Below are positions 1 to 64,000 of a DNA stretch of 64,000 nt, in pieces (within the stretch, counting starts at the first letter, position 1; the number at the start of each line of letters is the position of its first letter). The DNA is from Congeria kusceri (lineage: Eukaryota > Mollusca > Bivalvia > Myida > Dreissenidae): the NCBI GenBank assembly GCA_027627225.1, contig CM051032.1:64459137-64523136 (forward strand). The letters are read 5' to 3'. The position numbers and the translations under genes were made by a program. The notes below the pieces were generated by a model. It did not search any database, was not told the DNA's origin, and saw only the letters and a program-made list of their open reading frames with translations.

Positions 1-258
1 AGAATTAAATTCTTCGTGCAGAATTATAAAACACTGCTTTTAAGCAAACACAAATTTATGAAAAATAAAGTCACACAGGGGTGAACATCAGTCTATATTT
101 CAAGGCCGGGTATACCTGTATACCAGTGTGAGTGGCTTCTTGTAGAGTAGCGACTGTGGCATAAAATTATGATGATGACCATTTCTCATCTTCCAAACAC
201 GGCTTGCAGTAAATACTGTCATGTAGGACATGTTTTGATAAGGATGATATAAATAACC

Positions 259-520
259 GAGGCGTGTCGTGGGGAAACCCGGGCTTAATGCATCTGCGTA
301 AAGTGTCATCCTGGATCAGCCTGTGCAGTCCGCACAGGCTAATACAGGACGACACTTTCCGCTTTTATGGTATTTTCTGTTTCAAGGAAATCTCTTCTAA
401 ACATAAATCCACTGTGGCGGGAAGTGTCGTCCCAGCTTAGCCTGTGCGGACTGCACAGGTTTATCTGTGACGATACTTTACGCACGTGCATTCAGCCCGG
501 TTTTTCGACGACACGCCTCA
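259..520 (+). mobile_element. GAGGCG foldback MITE, copy 1
   Basis: A palindromic element with terminal arms GAGGCGTGTCGTGGG...CGACACGCCTCA, internal AGCCTGTGC-GCACAGGCT inversions and an asymmetric centre (CTTTTATGGTATTTTCTG). Nine copies lie in this window; the centre of this one is in plus orientation. Adjacent TA or AT bases suggest a TA-type target in better copies. The surrounding 1-1850 holds nothing else I can support. Confidence 0.85.
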
Positions 521-1850
521 TTTATTTTCGTATAAGGTGTAGCGTACAAAAGAATTCAAATGCCAACGTGGTTGGTGATATGCAAACTTGAATGAATCGA
601 AATCATTAGGTCTTCTTTTTTTACCGAATTGTTGAAGAATGGACACAATTACAGATGATTTGGGGCAATTTAAGTTGATAATTATAACATATTTAATTTA
701 TTCATTGATATATTTGAGTGTTAGGCTATTCTGCAATAAAAGTATCATTAGACAAAGTATACACTTAATATCTTAAAATCCACTTAAACGACTGCACACA
801 GAGCGTGCTAAATTTCAGAGTCTGTTGAAATATCAACTGTCTCAACTCAGGGGTTAACTCAATCTTATTAAAATAATCTCCAGTCTGACGCTACTAGATT
901 ATCAGCTGACTGGATCTGATGACTTTACAGTATGGGTCACGTTCTGATAGGTGACCTTTTCCGGAGCCAAGTGTTGCCTTCAAAATGTTGTGGTATAACT
1001 GAATATATTAACTACAAAAACTATACACGAAATTAACTTGAACTTTGGATGTTTAGTCCCCTAAAATACCACTATATCCATTGTTATCCACGTGAAAACT
1101 AGCTGTAAATGATTTATTAATGATTTATTTATGAGGATCAGTTGGAAATGCATCACCTTTTCAAAAACTGAGGCCAACCTTTGCTACATGTAAAAAGCAA
1201 TTTTATTGGGCGCAGAAGGGCTGAGAATGTTATTGATCGGATGGTCGTTTGAACATGACCTGTTATGCGATGTCTTCAGATCCTAACAATGTTGGGATTT
1301 GATTTTAATGAGATTGGGGTTAACTCGCATGTGTTTCTTTCTTCTGAAAACATAAAATCACGTTTAAGCATGTCAGTTGCTGTGTCTTATTTTAGAATTT
1401 CTACACAGCTCTACTCTTAGTTTGTATAGTAGAATAGTCTTGGTTTGTTGCTTGGCTTTCTGTCTTTCTGTTTTACTTCCGATGATCTTGTGTGTTCATT
1501 TTATTCTTAGAATTCACAATCATTACATAAATATGTGTACATTCTTTAAGTACTAGCATTTTATGGATATGATTATGTACAGAAGATATTGATTTTAACG
1601 CAACACACCATCAACACTCTTCTTGAAGATATGTCATGAGAGACGAGAAATAATAACAAGAAACTATAAAATAATAATGAAGAACTTTTAAAATTTAATT
1701 TGAAAGACGTAAAAACATCAGAACGAAATGCCTTGACGTTTGCAATCAAGAAATTCCATCTGGGAGTCTGAGTGATATAGACTGTGGAAAAAATGTCAAT
1801 TGGTACATAAATAAATGTTTTTAACATACTATTGTGTTATATATTTATAG

Positions 1851-2001
1851 GTACGACATGGACAGTCTCATACGGTTTACGTTAACGGTACGGAAAAACT
1901 ACCGTAACGTTCCGTACCATAATTGGGACCACGCCTTTTCTGTGGCGCATGCCATGTTCACCGTACTTCGGACAACCAAACACAAATTCACCGCACAAGA
2001 G
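1851..2001 (+). CDS. PDE exon with YHNWDHAF
   Basis: The exon follows a 'ttatag' acceptor and ends GCA CAA GAG before 'gtatac'. It begins with one base finishing a codon and ends in phase 0. It reads [19 protein letters not shown], then [16 protein letters not shown]. The first His of YHNW is the general acid in the family and the His of WDHAF is a metal ligand. It is the first recognisable exon in the window; I saw no convincing upstream exon in 1-1850. Confidence 0.92.
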
Positions 2002-5000
2002 GTATACATTTATATATTGTTTCTAAACAACATGAGTGTATGTGTTTACAATTCTTGTAAATCGTGCCCGGATTACTGTCGCATTGCATTGCAGTATGCA
2101 TTGCAATAGTTTATAAATACTTGTGCAGTGTGCTTTAAATGCCAAAAAAATACGTTAAGGTTGGCCAAAATTAAAATTAACTTTGTTTGCCATTGCCTAC
2201 CTACCCAACGAAAAGGTCCCTACTCAAAAGTTTTTTCTTTGTTAAATCAAACCAGTTTTTTTTTATTCCAAATATTATATTTTTTCTTTGGGTTAAATTA
2301 AAAAGCTCGCTATTTTTCATTTCGGTCGTTTTCCATTGCGTTAATAAATTAACTGTATCAGCTAAACCCTTGCTTATATAATAGGCCATATAAAAATGCA
2401 ATTCTTATCATGTTTTATCAAACTTGTGAAAGCAACCGGCAGTTTCGTCAGCATTCATTGTCTAATTAAAGATGATTGCTAGCAAGCTCTTGTTATATCA
2501 ACAGACACTTGATTATATTATTGAAAGCAATGTCTGTGTTAAATGCTATACTTTGATGCTAAATGGATCATTCATAAATGTGCCTTTCCCCCCCCCCCCC
2601 CAAAAAAAAATAATGCCGACCTACCTACCCGTTACCAGCAACTTTGGATAGGCAATGGCAAACAAACAATTTTTAAGGTTGGCCTTATGTGATATAACTT
2701 GCTATTGTGGCATTAGCTGTTGCAACGTGAAAATAATTTAGATAACGTACACGTTTTCTTATATACAGAACTATAACACACTCATGTACTTTTACTCCAA
2801 AAATATTTTATGTGCATATAAATGTACAGGAAATATAAACTATTTTTATTTGTGTTCTCTCATATTAAGGACATTTTCACAGATTGGCAAATTGACATGT
2901 TACAAATATTTTGTTCACATATTAAAATAACACCCGTGACACAGAAATATATTCGAAATGATATGTAATTTAATGAAGAAAAAACATTGATTTATATTTG
3001 TACAAAAAAAAAACGTCAGTAACACTGTCCGTTCATTTTTGTGTCGCCTAAAAAGGCGACATATTGGGGTTACTTTTGGCGGCGAAGTTTTTGTGATATT
3101 ACTATGAAACTTTATGAAAGTGTTAGCAGGCATAAAAGGAAGGTCAAGTTCGATTTTCGGCATAATTGATCTTATCGTACTTGAGTAATGCCCCGTTTTT
3201 AAAATCCTTCAAATAAAGGCTTATGCAGACAATAACTTAAAAAGGTTTTATTCAATCTTTATGAAACTTGAGGGAAGTGTTAGTAGGCATAAAAGGAAGG
3301 TCAAGTTCGGGTTTTGGCATAATTGCTATCGTACTTGAGTTATGCCCCGTCAGGCGTCACATACGACTCGCGGAGTTCTATTTTAAAGTTTCAATTCACG
3401 TCGTTTCCAACGCCTTCCAGTGCCTAGCTCTCTTCGTGGCCTGCCTTTGCCATGACCTTGACCACCGAGGGAAAACGAACGCTTTCATGGTGAAGAGTGC
3501 CTCGCCCCTGGCCGCCATATACTCTACGTCCACCATGGAGCACCATCATTTCAACCAGACCGTTACAATCTTACAGGTATTTCCTTATATGTTTGTTTTC
3601 TTACAGTTGCAATTTTAGAGGTTTTTTCATGTTGTTTTTACAGTGGAATCATATGGGTAGTTTGTTATATAGTTTTACAGTACAATGTTGGGAGATTGTT
3701 GTATACTCTTTTGCAGTACATTCTTAGAGGTACTTTCAAAGGTTTTACATGTTATGTTATGCATAGTATATGTACGTTCCAGATAGTTTTCTAGATATGT
3801 TAAGCAATGTCCGTGTATTTTGATACAAATACAGATACTTTAAAGAGTGAAAGTTCATGTGCTGTCAAGATACATTTTCATATGATATGTATGTAAATAT
3901 ACATTCTGTCGACAACGACAACACCTAGAATCTAACAATATGCGATTAAAGCAGTAAATAGAAGGATATTCAAACACTAATTGCAATTAGACATATATAA
4001 TATATAATAAATGGGCATTTATACATTTACATATGCGCGCGATTTCTTACAGAATGAAGGCCATAACATTTTCAAACACCTCTCATCGGAGGATTACAAA
4101 AAGGTGAGTAAATAAAGCTTAACCGACTCTGTCTTGCGTCAAAGATACACGTTATATCCGATGAAGTAAATAAGATGTCATGTCAACGTTGCATTGAAAT
4201 AAAAATCAATATTCAAATATACGCAATGCACAAGCGATTAATTTAGAATATATATTTTTATTAAATTAATTACTTGTATTTTTTATTTTTACACAGAGTA
4301 ACAGACAATCTGTAGAGAGTATTACCAGAACTAGTATCAGTATAGCAACATAAAACATAAACAGTTCCATTTAAATTCTACGAGCTTACGTAGTATGTAG
4401 AGTAATAATTCAGATACATCAATCTGAATACATTTGTTGATACGTATATTGATGCATGAACTGTTCCTTGCACTTTATTAGATGCTTTATGGCATTTGGA
4501 ACTGCATTTTGTTAATATTTTGCAAATATCGGATGTTTATATCTCACATTAATTGTTTCCTGAAAAATATATCTCATAACAAGTGTTCCCTGAAATCTGT
4601 CAGATGCTGAGTGACATTCGAAACTGCATTTTGGCGACGGACTTGGCACTGTTCTTCGGCAACAAGGCAAAGTTGAAGGACATCGCAGACAAGAACGAGT
4701 TACAGTGGAAGGACGATGATCATAGGTAGGTTATTTTCTCTCGGAAGCAATGCCGGTTGTATTTATCATTATTGTAAGCCGTATCTCGAAGCATCCTTTT
4801 CGAAGCATGCCAATTAATTCACATATAGGCTTAGTTATAAAGAAATGTAACTGTTGTGAATGTCAGTTCTTAACTTGATAAACATAGAAATTAATGTCTA
4901 TGGTTATCAAGTTTATTTTCTCAGTATAAGCTTACACATTATAAACGAGTATTATATTTTGAAGTATCTAACACACGTCTATTTCTCCATAAATATTCTA

Positions 5001-8000
5001 TAAAATAGTATGAGTTAGTAAAAGCTGTATTGTAAATACCTAACATTGGATTGTATATTATATGCAATTTATATTATCTCATTTTCTTGTCAGTTAAAAT
5101 CACGTCTAGTTGCTTCTTAAAATACACATTTATGCTTTCCGATCTCCTATTTCACATTATTTAGAGTATGGTTTGCTGACCGTCGTTATCACTAGTGTCT
5201 CTGAGTCACAATAACTGATCCCTGTTGGAAGATACTCCGTATTTATTCTCACAAATCACGTGGTCTATTAGAACCAATATTTTTTACATTCCAAATTCAC
5301 AAAATGTCCAACTAGTATTTGAATCTGGTTGAATGCATTGTCGTGCAGCATTAACAATGTAAGTGGGTGGAATTTTAAATGGGCTATGTCAACGCAAAAT
5401 TGGGTTCCTATTGCACTACATGTATACGCGATATTAGATGATCGAAATGCGCTTTGCTAAGACAAGTACATACAATGACAAATAAATAATATAGTACATA
5501 ATGAGATATTAGATGATCGAAATGCGCTTTGCTAAAACAAGTACATACAATGAAAAATAAATAATATAGTACATAATGAGATATTAGATGATCGAAATGC
5601 GCTTTGCTAAGACAAGTACATACAATGAAAAATAAATAATATAGTACATAATGAGATATTAGATAAAAACGAATCAGCAAAAATGTTTTTAAAAAAGACA
5701 ACCTATTGCGGGTATCGAACTCACGACTTAGTTGCCATGCGAAGAAATTACAGTAGACAGCGCTTTTACCAACTGCGCTGTTCTGCTTGGTAAGGAAGCA
5801 TGTGTAAACTATGGTTATACAAAATTCTCACAATTGTAACGTCAAAATGTAAGCATGAAAAGGGCCAAACAAACAAGACCCAAATTTAAAGTATTTCCAA
5901 TTATATATACCTTATTTTAACCGCTATTATATGCTAGTCTCAATATCTTTATTTCAGTTTGTTTTTTTAAGAAATTGCCCCCTTTCGTTGACATAGTCCC
6001 TTTAACCTGTAAAGGGTCAACATTTTCATATTGGTTTGCAATTGCTTCTGTACATTGTCTCACGGCATTGCAAAGTTTCCTGGATGGATTTTAACTACAA
6101 TGGTTAAAATTTGCATAATGGTTGTCAAATGTTTGGAACTGATTGTTTTTCTGCATTGGGTATTACGTGTTTATTTTCGAACTGAAAACAGAATATACAA
6201 TATAAATATGTGCGCTGTACAAGTGCTACTTTGATTAATAAAGGTCCAATTTCACATAGTTGTTATCTAATGTTTGGAACTGATTGTTTTTGCTGTATTG
6301 CATATTGCGATTTGTAAAACTGCAAGGGTTTATTGTCCAACGGCAAAAATGTGAATAATATTTAGAGCACGTGGTTTGTGACATTGACCTTGTTTTAAAT
6401 CACAAAACTGGGCATCGATGTTTCGATTTCACTTCCCATGTTCGAGGGTATTTATCAGTATAAAACAGAGTTTGATGTTTAAAAATAGGCATTTGTTTGC
6501 AATTTTACTTTGGCTGTTTTGTCAGATCATGTGTCGCTGCATAAAATTATTGATTGATCAATCAAACATCGATGTCCACGCCTTTCGAGTTTTTGTTTTG
6601 TATGGATAATGTTCAGCAGCCTTGACAAATATTTACGCATGTATATTTTATGATATTTTATTTATGTTTAATTATAGTTAATAAAATGTACCGTACCAAT
6701 ATTACCAAATAAGGACAATTTTATTGTCACTTGCCATATTTAAAATGTGTCGTCGTTTATTAAAAAGACATTTTAGATTTAAATATATAACTTTAATACT
6801 GGTAATGATATTATCTTAAGTTCCATTGGATCTATTTCAAATTCGATAATTTCAGGTACACTTTATAGTCCCCAATCCTTTTCCAGAACCAAGAATAGAT
6901 AGATCACAATTTCTATTTCAGAATAATGAACTTTTGCACATTTTAGTCCTTTTGTATAGATATTCTTTAAAGGTCCATAGACACTTAACAATCTCTTGCC
7001 ATATAAACATAGAAACAGTAAACATTTGTTGTCTACCTCACATTTAGGCGCCTGGTTCACGCTATAGTTATGACAGGGTGTGACTTGGTTGCCTCGGCGA
7101 AACCGTGGAAAATGCAGCTGGACACCGTGAAGTATATATTTGAGGAGTTTTATCAGCAGGTAGAATAACCGGAAGTATGCCCTGATCGTGCACGTCTTGT
7201 ACAATGTGTCGTGTAGTGCCTATAACCTTTACCTGTACTATGCTCGTGTGCGTATTAGTGAATGCTGCTCTAGCTGTCACGCATGCCATAGCTGGGATTG
7301 GGGCTGTATGCACCTAAAATGTTGAAGAAATAATTTTCGATTTAGAGTTGTTTATCGGCTCATAAACAACGATCTTCTGGTGCGCAGGAACTCAACAAAC
7401 TATGGCGTTAGTCCAAGAGGATCAATATACGCGCATTTAAGCGACTAAACGTTGTTTAGAAGCCGATAAACAACGATAATGCGAAATTTATTTCGATTCT
7501 AGCTTGATCTGTTAACATATTATGCAATTACAATGCGAACTGTATTTTACAGTTTCGGTACTACTGTTTCGGGTCGTTTATTGGAGATTTTGAAATGGTA
7601 ATTGTGTTCTTTGTATATAGAAAACTCGGCGCGTGTCTTGTTGGAAAATTCGTTTTAGACTGGGATAATGGAAGGTTATTTAAAAATAATATGTCATTTG
7701 TTTAATGTTATTTAATTTATATTTTGTTATTTAAATATTTTGTAAACTTTTTGACACTGTTCCTGCAGTGTATTCTATAAATGGAGAAAAATGTAGTGTT
7801 ACTTCGCCACTATTATAAATAATAGTTTCATTGTTATAAAACGAACGTATATAAGTTTTAAAATTGTGACAAATCTTTTCACAATTTCGTATGTGTATAA
7901 GACGTGTATGCGAAATCTATATGGAATAACGTCTGCAGCTGGTAGGGTTGTTTAGAATACTAACCTAGAAGTAACACGGCATAAACTTGTTCTAACGCAT

Positions 8001-11000
8001 CCTATATTCACATATATTTTATACAACCTTTATATAAATATTGCCTTAAGATTTTATGTGTGTAAATTGTAGAGAGGTTTTTGGTAGTGCATACGTTTGC
8101 TGACATTGGAATTTAAATGGACCAGTTTGGTCCATTTAAAAAGGAATGCATGCGCATTTAACTTGTAGCTATGTTAACCACTACTAAATTCGCACATTCA
8201 TAGCTCATTTGCGCAAGACAAAGTTTTTTTCGATATTATATATCATGTATTATACACTAAAACCAGGTTTCTCCAGGAAAAGCTCAAACGATAAAATTGT
8301 TTTAAAAACGTTCGCGCAAATTGGTTTTTTGAAAGCGTTCACCTCTTATCAATCTGTGTCTAAACTGTCAACTTCCGTGATTTTCTACTATAATTTTGCT
8401 ATGAGAGCAAAGCTTTGTTTTTCATTATTACCGTGCTTATTGTTTGACTTGTGCAACTCTAAATATGTTTTTAGACACAGATTGTCATTCCCATTGTTTC
8501 ATGTAGTGTATGTATGTTGTGTTTTGTGCACAAAAAAGAGCTCTATTTCTTGTAGTCTTCCTCTCTGTCTGTTGCAATTCTACGTGGTGGTTAACTCGAC
8601 AAGAAAAAGATATAATAGTTCTTGATGGACATATTAACATATATGGTATACTAGAGAGTAACCTCTGTTGCTAACCGTAAATTAACTTAACATGGATATC
8701 TATTTATGCATTACATCTACAAGTAGTTGTAACGTTGATTCTGATTTTATATTTCTTTCTGCCTGAACACTCTTAAATAGTTCTATAACAATTTTACTGA
8801 TTTACTTGCATAATAAAAGGCATGCGTTTTGATAACGCATCTCCTTGTCGTTTACCTTTAATTAAAAAAAGGTTTCCTCAATGTCATTCTCTCTTTAGAC
8901 GCTAGTAACAACAAATATAGCATGTTTACACTAGACTTGAGGGTTTGGTTGCTAGTACCATACGTGTTCGTATGTCCATGACGTCAGTACCGCATGTGTC
9001 GAACGCTTTTTCAATGTCGATAACTCGTCTGTGCATTTGTTTCATTCCCACAGAATGCTAGTAATGAGCCTTTGCATGACAGGCTGTGATCTTTGTGCAA
9101 TGTACAAACCCTGGTCCACTCAGCTTGACCTTGTGTTTGTCATCATGGAGGAGTTCTGGCAACAGGTATAACAACACGACCACCGCCTTTGATAACAGCA
9201 GCAGCAACAACATCGTTGCGCGATTTTACCTTGTACAGCTTGTGGTGTTGTGAATTTCGTCCGATAAAATGTCAACATATACAATTATTTTTTATCTAAT
9301 TAAAGTCGAAGTGTCCATAATAATAATAGTTCATGTACAAAAATGTACATACGTCTATATTTAAATGAATACTAAGATATATAGATTATATGAAATTAAA
9401 ATAATACATGTACCTACGTCCACATTTTTTATGAATTTTAAGATAGTTCGAGTATATATGTACGTATAAAAGTAAATGTGGATTAAAATCGATGTATATT
9501 TGCACGGATCTATGGTCTTAATGTACAACCGGTTTGGATCGTCCATCATGACCGCCAAGACGACTATTTTGTCATTTGCTCAACGTGAGAAATGTGAACT
9601 TTATGTTTTTAGTATAAATATTGTGTACACATCAGTATTCGATATTGTAAATATTTACTAACCAAACTATACCATACTAAACTAAGTAATTCTGTGATAC
9701 TATGTTTGATAGGCATATGACTCCATCCAAGTGGTACTGTGTAATGTGTGCCTACTAAGCATAGGCATGAACTGCAGGCAAACATAGAATGACATGGCCA
9801 AACCCCAACAAGATACTATAATCTTACAATTTGTATGCCCCTACTTTAGAGGGGGGGGGGAGCTTTAGTTTTGTCCTTTTCCGTCCGTCAGTATTTGGTC
9901 CTTTTAGTTCGTCCGTCAGATTTGTGTGTCGCCCATAACTGATAGAGTGATTAAACTTTATAAGCATGTTCATCGGCATCGGGACTTGTGCACCTGGCTA
10001 TTTGTGTGCAGTTTTTTCCGACATCGGTGGAGTTATGGCCCTTTGTTGTAAAAAATGACATTTTTGGACTTATGTCGCGCGTAACTTAAAAAGTATTATT
10101 GCTAGAGTGACGAAACTTTATTAACATATTAATCAGCATGTGAGCTGATGCACCTTGGTATTTTTGTGCAGCGAAGTGATGGCCCTTTTTCATGAAAATA
10201 TTTGTGGCCATAATATCTTGGTCAAGTTCGATAATCAGCCAAAGCGCCCTTGGAATTGTGGAGTTACGGCTCTTGAAATATCTAAAATTGGCCATTTTTA
10301 GCCGTTTCCGCTCTCTAACTCAAACAGTTTTCATCAAATCCTCACCAAACTTCATGATAATGTTTGTAATAATAATATCTAGGTCAAGTTCGATAATCAA
10401 CCAAATCGCCCCAGGAATTGTGGATTTATGGCCCTTGAACTATCTCAAAGTAGCCTTTTTTTTCGTGTCCGCTCTCTGAGACTAACAGTGTTCATCCATT
10501 CTTCTCCAAACGTCATGACAATGTTTGTAATAATAATATCTAGGTCAGGTTCAATAATCAGCCAAATTGCACCAGGAAGTTTGGGTTATTGCCCTTGAAT
10601 TATCTGAAATTGGCCTTTTTATCGGTTTTCCTCTCTAAGTCCAACAGTTTTCATCCGATCTTCACCAAACTTCCAGTCAAATCAACCCAGGAATTGTGGA
10701 GTTACTGTCCTTGAATTATCTGAAATTTGCCTTTTTAGCGGTTTCCGCTCTCTCTAAGTCCAACACTGTTTATTCAATCTTCACCAAACTTCATGAACAT
10801 GTTTGTGGGTATACTATCTTGGCCAGGTTTAATAATCCCAGGAATTGTGGAGTTATGGCCCATGATTATCTAAAATTAGCCTTTTAGCTATTTTAACCTA
10901 GAGGGGGGCATAATTGTTTTACTTTTACAGCTCTTGTTCAAATGGGCAATTTCTTTGTTAACTAGATTTTACCGTTTCGTCTAGCACCAGCACCGCTTAC

Positions 11001-14000
11001 TACAGCACTTGCATACTTACACAGTTGCTACTTATGACCATTCCCAATCCACACATCCCAACCATACTTTGACCTTGACCTAATTTGGACTTAAAATAAT
11101 TCAAATTGGCTGTCCAGCACTAACCGGGGGGCATGAGTGTTTATCGAACACAGTGTCTGTTGAACTTGTGTCGCGTGTTACTCAAAAAGTTTTACTGCTA
11201 GAGTTATGAAACTTTATATACATTTTAAGCAGCATGTAACTTGTGCACCTGGGTATTTTTCCGCCATCACTGGAGTTATGCCCCTTTTTTTAGCAAATAA
11301 TACATTTTTGGATTTTTGTCGCGTGTAACTCAAAACGTTTAACTGCTAGACTAATGAAACTTTATAAACATGTTCATCAGCATGTGAACTTGTGCACCTG
11401 GTTATTTTGGTGCATTTTTTCGACATCAGTTTTGTGACAACCAGCGGAATGCGGGGGCATTCGTGTATTACGGACATATTTCTAGTTAGAAGAGGAGCAA
11501 TGTTATTTTTGAATGGGTCAACTGAATTTCATAATAACTCTTATTTTGAAATATATGATTTCTTTCCGTAATACAAAAGCAACAATATCATCATAATATG
11601 TAAACCACGAATTTGCACCACACCACCATGTGTGTAATGTAAGTTGGTGTAGAATACAGTCTTAACAACTACATTGATGTCATTACTAAATGTCGTAAGT
11701 GAATATTTAATCATGTGCTTATAAGGCTTAACTCCACCAATGCATGTCAAAAGTTTGATCATTTCATGTAACTTCCAAACATAGGGATATTTACATTCAT
11801 CTTGCATTGAAACATTGTCCGTGCTGTCTTGAACATCCATCAAAACATTTTCCGTGTTGCCTTGAACATCCATTGAAACATAATTGTCCGTGTTGTCTTG
11901 AACATCCATCGAAACATTGTCCCTTTTGCCTTGAAAATCCATCAAAACATTGTCCGTGTTGCCTTGAACATCCATTGAAACATTGTCCGTGTTGTCTTCA
12001 ACATCCATTGAAACATTGTCCATGTTGTCTTGAACATCATTCAAACATTGTCCGTGCTGTCTTGAACATCATTCAAACATTGTCCGTGTTGTCTTGAACA
12101 TATTCAAATATTGTCCGTGTTGTCTTGAACATCCATTCAAACATTGTCCGTTCTGTCTTGAACATCCATTCAAACAGTGTCCGTGTTGTCTTGAACATCC
12201 ATTGAAACATTCTCCGTGTTGTCTTGAACATCATTCAAACATTGTCTCTGCTGTCTTGCACGACATTCAAACATTGTCCGTGCTGTCTTGAACATCCATT
12301 GAAACATTGTCAGTGTTGTCTTGAACATCCATTGAAACATTGTCCGTGTTGTCTTGAACATCCATTGAAACATTGTCCGTGTTATCATGAACATCCATTG
12401 ATACATTGTCCCTGTTGTCTTGAACATCATTGAAACATTGTCCGTGCTGTCCTGAACATCCGCATCGTCTGATTTGTATCTGGTTAATTGTATTTGCTCT
12501 CAATTGTTGTCTACCATATTACCGGTAATCAATGTTCATAAGTCTGATGATATACGCACATCACACTGTAGTTTTACGTTGATTTTATTGCGACAATACT
12601 AGGTTGAACATATATAAAAAGTTTATTTTTTCATCAATATTTTTATTACAAATGACGCCAACAGACAAAACCGCATTTATGAGTCTACAAAACGACAAAT
12701 GTTTGAAGATTTTCGTTTGGCATTATTTGAATAAAGCACTAGGGCAACGTTTTGATCGTAAAATTACTGAACAAATGACGTTGTGACATATATGATATCA
12801 ATAAGCGGTACAGAAGCACTAAGGTTATTAATTTGCAACTTATAGGGAGACGAGGAAAAAGCAAAGGGTCTGACGCCAATGCCGATGATGGATCGAGAAA
12901 AGAAGCACGAGCTACCTCAGCTTGAGGTATTATGTTTGTGTTTAAAGACGTTCGCAACAAAAAGAAAATAATTGGGTCAATTTCTCCTTTTGCCTCATTT
13001 TTTCTTTATTGTATATAGGTTATAATATACTAATTTCATCTCTAATGTCCATTCAAATAAATATTTTTAATAGTAAAAGTTCATAAAGCATATATAATAA
13101 AATACACTTATGCAATGTATTTCCAAACAAATTTAGTTCAAAAATGATCCATTCAATATCTCCATTCTATTGATACGTTGTTTATGTGTGTTAAAACGAA
13201 ACAGGAAACAAGCTTCACATGTACCCTATTTAAAATCCAATATTTGCCAAACAAGTTCGGTGAGCCATTCTTTTTATTAATGTTTTGGTGTAAGTATACG
13301 TTGATGCATATATGTGCGAACTGTTAAGAAAATCTGTCGTTTGGAACAAAATATGCATTAATATATGCTTATGTTAATCCCTTCGCCACTGTGCAATTAT
13401 TCTTGTTTTACTTAACTTTAAGTCTACATCAAATACATTTTATCAGTCCAATATTAAAAGTCTTAAGTAAATGCAAAATCAACAAATTCCGTCAGAATAA
13501 TTGTTAATTGCCTCAGCAAACCTTTGTCAGTATGTGCATAATTTTAGAACTAAACCAACAATGCTTTATCAGCATAACTTTAAGTGCACGTCCACGAAGC
13601 ATATTTTGAACTCAAACTTTAAAACTAAGCCATCACTGCTTTATCAGCATAGTATTAAGTGTACGTCAACGAAGTTTTTATTACAGTCGAACTTAAAAAC
13701 TGAGTCAGCAATGCTTTGTTAATATAACTTTAACACACAGTGTATTGGGTGAAAGTCTTCAAACGTGTATAATAATTTATTAATCAACTTGACAATATTA
13801 CGCACAATATCAGTGAAAATGTACGTCTTATATCCGTCAGCACGAGTAAATATTTTAACGATCAACTGTTCCTGTATTAATTCAACTGTTTGGGATCTAA
13901 GCATTGTGATTGGCTAAAACGAGTGCCTGTATGCGATTTCAATGCCTATATGAGATTTAGCGCTTTTGATTGGTCAGTTGAACTGTTCCTATATGAAAAT

Positions 14001-17000
14001 GAAAATATTGATGTTTTTCCAGAAACAATTTTCAGTTTTAACAACTAATAATAATTAAGTTGATTAATAAAATCTTTATTAAATAAGTGATTTAATTCAG
14101 GCACTGTTATTTGTCCTCGGTCAGCAGTATTGGCATTCGTCCGTAGGTCTCATGCCAATACATGTGACCTCGGAAAAATAACAGTGCCTTTATGAAATCA
14201 TTTATTTAATAACATTATAATATTGACGGTTCATAGCGTAGGCTTAATTGTTTCGTTATTAACGTGTTATCCTGGTTCCCCGCAGGTTGGCTTCCTCGTC
14301 GGTATTTGTCTGCCTTGCTACGATTTGATGGCGCAAGTATTGCCGGAAACCAAGCCGATGAAAGATGGTGCATTGTAAGTATTATCATAAAGACTTCGTT
14401 TTGGCACTACTAGAACCATTTTTATTTTCAATCAAAAACTTAAGGCGAAATATATATTCTGTAGACTAGTTTGTACAGAGAGTAATAACCAATTTGATTA
14501 CCGAATCCATGTGCCGTACATGTTTATTTTAAATTCGATATCCGTAGTGATACGAAAAGGTCCGTCTTTTTTTACAACAGTGTGCGTCATAAAAAGGACT
14601 AGTACAAAGGTATGTGAAACCCGCAATTTATTTGAGGCATGTCGTGGGAAACCGGGCTTAATGCCTGTGCGTAAAGTGTCATCCCGGTTTGGTCTGTGCA
14701 GTCCGACACTTTCCGCTCTTATGGTATTTTCTGTTTCGATGTAGTCTCTTCTAAAAATAAATCCAATGTAGGCGGAAAGTGCCGTCCCGGACGACACTTT
14801 ACGCACATGCATTAAGGCCGGGGTTCCCACGACACGCCTCATTAGTTAAACACGTGTACAAACTATATACTAGTAATTGTCTCAGGTAAAGAAGAAAATA
14901 ATACAAAAATTGCGTGAAAAAAACAGTGCGATATCGTCTGTTTTGCTCATTCATGTGTAAGCGACATATTCTTAAGAAAGAATATTTTTGTCAAATGGCA
15001 ATGTTACTCGATCCATGCATTAATGACGTTCTTACAATATAAAGGAGAACTAGTGTCATACAGACATATTTGTTGTGCGTGACAAATGTTAAACCAAATG
15101 TAAGACAATGCATCATTCTTCATATGTTGCATGATACGTACGTAAAGGCCTTGTCACACTGTGGGGAATTTGAGCTACGAGTTCTGGCGAGTTGTAACTC
15201 GCCACAACTCGCCTGGTGTCGTGTAAATCTGAAACACGTGTCGTTCTTTGTCGCAGCGATGTCTTCTTATCTGCTTATGTTGCCAGAACTCGCCAAGTAG
15301 CGGCGAGAATTTTAAACGGTTTAAAATTCTCGTCGCTTCTCGGCGACCTTTTATTCTCGTCCACGTGTCGAAGACATGTCGAAGGAATCTCGCGCACTCT
15401 CAAACACACTCGAACACATTCCGGAGACGAGTTTGCTGCTAGTTAGGAGACTTGTCTACGATATCTGCTCTTCCGTTTCTCGTAAAATGTCGTCAGAAAC
15501 TCTTGCTCATGTTCTCACAAGTCGTACAGACTCGTTCACACTCGTACATTCTCGAAGACAAGTCTTCGATTGTCGAAAATATATCGTACGCATATCTCGG
15601 CTGAACTCGTGATAAAATGTGATTATCGTACTTGTGTCGTGTCAATGTCGTGTCAAGGTTGAAGAAAACTCGAACAAATGTCGTCTTGAAACAATTCCGC
15701 GACCAACTCGTCCACTTTACGGCGAGTTATAACTGTGCAGGACTCGTACAAAACTCGAATCTCAAAGTCGCCACAGTGTTATAGGGCTTTAACTCGTGGC
15801 CACGAGATACCAAGGCGTGGCCAAGAGATACTAAGTCGTGGCCACGAGTTACGTCACTCGTGGCCACGACTTAATAACTCGTGGCCATGACTTAATAACT
15901 CGTGGCCACGAGATACTAAGTCGTTGCCACGACTTAATAACTCGTGACCACGAGATAAATTATTTTTCTCACGTGTCACGTCTATGCAGACTTCCCGAAA
16001 ACCGTCGGTCCGACGGACATGACCGGCAAATTTTGAGTGGGTCCGACATTTATTATGCCCCCCTTCGAAGAAGTGGGGGTATCTTGCTTTGCACGTGTCC
16101 GTCGGTCGGCAGTCGGTCGGTCGGTCGGTAGGTCTGTCCGTAGACCATTTCGTTTCCGCACGATATCTTGAGAACGCTTTGACCTACGATCATGAAAGTT
16201 GGTACGCTGGTTACTTGGGTGGAAAGAAAGAACCCTATAAATTTTGAGATCAACAGGTCAAAGGTCAAGGTCACCGTTGCTAAAAATAGAAAAATGGTTT
16301 CCCCTCAATGACTTGAGAACGCATTGAGATATTTTAATGAAACTTTATACATAGATACCTTACATCGAGACCTTGCTTGGGATTGCATATGCATTGGGTG
16401 GGATCAACGTCAAGGTCACCCTTACTAAAAATAGGAAAACGGTTTCTGCTCAATAACTTGAGAACACATCGAGATATTTTAAAGAAACTTCATACATAGA
16501 TACCATATATCGAGACCTCGCTTGGGATTGCATATCTAAACAAATATCTTAATAATTGCATATTTACAACTTGGCTGCAAGTCGGGGGCATACATGTTTT
16601 ACAAACATCTCTTGTTTACTAAGAATCGGACCGACCGTCCGACAACTTTTTAAAGACTTATTCCTATAATTTATTATGTAACTGTATAAAAAATACCTAA
16701 TATCGGAGCAATTGAATACAGCTCCGCTATATCGTGATCCGCACTTTGCGAATCGGCCGTGGATCTGATCATGATTTTTTTCATGCTCTTTATTGATTAT
16801 CTTATTACCCCAACTGCCGTAAATAAATCCCGTTTGGTCCGAATTTTCGTGCCTTACTCGCTTTTTTTTCATTTACACTCGTGATATGCGACAAACAATA
16901 ACACGACCCGCGCAACATCAACGTGTAACAGTTTGACGTCACAAGCTTACTTTGCGCAACGTCCGTTCACTGCAGGCGCTTTAATTAGCAGCCTTTAATT

Positions 17001-18349
17001 TCAAACAGCTGTGGGTCGTGAAAAACGTACTGCACGCAGTCCACGTGTTCACCGTCACTGTAAGTTACAGATCAATACTAATCTATACGACAACAACGTT
17101 ATCGATACCGCGTAACTGCTTTCACGTTATAGAGGTAATGGTGTCTACAAAAGATCTAGACTATGACACATACAATTTGCACATCCTTCGCGATTTTATA
17201 GACACCTAAATGTTTTGCACAAAAATAAAGATTTCACAGTTCTTTGCGCTACAATTTTTTTTATATCACGGTCATTACTGTAACGTCCACCCTTTTCCAT
17301 GCGGATGACGTGACGTTGTGACTGTAGCATAATTTTCGACGGAATGTTTTTTTTTTATCTAACCACGGGTTTTACATGAACAACATGTGCATACGAAATG
17401 TAAATAGAATTTGTGTTAAGGTCTCGTGAACAGTAAAATTCGGATAGGAGTTTTGGATTTGAGTTGTCATATCGTAGTTTGATATTAATTAAATGTATTG
17501 TATATTGTATGTTATCTGTGTTAACAACAATTAAAAAGGTGAGCAAGTTACGTTTGCTGTTTGAGATAGCGAAAACACACTAGTGTATACATGTATAATG
17601 TTTACTATAGACTATATATACATGAAGGATTTTTCATCCGGCAATATTTATTTCGGTCCGGCATGTTTTGACTGGTTGTCGGACCAAATGTCTGACACTT
17701 TTTTGAGCTTTCGGGAAGTCTGGTCTATGCCACCGTAGAAATGAATGATCTTATTTCAAGATATTTCCTCGAAAGGCTTATGTATCTAGTGAATTTGTTC
17801 AGCCAAATAACTGGATTTCGGATTGGCTAAGCCAGCGTCCGTACGAGTTACGTAACTCATGGCCATGAGATACCAAGTTCGTGACCATGAGATACTAAGT
17901 CGTGGCCACGACTTGATAACATCGTGGCCGCGAAATTAAATATTTTTTCCCACATGTCACGTCTATGCCACCGTATCTTCTTCTTAACCCTGTTATTGTT
18001 TTTAATCATCTATTGTTACAGAGCAAACATGAAGAAATGGAAGCAGCTTGCGGAGAAGTCTCGAGAGGAAGTCGAGGAGGAGCTGCGAGTGGACATCTCC
18101 CAGCGGCGCCACAGTCTCATCCAGTACGGCGAAAATCTGGACGACGAGACTTCGACGGACTCAGAGAAGCCAGACGACATATCGGAAGAGGGCGACGTGC
18201 CGGCCGACAGTTCCGAGGACGCCGACGAAGGCGAGACGGACGCCAGTCGCGGAAGTCGTCTGGAAGAAGAGATGGCAGCGGCGGCCGCTGATGGGGAGGA
18301 CAGTCAAAGCGGCATCAGCGACGCCGCTGAACACATTGAGATCATTTAA
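1851..18349 (+). CDS. 3',5'-cyclic nucleotide phosphodiesterase, PDE11-like (3' part of gene)
   Basis: This gene should hydrolyse cAMP and/or cGMP in the cytosol. Exons are 1851-2001, 3421-3576, 4053-4103, 4604-4725, then either 7048-7159 or 9054-9165, then 12846-12926, 14286-14374 and 18022-18349. They join in phase to about 362 residues ending in TAA. Motifs in order: YHNWDHAF (general-acid His and first metal His), CHDLDHRG (metal His/Asp), [20 protein letters not shown] (metal Asp), PMMDRE, VGF. Strings such as [19 protein letters not shown]-type and [13 protein letters not shown] resemble PDE11 most, then PDE5/6; PDE2 and PDE10 fit less well. The upstream GAF domains and start lie outside the window. 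Odd points are an alternative exon pair inside the catalytic domain and Glu at the position of the invariant Gln. Family assignment is firm; the subfamily is by-eye. Confidence 0.93.
2155..2686. mobile_element. TIR element with TTTGTTTGCC ends, copy 1
   Basis: Ends AAGGTTGGCC...TTTGTTTGCCATTGCCTACC and GGATAGGCAATGGCAAACAA...AAGGTTGGCCTTA are inverted. A C14-A10 tract sits inside. It fills much of the 2002-3420 PDE intron; the rest of that intron carries a short duplicated repeat at about 3105-3355. Confidence 0.65.
3421..3576 (+). CDS. PDE exon with HDLDHRG metal site
   Basis: This 52-codon exon lies between 'ttccag' and 'gtattt' and is phase 0 at both ends. It carries [10 protein letters not shown] (the metal-binding His-Asp pair), then [19 protein letters not shown] and VTILQ. 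The coding stretch is visibly richer in GC than the flanking intron. Confidence 0.95.
4053..4103 (+). CDS. PDE micro-exon NEGHNIF
   Basis: A 17-codon, phase 0-0 exon between 'cttacag' and 'gtgagt' reading [17 protein letters not shown]. It aligns directly after VTILQ, as NEGHNIF-type sequence does in animal PDEs. It is too short to stand out as an open frame. Confidence 0.93.
4604..4725 (+). CDS. PDE exon ILATDLAL
   Basis: The exon follows 'ctgtcag' and ends CAT AG before 'gtaggt', leaving two bases (AG) to be completed downstream. It encodes 40 codons including [18 protein letters not shown] and ends WKDDDH. The AG overhang becomes Arg with either of the two alternative downstream exons, because one starts with G and the other with A. 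Confidence 0.94.
5430..5670 (+). repeat. 75-bp tandem repeat, 3 units
   Basis: GATATTAGATGATCGAAATG recurs at 5430, 5505 and 5580 with near-identical intervening sequence. A single copy of the same unit is present at about 21850, showing local amplification within this copy of the dispersed repeat. Confidence 0.85.
5701..5795 (-). ncRNA. tRNA-like SINE relic
   Basis: Minus-strand CAGCGCAGTTGGTAAAAGCGC resembles an A box and GAGTTCGATACCC a B box. A degenerate relative in the same sequence context lies at about 21960-22040, so both are copies of one dispersed repeat (about 5430-6005 and 21845-22280) sharing the ending CGTTGACATAGTCCCTTTAA. Confidence 0.45.
7048..7159 (+). CDS. PDE alternative exon, version A
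   Basis: The exon is 112 bp, between 'catttag' and a 'gtagaa' donor. It reads [14 protein letters not shown], then [20 protein letters not shown], then FYQQ. The Asp of MTGCDL is the conserved metal ligand of the catalytic site. Entry needs two upstream bases and exit is phase 0. Exon 9054-9165 has the same length, phases and motif skeleton, so this is one member of a duplicated exon pair. It is the more conventional version by eye, but nothing here shows which is used more. Confidence 0.93.
7326..7494. mobile_element. TTGTTTATCGGCT foldback element, copy 1
   Basis: GAAATAA-TTTTCGATTTAGAGTTGTTT-ATCGGCT is mirrored by AGCCGATAAACAACG...GCGAAATTTATTTC. It lies in the intron between the two alternative PDE exons. 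The rest of 7160-9053 has only a short palindrome at 8112-8140. Confidence 0.7.
8112..8140. repeat. Perfect 13-bp palindrome
   Basis: TTTAAATGGACCA - GTT - TGGTCCATTTAAA. Confidence 0.9.
9054..9165 (+). CDS. PDE alternative exon, version B (mutually exclusive with A)
   Basis: The exon is 112 bp, between 'cccacag' and 'gtataa'. It reads [14 protein letters not shown], then [20 protein letters not shown], then FWQQ. It keeps MTGCDL, KPW, QLD, EEF and the closing QQ of version A while most other positions differ, as expected of an old exon duplication kept under selection. Because 112 is not a multiple of three and both versions share phases, joining A to B, or skipping both, shifts the frame and soon meets a stop. 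Only one can be included in a functional mRNA. Confidence 0.9.
9840..11480 (+). repeat. Degenerate tandem dispersed repeat (mollusc-type)
   Basis: Units of roughly 150-190 bp repeat phrases such as CATCTTCACCAAACTTCATG, GGAATTGTGGAGTTATGGCC and CTTGTGCACCTGG. It occupies the large PDE intron 9166-12845. Open frames here are broken and short. Confidence 0.7.
11807..12465. repeat. 33-bp minisatellite, about 20 units
   Basis: Unit CATTGTCCGTGTTGTCTTGA-ACATCCATTGAAA, 33 bp, with a few 30-32-bp variants. It is open on both strands over long stretches ([11 protein letters not shown] on minus, [11 protein letters not shown] on plus) only because the unit is a multiple of three; the odd-length units break each frame. 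In the PDE intron 9166-12845. Confidence 0.9.
12846..12926 (+). CDS. PDE exon [15 protein letters not shown]
   Basis: A 27-codon, phase 0-0 exon between 'cttatag' and 'gtatta', reading [20 protein letters not shown], then HELPQLE. The last codon GAG (Glu) sits where known PDEs have the Gln that hydrogen-bonds the purine (pattern P-x-x-Q-x-G-F; here P-Q-L-E-V-G-F across the next junction). The intron falls directly after this codon. Confidence 0.94.
14077..14211. repeat. 135-bp hairpin (foldback element)
   Basis: TTATTAAATAAGTGATTTAA-TTCAGGCACTGTTATTT pairs with AAATAACAGTGCCTTTATGA-AATCATTTATTTAATAA, with GTCCTCGGTCA/TGACCTCGG inside. It lies about 75 bp before PDE exon 14286-14374; the rest of intron 12927-14285 shows a threefold repeat of about 80 bp with GCTTTATCAGCATA at 13540-13730. 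Confidence 0.75.
14286..14374 (+). CDS. PDE exon [13 protein letters not shown]
   Basis: The exon follows 'ccgcag' and ends GGT GCA TT before 'gtaagt' (29 codons plus two bases). It reads [20 protein letters not shown], then ETKPMKDGA. The Phe of VGF corresponds to the purine-stacking Phe of the PDE family. The TT overhang plus A of the last exon gives Leu. Confidence 0.94.
14633..14841 (+). mobile_element. GAGGCG foldback MITE, copy 2
   Basis: Arms TGAGGCATGTCGTGGG and CACGACACGCCTCA; lacks part of one inner arm. Lies in the last PDE intron. Confidence 0.85.
15144..15790. mobile_element. 645-bp foldback element rich in ACTCG
   Basis: Ends AAGGCCTTGTCACACTGTGG and CCACAGTGTTATAGGGCTTT are imperfect inverted repeats. 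The interior has GAATTTTAAACGGTTTAAAATTC-type palindromes and many ACTCG/CGAGT words. No credible frame. In the last PDE intron. Confidence 0.65.
15790..15958. repeat. Tandem self-complementary CTCGTGGCCACGAG units, array 1
   Basis: Alternating CTCGTGGCCACGAG and AAGTCGTGGCCACGACTT palindromes separated by ATA/TAATA, each unit its own reverse complement. The array is followed by TTATTTTTCTCACGTGTCAC-GTCTATGC. Confidence 0.9.
16046..16620. repeat. Dispersed repeat with TCGG run and 'cttgagaacgc' units
   Basis: It begins TATGCCCCCCTTCGAAGAAG, has a (TCGG)n stretch near 16105-16130 and two or three units of ACTTGAGAACGCATTGAGAT type about 170 bp apart, and ends CGGGGGCATA. The next 16620-17840 is without a gene; 17285-17330 resembles 58975-59030. 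Confidence 0.6.
17840..17970. repeat. CTCGTGGCCACGAG palindrome array 2, abutting the PDE last exon
   Basis: Degenerate units (ACTCATGGCCATGAG, AAGTCGTGGCCACGACTT) followed by CCCACATGTCACGTCTATGC, the same border as array 1. It ends about 50 bp before the acceptor of the terminal PDE exon. Confidence 0.8.
18022..18349 (+). CDS. PDE terminal exon with acidic tail
   Basis: The exon follows 'tgttacag' and ends in TAA. It opens with [12 protein letters not shown], the end of the catalytic fold (the W matches PDE5/11), followed by about 85 residues rich in Glu, Asp and Ser. The tail includes SQRRHSLIQ, a good match to the protein kinase A consensus (R-R-x-S), and ends HIEII. GC content is high compared with the adjoining intron. 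Other frames stay open by composition, but the ANMKKW frame is the one matching the family and the upstream phase. Confidence 0.9.
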
Positions 18350-18426
18350 AACGTCCGAAATGTTTGCGTAGGAAATGTTTAGCTACATCTATGGTCGTGG
18401 GTTGTTGAACAAGAGTCGATATACAC

Positions 18427-18612
18427 ATAGAACATATATCAACTAGTGATATATCTACATACATATCTCGTATATCAAATTCCGATTGACACCAGGATCG
18501 ACATTGATTGGATTAAAGACGTCATTGATGACGACAAGCAGACGCGGGTGTGGAAGGATATGAAATTGAATGGGTACTGGTCAAAAGAAACAAAAGAGAC
18601 ATTCGTTGTTTA
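18427..18612 (+). other. Coding-like stretch in PDE 3' region
   Basis: A frame without ATG, ending TAA at 18612, reads PIDTRIDIDWIKDVIDDDKQ, then TRVWKDMKLNGYWSKETKET. Composition looks coding-like (Asp, Lys, Trp), but no splice acceptor or family match is evident. It could be an alternative 3' exon, an exon relic, or chance. Confidence 0.2.
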
Positions 18613-19062
18613 ATTACATTTATTGAACAAGGTTGTTGTCAGCACTGAATGGAATTTCGGACAAACTTCGTCCTACATCACTCGTCATTTGTATTCGTAC
18701 TTATACATACGTAGTCAAAAGACAGACTCGTATCGTTTGCACCTTGTGATGCATACATATATAGCGTTATTGTGCACTGGGTATAAATACGTGCCTCTGT
18801 CCGGATACGCCAAAATTGTCTAAGTAGGCCTATTTTCTTTTAGGATTCTTTCTAGTACAAGGCGTTTATATAAGTATTCCTTGTTTAGTTTTAAGACAAA
18901 GGCGGATGAATACTTTTACCATTTGTAGTGTTACCATATTTATTTACTAGTATACGAGAAGAAAAGCTAATACTGACATCATATACGGGGATATTTCAGT
19001 TGCGAAATTCGAACAACTTTTTATTTTCTGCTTTCCAGTGATCTATATGGAAATATCCGTGA

Positions 19063-19068
19063 AATAAA
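19063..19068 (+). terminator. Candidate PDE polyadenylation signal
   Basis: AATAAA in 'gtgaaataaaatg' about 0.7 kb after the PDE stop codon. It is the clearest hexamer I noticed downstream; no transcript evidence is available. Confidence 0.35.
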
Positions 19069-19387
19069 ATGTAATTCTCCGTTCTAAAGCAGTGAACTTA
19101 CCACTCTGGTAATTGTCACTGTTTCACTCTGGTTCCCGATTTAACAGCTAAAAGGACCGTCCACGATGCCTGACTGAAAATATTGAAATGGCGTCATTAT
19201 TTTGACGTGATGACGTTAAATTTTCCAGGTAACCCCAAATTGGAAGCAATTATAATGCTGCGCCACTCGTAATATAAAATACGATCTTACTCCGAAATCA
19301 ACAAATGTTCTTAATTTTTTACAAATATGTTTGTGAGCTGGACGTGTGACTACTGTTCTAAATCGCAAACTTATTCGTAATTTTATA

Positions 19388-19567
19388 TGAGGCGTATCGT
19401 GAGAAAACCTACAATGGATTTATGTTCAGAATAGGCTTCCTTTGAACAGAAAATACCATAAAAGCGGAAAGTGCCGTCCTGGATTAGCCTGTGCGGACTG
19501 CACAGGCTAATCCGGGACGACACTTTACGCACATGCATTAAGCCCGGTTTTCCCACGACACGCCTCA
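19388..19567 (-). mobile_element. GAGGCG foldback MITE, copy 3
   Basis: The centre is in minus orientation (CCATAAAAGCGGAAAG). Flanks read TA before TGAGG and TA after CCTCA, a likely TA target duplication. The outer left arm is shortened. Confidence 0.85.
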
Positions 19568-20038
19568 TATTTTCCAATGGAAACGGCAGTTACATCTGAG
19601 TCGGTTTTGTTTCCATTACCTACTATTTAAGATTAAGACAAAGTTTGAGCTATATTTTAGTCACGTGGCGTGTTCAGTAGACCGAAATACAACCGATGTA
19701 GTAGTATTAGCATCTAGTGGTTAATTGTAAATGCTAAAAGTACGTTTTACTGTTTGCTTTGTCCGTTTTCCGAAGAAATATTTTATTCCTTCCTTGTGCA
19801 AACATGTGTACAAGTGTCATTAGGTTCATATTTATTTTGTTTTAATTTTGATATTTTACAGTTCAGCTAAGGACAGGGCTTGTTTATCTTTAGTTCTCGG
19901 ACCCGCCGACTGGATTTTTTGAAAATACAAAAATATGGAACAAAATCAATGTTGTAAAAATAATAAACCAAAAATTTTAAATAAATAAAGATATCATTTA
20001 TTTCCACTGATGCTGTATTCCTTACGCAAATAAACATT

Positions 20039-20275
20039 TGAGGCGCGTCGTGGGAAAACCGGTCTTAATGCATGTGCGTAAAGTGTCGTCCGCACAGGCT
20101 AATCCAGGACGGCACTTTCCGCCTACAGTGGATTTATGTTTAGAAGAGACTTTATTGAAACAGAAAATTCCATAAAAGCGGAAAGTGCCGTCCCGGATTA
20201 GCCTGTGCGGACTGCTGATCCGGGACGACACATTACGCACATGCATTAAGTCCGGTTTTCCCATGACGCGCCTCA
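20039..20275 (-). mobile_element. GAGGCG foldback MITE, copy 4
   Basis: Minus orientation centre, with complete arms TGAGGCGCGTCGTGGG and CATGACGCGCCTCA. Confidence 0.85.
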
Positions 20276-20486
20276 TTTCAACTCACGGTTATAATGTAAA
20301 AAAACACATATTAATTCAACGTAAATTGTGTTGGTTTTAAATGCATGTTTAAATAAGAAGCAATGCGTTGTACATGTACTATTATTGCTACTTTTGGTAA
20401 GTACATTGCGAAAAAAATATGTTTATACTTATAGTAGATTTTTTTTTTTTTTTTTTCCGGCGCCCGACAGGTCAGGTTTCCAAAAA

Positions 20487-20565
20487 TCGAGGGTTGAGCG
20501 CAAAACTGTGGTATCTGTTTAACATTTTTATATCAGATACAATAGTATCACGCTCAACCCTCGAA
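20487..20565. repeat. 79-bp hairpin, copy 1
   Basis: TCGAGGGTTGAGCG (20488-20501) pairs perfectly with CGCTCAACCCTCGA (20551-20564), with a second stem GGTATCTG/CAGATAC inside. Confidence 0.85.
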
Positions 20566-20995
20566 ATGTCCTAGAAACTAAAAATAAAAAATCTCTGGCC
20601 TAAACACATTCTTCGTGGTGGGTTTCAAGCAAAAACAGAGTTGTCATACGGTGGTTTGTTCCCTTCTTGTAAAGAAGAGTTAAATTTGATTGTGTGTATT
20701 TATTCGCCAGTGTCGGACTTTGCGTATTATGTGTTTTGTTATTCTTTGCAATCATATTTATACATATCATATATGTTATTAAGAAAATACATGTATATGA
20801 CACTATATTAACTCGGCTGAGCTCAAGCATTGGTCGTGTATACCCGTGTTAATATGCGCATTGCATTAAACACCCGTTCATATCATCATATTTAGTATCC
20901 GTGTTTTTGCCTAGTTTTGAAACCATTGCAAAATAATCAAATCACCTGGGCCTTTTGCCTAGTTTTTAAACCATTGCAAAACAATCAAATCGCCT

Positions 20996-21259
20996 GGGCC
21001 CGTATTCACAAAGCTCCTTAGGGAAAACTTAGGTAAATTCCTTAAATTCGTTATATTCCTTAAGTCTCTGGCTGTTTCGTGTAAAGGTCTTTTAACATTA
21101 AAATGTGATAAACTTGTAAATATTGCCTATATGTTTAATATTGCAGCCTTCTTTGTACAGAAATCATTGAATTTCACATAGAAAATGTGATTTGAAATGT
21201 CCACTTAAGTTCAACTTAGGTTTAAGATTTCCCTTAGGAGCTTTGTGAATACTGGCCCC
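20996..21259. mobile_element. CACAAAGCTCC foldback element, copy 1
   Basis: GGGCCCGTATTCACAAAGCT-CCTTAGG pairs with CTTAGGAG-CTTTGTGAATACTGGCCCC. Just upstream a 48-bp segment (TTGCCTAGTTTT...CCTGGGCC) is tandemly duplicated at about 20906-21000. Confidence 0.8.
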
Positions 21260-21374
21260 GGTCTTGATATTTGCCATGTGCACCCTCTAACAAAATTACG
21301 TATTGTTCAGGCACAGTTGCTATTTCTTCTCAAAAGACTTCAAGGGACTGTGTCAAGGAAAAAAGCTCACATTC

Positions 21375-21455
21375 TCAACGCACTTCCTCAACTCACTTCC
21401 TCAACTCACTTCCTCGACTCACTTCCTCAACTCACTTCCTCAACTCACTTCCTTA
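21375..21455 (+). repeat. 13-bp minisatellite
   Basis: CTCAACTCACTTC repeated about six times. The rest of 21260-22740 is AT-rich with only the SINE-like copy listed separately. Confidence 0.85.
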
Positions 21456-21844
21456 TTTTTATTTTAGGAGGTTCATGCACTGCTGTACTTCAAACTTCCA
21501 TCTACGTTGAATTTTTTTTTTCAGATCTTTGCTGACTTTCTTCATTATTTAAAAGGCTGATTTTGTAAATTGTAGTATTACTATTTTGTTATGGTATGAA
21601 TTATGTATATGTTGAAACCATTTCAACTTTACGAAATGCCAATTGTTATTTTGTTCACAAGAAATATAGACGAAATGTCATGATGATATATATTTCAGTT
21701 GTATATAATATTTATGGAGAAGGCTCTAATAAGTAATCGTAACTTTCAGCCCAATTCAAGCATTATCTACTTGTTATGGTATACCATTGCAGTTTTGTGA
21801 ATACGTATATTTAAACTAACGAAACATTGGTTTCATGTTGCACT

Positions 21845-22280
21845 AAAAATGATATTAGATGAAAGAAATACGCTATGCGAAAACATGTTCATTAAATAAA
21901 GAATAAATAATGTAATACATAATGAGGTATTTGATAAAACAAATAATCAAAACTATATGAAATAATAAAACCCGAAGCTGGGACTGAGGAGCGATACGAA
22001 GAAGTGACAGTTGACCGCGCTTAAACCAACTATACTGTTATGTTTTGTTAAAGAAACACGTAAACTATGTTTAAACAAAATATTCACAATTCTGACGTCA
22101 ACATGTAAAAGCATGAGAAGGACCTAACAAATACGACCCAAAATGCGACAACTCTTTTCCCATCATGTATACCTTATTTTAATCGTTATTTTTATGCCAG
22201 TTTAGATATCTTAATTTCAGATTTTTGTAAAGAAATTACTCCCTTTAGGCCCTTTTCGTTGACATAGTCCCTTTAAACAA
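21845..22280 (-). repeat. Degenerate second copy of the SINE-like dispersed repeat
   Basis: It shares with 5430-6005 the GATATTAGATGA opening, a tRNA-like middle and the CGTTGACATAGTCCCTTTAA end, but with many substitutions and only one 75-bp unit. Confidence 0.5.
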
Positions 22281-22740
22281 TGGATTTGCCAAATTAATGT
22301 ACATGAAACTAATGGTTATGAATAAATTCGTATCCCTGACCCATTTTTCGATCGGCATACTTAATCAATCTCTAAATATCAATGTGTCAAGTTAATTAAC
22401 CACATATTGTTTTAAGTTAATTTAATGTGAACGTAATTAAATTCTGTTCGTTAATATCTGGACTGAGAAATGTGTTTTTTCCCCAAAATGTTGCATTCTA
22501 AACCACAGAATTTAAGAATGTCCGTATTTAACCATTATGTATCCCCTTTGAACTAAACGTATTTTGACAATGGGTTCATGGGCATTCATATAATCATTGC
22601 GTTGAACCGTATATCCACACAGCCAATGTTGAGAAACGTGTTTGTGTTGACAATTTTAAAATAAAGGCCAACATCTGAGGTAGAAACAATAAGATTTCAC
22701 TTCATTGTATTGTATTTAGCTGATTTTATAATTTCCTACT

Positions 22741-23090
22741 TCTGCACCTTCCCCGGAGGGGGTTGAGCGACGGATATATACGGGACTTTAGAATGAAAGC
22801 GATTCCCGACAGGCGGGAATTTGACACGCCGAATGATTTCGGGTTGTGGGGAAATAGACTTTGGTCGGATTTTGGATCCCGGTAATATTGTCCCCCCCCC
22901 CCCCCCCCCGGTCCATTTGAAATCCCCATAGCATCTGCCACTGAAGGGATGTAGACAAAAATGCTTGGCTCTAGGATGGGGAATAAGACACCAGAAAATT
23001 AAATTAGTCAAATTTCCCTGGGTCAGCCCGCCGCTCCACGCCCCCCCCCCCCTCTTCCCCCGGGGGGGGGGGTAAATATTGATAGATTCA
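22741..23090. mobile_element. ATGCACC foldback element, copy A
   Basis: It shares AAGCGATTCCC.ACAGGC, CACACCGAA/CACGCCGAA and AAAAATGCTTGGCTCTAGG with the copy at 37797-38106. It has long C and G tracts (18 C at about 22892) and a degraded left end. Confidence 0.7.
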
Positions 23091-23380
23091 TTCTGTTGAC
23101 AAAAACACATTCCGTGTAATGATAGTACAACATGCTTATCATGTATTATTTCTAAAGAATTATGTAGTGGTAGATAAAGCTCTATATCACATAGTGTTTT
23201 ATTTGTAACGTTAGTTATCAGATTTTGTTAAATTTGTTACATGATAATGGTCCATGTTGATGTTTGTTTTTCGGTTCAAACAAAGATATCATCTATAGAA
23301 TTGTTTTATTAGGGTACGTTGGATAATTAGCCTGTTATTTTTATCATGTTTGACATAAATTATGTCTTCTATTTTGTATT

Positions 23381-23759
23381 TTAAATTGGAAATAAACATA
23401 AATGATGTATGTATTAGACCTTTGATTTTCCATACCATTTATCCAACCATGTATCCAACCTTGAGCACATCGCAACGGCTCTAATGAACGCCGCGAGTCA
23501 TTACAGAAGCCGCATCAATTTGTATGAAACCTTGTTGCTTTTAAAAGGAGTTGTTCACATATTTTCGTATTAAATTGGAAATAAACATAAATGATGTATG
23601 TATTAGACCTTTGATTTTCCATACCATTTATCCAACCATGTATCCAACCTTGAGCACATCGCAACGGCTCTAATGAACGCCGCGAGTCATTACAGAAGCC
23701 GCATCAATTTGTATGAAACCTTGTTGCTTTTAAAAGGAGTTGTTCACATATTTTCGTAT
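23381..23759 (+). repeat. Exact tandem duplication of 189 bp
   Basis: Two head-to-tail copies (23381-23569 and 23570-23758) appear identical base for base. The second runs into a 14-A tract. The unit has no evident frame. Confidence 0.88.
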
Positions 23760-23867
23760 TAAAAAAAAAAAAAATCATTTAATGTATTATCTGCAAAAAC
23801 TAAGTTTGACTAACCCAAATCAAATATTATATAAAGAAAAAAAAATCAAAAGTTTTGCTTTCCCCTG

Positions 23868-23932
23868 GACTCGAACCACGTCCGCTGGAATCAAAAGTCT
23901 GTTGCGCTAACCACTCTGCTAGTCAGACTTAC
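23868..23932 (-). ncRNA. tRNA-like sequence (SINE head or tRNA pseudogene)
   Basis: On the minus strand TAGCAGAGTGGTTAGCGCA matches a Pol III A box and GGTTCGAGTCC a B box, with an anticodon-arm-like stretch between. A T9 run 25 bases downstream could end Pol III transcription. The acceptor and T stems do not pair well, so it is not a working tRNA. Confidence 0.5.
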
Positions 23933-23982
23933 AAACGGAATAATGAATTTTAAACGCTATGTAAGTGATACAAGTAGTCTGC

Positions 23983-26840
23983 GGTATTTAATTGACAATG
24001 TGTTAAGCCAAGAAAGCTACTACTTCATTGACTGTAAGACGATATCTGATTGACACTGTGTTAAGCCATTCAGAAAGCTACAACTTGGTTGACCGTAAGA
24101 CAATATTTGATTGACACCGTGTTTAGCCATTCAGAAAGCTACTACTCAAATGACTGTAAGACGATATTTGATTGACAATGTGTTTAGCCATTCAGAAAGC
24201 TACTACTTAATTGACTGTAAGACGATCTTTGATTGACACTGTGTTTAGCCATTCAGAAAGCTACTACTTAATTGACCGTACGACGATATTTGATTGACAA
24301 TGTGTTTAGCCATTCAGAAAGCTACGACTTGGTTGACTGTACCACGATATTTGATTGACACTGTGTTTAGCCATTCAGAAAACTACGACTTGGTTGACTG
24401 TAAGATATGTTTAGCCATTCAGAAAGCTACTACTTAACTGACCGATCAACGATATTGGATTTACATTGTGTTTAGCCATTCAGAAAGCTGTTGAGCCAGA
24501 AAGTTACTACTTATTTGTCCGTAAGACGATATTTGATTGACATACTAGTATTGAGAAAGCTACTACTTAATTGATCGTCAGACGATATCTGATTGACTTC
24601 ATTGACTGGAGGACGATATTTGATTGACACTGTGTTTAACCATTCGGAAAGCTACTACTTCATTGACTGTAAGAAGATATTTGATTGACACTGTGTTTAG
24701 CCATTCAGAAAGCTACTACTTAATTGACCGCACGCCGATATTTGATTGACACTGTGTTTGGCCATTCAGAAAGCTACGACTTGGTTGACTGTACCACGAT
24801 ATTTGATTGACACTGTGATTAGCCATTTAGAAAGCTACTACTCAAATGACTGTAAGACGATATTTGATTGACACTGCGTTTAGCCATTCAGAAAGCTACT
24901 ACTTCATTGACTGGAGGACGATATTTGATTGACACTGTGTTTAGCCATTCAGAAAGCTACGACTTGATTGACCGTAAGACGATATTTGATTGACACTGTG
25001 TTTAGCCATTCAGAAAGCTACGACTTGGTTGACCGTAATTCGATATTTGATTTATACTGTGTTTAGCCATTCAGAAAGCTACGACTTGGTTGACCGTAAG
25101 ACGATATTTGATTGACACTGTGTTTAGCCATTCAGAAAGCTACAACTTGGTTGACTGTAAGACGACCTTTGATTGATACTGTGTTTAGCCATTCAGAAAG
25201 CTACGACTTGGTTGACTGTAAGACGATCTGTGATTGACACTGTGTTTAGCCATTCAGACAGCTACGACTTAGTTGACTGTAAGACGATATTTGATTGAAA
25301 CTGTGTTTAGCCATTCAGAAAGGTACGACTTGATTGACTGTAAGATGATATTTGATTGACACTATGTTTAGCCATTCAGAAAGCTACTACTTCATTGACT
25401 GTAAGACGATATTTGATATATACTGTGTTTAGCCATTCAGAAAGCTACTACTTAACTGACCGATCGACGATATTAGATTGACACTGTCTTTAGCCATTCA
25501 GAAAGCTATGACTTGCTCGACTGTAAGACGATAGCTGATTGACACTGTGTTCAGCTAGTCAGAAAGCTACAACTTAACTGACCGTAAGACGATATTTAAT
25601 TGACACTGTGTTTAGCCATTCAGAAAGCTACTACTCAAAGGACTGTAAGACGATATTTGATTGACACTGTTTTAAGCCATTCAGAAAGCTACGAATTGGT
25701 TGACTGTAAGACGATATTTGATTGACACTGTGTTTAGCCATTCAGAAAGCTACTACTCAAATGACTGTAAGACGATATTTGATTGACACTGTGTTTAACC
25801 ATTCGGAAAGCTACTACTTCATTGACTGTAAGAAGATATTTGATTGACACTGTGTTTAGCCCTTCAGAAAGCTACGACTTGGTTGACCGTAAGACGATAT
25901 TTGATTGACACTGTGTTTAGCAATTCAGAAAGCTACGACTTGGTTGACCGTAAGACGAAATTAGATTGACACTGTGTTTAGCCATTCAGAAAGCTACTAT
26001 TTAACTGACCGATCGATGATATTTGATTGACACCGTGTTAGCCATTCAGAAAGCTACGACTTTGTTCACTGTAAGATAATATTTGATTAACATCGTGTTT
26101 AGCCATTCAGAAAGCTACTACTTAACTGACCGATCGACGATATTTGATTGACACTGTGTTTAGCCATTCAGAAGGCTACTACTCAAATGACTGTAAGACG
26201 ATATTTGATTGACACTGTGTTTAGCCATTCAGAAAGCTACGACTTGGTTGACCGTAAGACGATATTTGATTGACACTGTGTTTAGCCATTCAGAAAGCTA
26301 CTACTTGGTTGACTGTAAGACGATCTTTGATTGACACTGTGTTTAGCTATTCAGAAAGCTACTACTTAACTGACCGATCGACGATATTTGATTGACACTG
26401 TGTTTAGCCATTCAGAAAGCTACGACTTAATTGATCGTACCACGATAGTTGATTGACACTGTGTTTAGCCATTCAGAAAGCTACGACTTGGTTGACCGTA
26501 AGGCGATATTTGATTGACGCCGTGTTTAACCTTTCAGAAAGCTACTACTTGGTTGACCGTAAGACGATATTTGATTGACACTGTGTTCAGCCATTCAGAA
26601 AGCTACGAATTGGTTGACCGTAAGGCGATATTTTGATTGACGCCGTGTTTAGCCATTCAGAAAGCTACTACTTAACTGACCGATCAACGATATTGGATTT
26701 ACATTGTGTTTAGCCATTCAGAAAGCTGTTGAGCCAGAAAGTTACTACTTATTTGTCCGTAAGACGATATTTGATTGACATACTAGTATTGAGAAAGCTA
26801 CTACTTAATTGATCGTCAGACGATATCTGATTGACACTGC
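23983..26840 (+). repeat. 61-bp satellite array, about 47 units
   Basis: Monomers contain GACGATATTTGATTGACACT then GTGTTTAGCCATTCAGAAAG and CTACGACTTGGTTGACCGTA. Spacing between successive GACGATATTT motifs is 61 bp. Units vary at a few positions (tacgac/tactac, ttggttgac/ttaattgac, gaccgatcgac). A 188-bp irregular block occurs twice (24409-24597 and 26647-26835). No open frame spans it. Confidence 0.93.
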
Positions 26841-27381
26841 GTAGCGTTCCGTCAACTTCCCTCCGTAATAATTATAGGCTGTCATTGATTTTTATGTTTG
26901 TTATAAAAGTTAATGTATAGTTTCTCTGGCACCTTTCCAAAAAATCAGGAGGGACGACGAATTTTTTTTATTGAAGTATTTGTGCCTACTCTTTTCTATT
27001 GGCACTATTTAATTACTTATTAAAACAAGTAAATAAGTACATATTAAAGACAAATTTAAGTTTTAATATAAACAACATAATAATCCCTTATTATAAAATT
27101 CTAAATATAGATACATTAATTGCTCATGCTACAAACGGTCATTTTAAGCAAGCAGACGTAAAAAGGCAATCAATTTGAATGTTCATAATCAACATAAGTG
27201 CCTTGAAATTTATATACCATCATTATAAAAGTACTTCTATTGATGCAATTAAACTTTTCGTAATTCATATTTTTATAACTGTCAAAAAGAAGAATTATTT
27301 TTGCAATAAATCACCAACAAGTCTCGGAAAGGAAAACCCTACTATACTGCAACACTTTTCAATGCGGCCGGCATTTTCGTT

Positions 27382-27403
27382 TGTAACACAGGGAGGTGTT
27401 ACA
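27382..27403 (+). repeat. Collapsed 5' LTR remnant (22 bp)
   Basis: It reads TGTAACACAGGGAGG then TGTTACA. The first nine bases equal the start of the 3' LTR and the last 21 equal its end; the two share GTAACACA, so a deletion between these direct repeats explains the product exactly. The next bases lead to the primer binding site, confirming the boundary. Confidence 0.7.
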
Positions 27404-27413
27404 GGCGTTTAAG

Positions 27414-27424
27414 TGGTGCCGTGA
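27414..27424 (+). promoter_or_regulatory. Primer binding site, matching tRNA-His 3' end
   Basis: TGGTGCCGTGA is the reverse complement of TCACGGC-A-CCA, the acceptor 3' strand, discriminator and CCA of animal tRNA-His (acceptor 5' strand GCCGTGA). It lies ten bases after the LTR remnant. Pairing may continue with mismatches. Confidence 0.6.
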
Positions 27425-27481
27425 ACAGGATTATATTCTGGATGCGAACATGGGTTGTGGGCGGTCTGTGTAAACTGTAGC

Positions 27482-27905
27482 GATTGCAATGGGGACATTG
27501 GTGGACAATGTGCAATCAGTGATAGTGCGGTGGTGATTGCAATGGGGACATTGGTGGACTATGTGCAATCAGTGATAGTGCGGTTGTGATTGCAATGGGG
27601 ACATTGGTGGACAATGTGCAATAAGTGATAGCGCGGTGGTGATTGCAATGGGGACATTGGTGGACAATGTGCAATCAGTGATAGCGCGGTGGTGATTGCA
27701 ATGTGGACATTGGTGGACTATGTGCAATCAGTGATAGTGCGGTGGTGATTGCAATGTGGACATTGGTGCACAATGTGCAATCAGTGATAGTGCGGTGGTG
27801 ATTGCAATGTGGACATTGGTGGACAATGTGCAATCAGTGATAGTGCGGTGGTGATTGCAATGTGGACATTGGTGGACTATGTGCAATCAGTGGTATTGCA
27901 GTGAT
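27482..27905 (+). repeat. 53-bp tandem repeat (8 units) in retrotransposon leader
   Basis: Units begin GATTGCAATGG and recur every 53 bp between the primer site and the gag start. Each contains a two-part hairpin: outer arms GATTGCA/TGCAATC and inner arms ACATTG/CAATGT around GTGGA. Copies differ by a few bases (GGGG or GTGG, ACAATG or CTATG). Confidence 0.85.
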
Positions 27906-27991
27906 TCATTGGCTGACTTGCTGTGGCGTGTGGTGAAGACGACAACACACGTAAGTGCATCTTTTGTTATCCCTCTGCGTAATTTGGCAAC

Positions 27992-28222
27992 ATGGCAGAT
28001 CAGGCACTCACATATTTATTTAGGTCAATGAGCGGACAAATGTCTAATTTGTCCACCACTATGGGCGCTCAGGGCGTAGCGAAAACCGTTAAAAGTGTTG
28101 ATGGTAGTCAACCAAAGGAATTTAAGGGGTGGATTGGGATCAGAGAAGTTTTTTGCTTTGGCATTGGTTCCGCCGGAGCGTGCAAATGGGAACGTTTCCC
28201 ACCTGTAGAATCCGGGAAGTAA
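27992..28222 (+). pseudogene. gag N-terminal fragment
   Basis: The frame starts MADQALTYLFRSMSGQMSNL and reaches QPKEFKGWI, a gag-like 'P-x-x-F-x-G/E-W-I' opening seen in Gypsy-type elements. After this the frame runs into unrelated residues and stops, consistent with an internal deletion. The ATG is the first after the leader repeats. Confidence 0.5.
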
Positions 28223-28329
28223 AATGTACAAACAGGAAGCTAACACAAATTTTTATTAAGATGGCTGGTATTATTGAAACATTTAGTAAACAACATTTTA
28301 GAGCAATAATTAGAACTGTAATATTTGTA

Positions 28330-28640
28330 ATTGATAGGCGTGTATATGAGGGTCTTAAAACGAAACCGAAATTACGAAAACCTAGTCTTGATTTAGCCAC
28401 AGCTGGAAATACTCCCCTTTCTGTTGATTGTTTTGCAAACATTGAATTCTCGATTGATGGTAAACGTTTGACTCATAAAGTCTATGATGTCAGAAATCTA
28501 AGCAAAAAGTTTCTTTTGGGCGCATCATTTGAATATGGTTACCATAGAGACGAGCAAGGCTTGGTTCTCATAAATTCGATAATTAGGCGTCCCAAGCATC
28601 ATAAGATACCGGTGTGGTTAAAAATTTCAACAGGTAAGCT
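28330..28640 (+). pseudogene. Retropepsin C-terminal fragment
   Basis: Within an open frame (28129-28842) residues read LDLATAGNTPLSV, IEFSIDGKRLTHKVYDVRNL and FLLGASF. This is the second half of a retroviral-type aspartic protease (the FLLGASF block corresponds to I-L-G-x-D-F). The catalytic D-T/S-G half is absent. The frame then crosses into LINE sequence. Confidence 0.55.
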
Positions 28641-28699
28641 GTTAGTGCGGGTTAACAACTGTTGCTCTTATCAAGCCATTAACGTTTGCCAACGTAGTA

Positions 28700-30960
28700 A
28701 GAGTAGATACGTCAGGTGTATTCAGAGGACTTCTGTTATTTTAACTCAGAAAATTCTACTTTCCCTGAACTTGATAAACCTATATCTGTCGAGGAAGTTA
28801 TTTTGCAATAAAGCATTTGAAACGAAACAAATCACCGGGTAGCGACTGTATTTTAAACGAATATTTTTTAGAATGCAGCGATATTCTATCTAACCATTTG
28901 TGTGATTTATTTAACGGTATATTTTTATCTGGTTATTTTCCGGATAAATGGACAGAAGGAGTAATTATTCCCCTGCATAAGAAGGGCCCTGTTAACGATG
29001 TAAATAACTACAGAGGGATTACACTAGTCAGTTGTTTCTCAAAAGTATTTACCACTATTTTGAATAAGCGCATCGTAACATTTTGTAATGAAAATAACAG
29101 TATCTCGGATGCGCAGTTTGGTTTTAGGAAGGGTTGCTCCACAGTGGATACTATTTATATATTGATGTCAATTGTGCAAAATTATTTAAATCAAAATAAA
29201 CGCTTATATGTAATATACGTGGACATGTTAAAATGCTATGATAGTAGCTATCGTAATGCGCTATGGTTAAAATTATATAAGTCGGGTATACAGGGTAAAT
29301 TGCTTAGAATAGTGAAAGATATGTATACACATGTTAAATCATGCGTTAAATCATGTACATCATACTCAGATTATTTTAATTATGCAGTAGGCGTAAGACA
29401 AGGGGAGGTAATGTCGCCGATGCTGTTTTCTTTGTTTGTTGAGGACTTGGAACTTTACCTTCAAGATAGCATTAACTCTGGTTTAAATCTTGATGAAATT
29501 GTGTTGATTTTACTATTATTTGCCGATGACATGGCTATTTTAGGCAAAACACCGGAAGAAATTAAATCGCATTTAGATAAATTATATTTATATTGTAATT
29601 CTTGGGGTCTAAATGTTAACACCACAAAAACAAAAATAATGGTTTTTAGAAAGAGAGGGGGGTTAAAACGAGGTGAGAAATGGACATACAATGGCAACGA
29701 ATTTGAAGTAGTTGATAGTTTTAACTATCTAGGTACAGTAATAAGCTATACTGGGAGTTTTAAACTGAACCAGGAACATTTAGTTGGTAAAGCCCTTAAG
29801 GCAATGAATACTTTATTGTATAAATGCAAGGAATTTGACATAAAACCAAAATTATTTTGCCAGTTATTTTACTCTTTCGTAGGTTCTATATTGAATTATA
29901 CATCTGAAATATGGGGTTTCATAAAATCAAACGATATAGAACGTATTCATTTGAAATTTTGTAAAAGATTGCTACATGTTAGGATAAACACATGCAATGT
30001 TGCTGTATATGGAGAATTAGGTAGATATCCTTTGTATATAAACAGGTTTGTGAAAATTATTAAGTATTGGTTTAAAATTCTTGGCAGTAAAAATATCATC
30101 GTCCAGGTTGTTTATAAACAAGCTCTGAGTGATTGTTATAAAGGTTATACAAACTGGGTATCGAATGTTAGAAAGTTGTTAAATGATTATGGTTTTAGTT
30201 TTGTATTTGATAATCCCAATTCTGTACAAAGTAGCAGTTTTATTAATGAATTCAAATGTAGACTGGTTGACAATTTTAAACAAGACTGGTACGGTAAAAT
30301 TAGCAACAGCTCTGTGTTATATATGTATAAACACGTTAAAACTACTTTAGAGTATGAAGCATACTTAGATTTACTTCCAAGACGTTTGCGCTTATTTTTT
30401 GTCCGACTAAGGGTTTCAGTACATCCTTTAAGAATACAAACTGGCAGATACTCTAGAAATAACATAACAAGGAATCAACGTTATTGTTTGTGTTGTAATG
30501 ATATGGACATAGAAGATGAATATCATTTTATTTGCGTATGCAGTTGTTACACCGTACTAAGGAAGAAATACATTAACCGTATTTTATATGTTAATCCATC
30601 TGTATATAAATTCCATCAGTTATTAGCTTCATGTGACAAATCCATCTTATTAAATGTATGTAAATACATCAAAGAAGCATTAGTTATTAGAAATTCGATC
30701 ATAAATGAAACTGTGTAGTTAATTGTCCTTACCACCTTTGCTTTCTTTGTTTGTTGTTTATTTTGTTGTTTTGTGTTGCTTGTTTTTTGTTGTAATATTG
30801 CATTAGTTGACCGATTGTGTGTGTCTGACCTTGTTTGGTTATATACATTTTTGCTCGTTCTACCTAATAACGTGACAGGAAAGAATATTTGTATTAATGT
30901 ATGAAGACGATGTACTATTGTATAAGTCTGAATAAACTGTCTGTCTGTCTGTCTGTCTGT
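28700..30960 (+). mobile_element. 5'-truncated LINE (non-LTR retrotransposon) nested in the LTR element
   Basis: The LINE holds a reverse transcriptase frame, a short 3' UTR and ends AATAAA followed by a (CTGT)n run of about six units at 30937-30960, a tail typical of some LINE groups. No endonuclease domain is seen upstream, so the copy is 5'-truncated near 28700; the exact left junction is uncertain. It separates the protease remnant from the env region of the host element. Confidence 0.75.
28817..30718 (+). CDS. LINE reverse transcriptase ORF (633 aa, 5'-truncated)
   Basis: The protein would copy LINE RNA at a nicked target site. Visible blocks: RNKSPGSDCILNEYFL (RT motif 0/1), VIIPLHKKG and NNYRGITL, QFGFRKGCSTVD, IYVDMLKCYDS (first catalytic Asp), GVRQGEVMSPMLFSLF, and LFADDMAIL (catalytic FADD). 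The C terminus has a Cys/His cluster CLCCNDMDIEDEYHFICVC. The frame is open for 633 codons. Upstream, PELDKPISVEEVI continues the domain in another frame, so a one-base deletion near 28806 breaks the natural N terminus. Clade is not certain; it resembles jockey/L2-type LINEs. Confidence 0.9.
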   Translation: MKRNKSPGSDCILNEYFLECSDILSNHLCDLFNGIFLSGYFPDKWTEGVIIPLHKKGPVNDVNNYRGITLVSCFSKVFTTILNKRIVTFCNENNSISDAQFGFRKGCSTVDTIYILMSIVQNYLNQNKRLYVIYVDMLKCYDSSYRNALWLKLYKSGIQGKLLRIVKDMYTHVKSCVKSCTSYSDYFNYAVGVRQGEVMSPMLFSLFVEDLELYLQDSINSGLNLDEIVLILLLFADDMAILGKTPEEIKSHLDKLYLYCNSWGLNVNTTKTKIMVFRKRGGLKRGEKWTYNGNEFEVVDSFNYLGTVISYTGSFKLNQEHLVGKALKAMNTLLYKCKEFDIKPKLFCQLFYSFVGSILNYTSEIWGFIKSNDIERIHLKFCKRLLHVRINTCNVAVYGELGRYPLYINRFVKIIKYWFKILGSKNIIVQVVYKQALSDCYKGYTNWVSNVRKLLNDYGFSFVFDNPNSVQSSSFINEFKCRLVDNFKQDWYGKISNSSVLYMYKHVKTTLEYEAYLDLLPRRLRLFFVRLRVSVHPLRIQTGRYSRNNITRNQRYCLCCNDMDIEDEYHFICVCSCYTVLRKKYINRILYVNPSVYKFHQLLASCDKSILLNVCKYIKEALVIRNSIINETV

Positions 30961-31458
30961 ATTCAACCCAATTAGGCGAGAACAAGGTTTTCAGTTTGAG
31001 AAGGTAGGTCTTCCACCCAGGTATACACAACAGGTCATTGACCTTTTGTCCGGGAATAAGGGCCGTTTTGTCAGTCTCAGTTATTAGGAAAATAAATAAT
31101 CGCGAAAAACGTGCACTACTTTCTTTTGTGGGTAAATCGTGTAGCCATAGAGATGTAAAATATTGTTCGGTTGAGAGTCCTCTTTATTCAGTTATTATTA
31201 GGGATGTCAACGGCTACCAAAATTGGTATCCGGTTATTCGTATGTAATATCTGGATACTATCCGGATAACAGTATAGATCGGCATTGGTGGCCGGAATCT
31301 GGCACATGTTAAAGTTGCAAAATTAAGTTCACATCTAGACGATACTTCTATTTTGAAAACACAATGCTATTTGATTACTGAAAAAAAAAGTACATGTAAC
31401 AAACTACGTCGATTTCTGTTCGTAAATTGTGCGTTTTGTTTGTTTTGAATAACTTATT

Positions 31459-31974
31459 TTGGGGAATAGCTGTATGATAAATTTATTCACGGATGGTGAT
31501 TATGAACGGTTTTGTACCACAACTGTTACCAAAAAAAATTTACCATTAGCATTAAAAATAAGGGCAAATAACTGGGTAATTATCTCCAGGGAGAGCTTGA
31601 AACTTGTCTACGTATGTGGTGCACACCATACGGAGATAATTAGTTCCCCCTTTGACATAATTAATCTGGAGCAATGTATTGCTACGAATAAATACTTTAC
31701 CTTACGTTCGCCATATGTAGCGGGAAATATGCACATGCCTGAACAACACTCGTTTGATTTGCAAGCAGCACATTTTTCTACAAGCGTTATCTGGGACAAG
31801 TTCAATTACACTTTCCCGGAAATGACAGAAATTGAGATTCCGGATAATTTGCCAGAAATAAAAGATTTGCCTATAGACACTTCAGTACGGGAATTGAAAT
31901 CAATTAACGTTGCCAAAACATTGGGTAAAAAGTCGTTTAGTTGTTGTTTTATGTTAGCCTGGGTCTTGCTCTAG
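31459..31974 (+). pseudogene. Envelope-like ectodomain frame of LTR element
   Basis: A 171-residue frame in the env position, between pol-type sequence and the 3' LTR. It has spaced cysteines and hydrophobic segments but no intact signal peptide. It overlaps in a different frame the transmembrane frame that begins at 31941, so a frameshift separates the two parts. Recognition rests on position and the following membrane anchor rather than on a firm motif. Confidence 0.45.
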
Positions 31975-32258
31975 TGGTGGTAATTATAATATTAGTTTGT
32001 TGTTTTAAAGCACAAGCAAAAATGCTATTGACCTGTATGCCAATTTTTTTACGGCGGCGGACGACTAAGGCGCGCAATGTACCGGTTCGCTCTGATGTCG
32101 AGCTCCAAACCAGGGAGACTGACGAGAACCCACTGTCAGCCGCTACTGCGCCGGTCAATGAAAACGTAGAACCTTCGAGGACGCTCAGGGAACGGCTCTA
32201 TCCTTGCTTATTCATGAGCACGGGCGATGGTGCCGCTCATGAAGAAACTAAACTGTAA
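31941..32258 (+). pseudogene. Envelope-like transmembrane and cytoplasmic tail frame
   Basis: It starts with a strongly hydrophobic stretch (LGLALVVVIIILVCCF) followed by basic residues (RRRTTKAR) and a charged tail, the usual layout of a single-pass membrane anchor. It overlaps the preceding frame by 34 bp and lies about 0.9 kb before the 3' LTR. Confidence 0.45.
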
Positions 32259-32462
32259 CTGTATTATATTTTATGAGAACGAGTGAAAATGCCACTCATA
32301 AAGATGAAGACACCGACCGTGAAGTGTTTTTTTATCTTTATATAGTTGTAATTGTACGAACTGTAATTGCAAAAGACCGCACACGTGTTTATCTGAACAT
32401 TAGCACCACATACCGTAATGAGCACCAGCGACTGCTGATTAGGTCGAAATGCGTTACCGAGA

Positions 32463-32858
32463 TTGCCGCCATTGGAAAGTTACCATTTCCATTTGGCTTT
32501 CCAGAAGCTAAATACCACCCGCTATCGCAGTCCAACAACTATTGGGAAAGCGGACCGAAATGTTGGTAGCTGTCGCCATGCCAGAGTAACACAATTCGCA
32601 AAGCCGAGTGCAGACACGCGAGTGCCTACGCTAGAGACGGATGTCGGGAGTAAATACCATCAGGCGGCGTTAAAAGCTGCGAGTCGTGAGCGGTATCCTG
32701 CCGTTGGCGTGGTTCGACCGATGAAGCCATTGTACAGCGCTGGTCCAGGACGTATCTTTCTCGGCATTCAGGCGTTGCAGCTGCCGCAAAGACAACAAGG
32801 AATTTCGAGTCGGGGTCCGGATTCGAGCACCGACCCGGAAATAAGCACCATCGATTAA
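32463..32858 (+). CDS. Uncharacterised ORF between env-like region and 3' LTR
   Basis: A 131-codon frame in the same frame as the membrane-anchor ORF, GC-richer than the surroundings and rich in Arg, Pro and Ser, ending SSTDPEISTID. I do not recognise a domain. It may be an accessory frame of the element, a remnant of a longer env, or chance. Confidence 0.25.
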   Translation: MPPLESYHFHLAFQKLNTTRYRSPTTIGKADRNVGSCRHARVTQFAKPSADTRVPTLETDVGSKYHQAALKAASRERYPAVGVVRPMKPLYSAGPGRIFLGIQALQLPQRQQGISSRGPDSSTDPEISTID

Positions 32859-33125
32859 CTTGTACCAGTATTAAACATTAGTGTGGAGTGTGACCAGTAG
32901 ACGCGTGTGGGACTTCCAAATATTGCAATATCGAACTGTTAATACTGTCATTAAGTAATTGATGTAGCCGGAATTATATGAAATAAAAATGTTGCATGCT
33001 ATAAACTTAATCTCGGATTTTTATTGATATGTTGTGGGCATACTATTGATGTTATAATAATACTACGGCGACCTATTGTGTTCAAGTTTTGGGTCTAGTA
33101 ATTTTACTGGGTAAAATTCCTTTCT

Positions 33126-33139
33126 AAAAAGGGGACGAA
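33126..33139 (+). promoter_or_regulatory. Polypurine tract
   Basis: AAAAAGGGGACGAA, immediately before the TG that opens the 3' LTR; this is the expected place of plus-strand priming. Confidence 0.65.
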
Positions 33140-33374
33140 TGTAACACAATACTGTCTTGCATATACATGTGATGGGTGTGCTATAGGTAGCACGGCATTG
33201 GAGCAAAGGAACCACGGGTGTATGATGTAGTCGCTGCATGACTTTAGCTAGGTGTAGCATTAGAGAGAAGAGAGTTCTTTCCTAGCCTCCGTAGCTATTA
33301 GACGTAGACAATAAAATGTAAACCACTATACGATCTTGAGTTGTGAATAGATGGTAACACAGGGAGGTGTTACA
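33140..33374 (+). repeat. 3' LTR (235 bp)
   Basis: It starts TGTAACACAATACTG and ends GTAACACAGGGAGG then TGTTACA; the first and last eight bases are a perfect inverted repeat. AATAAA at 33310-33315 is a plausible polyadenylation signal. The flank begins ATTTTC, and ATTTTC also lies three bases before the left LTR remnant, a possible but imperfect target duplication. Confidence 0.75.
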
Positions 33375-33502
33375 ATTTTCTTCCAAAAAATATGGAATGC
33401 TATTATAAAACAAGCAAAAGCACCTACGAAACAAAAGTTTAAATCAACAAATATACAATATAAAGATTCTCAATCGAATATGACGTCATTAGTAACGTCA
33501 AA

Positions 33503-33799
33503 ATGGCGGAAGCGGAGTGTACGCTAAGGTTTAGCAGATCGTTTGTTCGAATTAGACGGCAATATTCAAGACAATGAGCGAGAAATTGATACCCATGAAT
33601 TTGTTGATTCCCTGAAAAATGAAATACATATACCAGAAGAAAAACGAAATCGGACGTGAATCGGGTAAAAAAAAACTGGCTTCAAAGCAAGGTTGAAGAG
33701 AGAAAACTGTTTGAAATTCTGACAGAGGAGCTAAACATATTTATATCTCGTATTTTTTCAAATATTAGAACGAATAACGGTAGTGAATTGCGTAACTGA
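33503..33799 (+). pseudogene. Crypton-type tyrosine recombinase N-terminal relic
   Basis: An ATG (MAEAECTLRFSRSF) is followed by pieces in shifted frames: DGNIQDNEREIDTHEFV, then WLQSKVEERKLFEILTEELN and IFISRIFSNIRTNNGSEL ending in TGA at 33797. The last piece resembles the 'W...E.R.....LT.EELN..L..FF..VR..DGSEY' block found before the catalytic domain of Crypton and related DUF3504 proteins. No catalytic R..H..R..Y region follows, so this is a broken fragment. Assignment is by-eye. Confidence 0.4.
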
Positions 33800-33829
33800 C
33801 TTCAATTGTAGCTGTGTAATAAAAAAGTT

Positions 33830-33961
33830 AACACAAGGCTATGGTGCGCCTTTAGGCCGTATCCGCTTACCGTCGGAAGTATTGGCCCCCGGGCTAAAGC
33901 CAAGAGCCAATATTGCCGAAGGGGCGCCGATACGGCCCAAAGGCGCACCATAGCCGTGTAT
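33830..33961. repeat. GC-rich 130-bp hairpin
   Basis: GGCTATGGTGCGCCTTTAGG-CCGTATC pairs with GATACGGCC-CAAAGGCGCACCATAGCC, with further stems around TATTGGC/GCCAATA inside. Much richer in GC than its surroundings; follows the recombinase relic by 30 bp. Confidence 0.88.
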
Positions 33962-34738
33962 TAAGCTATAAATTATTATTAAATCAGGCAGAAACAAGTT
34001 ACTAGAAATACCGAAATCTACCTCTACCGTATTACTTTTCTTCCGCTTTGTTAAAATGCGGATTAGTTTAAAGCCGCTGTCCATGGAATCTAATTCAATA
34101 CATCGTAATTTAGTAATCGTTCTTATAAACGTTTATGGTGTTGATTCGTCTGAAATATAGTTCTTATTTACGAAAGGCATTTTAAACTGTATTTTTTCAA
34201 AAGCGCTTAGTACGAACAGAATATACAATAATGTACATGCTGGTTTACTCGAAAGGCATCACCAGTTATCGAACACTGAAAATAGACGATAGAAAGTTAC
34301 AAAAATAGTATTATTACAAAAAATAAATATTTTAATCGGTTATATGCCCATTAGACACATTTTCTCCAAAGTTATAGTTTCATTAACATACCTCTGGGCT
34401 GCTGCTTTAAAACCCGGGCGCGGTCGTCCAAAATAGTAAATAAAATAAAAATTGGCATCAAATCAAATTCGTGGCGGCCCATAAAAAACGTTGCGGCGAA
34501 GCCTGAGAAACAATTCATTATTTTCTTAAGCCTGAGTGATGTTAGTTTTCGCATGTTCTGCTTTTTAGAGTCGGTATTTTCTTCGGGCCACGTTTTCGAA
34601 AAATTCGGCCACGAGACATCGTGTCATTTAATGAAGACTAAATTACGTCATAGTTTCGAACACGAACATGAAGAAGAACATGAACGTACAGGATCAGATC
34701 CGCATTCCCACATCGCAGTGCAAAACCATATATATACA

Positions 34739-35100
34739 TTTAATGACGACATGTACATTATAATAGTACATATACCGTATACGTTGTACCGTGCTTGACC
34801 TACAAGGCCTTCGGTTCGGTGGCGATGCCTTGAAGGGCGTAGAAACAAATGAGGCGTGTCGTCGGAAACCCGGGCTTAATGCATGTGCGTAAAGTGTCGT
34901 CCGCACAGGCTAATCCAGGACGACACTTTCCGCTTTTATGTTATTTTCTGTTTCAAGGAAGTCTCTTCTAAACATAAATCCACTGTCGGCGGAAAGTGTC
35001 GTCCCGGATAGCCTGTGCGCAACCGAAGGCCTTGTAGCTCTACGCACGGTACAACGTATACGGTATATGTACTATTATAATGTACATGTCGTCATTAAAT
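34739..35100. repeat. Large inverted repeat enclosing MITE copy 5
   Basis: Left arm 34739-34815 and right arm 35020-35100 are reverse complements over a run of about 57 bp and a further 16 bp, interrupted only by six to seven unlike bases. The spacer of about 200 bp holds the truncated MITE. Confidence 0.88.
34850..35019 (+). mobile_element. GAGGCG foldback MITE, copy 5 (right arm lost)
   Basis: The left arm and centre are typical, but after the second AGCCTGTGCG the expected right arm is replaced by the right half of a larger inverted repeat (34739-34815 with 35020-35100). Confidence 0.8.
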
Positions 35101-35289
35101 ATCACAAAAAAACAACACAAGAAGTGCTGTCACTATCAGGTGACATATGTCCCCGAAGGCGCTTTCAGTAGGTGCCACATTGACACCAAAAAGAATTTTT
35201 GTAAAAAAAAAATAAAGAAAAAATGTAAACTTTATTACATCAGTGAAAATGGCTGCTCTGGAAAAACTTACAAAAAACTTTAACCAAAA

Positions 35290-35760
35290 GTTCAAAAGGG
35301 GGCATAAATCTGCCAAAATACAAATCAGAGTTCTATGGGTTGCTTTCCCTGGTGGAGGCGTTGATAGTCAGAGGTATTTTAAGTTCCAAGTAAATACCTT
35401 TGATAGTATTCAAACTATTGGACTTTAAGGAAAACTTAAACCAAAATATCTAAGTTGAAAAATGGGCATAAATCTGTCAAAATACAAAACAGAGTTATGG
35501 GGGTTGTTTTCCCTGGTGGAGACGTTGATAGTAAAGAAGTATTTAAAGTTTCAAATAAATATTTTTGATAGTAATCAATCTTTTGGACTTTAAGGAAAAC
35601 TTAAACCAAACTGTCTAAGTAAAAAGGGGCATAAATCTGTCAAAATACAAAACAGAGTTATGGGGGTTGCTTTCCCTGGTGGAGACGTTCAGATAGTAAA
35701 GATGTATTGTTCAGATAGTAGAGATGTATTTTAAGTTTCAAGAAACTACGTTTGACAGTA
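35290..35760 (+). repeat. Threefold repeat of about 165 bp
   Basis: GGGCATAAATCTG(C/T)CAAAATAC recurs at about 35301, 35464 and 35627 followed each time by GGTTG(C/T)TTTCCCTGGTGGAG. Confidence 0.8.
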
Positions 35761-35780
35761 TTTAAGCTATTGGACGTTAT

Positions 35781-37456
35781 AAACAAGAGGGCCATGATGG
35801 CCCAAAGCGCTAACCAGAGAACTAGTCCAGATGAAAACCATGTGACAGGTTTGAAAATTAAGGTATCTGAACAATACGCAGAGGGGGGTAGGATCAATTT
35901 TGATTTAAAACATCGGTTAGTGCAATGGGCTAACTAAAGTATGAGTTGGGTAGTGGATGTGCGTTTTTTTGCTAATGGTTCTCAAATCATTTTTCTCGAT
36001 ATTCTTACCTGACCCTTTTTCATTTAGTCATTGACAATTCTGCAAAATGCAGAAACAGTAGATTTTGATGTCGTGTTCGCAAACAGTTTTGGAGAACTAG
36101 TTGCAATGCGATAATTGCGATGGCTGTGCTATAAAGTAAAGTTTTGCTTTTTCTTTGATAATTTTCTGTCCAATGATGATAAATGATGTTAATGCAGGCT
36201 CTGAAGACATCAATGTTGCATGTACAAATAACTGCATGCAAGTCTTGCAACTGTTGGAAATCAAATTTTATCAATCAATTTTATGGTCATGCGCAAACTG
36301 TGTAAGTTTGGTCAACATTGAATCAAAATCGTGTGTGCAAGCCAATCATTGATAACTTGTTGATGTTTTCTGTCCAATGATGATAAATGATGTTCATGCA
36401 GGCTCTGAACACATCAACGTTGCATGTACAAATAACTGCATGCAAGTCTTGCAACTGTTGGAAATCAAATTTTATCAATCAATTTTATTGTCATGCACAA
36501 ACTGTGTAAGTTTGGTCAACACTGAATCAAAAATTGTGTGTGCAAGCCAATCACTGATAACTTGTTGATGTTTTTTTCCAAACACATGGGGCAATAACTT
36601 TGGTTTTTCTGGCCCGATCATGCTTATATTCGACTTCACCTGTAGTCTTACGTTCATAGACAAACTGTACACGATTGGTGAAGACTGAATGAAAAATGAA
36701 GTCTCTATCCTGAAAAATGTCCATTTTTGCATATTTTTTCACAAACAAAGGGCAATAACTCTGGTGTTTCTGGTCCGACCTTGATTATATTCGACTTTAC
36801 CTTTAATCTTATGGTCATAGACAAACTGTGCAAGATTGGTGAAGATTGGATGAAAATGAAGTATCTATCCTGAATAATGTCAATTTTTGCATGTTTTTTT
36901 TTCACAAACAAAGGGCAATAGCTGTGGTGTTTCTGGTCCGATCTTGCTTATATTCGACTTCAACTGAAATCTCATGATAAGATACAAACTGTGCAAGATT
37001 GGTGAAGATTGGATAAAACATGAAGTCTCTATCTTGAATAATGTCCATTTGTGTATATTTTTTTTAATAAACAAAGGGTAATAACTCTGGTGTTTGAAAC
37101 ACGATCTGGCCCATTTTTGGGGTGTGAGATCTGATGGTCATACACAAACTGTGAAAGTTTGGTTAAGATTTGATGGAAAATAAAGTCTATACGTAGGAAA
37201 AGGGCATGTTTGCACTTTTTTGCATGAAAAAGGGCGATAACTCTGGTGTTACTGGTGTGACCCAATAACAATCCCATCAGAGATTTTATGGTCATACACA
37301 AACTGTGCAAGTTAGGTCAAGATTGAATAAAAATGTAGTCTTTATCGCGATAACAGTCCAAATTGTTGACGGCATAAGGACGATGGACGACGCCGGAGAG
37401 GTCCCCTATACCAATAGCTCACCGAGCACTTCGTTCTCAGGTGAGCTAAAAAAAAA
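35781..37456 (+). repeat. Long dispersed repeat 'aacaagagggcc...gtgagct', copy 1
   Basis: It starts AACAAGAGGGCCATGATGG and ends TCACCGAGCACTTCGTTCTC-AGGTGAGCT. Inside, a 203-bp unit is duplicated (about 36162-36364 and 36365-36567) followed by decayed units with CAAACTGTGCAAG and 'gggcaataactctgg'. Frames here are repeat shadows. Confidence 0.75.
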
Positions 37457-37796
37457 CTCTGTCGGACGGATTAACGGACGCACGGTTCGATTTTAATTAA
37501 ATGTTTGACATATCGTCGCTTGGCGCACATGCTTTTTGTTTAGTTTTTGCCGGAGAACCAAAGACACTGAATGTGTTATGTTAATGTACAATTCAGTTTG
37601 TACACAATATATTTTACAATGCATTTAAATAAGCCCATTGAAGCGCAGTTGTTTATTATTTATAGTTCAGTTAGTATACACAAAAATATTTGTATATAAA
37701 ATTGTTCAGTTAAATGACTTATTATGCCGAAATTGTGGATACGAAGTCTTTTGAGAGCAGAGGCCAGTAATTTTGCTTTGGCAATTTTAACATTTA

Positions 37797-38106
37797 TGCA
37801 CCAATCAATATTTTCCCCGGGGAGAGCGGCGGGCATATGGGGGTCTTCAGACTGAAAGCGATTCCCTACAGGCAGAAATTTGACACACCGAAAGATTCCG
37901 GGTCACTGGATATAGACTTAGTCGGGTTTTAGATCCTGGTAATATTGGCCCAGGGGCCATTTGATACCCCAATTAAGCATCTCCCACTGAGGGGATTTAG
38001 ACAAAAATGCTTGGCTCTAGGGAGGGGGATTAGACCCCAAAAAATATAATACTCCTGGGTCAGCCCACCGCTCCCCCCTCCTGGGGAAAAATATTGATAG
38101 GTGCAT
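37797..38106. mobile_element. ATGCACC foldback element, copy B
   Basis: About 310 bp with inverted ends ATGCACC-ATCAATATTTT-CCCC, and an interior 'AAGCGATTCCCTACAGGCAG'. A diverged relative is at 22741-23090. Confidence 0.75.
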
Positions 38107-38439
38107 TACAGCTTTTCACAAGGTCTGGTTAGTGATTACCATTATTATAATGTACTGATATAATCAATTTTATTTACTTTGATTAAGTTTTTTTGTGAGC
38201 ACAATTCTTAAAGCAAAAACATCACAACAATGAGCAGTTACCATACTTTTTGCGCTAATAAGTTTTGCAATTCATGATTTTTGGCAAGTCAGGATTCCTG
38301 GTGGAATATAATCCTGAGCTGAAATAGGTTATGAGAAATGATAAACAGTATCCTAATTTCCAAAAAAAGTGATTTCCCCCCCCAAAAAATGTCATTTACA
38401 TGACTGTTTGCGCCAAGGAGACGATATGTTCTAGCTAGT

Positions 38440-39069
38440 AACTAGATGTGTAACAGACACAGATGCCCCCACGATGCATGTTTGGACACAGACAAAGGGC
38501 GCCAACACTAATTTTTGCTTTCACAAACTTATTTTCATATATATTCTACAGTGGAGATAATGAAAGGGCCATAATTCTGCCAAAAATGGTCGCAGCAAAA
38601 TTCCTTCCTTTACGATCATCTACACATTAAGGTTCTTCAGCCATAAAAGTTTGAGCGAAATCGGCTAAGCAGTTAAAGAGGAGTTGAGCACGTAAAATTA
38701 TAAAGTGCGAAAACAACAAAGGGCCATAATTCTGCCTAAATTGGTCGCAGCCAAATTTCCTTCCTTTAGCATCATCTACACATTAAGGTTCTTCGCTGTG
38801 AAAGTTTGAGCGAAATCGGCCTAGCAGTTAAAGAAGAGTTGAGCACACAAAATTATATAGTGGAAAAACAACAAAAGGCCATAATTCTGCCAAAATTGGT
38901 CACAGCCAAAATTCCTTCCTCTACGATCTTCTACACAATAAGCTCCTTCAGCTGCCATAGTTTGAGCGAAATCGGCCCGGCCGTTAAAGAGAAGTTGAAC
39001 ACACAAAATTTCGCTACGCACGGACAGACAAGTGCAACGCTTAATGCCTCCCACTTTGTGGGGGCATAA
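38440..39069 (+). repeat. Dispersed repeat 'aactagatgtg...gtgggggcataa', copy 1
   Basis: It begins AACTAGATGTGTAACAGACA, ends CCCACTTTGTGGGGGCATAA and has three units with GGGCCATAATTCTGCC about 150 bp apart. From 39070 to 41058 I see only AT-rich sequence, presumably including the ATG4 3' UTR (several TTTATT candidates on plus). Confidence 0.7.
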
Positions 39070-41058
39070 AAATACCGTATAGCCAGAATCGTTGTTTACT
39101 TTGAAAGTAGGAAAACATATAAACACTTGGCCAGGCTCCAAATTATCATTAACATAAGTCGGCAAATGATGGAAACAGTTGCATTACATTCCACGTACCG
39201 AAGTAATGTCAACAAGATTTTCAATGAATACAAAACACTTATTTGCTATAATTTATAGCCACGAAATGGTACACAACAAAAGTGATTTTTATCGCTTTAT
39301 AATATACAGTTAAAACGATATATATTACGTTCAAATACTTTCAACTTAATAATAATAATAAATAAATAGTATAGTCTGTAATGCACAGCTTTATACTATA
39401 ACAGCTTAACAACGAAGTGAAGTTTTATCAATCTTGATTTAAATTTTAGGGTACATTTTCTGACTATAAATAATAATATATTCAAACATCAATAAAACAG
39501 TTATTAGTTATTAATATGTCAAATATATGTAACTCACAATTGGATTGTTACACACACAAAAGATACATTTGAAGTTAATAATAATCGCCAGAATATTGTA
39601 ATATAACTTCGATTTGGAGACAAAATACCGTGCTAGCAATTTTACAGGAAGCAGTTGTTTGTGTTGTTTTTTTACTTGGAAACCCCATCAAAGTGTAATA
39701 GGTATAAAATACCACAGGTTGGCATAATTTTAGACTGAAGTACGACGTTTTAACATACTTTTAGACTGAATTACGTTTTGACATAATTTTTGACTGAAAT
39801 ACGACGTTTTGTCGCTACTGTTTACCTCTACTGAGTTGATCTATTTGAATCACGGGTAAATCTTGTAACAACCTTTGGAAATCCAATCGACGACAATTAA
39901 AATTTAAAATTATGTATATCTAAGCATAGCTTTTAATATTTGTTTGCATTTTTGGGGGGGAAATTATGCTTATTTTCAGCAATACGAATCTTTACCAAAA
40001 TCAAGGGCAATCAAAGGGATGTGTTTGTTTTAATAAAACACTTACATGTACAGTCGGTAACAAAACTAAAAATGCAAGTGAAAACCATTATAAACATGGA
40101 CCAATCGATATAGGTAAATAAAACTCTTTAAATTGCATATGATTACAGCGTGTTTGTAAACAGAAAACAATGATGCCTCTTATTTACAATAAACTGTTGA
40201 TCCCATCATTATCAACACAAGTTATAGTTTAACATACAAAGTAAATATTCAAAAATACATCAACTAAATGTATGTTTCATTCACTGTGATAATGCCAGAA
40301 GGACAAAATGTACGACACCAGAATATCACATGCTTATCCTCATTTAGGTTTTACAAACAGTTTGGGTTGGGGTGTTTTTGACCTAATATAATTGTATACA
40401 CACCACTTCGGAAATTCTGGAAACCTGCAAACAACTAAAACAAATAATTGCACGATTACCAAATAGTGGAACAAAATGGCATTTAAGGTTTTTGAACATT
40501 CAGATTTTTATAAAAATTAACAGACGCAATATCAGGATTTATTTGGAAGAGATCCTGGCCAAAATCTGCTGTCAAAAAGATTGATAATGATTTTAGTTTT
40601 GATTGTAAAACCGTTTTATTGGGATCAAGTTGTAAATAGTCTTGGAAGTATAATAAATTTTGCCTCGAAATTAAACGCTTTATTTACCTCTGTAAACGTA
40701 AAATGGTAACTCCAGCTATTCATGGCCTTAGAAATACTTGCAAACAAGCCTTTGCAGTTATGCAAAAATAACACATTTACCTGATAAATATAAAAGTTCG
40801 TGGGAACTGGTAGAGTATGTTTTATTATATTGATTTACCTTCTTAATTGCATGACATAATCTCAAATCACAAATGAAGTGAATCTTTAATGAAACAAATG
40901 ACAACTGTCAGCTGAAAAAGCAGGTAACAAAGACACAATACATGTATGTGGCAACAGAGTAGAATTTCGTTTCAGAGTCTCCCTAAATATAATGTGCAAT
41001 TACATGTTTTTGCCGGTTTGTAGTTTTTATACTTTTTCTGTTATCAAACTCCTGTCTA

Positions 41059-41250
41059 TCACAATACAACAAATTCCTCAGAATCCACGGTCGAAGACCG
41101 TACACGGCCATTTTTGTCGAGAACCACTCTCCTCACTCGCACTGATTTTTCCATACTTAAGCTCATGTCATGAATGTCCAAGTCAGAACCTTTGCCCTCG
41201 TTGAAAACGAACATAGGATACATTGCACCAAATTTACTAGGAGCCACCAT
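41059..41250 (-). CDS. ATG4: ATG4 exon 9 and stop
   Basis: The exon follows 'ttttag' and ends with TGA. It includes [16 protein letters not shown] and a basic stretch [16 protein letters not shown], then ends SEEFVVL. This terminal F-x-x-L preceded by acidic residues resembles the C-terminal LC3-interacting motif of other ATG4 proteins. The exon happens to begin with ATG, but phase and homology show it is internal. Confidence 0.92.
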   Translation of the reverse strand: MVAPSKFGAMYPMFVFNEGKGSDLDIHDMSLSMEKSVRVRRVVLDKNGRVRSSTVDSEEFVVL

Positions 41251-44200
41251 CTAAAATAAAAATAATACAAATGAGGCGTGTCGTGGAAAAAATCTGGCTT
41301 AATGCAGTCCGCACAGGCTAATCCAGGACGACACTTTCCGCTTTATGGTATGTTCTGTTTCAAGGAAGTCTATTCTAATCATAAATCCACTGTATGCGGA
41401 AAGTGTCGTCCCGGAATCATTAGCCTGTGCAGACTGCACAGGCTAATAGGGGACGACACTTGACGCACATGTATTAAGCCCGGTTTTCCCACGACACGCC
41501 TCGTATGAAATTATAAATTCCCAATTAAAAAGTAAATTTAACATAAAAACATCGTATTATACCGTCATTTAGACAAATACCTACAGAGATGAATATTCTT
41601 TGTATTCCTGTCAATTCGAATTTCAATTTGGTGACATGATTGTAGTTTTTAATGTAGCAACTTTTAGCAAAATTTCTCAGATAAATAATGGTCATGAATT
41701 ATAGAGCACAATGTTTTTAAAACAAAGTCAAGAACAATGTTTAAACTAGAGTTTGCTTTTGAAAACAAGAGGGCCACCTGAGTACTGGCAAAGATGAAAG
41801 CCATACTGCTGTGAAAGGCTTGTGGGAATGTATGCCATAATGTCCTTAAATAATTTGTCTAGCTGATTTACTCTCATACATAGAACAAGTAAGGACCTGG
41901 ATATATTTTCTCAACCATGGTATCCAATTTTTCGCAGACAATTTTGGAGGAATAGTGTTAATGCTACAGTTCTCAAAGATAATGGCGACCACTGCGCAAA
42001 GGTCATGTCATGCTTGCCTGCTTGTTTCAAAGAGTAGAGTGTATTGCCATTTACCCGTCCTATATTGAAATTTGCTTTAAATATTATATGGTCATAGACA
42101 AATTGTGCAAGTTCGGTCCAGACAGGTTGAAAATGAAGTCTCTGTCGTGCAACAAATTCATTTTTTATTAATTTTCACAATTAAGGGGATATAACTGTTG
42201 TGTTTGTGGCCTGTCTCATTGCTGCTTGTGTTGAGATCTTATGGCCATACAAAACATGTTTTAAAACAAGTTTTATCAAGATTGAATGAAAAATGAAATC
42301 TGGATGCACGAATAAGGCAATTTTTGCATTTTTTTCACAACAAAGGGCCATAACTCTGAAGTTTGTAGCCCAATCTGACCCATTGTTGGCTTCCGCTGCA
42401 GTCGTACGATCACATACAACTGTGGAAGTTTGGTCAAGATTGGAAGAAAAATAAAGTCTCTAAGAACAAAAAAAGCAATTTTTGCATTTTGTTTCCACAT
42501 AAAGGGGACATAACTCTGGTGTCTGTGGCCTAACCTTACCCATTTTTGGCTCCTGCTGAAATCTTCTGGAAGTTTGGTCAATATTGGAAGAAAAATTATG
42601 TCAATCAAGGTAAAATGGCAATTTTTGTCTATTTTTCAACCAAAAAAAGGGGGCATAACTCTGGTGTTTGTAGCCCAATCCGGTCCAATGTTGACTTCTA
42701 CTATGAACTTTTGATAATACACAAACTGTGGAAGCTTGGTCAAGATTGGTAGAAAAATGAAGTCTCTATGAACGAAAAAGGCAATTTTTTTCCCACAAAC
42801 AAGGGGCCATAACTCAAAGGTTTTTGATCCAATTTGGCCCATTATCAATACCAACCGAGATGTTATGGTCATACACGAACTGTGCAAGTTAGGTCAAGAT
42901 TGAATTAAAAAATGCAGTCTTTATCGCGGTAACGGTCCAAATTGTTGACGGCATATGGACAACGGATGCCGCCGAAGAGGTCCCCTATACCAAAAGCTCA
43001 CCGAGCACTTCGTGCTCAGATGAGCTAAAAAAAACATATTGTCTCCTCCCACGCACTGCCATAACTCTGCCACCTACCATGACATTGTGAAAATATTCAC
43101 AACCACACTTGGTACTGATCAATCCAGTTAAGTTTTGTCAAATTCCAGCCAGTGGTTACGGAAAACAGCACAAACAAGGTCTGTTATGTCAACAACTTGA
43201 AAGGGCCATAACTCTGCCGCCAACAATATGCAGAACTAGAATTGATAAATACTGTTAGGTTTGGTCAAAATCCGACCAGGGGTTACGGAGAACAAGCGCA
43301 GACAAGGTCTATTATGTGAAAAACTTCAAAGGGCCCTAACTCCTCCAAACATCCGCTGACGACGACATGCCGACGATATGCACAACTATACTTAGTACTG
43401 ATCAATCCTATGAAGTTTCGTCAAAATCCGACCAGGGGTTACAGAGAACAAGCGCACATAAGGTTTGTTATGTGAAAAACTTCAAAGGGCCATAACTCTG
43501 CCACACATCCGCTGACGACGACATGCCGACGATATGCACAACTAGAATTGGTACCAATAAATCCTATTAGGTTTGGTCGAAATCCGACCAGTGTATAATA
43601 ATTTTGTTCTGTATATACAGCATACACAATATCACGCAACACAAATAGAAGTGATATTTAAAAAGCCAATAGACAACATGTTACAAGACTCACCTGTATT
43701 TATTTTTTATCAATACATCTCAGGTCTGCTCAATATAATTTTCTATTTGTATGATCATTTCTTATTCCCACACAATGACTATCTTTGTATATTTGTCAAT
43801 GTTCGAATGCATTTAAATTTTAAACTGTGTTTGTTGTATTCATATAGTATGAGGAAATAAAGAATGGTTTACGATGGTGAAACAAATATATATACCTGCT
43901 GTGTGTACTCTTTGAACTTATGGAACTCTTCCCGAGTTCGGCAGTAGAACCCCACAGTGGCGCTGGGATCCATCTTCCTCAGCGAGATCTTACGCGGCGA
44001 GAAACAGTGATAGGACTGCAAAACCATATAAAATATACACATGTATTAAAACAGCAATAACCATTTTCAACCTCAAGCTTAGTCTCAAAACTTCTACTAC
44101 TGAAACAGATTGGCCTTGATTTTGATTGGCCATTTTCGAGAAATCATATTCCAGAAACATCTCAAGTAAACTCTTATCCTTAGCCTTAAAATCGTCATTT

Positions 44201-47200
44201 TTCTTAAGCATTTTATTCCACGTATACATGAAATTCTGCTAAATATTCACTTATTATCAACTTATTATTAACTAATTAGGGGCCGATCCAGGATTTCGGG
44301 TTAAGGGGCAGCATAAACTTTTGATCGTGGTTTGCGGGTCTGCTGTGATCAGCTACAGATGCGTATCAAAGATATATAATTTTTGCACATCATCATCTTC
44401 TTCTTTGTCGTCGGCAATTGCACATTGTTGCAGTTCCACAAAATAAATTAATACTAAACTGCATTGTGTAAAGACATGTTGGTTCATCTGTATGTCATGT
44501 ACCTGTTTTGGCAATAAACTGCCCTTGTTTGATGTGTCCGTCCACTAAATACTTATTTGAAATTCAATGTGATGTATATCAGGAACATCTTTAAACATGT
44601 AAAATCCATAACTGACTACATTCAAACAAACACGCAGCAAGAATTATTTGTATTATTTATTTACCGAAGTGTAATGATCCTTTTTCCAAGTGAATATTAT
44701 TAAATAACTCGAACGTTCACAGTCATGCTCATCAATTATCTTCAAATGTGATATGCACTGTGTTTTTGTTTCATCAAAACGAACTAACGGACAGACAGAC
44801 GAACATATTTTACACAAAGTATTGCGAAAGATACTCGTATGATTTCATTGTGAACTAATAAGGCAAGTGATGCCGACTTTGTGTCAAATTTCGCTGACAA
44901 TATGGTGCCTGGAAAGATATGATCTCGCCAGGAACTGGAGCTAACGTTATGGACACCCCGCTACTTTATCACGGTATATCTTTCTAATGAATGCATAAAA
45001 CAATATGAAATTTGGTGTGATTGCTAATGGAGCATTGAACAAAAAATTTGTCGATTTAGATTTTTGGGAACTAAACTAGTTATTGAGACAAGATTGTTTA
45101 TTTAAACTCGAAAGTAGTAATTGATTTGACTTGAATTTCGGCTTTCGAAAATTATAAATTTCTTTAATGTGGTATCTTGTGCAAAAAGTATATTGCATCT
45201 GACATCTTTATAGAACATATATGAATTTATAGAAGAAATATCATCAACAAATAAAGGCATATATACCCATTGTCTATAGTTAATAGTGTTCGCATGAAAC
45301 TTTGGCGCCGGTACTACGATGTAGGGAATAAGGCTAGGTCGGGTATGTTTTACTAATGTGTATAGTTGAAATAAGTGAGCGAGCGAGGCGAGCGAAAACA
45401 CAATATTACCATAATTTATCCAGTTCTGACCGTTTTATATATGCCCATATACGTATGGTCCGGAAGTTTGGGGGGGGGGGGCGTGGGCCGGGTACTTACT
45501 GACTGTACTTGGAATCATTAATTTATATGTAGTTTGAAAAATATTGACTTACACAAATTGGAACTTAAGTGAAATTTTTCTTAGATCAACATAATTTAGA
45601 TTTTTATTCTGCAATATGGCCCCTGACCCAATGTCTAAGAAAGTTCTCAATCTCATCTTAATTGAAAATGTTGACCAATGGGATTGGCTGTTCCATATGG
45701 CTTTGACCAATGGGATTGGCTGTTCCATATGGCTTTGTATTCCATTGGCTGAAATGAAAGTTACAACTAAGTTTGAGATTTAAAACTTTCGTAGTCAAAG
45801 GGCCAGGCCCTATATATATTTGAGGCGTGTTGTGGGAAACCAGTCTAATCCTGGACAACACTTTATGCACATGCATTAAGCCCGGGCTTCCCATGACACG
45901 CCTCATATATTTATTTTTATTATTGATAAGATAATTTCAGCAATGGTGAGCACTGATTCATTGAAGTGTACACATTTTTAAGATAGAATTCATCAACACA
46001 TGTAGTACATATAGCAAATAAATTAAAAATAAAAAAAAAGAAAATCAACGAGGAATAAAAACAACATATTGAAAAAGATACCTCAATTTTAAAGTCTCGT
46101 TTCAGTGTGTCCACATAGTCCTGGCAAAAATGTGGATCTAAGTAGATCAGTTTGTCCTCTGCAAAAATAAGCTATAATTAAAAATCTTTTTTTATTTTAT
46201 ATCTTTTTATTTTATTTAAAAACTAGAATGTGTCTACAGACACGGATGCCCCCACCTATGCAGCCATTTCCACATGGAGCTGCTTTGTCTGTATGCATAC
46301 ACATTATTTTGCAAAATGAGAATTGTTCTGTTATATTGTATTTCTGCTAATTTATTCTCTTATTCTGTGAAGTAATTTGGATATCACAAAATGGTTTTAG
46401 TCCTAACAAAAAAATTGAATAAAGGGTAGTAATTAAAACTGTTAGGCAATTATGAGTTATGGTTCTTGTATGCTTCACTTACTCTTGCTATCTTAAATCA
46501 TTCAGTGGAAAATCAACAAAATGCCTTTTATCATTTTTGAATTATGCTTTGCACACTCATAAATAAAGGGAAGTAATTGATTAAAGGGAAGTAGTTCACT
46601 AGCTTCACAAGTTAGGTTCGTGCATGCAACACATCATCTGGTGATTGTGATCATTTCTGCCAATTTAATCGAAAATCTCTGCATGTATGACAATATTATG
46701 CTCTGGAAGATTATTTGACCTTTGACCTTGATTAATGAACTTGACCTTTCAGCTACAGACCTGGTTCTAGAACGCTGCATGCCATCTCATAATGTTTACC
46801 ACTTCTGCCAAGTTATTTGAAACATTTTCATGCCTGACAAAATTATGCTCGACAGAATCCATGGACTTAATTCTTATACTTGACCTTTGACCTTAAGTGT
46901 GACCTTGACCTTTGACCTAGTTTTTGCGGGCGATACATCATCTTATAATGGTTATCACTTCTGCCAAGTTTAAAATCCTTTGAAAATCCTGCAATGCTTG
47001 ACAGAGTTATTGCATGGACAAGAATCTTCACATATATGCATATACCTGACCTTAAAAAGTGATCTTGACCTTGGACCAAGGCACCTGGTTCTTGCATGCG
47101 ACAACACCGTATAATGCTTCTCACTTATGCCAAGTTGTTTGAAAATCCTTCCCTGCTGGACAACATAATGCTCCTGACATTGTCTATGGCTTAAATTCTT

Positions 47201-50200
47201 ATATTTGACCTTCGACCTTTTAGTGTGACCTTGACATTATACAAAGGGACCTGGTTCTTGCGCGCAACACACCCACACACCATGCTTAGCACTTCGGCCA
47301 AGTTAATTTAAAATCCTTCCCTGCTGTACAAAATTATGCTTCAGACAGTATTTATGGCTTAAATTCTTATATTTGACCTTTAAGTGTGACCTTGACCTTG
47401 GACCTAGGGACATGGTTCTTGCGTGCGACACACCGTCTCACCATGCTCAACACTTGTGCCAAGTTATTTGAAATTCCTTCCATGCAAGACAAAATTATGC
47501 TCCGGACAGGGTCTATGGCTTAAATTCTTATATTTGACCTTTGACCTTTAATTGTGACCTTGGCCTTGGACATAGGGACCTGGTTCTTGCGCGCGACACA
47601 CCGTCTTACCATGCTCAACACTTGTGTAAGTTATTTGAAATTCCTTCCATGCTGGACAAAATTATGCTAGGGATAGAAGGCTTAAATTCTTATATTTGAC
47701 CTCTGACCTTTAAGTGTGACCTTGACCTTGGACCTAGTGACCTGGTTCCTGCGCGCGAAACACTGTCTCATTGTGCTTAACATTTCTGCTAAGTTCTTTG
47801 AAAATCCTCCAAAGCTCGACAAAGTTATTGTCCGGATAAGAATCCGAACATACCGGTACGTACATACATACACACGTAAATATGTACACACTTACATTAT
47901 TTGTACATACATACGTACCCACTGACAGGGTAAACTCTATATGCCTCCCCCCCCATCATTGATGGTGGGGGCATAACAAAAATAAGTGACCCTCGCTGAT
48001 GTTATACATAACGTGTCCACCTTGCGATTGGAAGATCGCATGCTTGTTCCCTACTTCGGAGCATTTGAATGATCTTTCTCAAAAGACACCAAGTACTAGT
48101 TGTACCCAGAAAATGCACTCAAAACTGTTTCAATAATCTTTAGTTTATGACACAATTAAGCTTAAATAAATGTGTTTAAAAAAAAGAAAAGATTTCAAGC
48201 TTTCTAGTAGATAACACTGCAGCTCATCACACAGTGATCTGTTAAATACAGTACATTGAATAAACTGTGTTCTAACATGATACTGATTTTTCTATAGACA
48301 AAGAACAAAATCATCGTTGTTAAACTACCCAACAAACAACGCATAAAGTAGTCCCGATTCTGAGCGGAGCATATTAACCGTTATCGAGCCTATACCGAGA
48401 TATCTAGGCGTTTCAAAAACTCACTCATAAAGCTGTTCCCCAACTATCCCGGTTTAGCCTGTAAGCCAATACACAAGAGGAATACACAGTTCGGCATCTC
48501 TAATCTGATAACAGCTACTTATTCGGAAGTGTTGGGAGACTGTATCTTTATTGTTTATATGATACCAGGGCAAAATCAGTTAAAATTAACAAATTGTTGC
48601 TAAAATCTGCTGTTGTTTCCATTGAGTGTTGCAAGATGGCATAAGGCAGACATGTTAGGCTTTGCCTTCAATATGTTTTTAACTGTCATATTGTGTCATA
48701 AATCTGACATCAATTCATTTTCGTTTAATCTTTACATACTAATGAAAAGATCTTTTAATGTGTTTTTTTTCAATAAAATAATAGTTTGAATATGTCATTA
48801 TCATCAGAAGAAATGTAATTATTGCCTTTTTTTTTTTCAAACTAATTCCCATGTCTGATAAATAAATACAATATATATACTAAATTTAATAAATTTATAC
48901 CAGCGTCAACCTTGTTTAATTTTCTTTCAGAAAAGTATGTGGTACAACTAAATACCAATAACTATTCATCAGTTACAGTGATTTACAGCAGATGACCACT
49001 TGAAACCTAGCTTTACTTGTAACACTCTGATTTATCTGGCTCTGCAGCTGCTGATAGGCAAAGGTGTATTCGGCCGGTTAAGAGTTAAAATGAAGTTCTC
49101 ATTACAATTCCAACAATATTTGACGATCAAGTTAGAATCGACATAATTTTCGCATTATCGTTGTTTATCGTTTATCGGCTAATTAACAACTCTTCGTCAT
49201 TCTGATGCATTGATATTTAAACCATAATTAAATTCCTATTCATAAGAACGTCAAATCTTTTTATGGCCGATAAACAATGATAATCAAACATTATTTCTTA
49301 AATAAATCGCAATTGGTCATGGAGAGACAAGAAGGTCATATAGATATTTCGGGACTTCAACTTACTGGATCATAACTGCAAAGAAAAAATAACAAGATAA
49401 AAAGATAACACCAATTTTAATTACAATTAACTGCATAAATGCACTATAATAATATTATTATGGAGCTTTTTTATCAGTAACAACAGAAAAATATTGCTAT
49501 CCTATTACGGTTATGTAACAAACAATTATAAATAAATGATGCTAATTTGTTTTTTCATACAAGTAATTTGTCTTTTCTTTTTCAACTTGAACACAACCAT
49601 GCTTACCCTGCCACCCAATGAAGTACAAGGAATGTTTTGGCTTCCCTCCGATCAACCCTATGCAGCACTCCTGGGCCATGAGATTTTTAACACAATCCGC
49701 GTAAATTGGATTAAAATGTTCCCCACCCAGTCTGACTGGTATGAGGATTATCACAGATCGGTTCCACGGGTTTGTAAATTCAAAGGGAGTGCTTGATCCA
49801 CTGTCCGGACTTTGGACACCCGGCAACTCGCTGGAACTCGTGAGGTTCCTGTGTCGTGTATTGCACAAATGTTCAATATCACCTTCGTAAACTAAAAAAT
49901 AAAAAAATAAAAATGTGCAAACCATATTTATGAGAAAACATAGCATGTGTAATATGATCACCATCATGATTAAAAAGCAAAAAATTTTCATTTCATTTGC
50001 ATAACCATTTTGTTTGGCTTGGTGATATATTTGTTGGTCACTTTTAATTTTGCATTCGCATTCACATAATCTGCTATTCAATAAACTTTTATGACAAACC
50101 ACAAATCATCAGGTTTTTTTTAAGTTTAAGAAAACAATTCAAAACCATTCCAGTTGGGTCTATTCAACAACAGACATAATAAACATGTTCGCACTAACTC

Positions 50201-53200
50201 CGGCAAAATGCTACTGCTGCACTACTGGCATGTATTTGTAACAACTTTTGCAGCAGCTTAGGAAAACGCAAAGTTTAGGTGAGAGTAAATTCTGAATGTC
50301 TTATTTTTTTCTTATCAAGCTTTTGTACGAAACCTGCTTACCTGTACAGTCTTGAGCAACATACATGCAGACTCCTTTAAGAACAGGCTGGGACATGGCG
50401 GCTTTATTAAGGGCATCCCTGAAATGTTCAAATTGGAGTCCAAATTGTGTTATATAGGGACAATTTTGCAAGGAGTACTATATCGTACTTTAAGTATTTT
50501 TTTTTTAAGCTGGACCACACTGAATTAATCCCTTACATTTGAAATACTATATGTTATGGCAACAGATCTGTTGGCATATCGTACTTTTCAATATATGTGT
50601 GATTATAATACCTTAACAATGCATATACATGTTATTGGAACATTCATTTAGCCTTTGTGCAACAATGACAGTGGTAGAAATTAGCAACAATGACAGTGGT
50701 AGAAATTAGCAAAAATGACAGTGGTAGAAATTAGCAACAATGACAGTGGTAGAAATTAGCAACAATGACAGTGGTAGAAATTAGCAGCAATGACAGTGGT
50801 AGAAATAAGAAACAATGACAGTGGTAATAATTAGCAACAATGACAGTGGTAGAAATTAGCAACAATGACAGTGGTAAAAAATAATTAGCAACAATGACAG
50901 TGGTAGAAATTAGCAACAATGACAGTGGAAGAAATTAGCAACAATGACAGTGGTAGAAATTAGCCACAGTGACAGTGGTAGAAATTAGCAACAATGACAG
51001 TGGTAGAAATAAGAAACAATGACAGTGGTAGAAATTAGCAAAAATGACAGTGGTAGAAATTAGTAACAATGACAGTGGTAGAAATTAGCAACAATGACAG
51101 TGGTAGAAATTAGCAATAATGACAGTGGTAGAAATTAGCAACAATGACAGTGGTAGAAATTAGCAACAATGACAGTGGTAGAAATTAGCAACAATGACAG
51201 TGGTAGAAATTAGCAACAATGCCAGTGGTAGAAATTAACAATAGCCTGTAAGCCCTGCAATGGTAAATTTTGAACCGGACTTGCTCGGGGTCCATATCCA
51301 CAAAGCTCCTAAGGAAAATCTTAAGTTATACTTAAGTCAAAATTTCAAATACCATTTTCTATGCGAAAATCTTAATTTTTTTATTTATATATGGTACCAT
51401 TAGAAGCCTCGGTTGATTCTTTACCAGAATTAAACAACTTAACACAAAATACACTTCAAATGAAACAGCCAGAGACTTAAGGAATTTTATAATTTTAATA
51501 AATTTACTTAAAAATTTCCTAAGGAGCTTTGTGGATATGGGCTGTGATTCTCAGTTTTATATAGGCGGACTTGTACCATTGTCTGGATCTCAAGTAATAA
51601 TATATTAATTTAGGCCTGCCTGGCTAAAGGCTGATTTCAATGACCGCATTGCATTGAATTGAATATCTCATTTAAAAATCTCAGGCTATTATTTGGCATT
51701 GAGGCCATCCTTAAAAAAGTGTTTGTTTGCGGTGAAACAACCCAGAATATTCAAGGTGGGTAGGTAGGTCTTCTTTTTTTTGGGGGGGGGAGCAAATGTA
51801 GATGACTCTTAGACACGGACCAATTTGTCTTAACACAAATTACAACAAGAGCAAATCACATTGCTTACTGTATTCCAGTGGCATATTGTTTGTTCATATC
51901 ATAAATATTATTGCAAGGTTATTAAAATGCAGTGTTTAGTTGATATAAAAACATAATAAATGAATTACGCACAAAATATGATGAATATAACATTTCTGAA
52001 TAGAAAAAACAATTTTTTGCTTCAACGAAGCCTATAAAAACTTGTGAGTCGGGCCCAATTTCATGAGTCGGTCATGTTACCGCAAACAAACAATTTTTTA
52101 AGGATGGCCTCAAAAGATTTCACTGTCCACACTCAGAGAACTATTAGAAATAACTGACCCTAAATATAGATTGCTGAAGTGTTTAGAATTATAACATTTA
52201 GCACTCAGTCAGTCCTAAAAGATTTTCCTATGTGTGCATACAGTATAAATATTAAAGGAATTTATTACTAAAGAAGCTTTTTGTGTAAATACTAAAATAG
52301 AGTATGTAATAACGTACGTATATTAAATATATTTGTTTTAAATAATATTCCAACTTCAGTGGGAAGTACAATGTTTTAATTGTTGATGCATTATCCATGG
52401 GACTAATGAACATTATCCATGGTACTAAAGAACATTATCCATGGTACTAAAGAACATTATCCATGATACTAAAGAACATTATCCATGGTACTAAAGAACA
52501 TTATCCATGGTACTAAAGGTACTAAAGAACATTATCCATGGGACTAAAGAACATTATCCATGGGACTAAAGAACATTATCCATGGGACTAAAGAACATTA
52601 TCCATGGTACTAAAGAACATTATCCATGGGACTAAAGAACATTATCCATGGTACTAAAGAACATTATCCATGGGACTAAAGAACATTATCCATGGTACTA
52701 AAGAACATTATCCATGGTACTAAAGAACAATCAACATACTATACATATGTACATAATGTACTATAACAATTTTGTGATATAATCAAAGACAGAAAAGACA
52801 TTATGAGTTGGCAAAATGAAAAATACAAATCGAGGGCTGTTCGTGAAACTGTTGTATCTGGTAAAGAAACGTTTAGCAGATACAACAGTTTCATGCTAAA
52901 CTCTCGAATTACGATCATGAAGAGAAGTATTTACACAAAGAAACAAATCAGAATGAATAGATAAAATATGAAAACATATAATTCATAACAATATGTATCA
53001 AATTATTTCACTGTCATTATGATGTAATTGTAATGATATTTATTGAAACACTCAGTTACATAACAAAACAATACGCCATATGCAAATGTATGGGACAGTT
53101 AATTATCAAAAACAATATCTGATGCATATCTAAAAAATGTTATCATATAAAAATATTTTTCAAACATGATATGGGAAGATAATAGAGAATATATGGTTGG

Positions 53201-56200
53201 TGACTTTTGATATCATGTGATATCAGATGAGTTCGATATGGCATAGGAAAAGGCTCGGCAAGCCTCTCCTTTTTCCTATGCCATATCGAACTCATCTGAT
53301 ATCACATGATATCAAAAGTCGACTACCATATATTCTATTTATTATGCCACGTTTTGCAAATATTGTTTTTTTATAATTAATAACATAAATTAAACAAATT
53401 AAATTGCAAACATTAAGCAATTTACAATACAAACAATATGCAAATGAGACAGCCTGACGGCGTCTACTAGAGTCGATGCATAGTTACGCATAGAAAATAG
53501 TTATTGATAAAATCATCAACAATTTAAAACACATTTAACAAATGAACAAAAAATTGAAGCGAGAAATTGCTACTTATTGGAACATGTGAATATTCAACAA
53601 GGAAACAAATTTAAAAGTAAAACAACCAGTGGATTTATAATCAAGTGAGTCGTTAATCAACTTTTACATCAGTGCATAATGCGTTCAAAGTTGAGAGGTG
53701 GACGATTGCTCTAAAAAACTATCCCCCAAGTGTGATGTCAAACTGGGTGGGGAACGCAACTGCAGTCCGCAGGAATCAGAGATGCAGCCTGTCGTGTTTG
53801 TGATGTGGGCTCGTATTAAAGCTACATAAAAGATGGTGGGACAGCAACGGGTATCACAAAGCTTCCGTATCACATCCTTCCTGGCAGAGTTAGCAATTGG
53901 TAAGTGCCCTGGTTATACCATCTTCGATTGCACAAATAAAAGTCAAATTATTATCTTTTGCCTTCTTTTTTGCCTTATTTTAGAGCCATAGGTGCCTGTA
54001 GTTAAGTATGCATTGAATTAATTAAGTCATTAATTAACACATGCTGTTTTGCTTATGTTATTGTGAGTTATTTTCAAAATGTATCAGAATTTCTTTCATA
54101 TTTTCAGGTTCACAGCCAGTGAAAGTTGTTGCAACAGACTGAGAGTAACAATTTTTTATGTGACATGTTCTAGACACTATGTAGATAGTGGATATGTGTT
54201 ACTCTATCAATAGGCAGATCATCTTGTCTATGAGTTCCAAGCTGCATTTAACTAGTTGTTATGACTTTAAATTGAAGAATTCCTAGTTGACCATCATAAT
54301 TAGATCAATTTTTTTTTTCAGTTTCATATTCTTCAAATGGTTTTGCATCATTTCCCAATTTTCTCTCCCTCATGTATTTCCCTATTTCATGTTTAAAGTT
54401 CATTTTTCTGCATTTTATTTAACTAAACCTATTGTTTATAACTTTTAAAGCCATGTTTTTATTTACAGTTGACATTTTATTTAGAAATAAATTGTTGTGA
54501 ATCAAATTATAATGGCTAGTTTTTATTTGAATTTCTAATAAAAAGTAAGAGTTCATTTTTGTTAAATTGACCATAATTTCTTAAACAGCATGTTTGTTTT
54601 TTTTACTTTTTTTATTTTATTTATATTTTGTTTACCCTTCATTTCAATAAAATAATTGTTGTTACCTGGCTAGATTCTAGTATTTGTTTGCTTTCTTATG
54701 ATTAAAACATTTCAATTGTCTATTTAAAATAACTGTTATTAATAGTATTTTTGAAACAAAATTCATTTGTATTAAAGTGACACAAAATAAATTATTTTAG
54801 TAGCTTCTTCCTTGATAAGACTTACACTTTAATACAGTACACTGCAACTTACAGCAATGGTTTCACTGAATTTAATGTAATGGTGTATCCATGGATAGTG
54901 ATTAATAATTAGGGACTTCGCAGTTCCTTTTCACTTGTTGATACAATTTATGGTCCGGGTGATTTGGTTTCATATCCTTAGCCATATTTTCAGTATAGAT
55001 AAAAAAACAGCCACAAAATTTCATCGAATTCTTTCATGAATTTCAATTTTTGTGATATCGGATTGTAATTTTTTCAGCTTTTAAAAATATCAGCTTTCTA
55101 AAATTGTATTGACGGGTTTTGTATGCTATGCATTGCATTTTTTTGCATAATGCTTATTTGACATAATAAATTTATTCTTGTTAATTGAATAATGTTTAAA
55201 TGTTTTGTTCCAGTAAATATTTCTGTGAATTGAAATGTTGGCATTGCATAGATCTATTGTTTGTTTACATTTTTAACCATGTAAGTGACATTCCAAGCCT
55301 ACAAAAAGTAGTTCCGAGAAGTGGGTGGGACTAAACAAACCTTGCACGTGACACAGCATGATATTCGTTTATGTGAGCGGAGCTAAAACGTGTTATCAGT
55401 CAGGGACATGATATTACAGGAAGTAGGCGGGGTTAATCTGTGTTATCGGTCAGTGGTATAGTAACGCTTAAAAATATTGGGTCAACATCTTCAACGTAAT
55501 TGTGCGCTGGTGGCATAATAATTGCTGTTATAATTATATCAGCAATGTAGTACAACATATGTAGCTACAGGCTAAAAAAAGCTTATTTGTCTACTCCAGC
55601 ATCTACCTTTTACTATATTCTATAACCTCTTACATGTCTTAGAGAAAGATCCAGAGCTAATTAAAATAGTAGGGTGCTGCACCCTGCCCCTTTCTGTCGG
55701 CTTTGACGGCTTTAGACCCTACTCTTGATCAGAACCCTGTACTTTGTGTGATCCTAGATCTTTCTCTAATGACTGTACATACATGTAAATGCATTATTAA
55801 ACAAAAAAGTTACCTTAAAATGTATGCCACAGACGAGGGTCCATACCACTCTCCTGGCTGCTTGCCAAAAGTTTTCCCGATTTCCGCAAGACGATGAACG
55901 GAGAACGGACACTGGTCGCTCGGGGAGTCCCCAAACCACTGGATGATTGTGCGATAAAATGTCTCTTGCTCCTTTGTTTGATGATGTACCCTCCAACCTG
56001 ACAAAAGAAGATATTTTTTACAATTTTCTGCATTAATGTATCAGGGCTTTTTTTTCACCATTTTGGGAATATGACCTTTACCCATGAAATTGAGAGTTTT
56101 AGCGTCAATTCACCTAAAAAAAAGAGGGAAAATTATAATTGTTTGATTAACAAAATTTATATAATTATTTATAAATTACATACAATAGAATGTTCTGAAC

Positions 56201-59200
56201 AAAAACAAATCAGTAAAACAGTTTACTTCAACAGTCCTTTTTTCTACACTGAACACCCCTTAGTTCCAAACATCTGAAAGTCAAACCATCAATTGGGAAT
56301 TTGGGACTGGATTTGGGGAAAAAAGATTCTTTTAACCATCATTAATATGACCCAATAACGGCTATAAAATTGGCCCATAAAGCCCTGTGGTTTGTGTAAA
56401 CTGTAGTTCATATAATTAATAAGAATTCACAACCACCATGAAGGCAAAAATTAAGAATATATGTTTGTTTGCAAAATGTACTGCCACGGCCCACACTAGT
56501 ATAGTTCTGTGATATCATGACCCTATGTATCGTATAATGCAATATATTGTGATTTGGTGTGATATTTTATAATTGTATATAAATGTCTCATTAAATAAAA
56601 TCTACTTAAAAGATTATAAAATGTATTTAAAGAACAGGATTTCAAAGCATTTTATAAACAAATTACGACCAGTGGGTTTTTTTTTCAGCCATTGGGAGAA
56701 TGGTGGCAATGCCCATTGGAAGGGGAAAATCGATGTCACACGGGAAATAATGAGAATTTAGAATTATACAAGAAACAATATATGAGGCGCGTCGAGGGAA
56801 AACCGGTCTTAATGCATGTGCGTAAAGTATTGTCCCGGATTAGCCTGTGCAGTCTGCACTGGCTAATCCGGGATGCCACTTTCCGCTTTTATGGTATTTT
56901 CTGTTTCAAGGAAGTCTCTTCTAAACATAAATCCACTGTAGGCAGAAAGTGCCGTCCTGGATTTGCCTGTGCGGACTGCACAGGCTAATCCGGGATGACA
57001 TTCTACGCACATGCATTAAGTCCGGTTTTTCCACGGCACGATGCGCCACATATATTTTATCTCCCATAATACCTACAATCTACATAGGCTTTTCTCAAAG
57101 TTTTAACTTGAAAATACTGATAATGCTGTTGGTTTCCTTTTCATGCAACCACTTAAAACATCAAGGGGGGGGATGGGCTGGGGGGAAATTTCTTTGATTC
57201 TAGGGGGATATATATATTCCAGAGTAGGGGAAATGGGGCCCTATTTTGGCATCAAATTGGCTTTAAACAATCACTGACACCAGATCATAATTGTATGAAC
57301 ACATTTTGTATGGATATACTATCCCAAATACATGCTGTATGTATGCTTCTTGACATCAGCGAACTGTGGAAATAAAGTAAACAAACTCCAAACCTCTGCC
57401 TAAAAAGTGAGAAACAAACGCCTGTGCGAGCATCATCTGACTGCTCCTCAGCATGCACCCCCACCCACAGTCTGTGGTGAACTGCGTATCACAGAGGGCC
57501 TGGAAGTCCCGACGGTACGTGAACCACAGACGGCTCTGGAAGTCCAGTTTGAACAGCTCCATGCAGTGAGGCTCGCGTACGATCTCACCTGGTTCCTGAT
57601 CCTCGTCTAAAGCAAAAACAGTCCATTTTAAATGGGCTCACTCTGCCTTTCGTCAAATTAGCAAATGGCAACATACACAAATATGAATATTTCACTTAAA
57701 AAAATATGTCTGGCTACAAGATTTTCTTTAAACAAGATAAAATACAAGTTAAAATAAGCCTGTTTCCTTCAAATTAAGGTAAACTTGGCTGAAGAAAAGG
57801 TTCTGACATAGGAAGCCCTGGGTGAGATTTCATAAAAACTAATTTCTAATCAGATTTATCAAAAGCATTTGTTTTATGACACTTATACTGGATTTTGTGT
57901 TTCAGTTTTCATAGCAAAATATAGCTCGGAAGTATTAAGATTAAAGACCATATAAGCAAGAGCTACATCATGCACTTGCACAAAAATGAAATAAAAGAAA
58001 ACAACTCAATATGCTACCATCAGGTCTTTTTGTGTAACAACTCCCCAACAAAAATATTGGACTGTCTTCCTCAAAGTTTGTCTGTGTTTTTAACGTCCAA
58101 CCTGCAAATATAAAGTATAATTTTATTAAGTCTGAGAGTTATAAAGAGGAATAGTAACTTCAACTATGTCAGTAGAATGTTCACGTCCTTCTAGCAAATC
58201 ACAGGGGTTTACATGACATACTCATGTACACATTGACCGACTAGAAGCAGCATTAGAGTTTATGATTTTAGAACAGCAGAATACGTTTCAGTTTACACAT
58301 TTTTTTTGCATATTTAAAGTTTGAATTAGTATTTCACTCAAAATTTAAAGGAATAAATTATTCTGAATAATATGTATTTAAAGCATTGTTTATGAATTTA
58401 AATTTAAATTAAATGCTGATATGAATAACTACAACAAAGGGTCAGTAAATTACGTTTACTGTTTAGTGATGGGAATATAGGTTCTTTTGCGTATCGATAG
58501 AATCGACCATATACATTAACCATACATGCCATACGTCCCGGTCTCGCCGGGATTGTCCCGCTTTCGCGAGGTTTTTCCCGGCATCCCTCTCAGATGCATT
58601 TTGTCCCGGTCAATTTACTTCTCATCGTTAAATCCTTAATTGGTCCCTGTGACAACAATGCCCGCTAGCCGCGTGTCGACGAGGAGCAGTTATGAAAACC
58701 CAAACAGTGGTTTATTAATCCTTTGTCACGCTTTCGCGGGACGGTGGTCAGATAATCTGCGGTCGCTGTTAGTCATCACGTGGAGGGTGTATACAGAAAC
58801 TGTATGTCCTAGATCAATACTGACCTATCTGAACAACAATTACATTATCGATTGGGCTGTTTTGTTTTTCATTGTTAAAGAGGAAATGTCAACTGCATTT
58901 TTCGCCATACAGATACCTTATTTTGATGTTATGCGCTACGAGATCTCACAGTTCTCTCTGCTACGAAGTTTTTATATGGCAATTAATACACCCACTCTTT
59001 CCATGCGGATGATGTGACGTTGTACATGTCAGCATAATTTTCTTGCAGAACAAAAGATTTACAAAAAGTGCAAAATGTATAATGTGCATTTTAACATTTG
59101 AAGCAAGTTGGCATGACGTGCTAGAGGAAGTTTTCCCGCCGTTTTTGCCAGAACAAAGCATATATAATATACATGTTTTTATATCAAGATGTTTATACTT

Positions 59201-60508
59201 CATTAATTATCCAATCAGTACTACGAGTTCAACAGTGGTAACGACTAAAAACAGTTCAAGCACTAAACAAATTTATTTAATAAAAAGGCCCCAGATTGAG
59301 TGTAACCTTATGATTCGAGAACAAAGAGAAAAGTGGGTTTGAATGTGACGTCATTGCACGAATCGGATGCGCACTGGATATAAACATCCGGAAATAATTA
59401 TTACTTTCAGTTTTGCAACAACAATGACGCTTTTGCTTTTAAAAGGCTATGGTATACCGTATAAACGGTGACGTTTCGTTTATTTTATTTTGTTTAAACG
59501 TATTTAAAAAATGAAAATGTATTAGCTTTAATTAGTGTATACATGTTTTATGTACATGAATGATATGACAATTTTAATAAAACATTGCGATCTATGGACC
59601 ATGTGACTAAATAACAATATTAAGGTATCCCGCTGAAATGTCAAATGTCCCGCCAATATTTGTCAATGTCCCGTTTTGACCTGAAAAAAATATGGCATGT
59701 ATGCATTAACGTATGTGTACATTCACGTATGTTATGCCGACTGGTAGGTCATTCACGTCCTTGCAAAGCGTGAATACGAAATAACTCTGTCTTTTAATTG
59801 GTAACTATAGATTTTCTGTGGGATAAAAATCACATGGTGACTGATTTTGGCTTAAGAATCAAAAATATATATTTCCTTACCATATTTCACATTATTCCAA
59901 ACCGACATTAATTTATTTTTTACTTTTTTAGTCTGATCACTATCACTGCTGTCTAATTCATCCTGACTAATCCGCTGTCTACTGTTTAACAAATTATGCA
60001 AATGTGTTCGTGGAGATTTTAAATATGTGACAGGTTCTAGACTTCTTGGCTGATTTTCAAAATCATTACAGTGAAATGAATTGTCTTTAACAAGATTTTC
60101 TAAGTGTTCTTCCGATTTTGATTCAGTAAAACCTAAAGTCCCAGTTGCTTGACGATTGATTTCATTCATGAATAACTTATGTTTATGTTTTTTTGCTTGC
60201 ATCTTTGTATGCGGATCTGTTTTTTCTACACCAATGTTGTCAGGTATCCTGAAGAAATGTGGACGGCCGAATAGTCCTGTGTCTCTACTGGGTTGTGATT
60301 TATTTAATTTGACATGAGTTCGTCTACGCTCAGGCGGTTCTGCAATCGAAGCTAGTTTGGACGGGTTTAATAATAACTCATGATGTTTTGTTTTCTTTTC
60401 ATCTAAACTCGGAGAGTCTGGCACTATTTCGCTCCATGAATCGAGCGACTGGACATCTTCTGGTCTCCTAGACCTAGGTGAAACCTCTGTGTCAAGACAT
60501 TCTGCCAT
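41059..60508 (-). CDS. ATG4: ATG4 autophagy cysteine protease, ATG4C/D type (complete, 9 exons)
   Basis: This protease cleaves the C terminus of ATG8/LC3/GABARAP precursors and removes ATG8 from lipid during autophagy. Exons in transcript order: 60508-59881, 58101-58018, 57606-57394, 55997-55814, 50418-50342, 49891-49607, 46158-46082, 44015-43896, 41250-41059. Their lengths total 1860 bp, exactly 619 codons plus TGA, with every junction in phase. Catalytic Cys is near residue 288 in DCGWGCMLR; the Asp/His pair is in YLDPHFC (about 498-500). Other family blocks are [56 protein letters not shown] and [20 protein letters not shown]. At 619 aa it is longer than vertebrate ATG4C/D (about 460-475), mainly through about 190 extra N-terminal residues. 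The ATG at 60508 has a good context and lies in the open frame. Confidence 0.95.
41272..41502 (+). mobile_element. GAGGCG foldback MITE, copy 6
   Basis: Lies just 20 bp upstream (in transcript sense) of ATG4 exon 9, in the last intron. Arms TGAGGCGTGTCGTGG and ACGACACGCCTCG. Confidence 0.85.
41764..43034 (+). repeat. Long dispersed repeat 'aacaagagggcc...gtgagct', copy 2
   Basis: It shares its start, its internal units (CATACACAAACTGTG, AAATTGTTGACGGCATA) and its end (CTCACCGAGCACTTCGTGCT) with 35781-37456. In ATG4 intron 8, followed to 43600 by three further units with CCGACCAGGGGTTACGGAGA. Confidence 0.75.
43896..44015 (-). CDS. ATG4: ATG4 exon 8
   Basis: A 40-codon, phase 0-0 exon between 'tttgcag' and 'gtatat'. 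It reads [20 protein letters not shown], then [20 protein letters not shown]. The SPRK...KMDPS-x-T-x-GFYC block is characteristic of ATG4C/D. Confidence 0.95.
45670..45737 (+). repeat. 33-bp direct repeat x2
   Basis: TTGACCAATGGGATTGGCTG-TTCCATATGGC appears twice in a row. The rest of ATG4 intron 7 (44016-46081) has no gene; it includes AT-rich sequence, a G tract near 45471 and MITE copy 7. Confidence 0.85.
45821..45905. mobile_element. GAGGCG foldback MITE, copy 7 (85 bp, ends only)
   Basis: Only the two outer arms remain (TGAGGCGTGTTGTGGG and CATGACACGCCTCA), so the centre has been deleted. Confidence 0.8.
46082..46158 (-). CDS. ATG4: ATG4 exon 7 with the DPH motif
   Basis: A 77-bp exon between 'tttgcag' and 'gtatct'. 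It reads [20 protein letters not shown], then RDFKIE. The Asp and His of DPH complete the catalytic triad with the Cys of exon 3. Confidence 0.95.
46221..47977 (+). repeat. Dispersed repeat 'aactagaatgtg...gtgggggcataa', copy 2
   Basis: Ends as in 38440-39069. The interior has about six units of roughly 180-200 bp with TTATATTTGACCTTTGACCT and 'gttcttgcgtgcgacacacc'. In ATG4 intron 6. Confidence 0.75.
49143..49298. mobile_element. TTGTTTATCGGCT foldback element, copy 2
   Basis: CGCATTATCGTTGTTTATCG and GGCCGATAAACAATGATAAT are inverted; same family as 7326-7494. In ATG4 intron 6. Confidence 0.65.
49607..49891 (-). CDS. ATG4: ATG4 exon 6
   Basis: A 285-bp exon between 'ttttag' and 'gtaagc'. 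It starts [14 protein letters not shown], has a Ser/Pro-rich insert ([18 protein letters not shown]), then [20 protein letters not shown] and [17 protein letters not shown]. The insert sits where family members vary in length; the PVRLGGE and GGKP blocks are diagnostic. Confidence 0.95.
50342..50418 (-). CDS. ATG4: ATG4 exon 5
   Basis: A 77-bp exon between 'ttcag' and 'gtaagc'. It reads [21 protein letters not shown], then AQDCT. YVAQDCTVY is typical of ATG4C, and the last codon is completed to Val by exon 6. Confidence 0.92.
50660..51240 (+). repeat. 25-bp minisatellite, about 23 units
   Basis: Unit AACAATGACAGTGGTAGAAA-TTAGC, highly uniform. In ATG4 intron 5. Confidence 0.93.
51287..51543. 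mobile_element. CACAAAGCTCC foldback element, copy 2
   Basis: GGGTCCATATCCACAAAGCT-CCTAAGG pairs with CCTAAGGAGCTTTGTGGATA-TGGGC. Same family as 20996-21259. Confidence 0.8.
51701..52112. mobile_element. TIR element with TTTGTTTGC ends, copy 2
   Basis: GAGGCCATCCTTAAAAAAGT-GTTTGTTTGCGGT pairs with ACCGCAAACAAAC...TTAAGGATGGCCTC; related to 2155-2686. In ATG4 intron 5. Confidence 0.7.
52390..52732 (+). repeat. 22-bp minisatellite, about 15 units
   Basis: Unit GAACATTATCCATGGTACTA-AA, with GGTACT/GGGACT variants. In ATG4 intron 5. Confidence 0.93.
52829..52908. repeat. 79-bp hairpin, copy 2
   Basis: TCGAGGGCTGTTCGTGAAAC-TGTTGTATCTG pairs with CAGATACAACAGTTTCATG-CTAAACTCTCGA. Related in sequence and size to 20487-20565. 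Confidence 0.85.
53181..53338. repeat. 158-bp near-perfect hairpin
   Basis: Arms of about 70 nt: left includes TGATATCATGTGATATCAGA-TGAGTTCGATATGGCATAGG, right its reverse complement; the loop is about 14 nt (CTCGGCAAGCCTCT). From 53340 to 55813 the intron is AT-rich and I see no exon. Confidence 0.92.
55814..55997 (-). CDS. ATG4: ATG4 exon 4
   Basis: A 184-bp exon between 'tgtcag' and 'gtaact'. It reads [40 protein letters not shown] and [20 protein letters not shown], then L. WFGD and GEWYGPS are conserved ATG4 blocks. The exon ends on AG, completed to Arg by the next exon. Confidence 0.95.
56783..57050 (+). mobile_element. GAGGCG foldback MITE, copy 8
   Basis: Nearly complete, plus orientation. 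TATA precedes TGAGG and TATA follows the degenerate right end GCGCCACA. Confidence 0.85.
57394..57606 (-). CDS. ATG4: ATG4 exon 3 with catalytic cysteine
   Basis: A 213-bp exon between 'gctttag' and 'gtttgg'. It carries [18 protein letters not shown] and [20 protein letters not shown], ending in AFVSHFLGR. The Cys after GWG is the nucleophile in the ATG4 (C54) family. An ATG within the exon (MELF) is internal, not a start. Confidence 0.96.
58018..58101 (-). CDS. ATG4: ATG4 exon 2
   Basis: An 84-bp exon between 'tttgcag' and 'gtagca' reading [20 protein letters not shown], then SCYTKRPD. It matches the W-x-x-K...SPI-x-LLG-x-CY block of ATG4C/D and joins exons 1 and 3 in phase. It was found by following the phase, as it is too short to be an evident open frame. 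Confidence 0.92.
58515..59710. mobile_element. 1.2-kb element with CATACATGCCATA inverted ends
   Basis: TTAACCATACATGCCATA at the left and TATGGCATGTATGCATTAAC at the right share a perfect 13-bp inverted core, with GTCCCG words next to both ends. Frames inside do not resemble a transposase. It fills ATG4 intron 1. Confidence 0.6.
59881..60508 (-). CDS. ATG4: ATG4 exon 1: N-terminal extension and WNNVKYG
   Basis: The exon encodes 209 codons plus one base, starting MAECLDTEV and ending [10 protein letters not shown] at 'gtaagg'. The extension is rich in Ser, Lys and charged residues and predicted by eye to be mostly disordered. It contains SLDSWSEIV, which fits the LC3-interacting W-x-x-I pattern with acidic residues nearby. 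VWNNVKYG is the start of the conserved ATG4C/D region. The in-frame TTG codons upstream are not needed as starts. Confidence 0.92.
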
Positions 60509-60596
60509 TGTTGACAAATAAATGTACAAATGTCACGAAATATGTTCATTCTATAAAACCAAAACCAAAACAACATCCGTCCACCATTTTGAAATA

Positions 60597-60624
60597 TCAC
60601 ATGACTGTTTGACGTGTGACGTCA
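60597..60624 (-). promoter_or_regulatory. Candidate ATG4 promoter: E-box and CRE
   Basis: About 90-115 bp upstream of the ATG4 start codon are TCACATGA (60597-60604, an E-box similar to TFEB/MITF sites) and the full CRE palindrome TGACGTCA (60617-60624). CREB and TFEB-type factors are known regulators of autophagy genes in vertebrates; their use here is inference from the motifs. Confidence 0.4.
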
Positions 60625-61196
60625 TCCTCTGTGTATACAATGCCGTGAGACCCTACTAAAATTGGTTCCCTTGTTTTCTGTATTTCGCCTATTGCGTTTA
60701 AAATTAAAGAGGAACCAATAATATTTAATCGATTAAATTAAATTTAACCTTTCGTATAAATGAACATTAATATCCAGACTGTCATATTTTTTTGTTTCAA
60801 GATTTACGTAGTGAAATACTTAAATTATGCATTACTTTCGAAACATGTTTTTTGTCAAATGAAAAAAACTAATCAAGCATACCTATCATAATGTTTAGGT
60901 TACAATATAATAATTCCAATCCTTATGTAATTTAATGTAAAAGCGATAAATTTGACCAAAAATAAATGCAACATTTTGCACATAGGGACCCTCATAACCA
61001 TACATTTTCTTAAAGAGCATTCTAAGCTGAATTGATTTAAGCAATAAAAAGTGTATGTCATGTGTTATGTAAGAAAGAACTCGACGCTAAACAAAGTTGA
61101 CTGTTTTATCCACATCTTTTTATCGGCTACTTTGTAGTTGAATGTAACCCGCCTCAGCGCAAGTGTCATGCTGTAGTCTCCAATCTTAAAACATAT

Positions 61197-61250
61197 CAAT
61201 GATTTATTTGTGCATACCAATCAATGATTTATTTGTGCATACCAATGCTT
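61197..61250 (+). repeat. 24-bp direct repeat x2
   Basis: CAATGATTTATTTGTGCATA-CCAAT in tandem, about 0.7 kb upstream of the ATG4 start. Confidence 0.8.
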
Positions 61251-61551
61251 ACCGTACCAACATCTCCAAAAATAATATAAAAGCAAGTATCTAAACCTTA
61301 AAACATGTCTTTGAGTTAAACTTGTTGATTTATTTGGAGAGTACAGCCCTACATCTCGTATTTATTTATTGTATTGTGACCTAAATATGGCTGGATGTGG
61401 AAGTGTATCCAACAATAATCTGCTTCAATACAACACGAAGAAAAACGAAAATGTAAATGACAATGTCTTTAAAGCAAGACATATTTTAATGTTCATATGC
61501 AATCAATATGACATTATGTTTGCTGTGCATTGTTGTGTTTTGTCATGTTGA

Positions 61552-61580
61552 TTGTTGTAATTAGGCCCTAATTACAACAA
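61552..61580. repeat. 29-bp perfect palindrome
   Basis: TTGTTGTAATTAGG - C - CCTAATTACAACAA. Confidence 0.92.
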
Positions 61581-61773
61581 TTTAGGGATAAGGCCTAAAA
61601 TAAAATATTGTTTGTTTCCCCTCCCGCGACAGACCCAGCAAAATCGCCGCGCCCCAACAAATTTTATAGACCAAAGAAAACAATATTTTTTTTATTTGTG
61701 TGTAAAAATGCAGTTGCGAATCCTTAAAAAGAATCCAATAGCGTGTACAAATCTCACTTTCAAAAGACGCTTA

Positions 61774-62355
61774 TTCTTTAGATACCGTTCTATCTTAGAT
61801 ACCGTTTCTGCTAAAGATACTCTAGAATAACAGTTTGTTCGGTATCTTTTCAATCAGGATATATGTGCTTTTAAGCAGATATCGTCTTTCAGTGAAAACA
61901 AGCTACAAAATCATGTTTAATCAGCAAAATAATCGCTCTTTTAATGCGCTACTTTCATATTCTGCTCATGTATTTAACAGCAGTGCTAGTACCGCTTTTC
62001 CATCTATATTACACGATTTTTAGAACTTAAACTGAAAAATATTTCACTAAAATTGAGATTATAATAGATTGCTCTGTAAGTTTGGAAAGAACACGTGTGC
62101 ACAACCCTTAGATAACGTCATAACCCAAAGACAAGAAACGGTATCTAAACACGCTTGTTTTTTTATGGGATATCGTTATGGTTGACCTTTTCTGAGTGCT
62201 GTCATTTGTTTTTAAAGTGAGATTTTACAGATTTTGTATTTTAAAATTAAAGATAGATATTTTGTTCATATTTAATATGTTTTCAAACCCAGTATGGTCA
62301 AACCTTTTTTAAGTACAATTTCATATTGTCATTAAGAGGAACGGTATCTAAAGAA
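61774..62355. mobile_element. Element with TTCTTTAGATACCGTTC inverted ends
   Basis: A 17-bp perfect inverted repeat (61774-61790 and 62339-62355). A second pair TTAGATACCGTTTC (61795) / GAAACGGTATCTAA (62135) is nested inside. No frame of note. From 62356 to 64000 only AT-rich sequence and MITE copy 9 are seen. Confidence 0.6.
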
Positions 62356-63319
62356 CAGAGCATATATAATAAAATGACTTTAAACGGACAGTTCTCGGTA
62401 ACGCGTAATTCGGCGTATTTTGACGCATGCTTTTACGAAAAGGACGCCATAACATTCAGTGTCAGATTCTAGAGCGCAACCATTTCCGCTCACATATGCA
62501 TGTTTTTTTTAAGACAAAGGACGCCCACCGGCAATGAACAAACTCGCCTTTATGCACCAAGTGTCCATTATCTATAAAATCTTGACGCAGGATGAGTCGG
62601 CTTAACAAGAGCCAACCAGTCAGCCAATGAGAACGCATAAAATTTCCAATATACAAATGAGCATTGTCGTTAGAAAGTGTATCACGCCCTCATTCTAATT
62701 TTAACAATATTTTATTTTCGGCCTAACCCAACTATTTTTTTTAGGAAATGATTTCATTGAAAAAGTGTAATCCATCAAACAGAACACTCATTCACAAGTT
62801 CAGAACAGTTTATTTTTTCAGAATATGTCAAAAGGTGTAATTTTCATGATATTATCTTTAAATGACCCTGAAGAAGAAAGAATGGGCATTGAACAAAAAA
62901 TGTCCAAAAACTTGTTCCAAGTGTTCAACTTACAATACTTGCAAGAACTGGTCTTTAATGAATTTTGGAAGTTTCTACAACATAACAAATTATTTTAAGT
63001 ATCAGAAACACTGTTTACACAGAAACAACAACATTAATAATAGCTGTTAATTTGTACTATAACATGGCACATATCAGTCAATTTCCCTGTTTATAACCAC
63101 CTATTTTTTTTCTACATATGATAGGTAGATAACATTTTGTACATATATATTAGGACATTTACAGTATAAGACAAGTAACCTCAAAATGATTTTTTTTTCA
63201 GACAACCATTGAAAAAAATGTCCCCAAAATGGTTAAATAATGATGTTAAAATATGTATAAACATTTGAAGCTGAACGTTGGGCTATTTTAATTTAAACAG
63301 TACCACAAATAATATTAAT

Positions 63320-63523
63320 TGATGTCGTGGGAAAACCGTGCTTAATGCATGTGCAAAGTGTCCGCACAGGCTAATCCTGGACGACACTTTTCGCTTTTAT
63401 GGTATTTTCTTTTTCAATTATGAAGTCTCTTCTAAACATAAATCTACTGTAGTCGGAAAGTGTTGACCAGAATTAGGACACTTCGCACATGCATTAAGAC
63501 CGGTTTTCCCATGACATGCCTCA
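63320..63523 (+). mobile_element. GAGGCG foldback MITE, copy 9
   Basis: A diverged copy: TGATGTCGTGGG left arm and CATGACATGCCTCA right arm, plus orientation centre. Confidence 0.75.
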
Positions 63524-64000
63524 ATTTTATTATAAATGAAAAACAAAATAGTTAATTGACATATTTATCTATTTGAATGTGATGATTTGGATGGCGTTTA
63601 TTGCAGATTTGTTTGTTGAATTGTCAGCAACGTTACTTTTTAAGTTAGTTATCTTTAGTTTAGTTTTCTTTTTTCGGCGTAGCTGTCTAAGATCACTTTT
63701 GACCTAGATTTCTTGTGATAATTATGCAGAGGGAAAATTGAATGCCAATAGAATCGGGCAAATTTTCTAATTTTAGGTAATGCAAACTTAAAACAACCGT
63801 TTAACGTATACCAATAACTGTTGCATACATTTCGGGATTAAAATTTACATAATTGTTCAATAAGCGGTTAAAATAAAGTTATAAACATATCTTCGACATA
63901 CACTCAAGAAATGAACATAATTATGAACAAATTTACTCATTGTATGTCATGATCAGAATGTTATATTCATTCACATAATGAAATAACTATATTGTTTGGC

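Follow-up and report, generated by a model that had tools for sequence, protein, structure and literature searches.

Organisation of the PDE gene

The window, i.e. the whole 64,000-nt stretch of Congeria kusceri DNA analysed (GCA_027627225.1, contig CM051032.1, positions 64,459,137 to 64,523,136), includes the catalytic end of a phosphodiesterase (PDE) gene, which is made up of the following features.

1851..2001, + strand: exon a, start of the PDEase domain with the YHNWDH histidines; open frame, TATAG/.../GTATAC, matches D. polymorpha P0124
3421..3576, + strand: exon b, HDLDHRG metal site
4053..4103, + strand: exon c, matches D. polymorpha P0124
4604..4725, + strand: exon d, 3' end is the split codon AG/
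7048..7159, + strand: alternative exon A of 112 nt, ancestral type; codon of the metal Asp at 7082-7084
7160..9053, + strand: A-B intron, 1894 nt
9054..9165, + strand: alternative exon B of 112 nt, spiralian type; codon of the metal Asp at 9088-9090
12846..12926, + strand: exon f, 81 nt; last codon GAG (12924-12926) gives Glu at the invariant-Gln position
14286..14374, + strand: exon g, matches D. polymorpha P0124
18022..18350, + strand: exon h, C-terminal tail and stop

The joined gene model includes GAF-B and PDEase domains, and exons 5' of the window correspond to the GAF-A portion of D. polymorpha P0124. At the catalytic end, only the A/B exon is doubled. Repeats are present in introns of the gene.

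The A/B exon pair

Exons A and B are adjacent, homologous, tandem-duplicated exons with identical phases. Their coordinates, lengths, phases and splice sites (TTTAG/G...CAG/GTAGAA for A and CACAG/A...CAG/GTATAA for B) are those given by an earlier sequence-only reading, and the motifs that it listed as shared (MTGCDL, KPW, QLD, EEF and QQ) are present in both. The further statement that the exons differ at most other positions holds outside these motifs, where 15 of 20 residues differ, but not overall, as 22 of the 37 residues in each segment are identical (59%). The DNA is identical at 60 of 112 nt; by codon position, 23/37 first and 24/37 second positions are kept (47/74 together), and third positions (13/38) are near chance. 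No clear in-register similarity of the flanking DNA was detected past the exon ends, and the introns do not match. The duplication is ancient.

A profile of 175 distinct homolog segments, from which the two sequences of the window and any identical to them were excluded, was compared with 114 kb in six frames. It matched only two places, exons A and B, both well beyond chance with E ~4e-21, and the next-best match in this region had only E = 3. A contrary result came from a Pfam search of the whole genome, in which exon B (9043-9183) was among the 40 matches and exon A was absent.

Reading frame and mutually exclusive use

The d-A-f and d-B-f joins both read through and give an intact PDEase domain, with similar PDEase_I scores of 268.4 bits for isoform A and 269.8 bits for isoform B. 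When both exons are included, a stop is reached 11 residues into B, and when neither is included, 8 residues into f. The translated joins thus bear out the proposal that using both or neither shifts the frame. In the mechanism envisaged, exon d would be joined to A or to B, either of which would complete the catalytic domain, and transcripts with both or neither would stop within ~12 codons and presumably undergo nonsense-mediated decay. The choice would probably be made by splicing factors, with the isoform depending on cell type or state.

Mutually exclusive use, as proposed from the sequence, is backed by this frame logic, by conservation of both types and by isoform models of Mytilus edulis, another bivalve that has the same pair. 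In the latter, X19 (A-type) and X9 and X23 (B-type), all on one contig of length 126317657, swap exactly this block, which comprises 35 residues at this exon and has identical sequence on either side. These Mytilus isoforms, like those of other species, are gene models from a database.

Steric block as the mechanism of exclusivity is excluded, since the A-B intron of 1894 nt is too long. Of the 21 inverted repeats listed, the one with the longest arms (45 nt; 7327-7494) forms a hairpin locally, and pairing across exon A could occur in two, 5665-5694/8300-8329 (77%) and 5072-5091/8598-8617 (90%). The best ungapped pairing score was 14 for the introns around A (30 shuffles gave a mean of 12.0 and a maximum of 18, with 1/30 as high) and 11 for those around B (30/30 shuffles as high). 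Hence, RNA pairing that enforces exclusivity was not found in these introns, their pairings being not clearly apart from shuffles.

Family placement

Among solved structures, isoform B matched PDE10A best (299 bits); a PDE5/6 chimera scored 241 and PDE5 237. In a catalytic-domain tree, in which 18 pde-5-like rows were labelled via database names and hits and the exon A/B columns were excluded, the gene grouped with the pde-5-like rows at 92/91, apart from both PDE10A/PDE10-like and PDE5/11. The gene is therefore a pde-5-like PDE, sister to PDE10A. PDE5 identity is rejected by the bit scores and tree position, and so is PDE5 as the reference used in the earlier alignment.

In the translation aligned to PDE10A, both isoforms retain YHNWDH, HDLDH and MTGCD, which contain the metal-binding H, H, D, D of class I PDEs as well as the catalytic H. 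The gene shares the GAF and PDEase architecture, fold and metal site of pde-5-like and PDE10A enzymes but differs from them in having an alternative pocket exon and a Glu replacing the invariant Gln.

Pocket residues

Residue spacing equates D+4 with PDE9 Glu406 and D+19 with PDE10A Tyr693, and this agreement with the printed PDE9 and PDE10A numbers upholds the view that the segment carries the metal Asp and pocket-lining positions. Exon A encodes Ser, Thr, Phe and Tyr at D+4, D+14, D+19 and D+23, respectively, and exon B Met, Leu, Met and Trp. Both types share the scaffold residues MT, D, L, KPW, Q and EF. Each exon would supply the metal Asp, the following loop and the next helix. In the predicted structures of the Mytilus isoforms X19 and X23, which have a modest overall mean pLDDT (66.1 and 68.8, respectively), the helix-loop-helix is kept at the exon in both.

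As read from the translated codon 12924-12926, the invariant Gln that holds the base in class I PDEs is Glu here, and since this codon lies in exon f, it is so in both isoforms. This position is Gln in 167, Glu in 53 and a gap in 2 of the 222 homologs listed. A second, Gln-type copy of exon f was not found in 114 kb around the gene. Gene models of Pinctada (P0132) and Paralvinella (P0004) carry such a second copy.

A and B types in other species

The exon A peptide is identical (37/37) to D. polymorpha and Mya isoforms, and the exon B peptide is 33/37 identical to Mercenaria. In a 63-row tree, the B-type segments of molluscs, annelids, nemerteans and rotifers form one group of 30 rows with support 99/98; the Patella segment is intermediate and lies outside it. 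Genes with the two copies together were observed in molluscs alone (the window, Mytilus and Bulinus), the Bulinus gene model holding an A-like and then a B-like copy in the same order as the window. One type each is visible in annelids, nemerteans and rotifers. Contigs too short for introns carry the A type in one case (P0127, 82% coding) and the B type in three (P0131, 83%; P0147, 72%; P0151, 74%).

In 27 B rows, Met at D+4, Leu/Val/Ile at D+14, Met at D+19 and Trp at D+23 are each present in all 27, and in the whole B group each is present in 29 of 30. The 13 spiralian A rows have Ser at D+4 in 9, Thr at D+14 in 13, Phe/Tyr at D+19 in 12 and Tyr at D+23 in 13. Met occurs at D+4 in 3 of these 13 A rows too (two Haliotis and Bulinus A), and hence D+4 does not separate the types everywhere.

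Functional interpretation

The best explanation, which is held with considerable confidence, is that splicing selects between two versions of an active-site segment in a pde-5-like PDE with GAF domains, the isoforms being predicted to differ functionally. As the invariant Gln is Glu here, Ser at D+4 in A could form a hydrogen bond to this residue, and Met in B could not. In PDE9, Glu406 contacts and holds the invariant Gln453, and the E406A substitution, which removes the D+4 partner, left the cGMP/cAMP ratio little changed (337 to 280) and lowered cAMP kcat ~8-fold; the authors argued that Gln is not decisive for cAMP versus cGMP (PMC3069055). The E406A result lowers the estimate for the functional part, and that the A and B enzymes behave differently is thus considered only rather likely. 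Most likely, the isoforms would prefer cAMP over cGMP to different extents or turn over at different rates, and would respond differently to inhibitors. Judged from the sequences, this single gene probably encodes two enzymes of different behaviour.

An unlikely but not negligible alternative is that one of the isoforms has little or no catalytic activity and serves as a nucleotide sensor or as a dominant negative in GAF dimers. Replacement of the invariant Gln by Glu would fit this, as engineered PDE9 Q453E lost kcat/KM ~50-fold for cGMP and ~5-fold for cAMP (PMC3069055), but the Glu is common to both isoforms, and the metal and catalytic residues are intact in both. It is improbable that the pair mainly sets the enzyme level in the manner of a poison exon, with decaying mRNA made from both or neither and the isoform difference being secondary; 112 nt does break the frame whether both exons or neither are used, and stops follow soon after, but the near-fixed pocket residues of each type are unneeded for a level switch. 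Slightly less credit is given to one copy being a relic or rarely used exon, so that the gene effectively makes one enzyme. The database has one type for most species, although its clustering at 90% identity would hide a second isoform, and against a relic are the frame, splice sites and scaffold residues kept in both copies with third positions near chance, the conservation of each type across many species and the use of both in the Mytilus isoform models. From the intronic repeats it might be suspected that the second copy is an assembly artefact or stems from insertion of another gene or a pseudogene into the intron, but this is already contradicted by the doubling of only the A/B exon at the catalytic end, the 59% protein identity of the copies, the non-matching introns and the same order in Bulinus, and has almost no probability.

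Comparison with known systems

The spliced choice within the PDE active site resembles the a/e exons of COQ2, also an adjacent, mutually exclusive, tandem-duplicated pair, the e-form of which is reportedly needed to make rhodoquinone (PMC12403961). However, COQ2 belongs to quinone biosynthesis and its choice is tied to the product, whereas the PDE belongs to signalling and its isoforms are predicted to differ. The exon 10 pair of oyster AOX is likewise a duplicated exon of a mollusc enzyme with novel residues near functional sites; according to that report, both forms are expressed, the choice is stress-dependent and the case is termed the first of its kind in molluscs to yield a stress-adaptive variant (PMC5589949). 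It differs from the PDE pair in that the enzyme is a mitochondrial oxidase and the alternative exon is a 3' exon. Tandem duplicated exon substitutions described for human and fly are similar in that the alternatives are homologous, keep important residues and are mostly ancient; the main text of that paper includes neither 'PDE' nor 'phosphodiesterase' (PMC9741552). Among the titles and abstract openings listed, which for some searches were 12-20 of thousands of matches and covered few subscription journals, none described alternative exons within the catalytic domain of a PDE.

The determinant of cAMP versus cGMP choice in PDEs is disputed (the glutamine switch; PMC3069055). Two pockets kept on an otherwise identical protein, together with a natural Gln-to-Glu replacement, provide matched isoforms for this question. 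With this pair, a signalling enzyme joins COQ2 and oyster AOX as a case of tandem exons that switch a catalytic region. The pair also suggests splicing as a route by which cyclic-nucleotide signalling is diversified in spiralian animals.

Other alternative exons

Upstream of the window, this gene also carries a pair of GAF-B exons as well as GAF-A cassettes. The GAF-B pair lies at the start of GAF-B and, with 155 or 131 nt, is frame-breaking too. As the tree of GAF-B segments (30 columns) is unresolved, the age of this pair rests on gene models with both copies, namely Biomphalaria P0176 and P0177 and Nucella P0161. A broader reading of the sequence is a splice-programmable PDE, in which the pocket choice (A or B), the choice of the GAF-B start and the GAF-A cassettes would be combined on a Glu scaffold; Glu with D+4 and D+19 would give a preference for the base that differs from those of characterised PDEs, and splicing would change what is sensed and destroyed. 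This reading, also lowered by the PDE9 E406A result, is considered less likely than not.

Extra copies elsewhere in the genome were judged from the Pfam search and from 13 further PDE loci, some of them scanned in part. Among these loci, two copies were found only in the PDE9 gene on C10, which carries its own homologous exon pair. Several of the 13 loci showed partial exon matches.

Organisation and family placement of the gene

The window lies at C9:64459137-64523136 (C9 being its contig) in a genome of 1.55 Gb and includes the catalytic end of a phosphodiesterase (PDE) gene, for which matches of relatives extend to ~48 kb before the window start. Among the matches listed, the closest protein is P0124 of Dreissena polymorpha (96% over the catalytic region). 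Two exons of equal length, A and B, are separated by an intron of 1894 nt and flanked by constant exons, designated d and f.

1851-18350, + strand: catalytic end of the gene, nine exons (gene model)
7048-7159, + strand: exon A, 112 nt
9054-9165, + strand: exon B, 112 nt

In the intron between B and f, a 33-bp unit is repeated in tandem ~20 times (11805-12461).

A tree of 37 catalytic domains, from which the A/B columns were left out, joined the gene at 92/91 to 18 rows that carry the label pde-5-like and range from Trichoplax to amphioxus. The sister of this group comprises PDE10A and the PDE10-like proteins of invertebrates, with PDE5/11 lying apart, and a search with isoform B gave PDE10A as the closest solved structure. 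Hence, PDE5, to which the sequence-only reading had aligned the segment, is not the appropriate reference. No vertebrate pde-5-like protein was among the matches listed.

Probable alternative use of exons A and B

Translation of the joined exons showed that d-A-f and d-B-f are open, d-A-B-f reaches a stop 11 residues into B, and d-f reaches one 8 residues into f. Thus, as proposed from the sequence, inclusion of both exons or neither breaks the frame. The same pair, which was to be sought in other bivalves, was found in Mytilus edulis, where the database gene models X19 (P0130) and X9/X23 (P0143 and P0141), all on contigs of equal length, differ at the A/B site in one 35-residue block, A-type in X19 and B-type in X9 and X23, with both flanks identical. 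Elsewhere these models differ in distinct blocks, located in the N-terminus, in the GAF-A region and, for X23, in a linker. The Bulinus model P0011 has A-like and B-like copies fused with intron-like sequence between them, and hence the exon order is the same in a gastropod. Contigs holding A (P0127) or B (P0131, P0147, P0151) are 72–83% coding and therefore probably spliced. Exclusive splicing of A and B is considered very likely. Mis-spliced mRNA would be removed, and the choice between A and B may be made by tissue.

Divergence and age of the exon pair

Both exons are constrained and both types are conserved. The A and B peptides share 22/37 residues, and 60 of the 112 exon nucleotides are identical (23/37, 24/37 and 13/38 at first, second and third codon positions, respectively). 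No clear match in register was found between the introns beside A and B. The codon-position pattern and the non-matching introns mark this as an old duplication retained for its protein. A profile built from 175 distinct homolog segments, without the two from the window, matched both exons at E ~4e-21 in a six-frame scan of 114 kb; nothing else fell below E = 3, i.e. no third A/B-like copy was seen there. A Pfam search of the genome had exon B but not A among the matches listed, despite similar PDEase scores of the joined isoforms.

A segment tree was built of 63 rows, comprising 59 chosen for species spread from 222 listed proteins, A and B of the window and the two Bulinus copies. The B-type rows, which come from bivalves, gastropods, annelids, nemerteans and rotifers, formed one group of 30 (99/98, from 37 columns only and with the bootstrap not settled). 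The A-type rows lie outside it, among them those of cnidarians, Trichoplax, arthropods, nematodes, echinoderms, amphioxus, cephalopods, Lingula and Owenia; an intermediate segment of Patella also falls outside. Both types within one gene were found in molluscs only. This distribution places the duplication before bivalves and gastropods separated, and probably before the spiralian radiation as well.

Pocket residues

Residues were tallied by distance from the metal Asp (D+n) in 13 spiralian A, 13 other A and 27 B rows, without Solemya, Adineta steineri, Patella, Asterias, Apostichopus, Acipenser, Homarus, Trichonephila and duplicates.

Residues in spiralian A rows (n = 13) and B rows (n = 27)
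D+4: A, Ser 9, Met 3, Asn 1; B, Met 27/27
D+5: A, Ala/Thr 12/13; B, Tyr/Phe 26/27
D+14: A, Thr 13/13; B, Leu/Val/Ile 27/27
D+19: A, Phe/Tyr 12/13; B, Met 27/27
D+23: A, Tyr 13/13; B, Trp 27/27

With the odd rows restored to the B group, Met at D+4, Leu/Val/Ile at D+14, Met at D+19 and Trp at D+23 each occur in 29/30.

PMC3069055 names Glu406, Tyr424 and Gln453 of PDE9, and their spacing fits the PDE9 sequence when Glu406 is at D+4 and Tyr424 at D+22. Ile692, Tyr693, Phe696, Gln726 and Phe729 of PDE10A are named in PMC12982385, with Tyr693 as the selectivity-pocket residue, and in the aligned chain Tyr693 fits D+19. By this spacing, the A/B exon bears both the site of the residue steadying the base-holding Gln and a site lining the selectivity pocket, which bears out the earlier placement of pocket-lining positions in this segment. 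A functional difference between the pockets of the isoforms is somewhat favoured, and substrate or inhibitor preference may be altered.

At the place of Gln726, otherwise invariant in PDEs, the single exon f of the window has Glu (codon 12924-12926, aligned to PDE10A). Of the 222 listed homologs, a set with members of other PDE families and with near-duplicates, 167 have Gln, 53 have Glu and 2 show a gap at this place. Named Glu rows are from bivalves, gastropods, Lingula and two annelids (Lamellibrachia and Paralvinella); Gln is present in cephalopods, two land-snail proteins (P0020 and P0026), nemerteans, rotifers, Owenia, Ridgeia and non-spiralian rows. Between them, the gene models of a pearl oyster (P0132), an alvinellid (P0004), an oyster (P0154) and a cockroach (P0205) show two versions of exon f. 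Those of Pinctada (P0132) and Paralvinella (P0004) have Gln-type and Glu-type copies in tandem, and Crassostrea virginica P0154 has a Gln-type copy where Ostrea has Glu.

According to PMC3069055, engineered Q453E cost PDE9 ~50-fold in kcat/KM with cGMP and 5-fold with cAMP, and took the preference ratio from 337 to 29. E406A shifted the ratio only to 280, and the authors concluded that the Gln is important for binding, not for discrimination. These data speak against the simple view that D+4 alone sets preference.

Other duplicated exons and minor features

Further pairs are present upstream in the same gene and in a PDE9 gene on another contig (C10).

C9:64431443-64431493, upstream of the window: GAF-A exon 1 (locus L030), 51 nt, in-frame
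C9:64433371-64433421, upstream of the window: GAF-A exon 2 (L030), 51 nt, in-frame
C9:64445297-64445451, upstream of the window: GAF-B alternative start 1 (locus L031), 155 nt
C9:64447701-64447831, upstream of the window: GAF-B alternative start 2 (L031), 131 nt
L010:141-245 and L010:1892-1996 (C10): PDE9 gene, two in-frame 35-codon copies of the homologous exon in tandem

Both GAF-B starts are 2 mod 3 in length, so that using both or neither breaks the frame, as with A and B; the two copies are found together in models of Biomphalaria (P0176 and P0177) and Nucella (P0161). Both 51-nt GAF-A exons are present in D. polymorpha P0124 and Mytilus X9, one in X23 and none in X19, so that they behave as cassettes and not as exclusive exons.

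The C10 gene has PDE9A as its best solved relative, and its exon copies are 1.65 kb apart. The second shares 34/35 residues with Mactra P0266; the first matches PDE9-like rows at no more than 33/35 (P0319), with fish rows at 32/35 and beetle rows at 28–29/35. The pair is apparently an independent instance of the same exon duplication. The other PDE9 gene, on contig C7, showed one copy.

Elsewhere in the window, a 633-aa ORF (28817-30718) is, by eye, a putative non-LTR retrotransposon reverse transcriptase, and an ORF on the minus strand (49542-50102) includes a segment resembling an ATG4-type cysteine protease.
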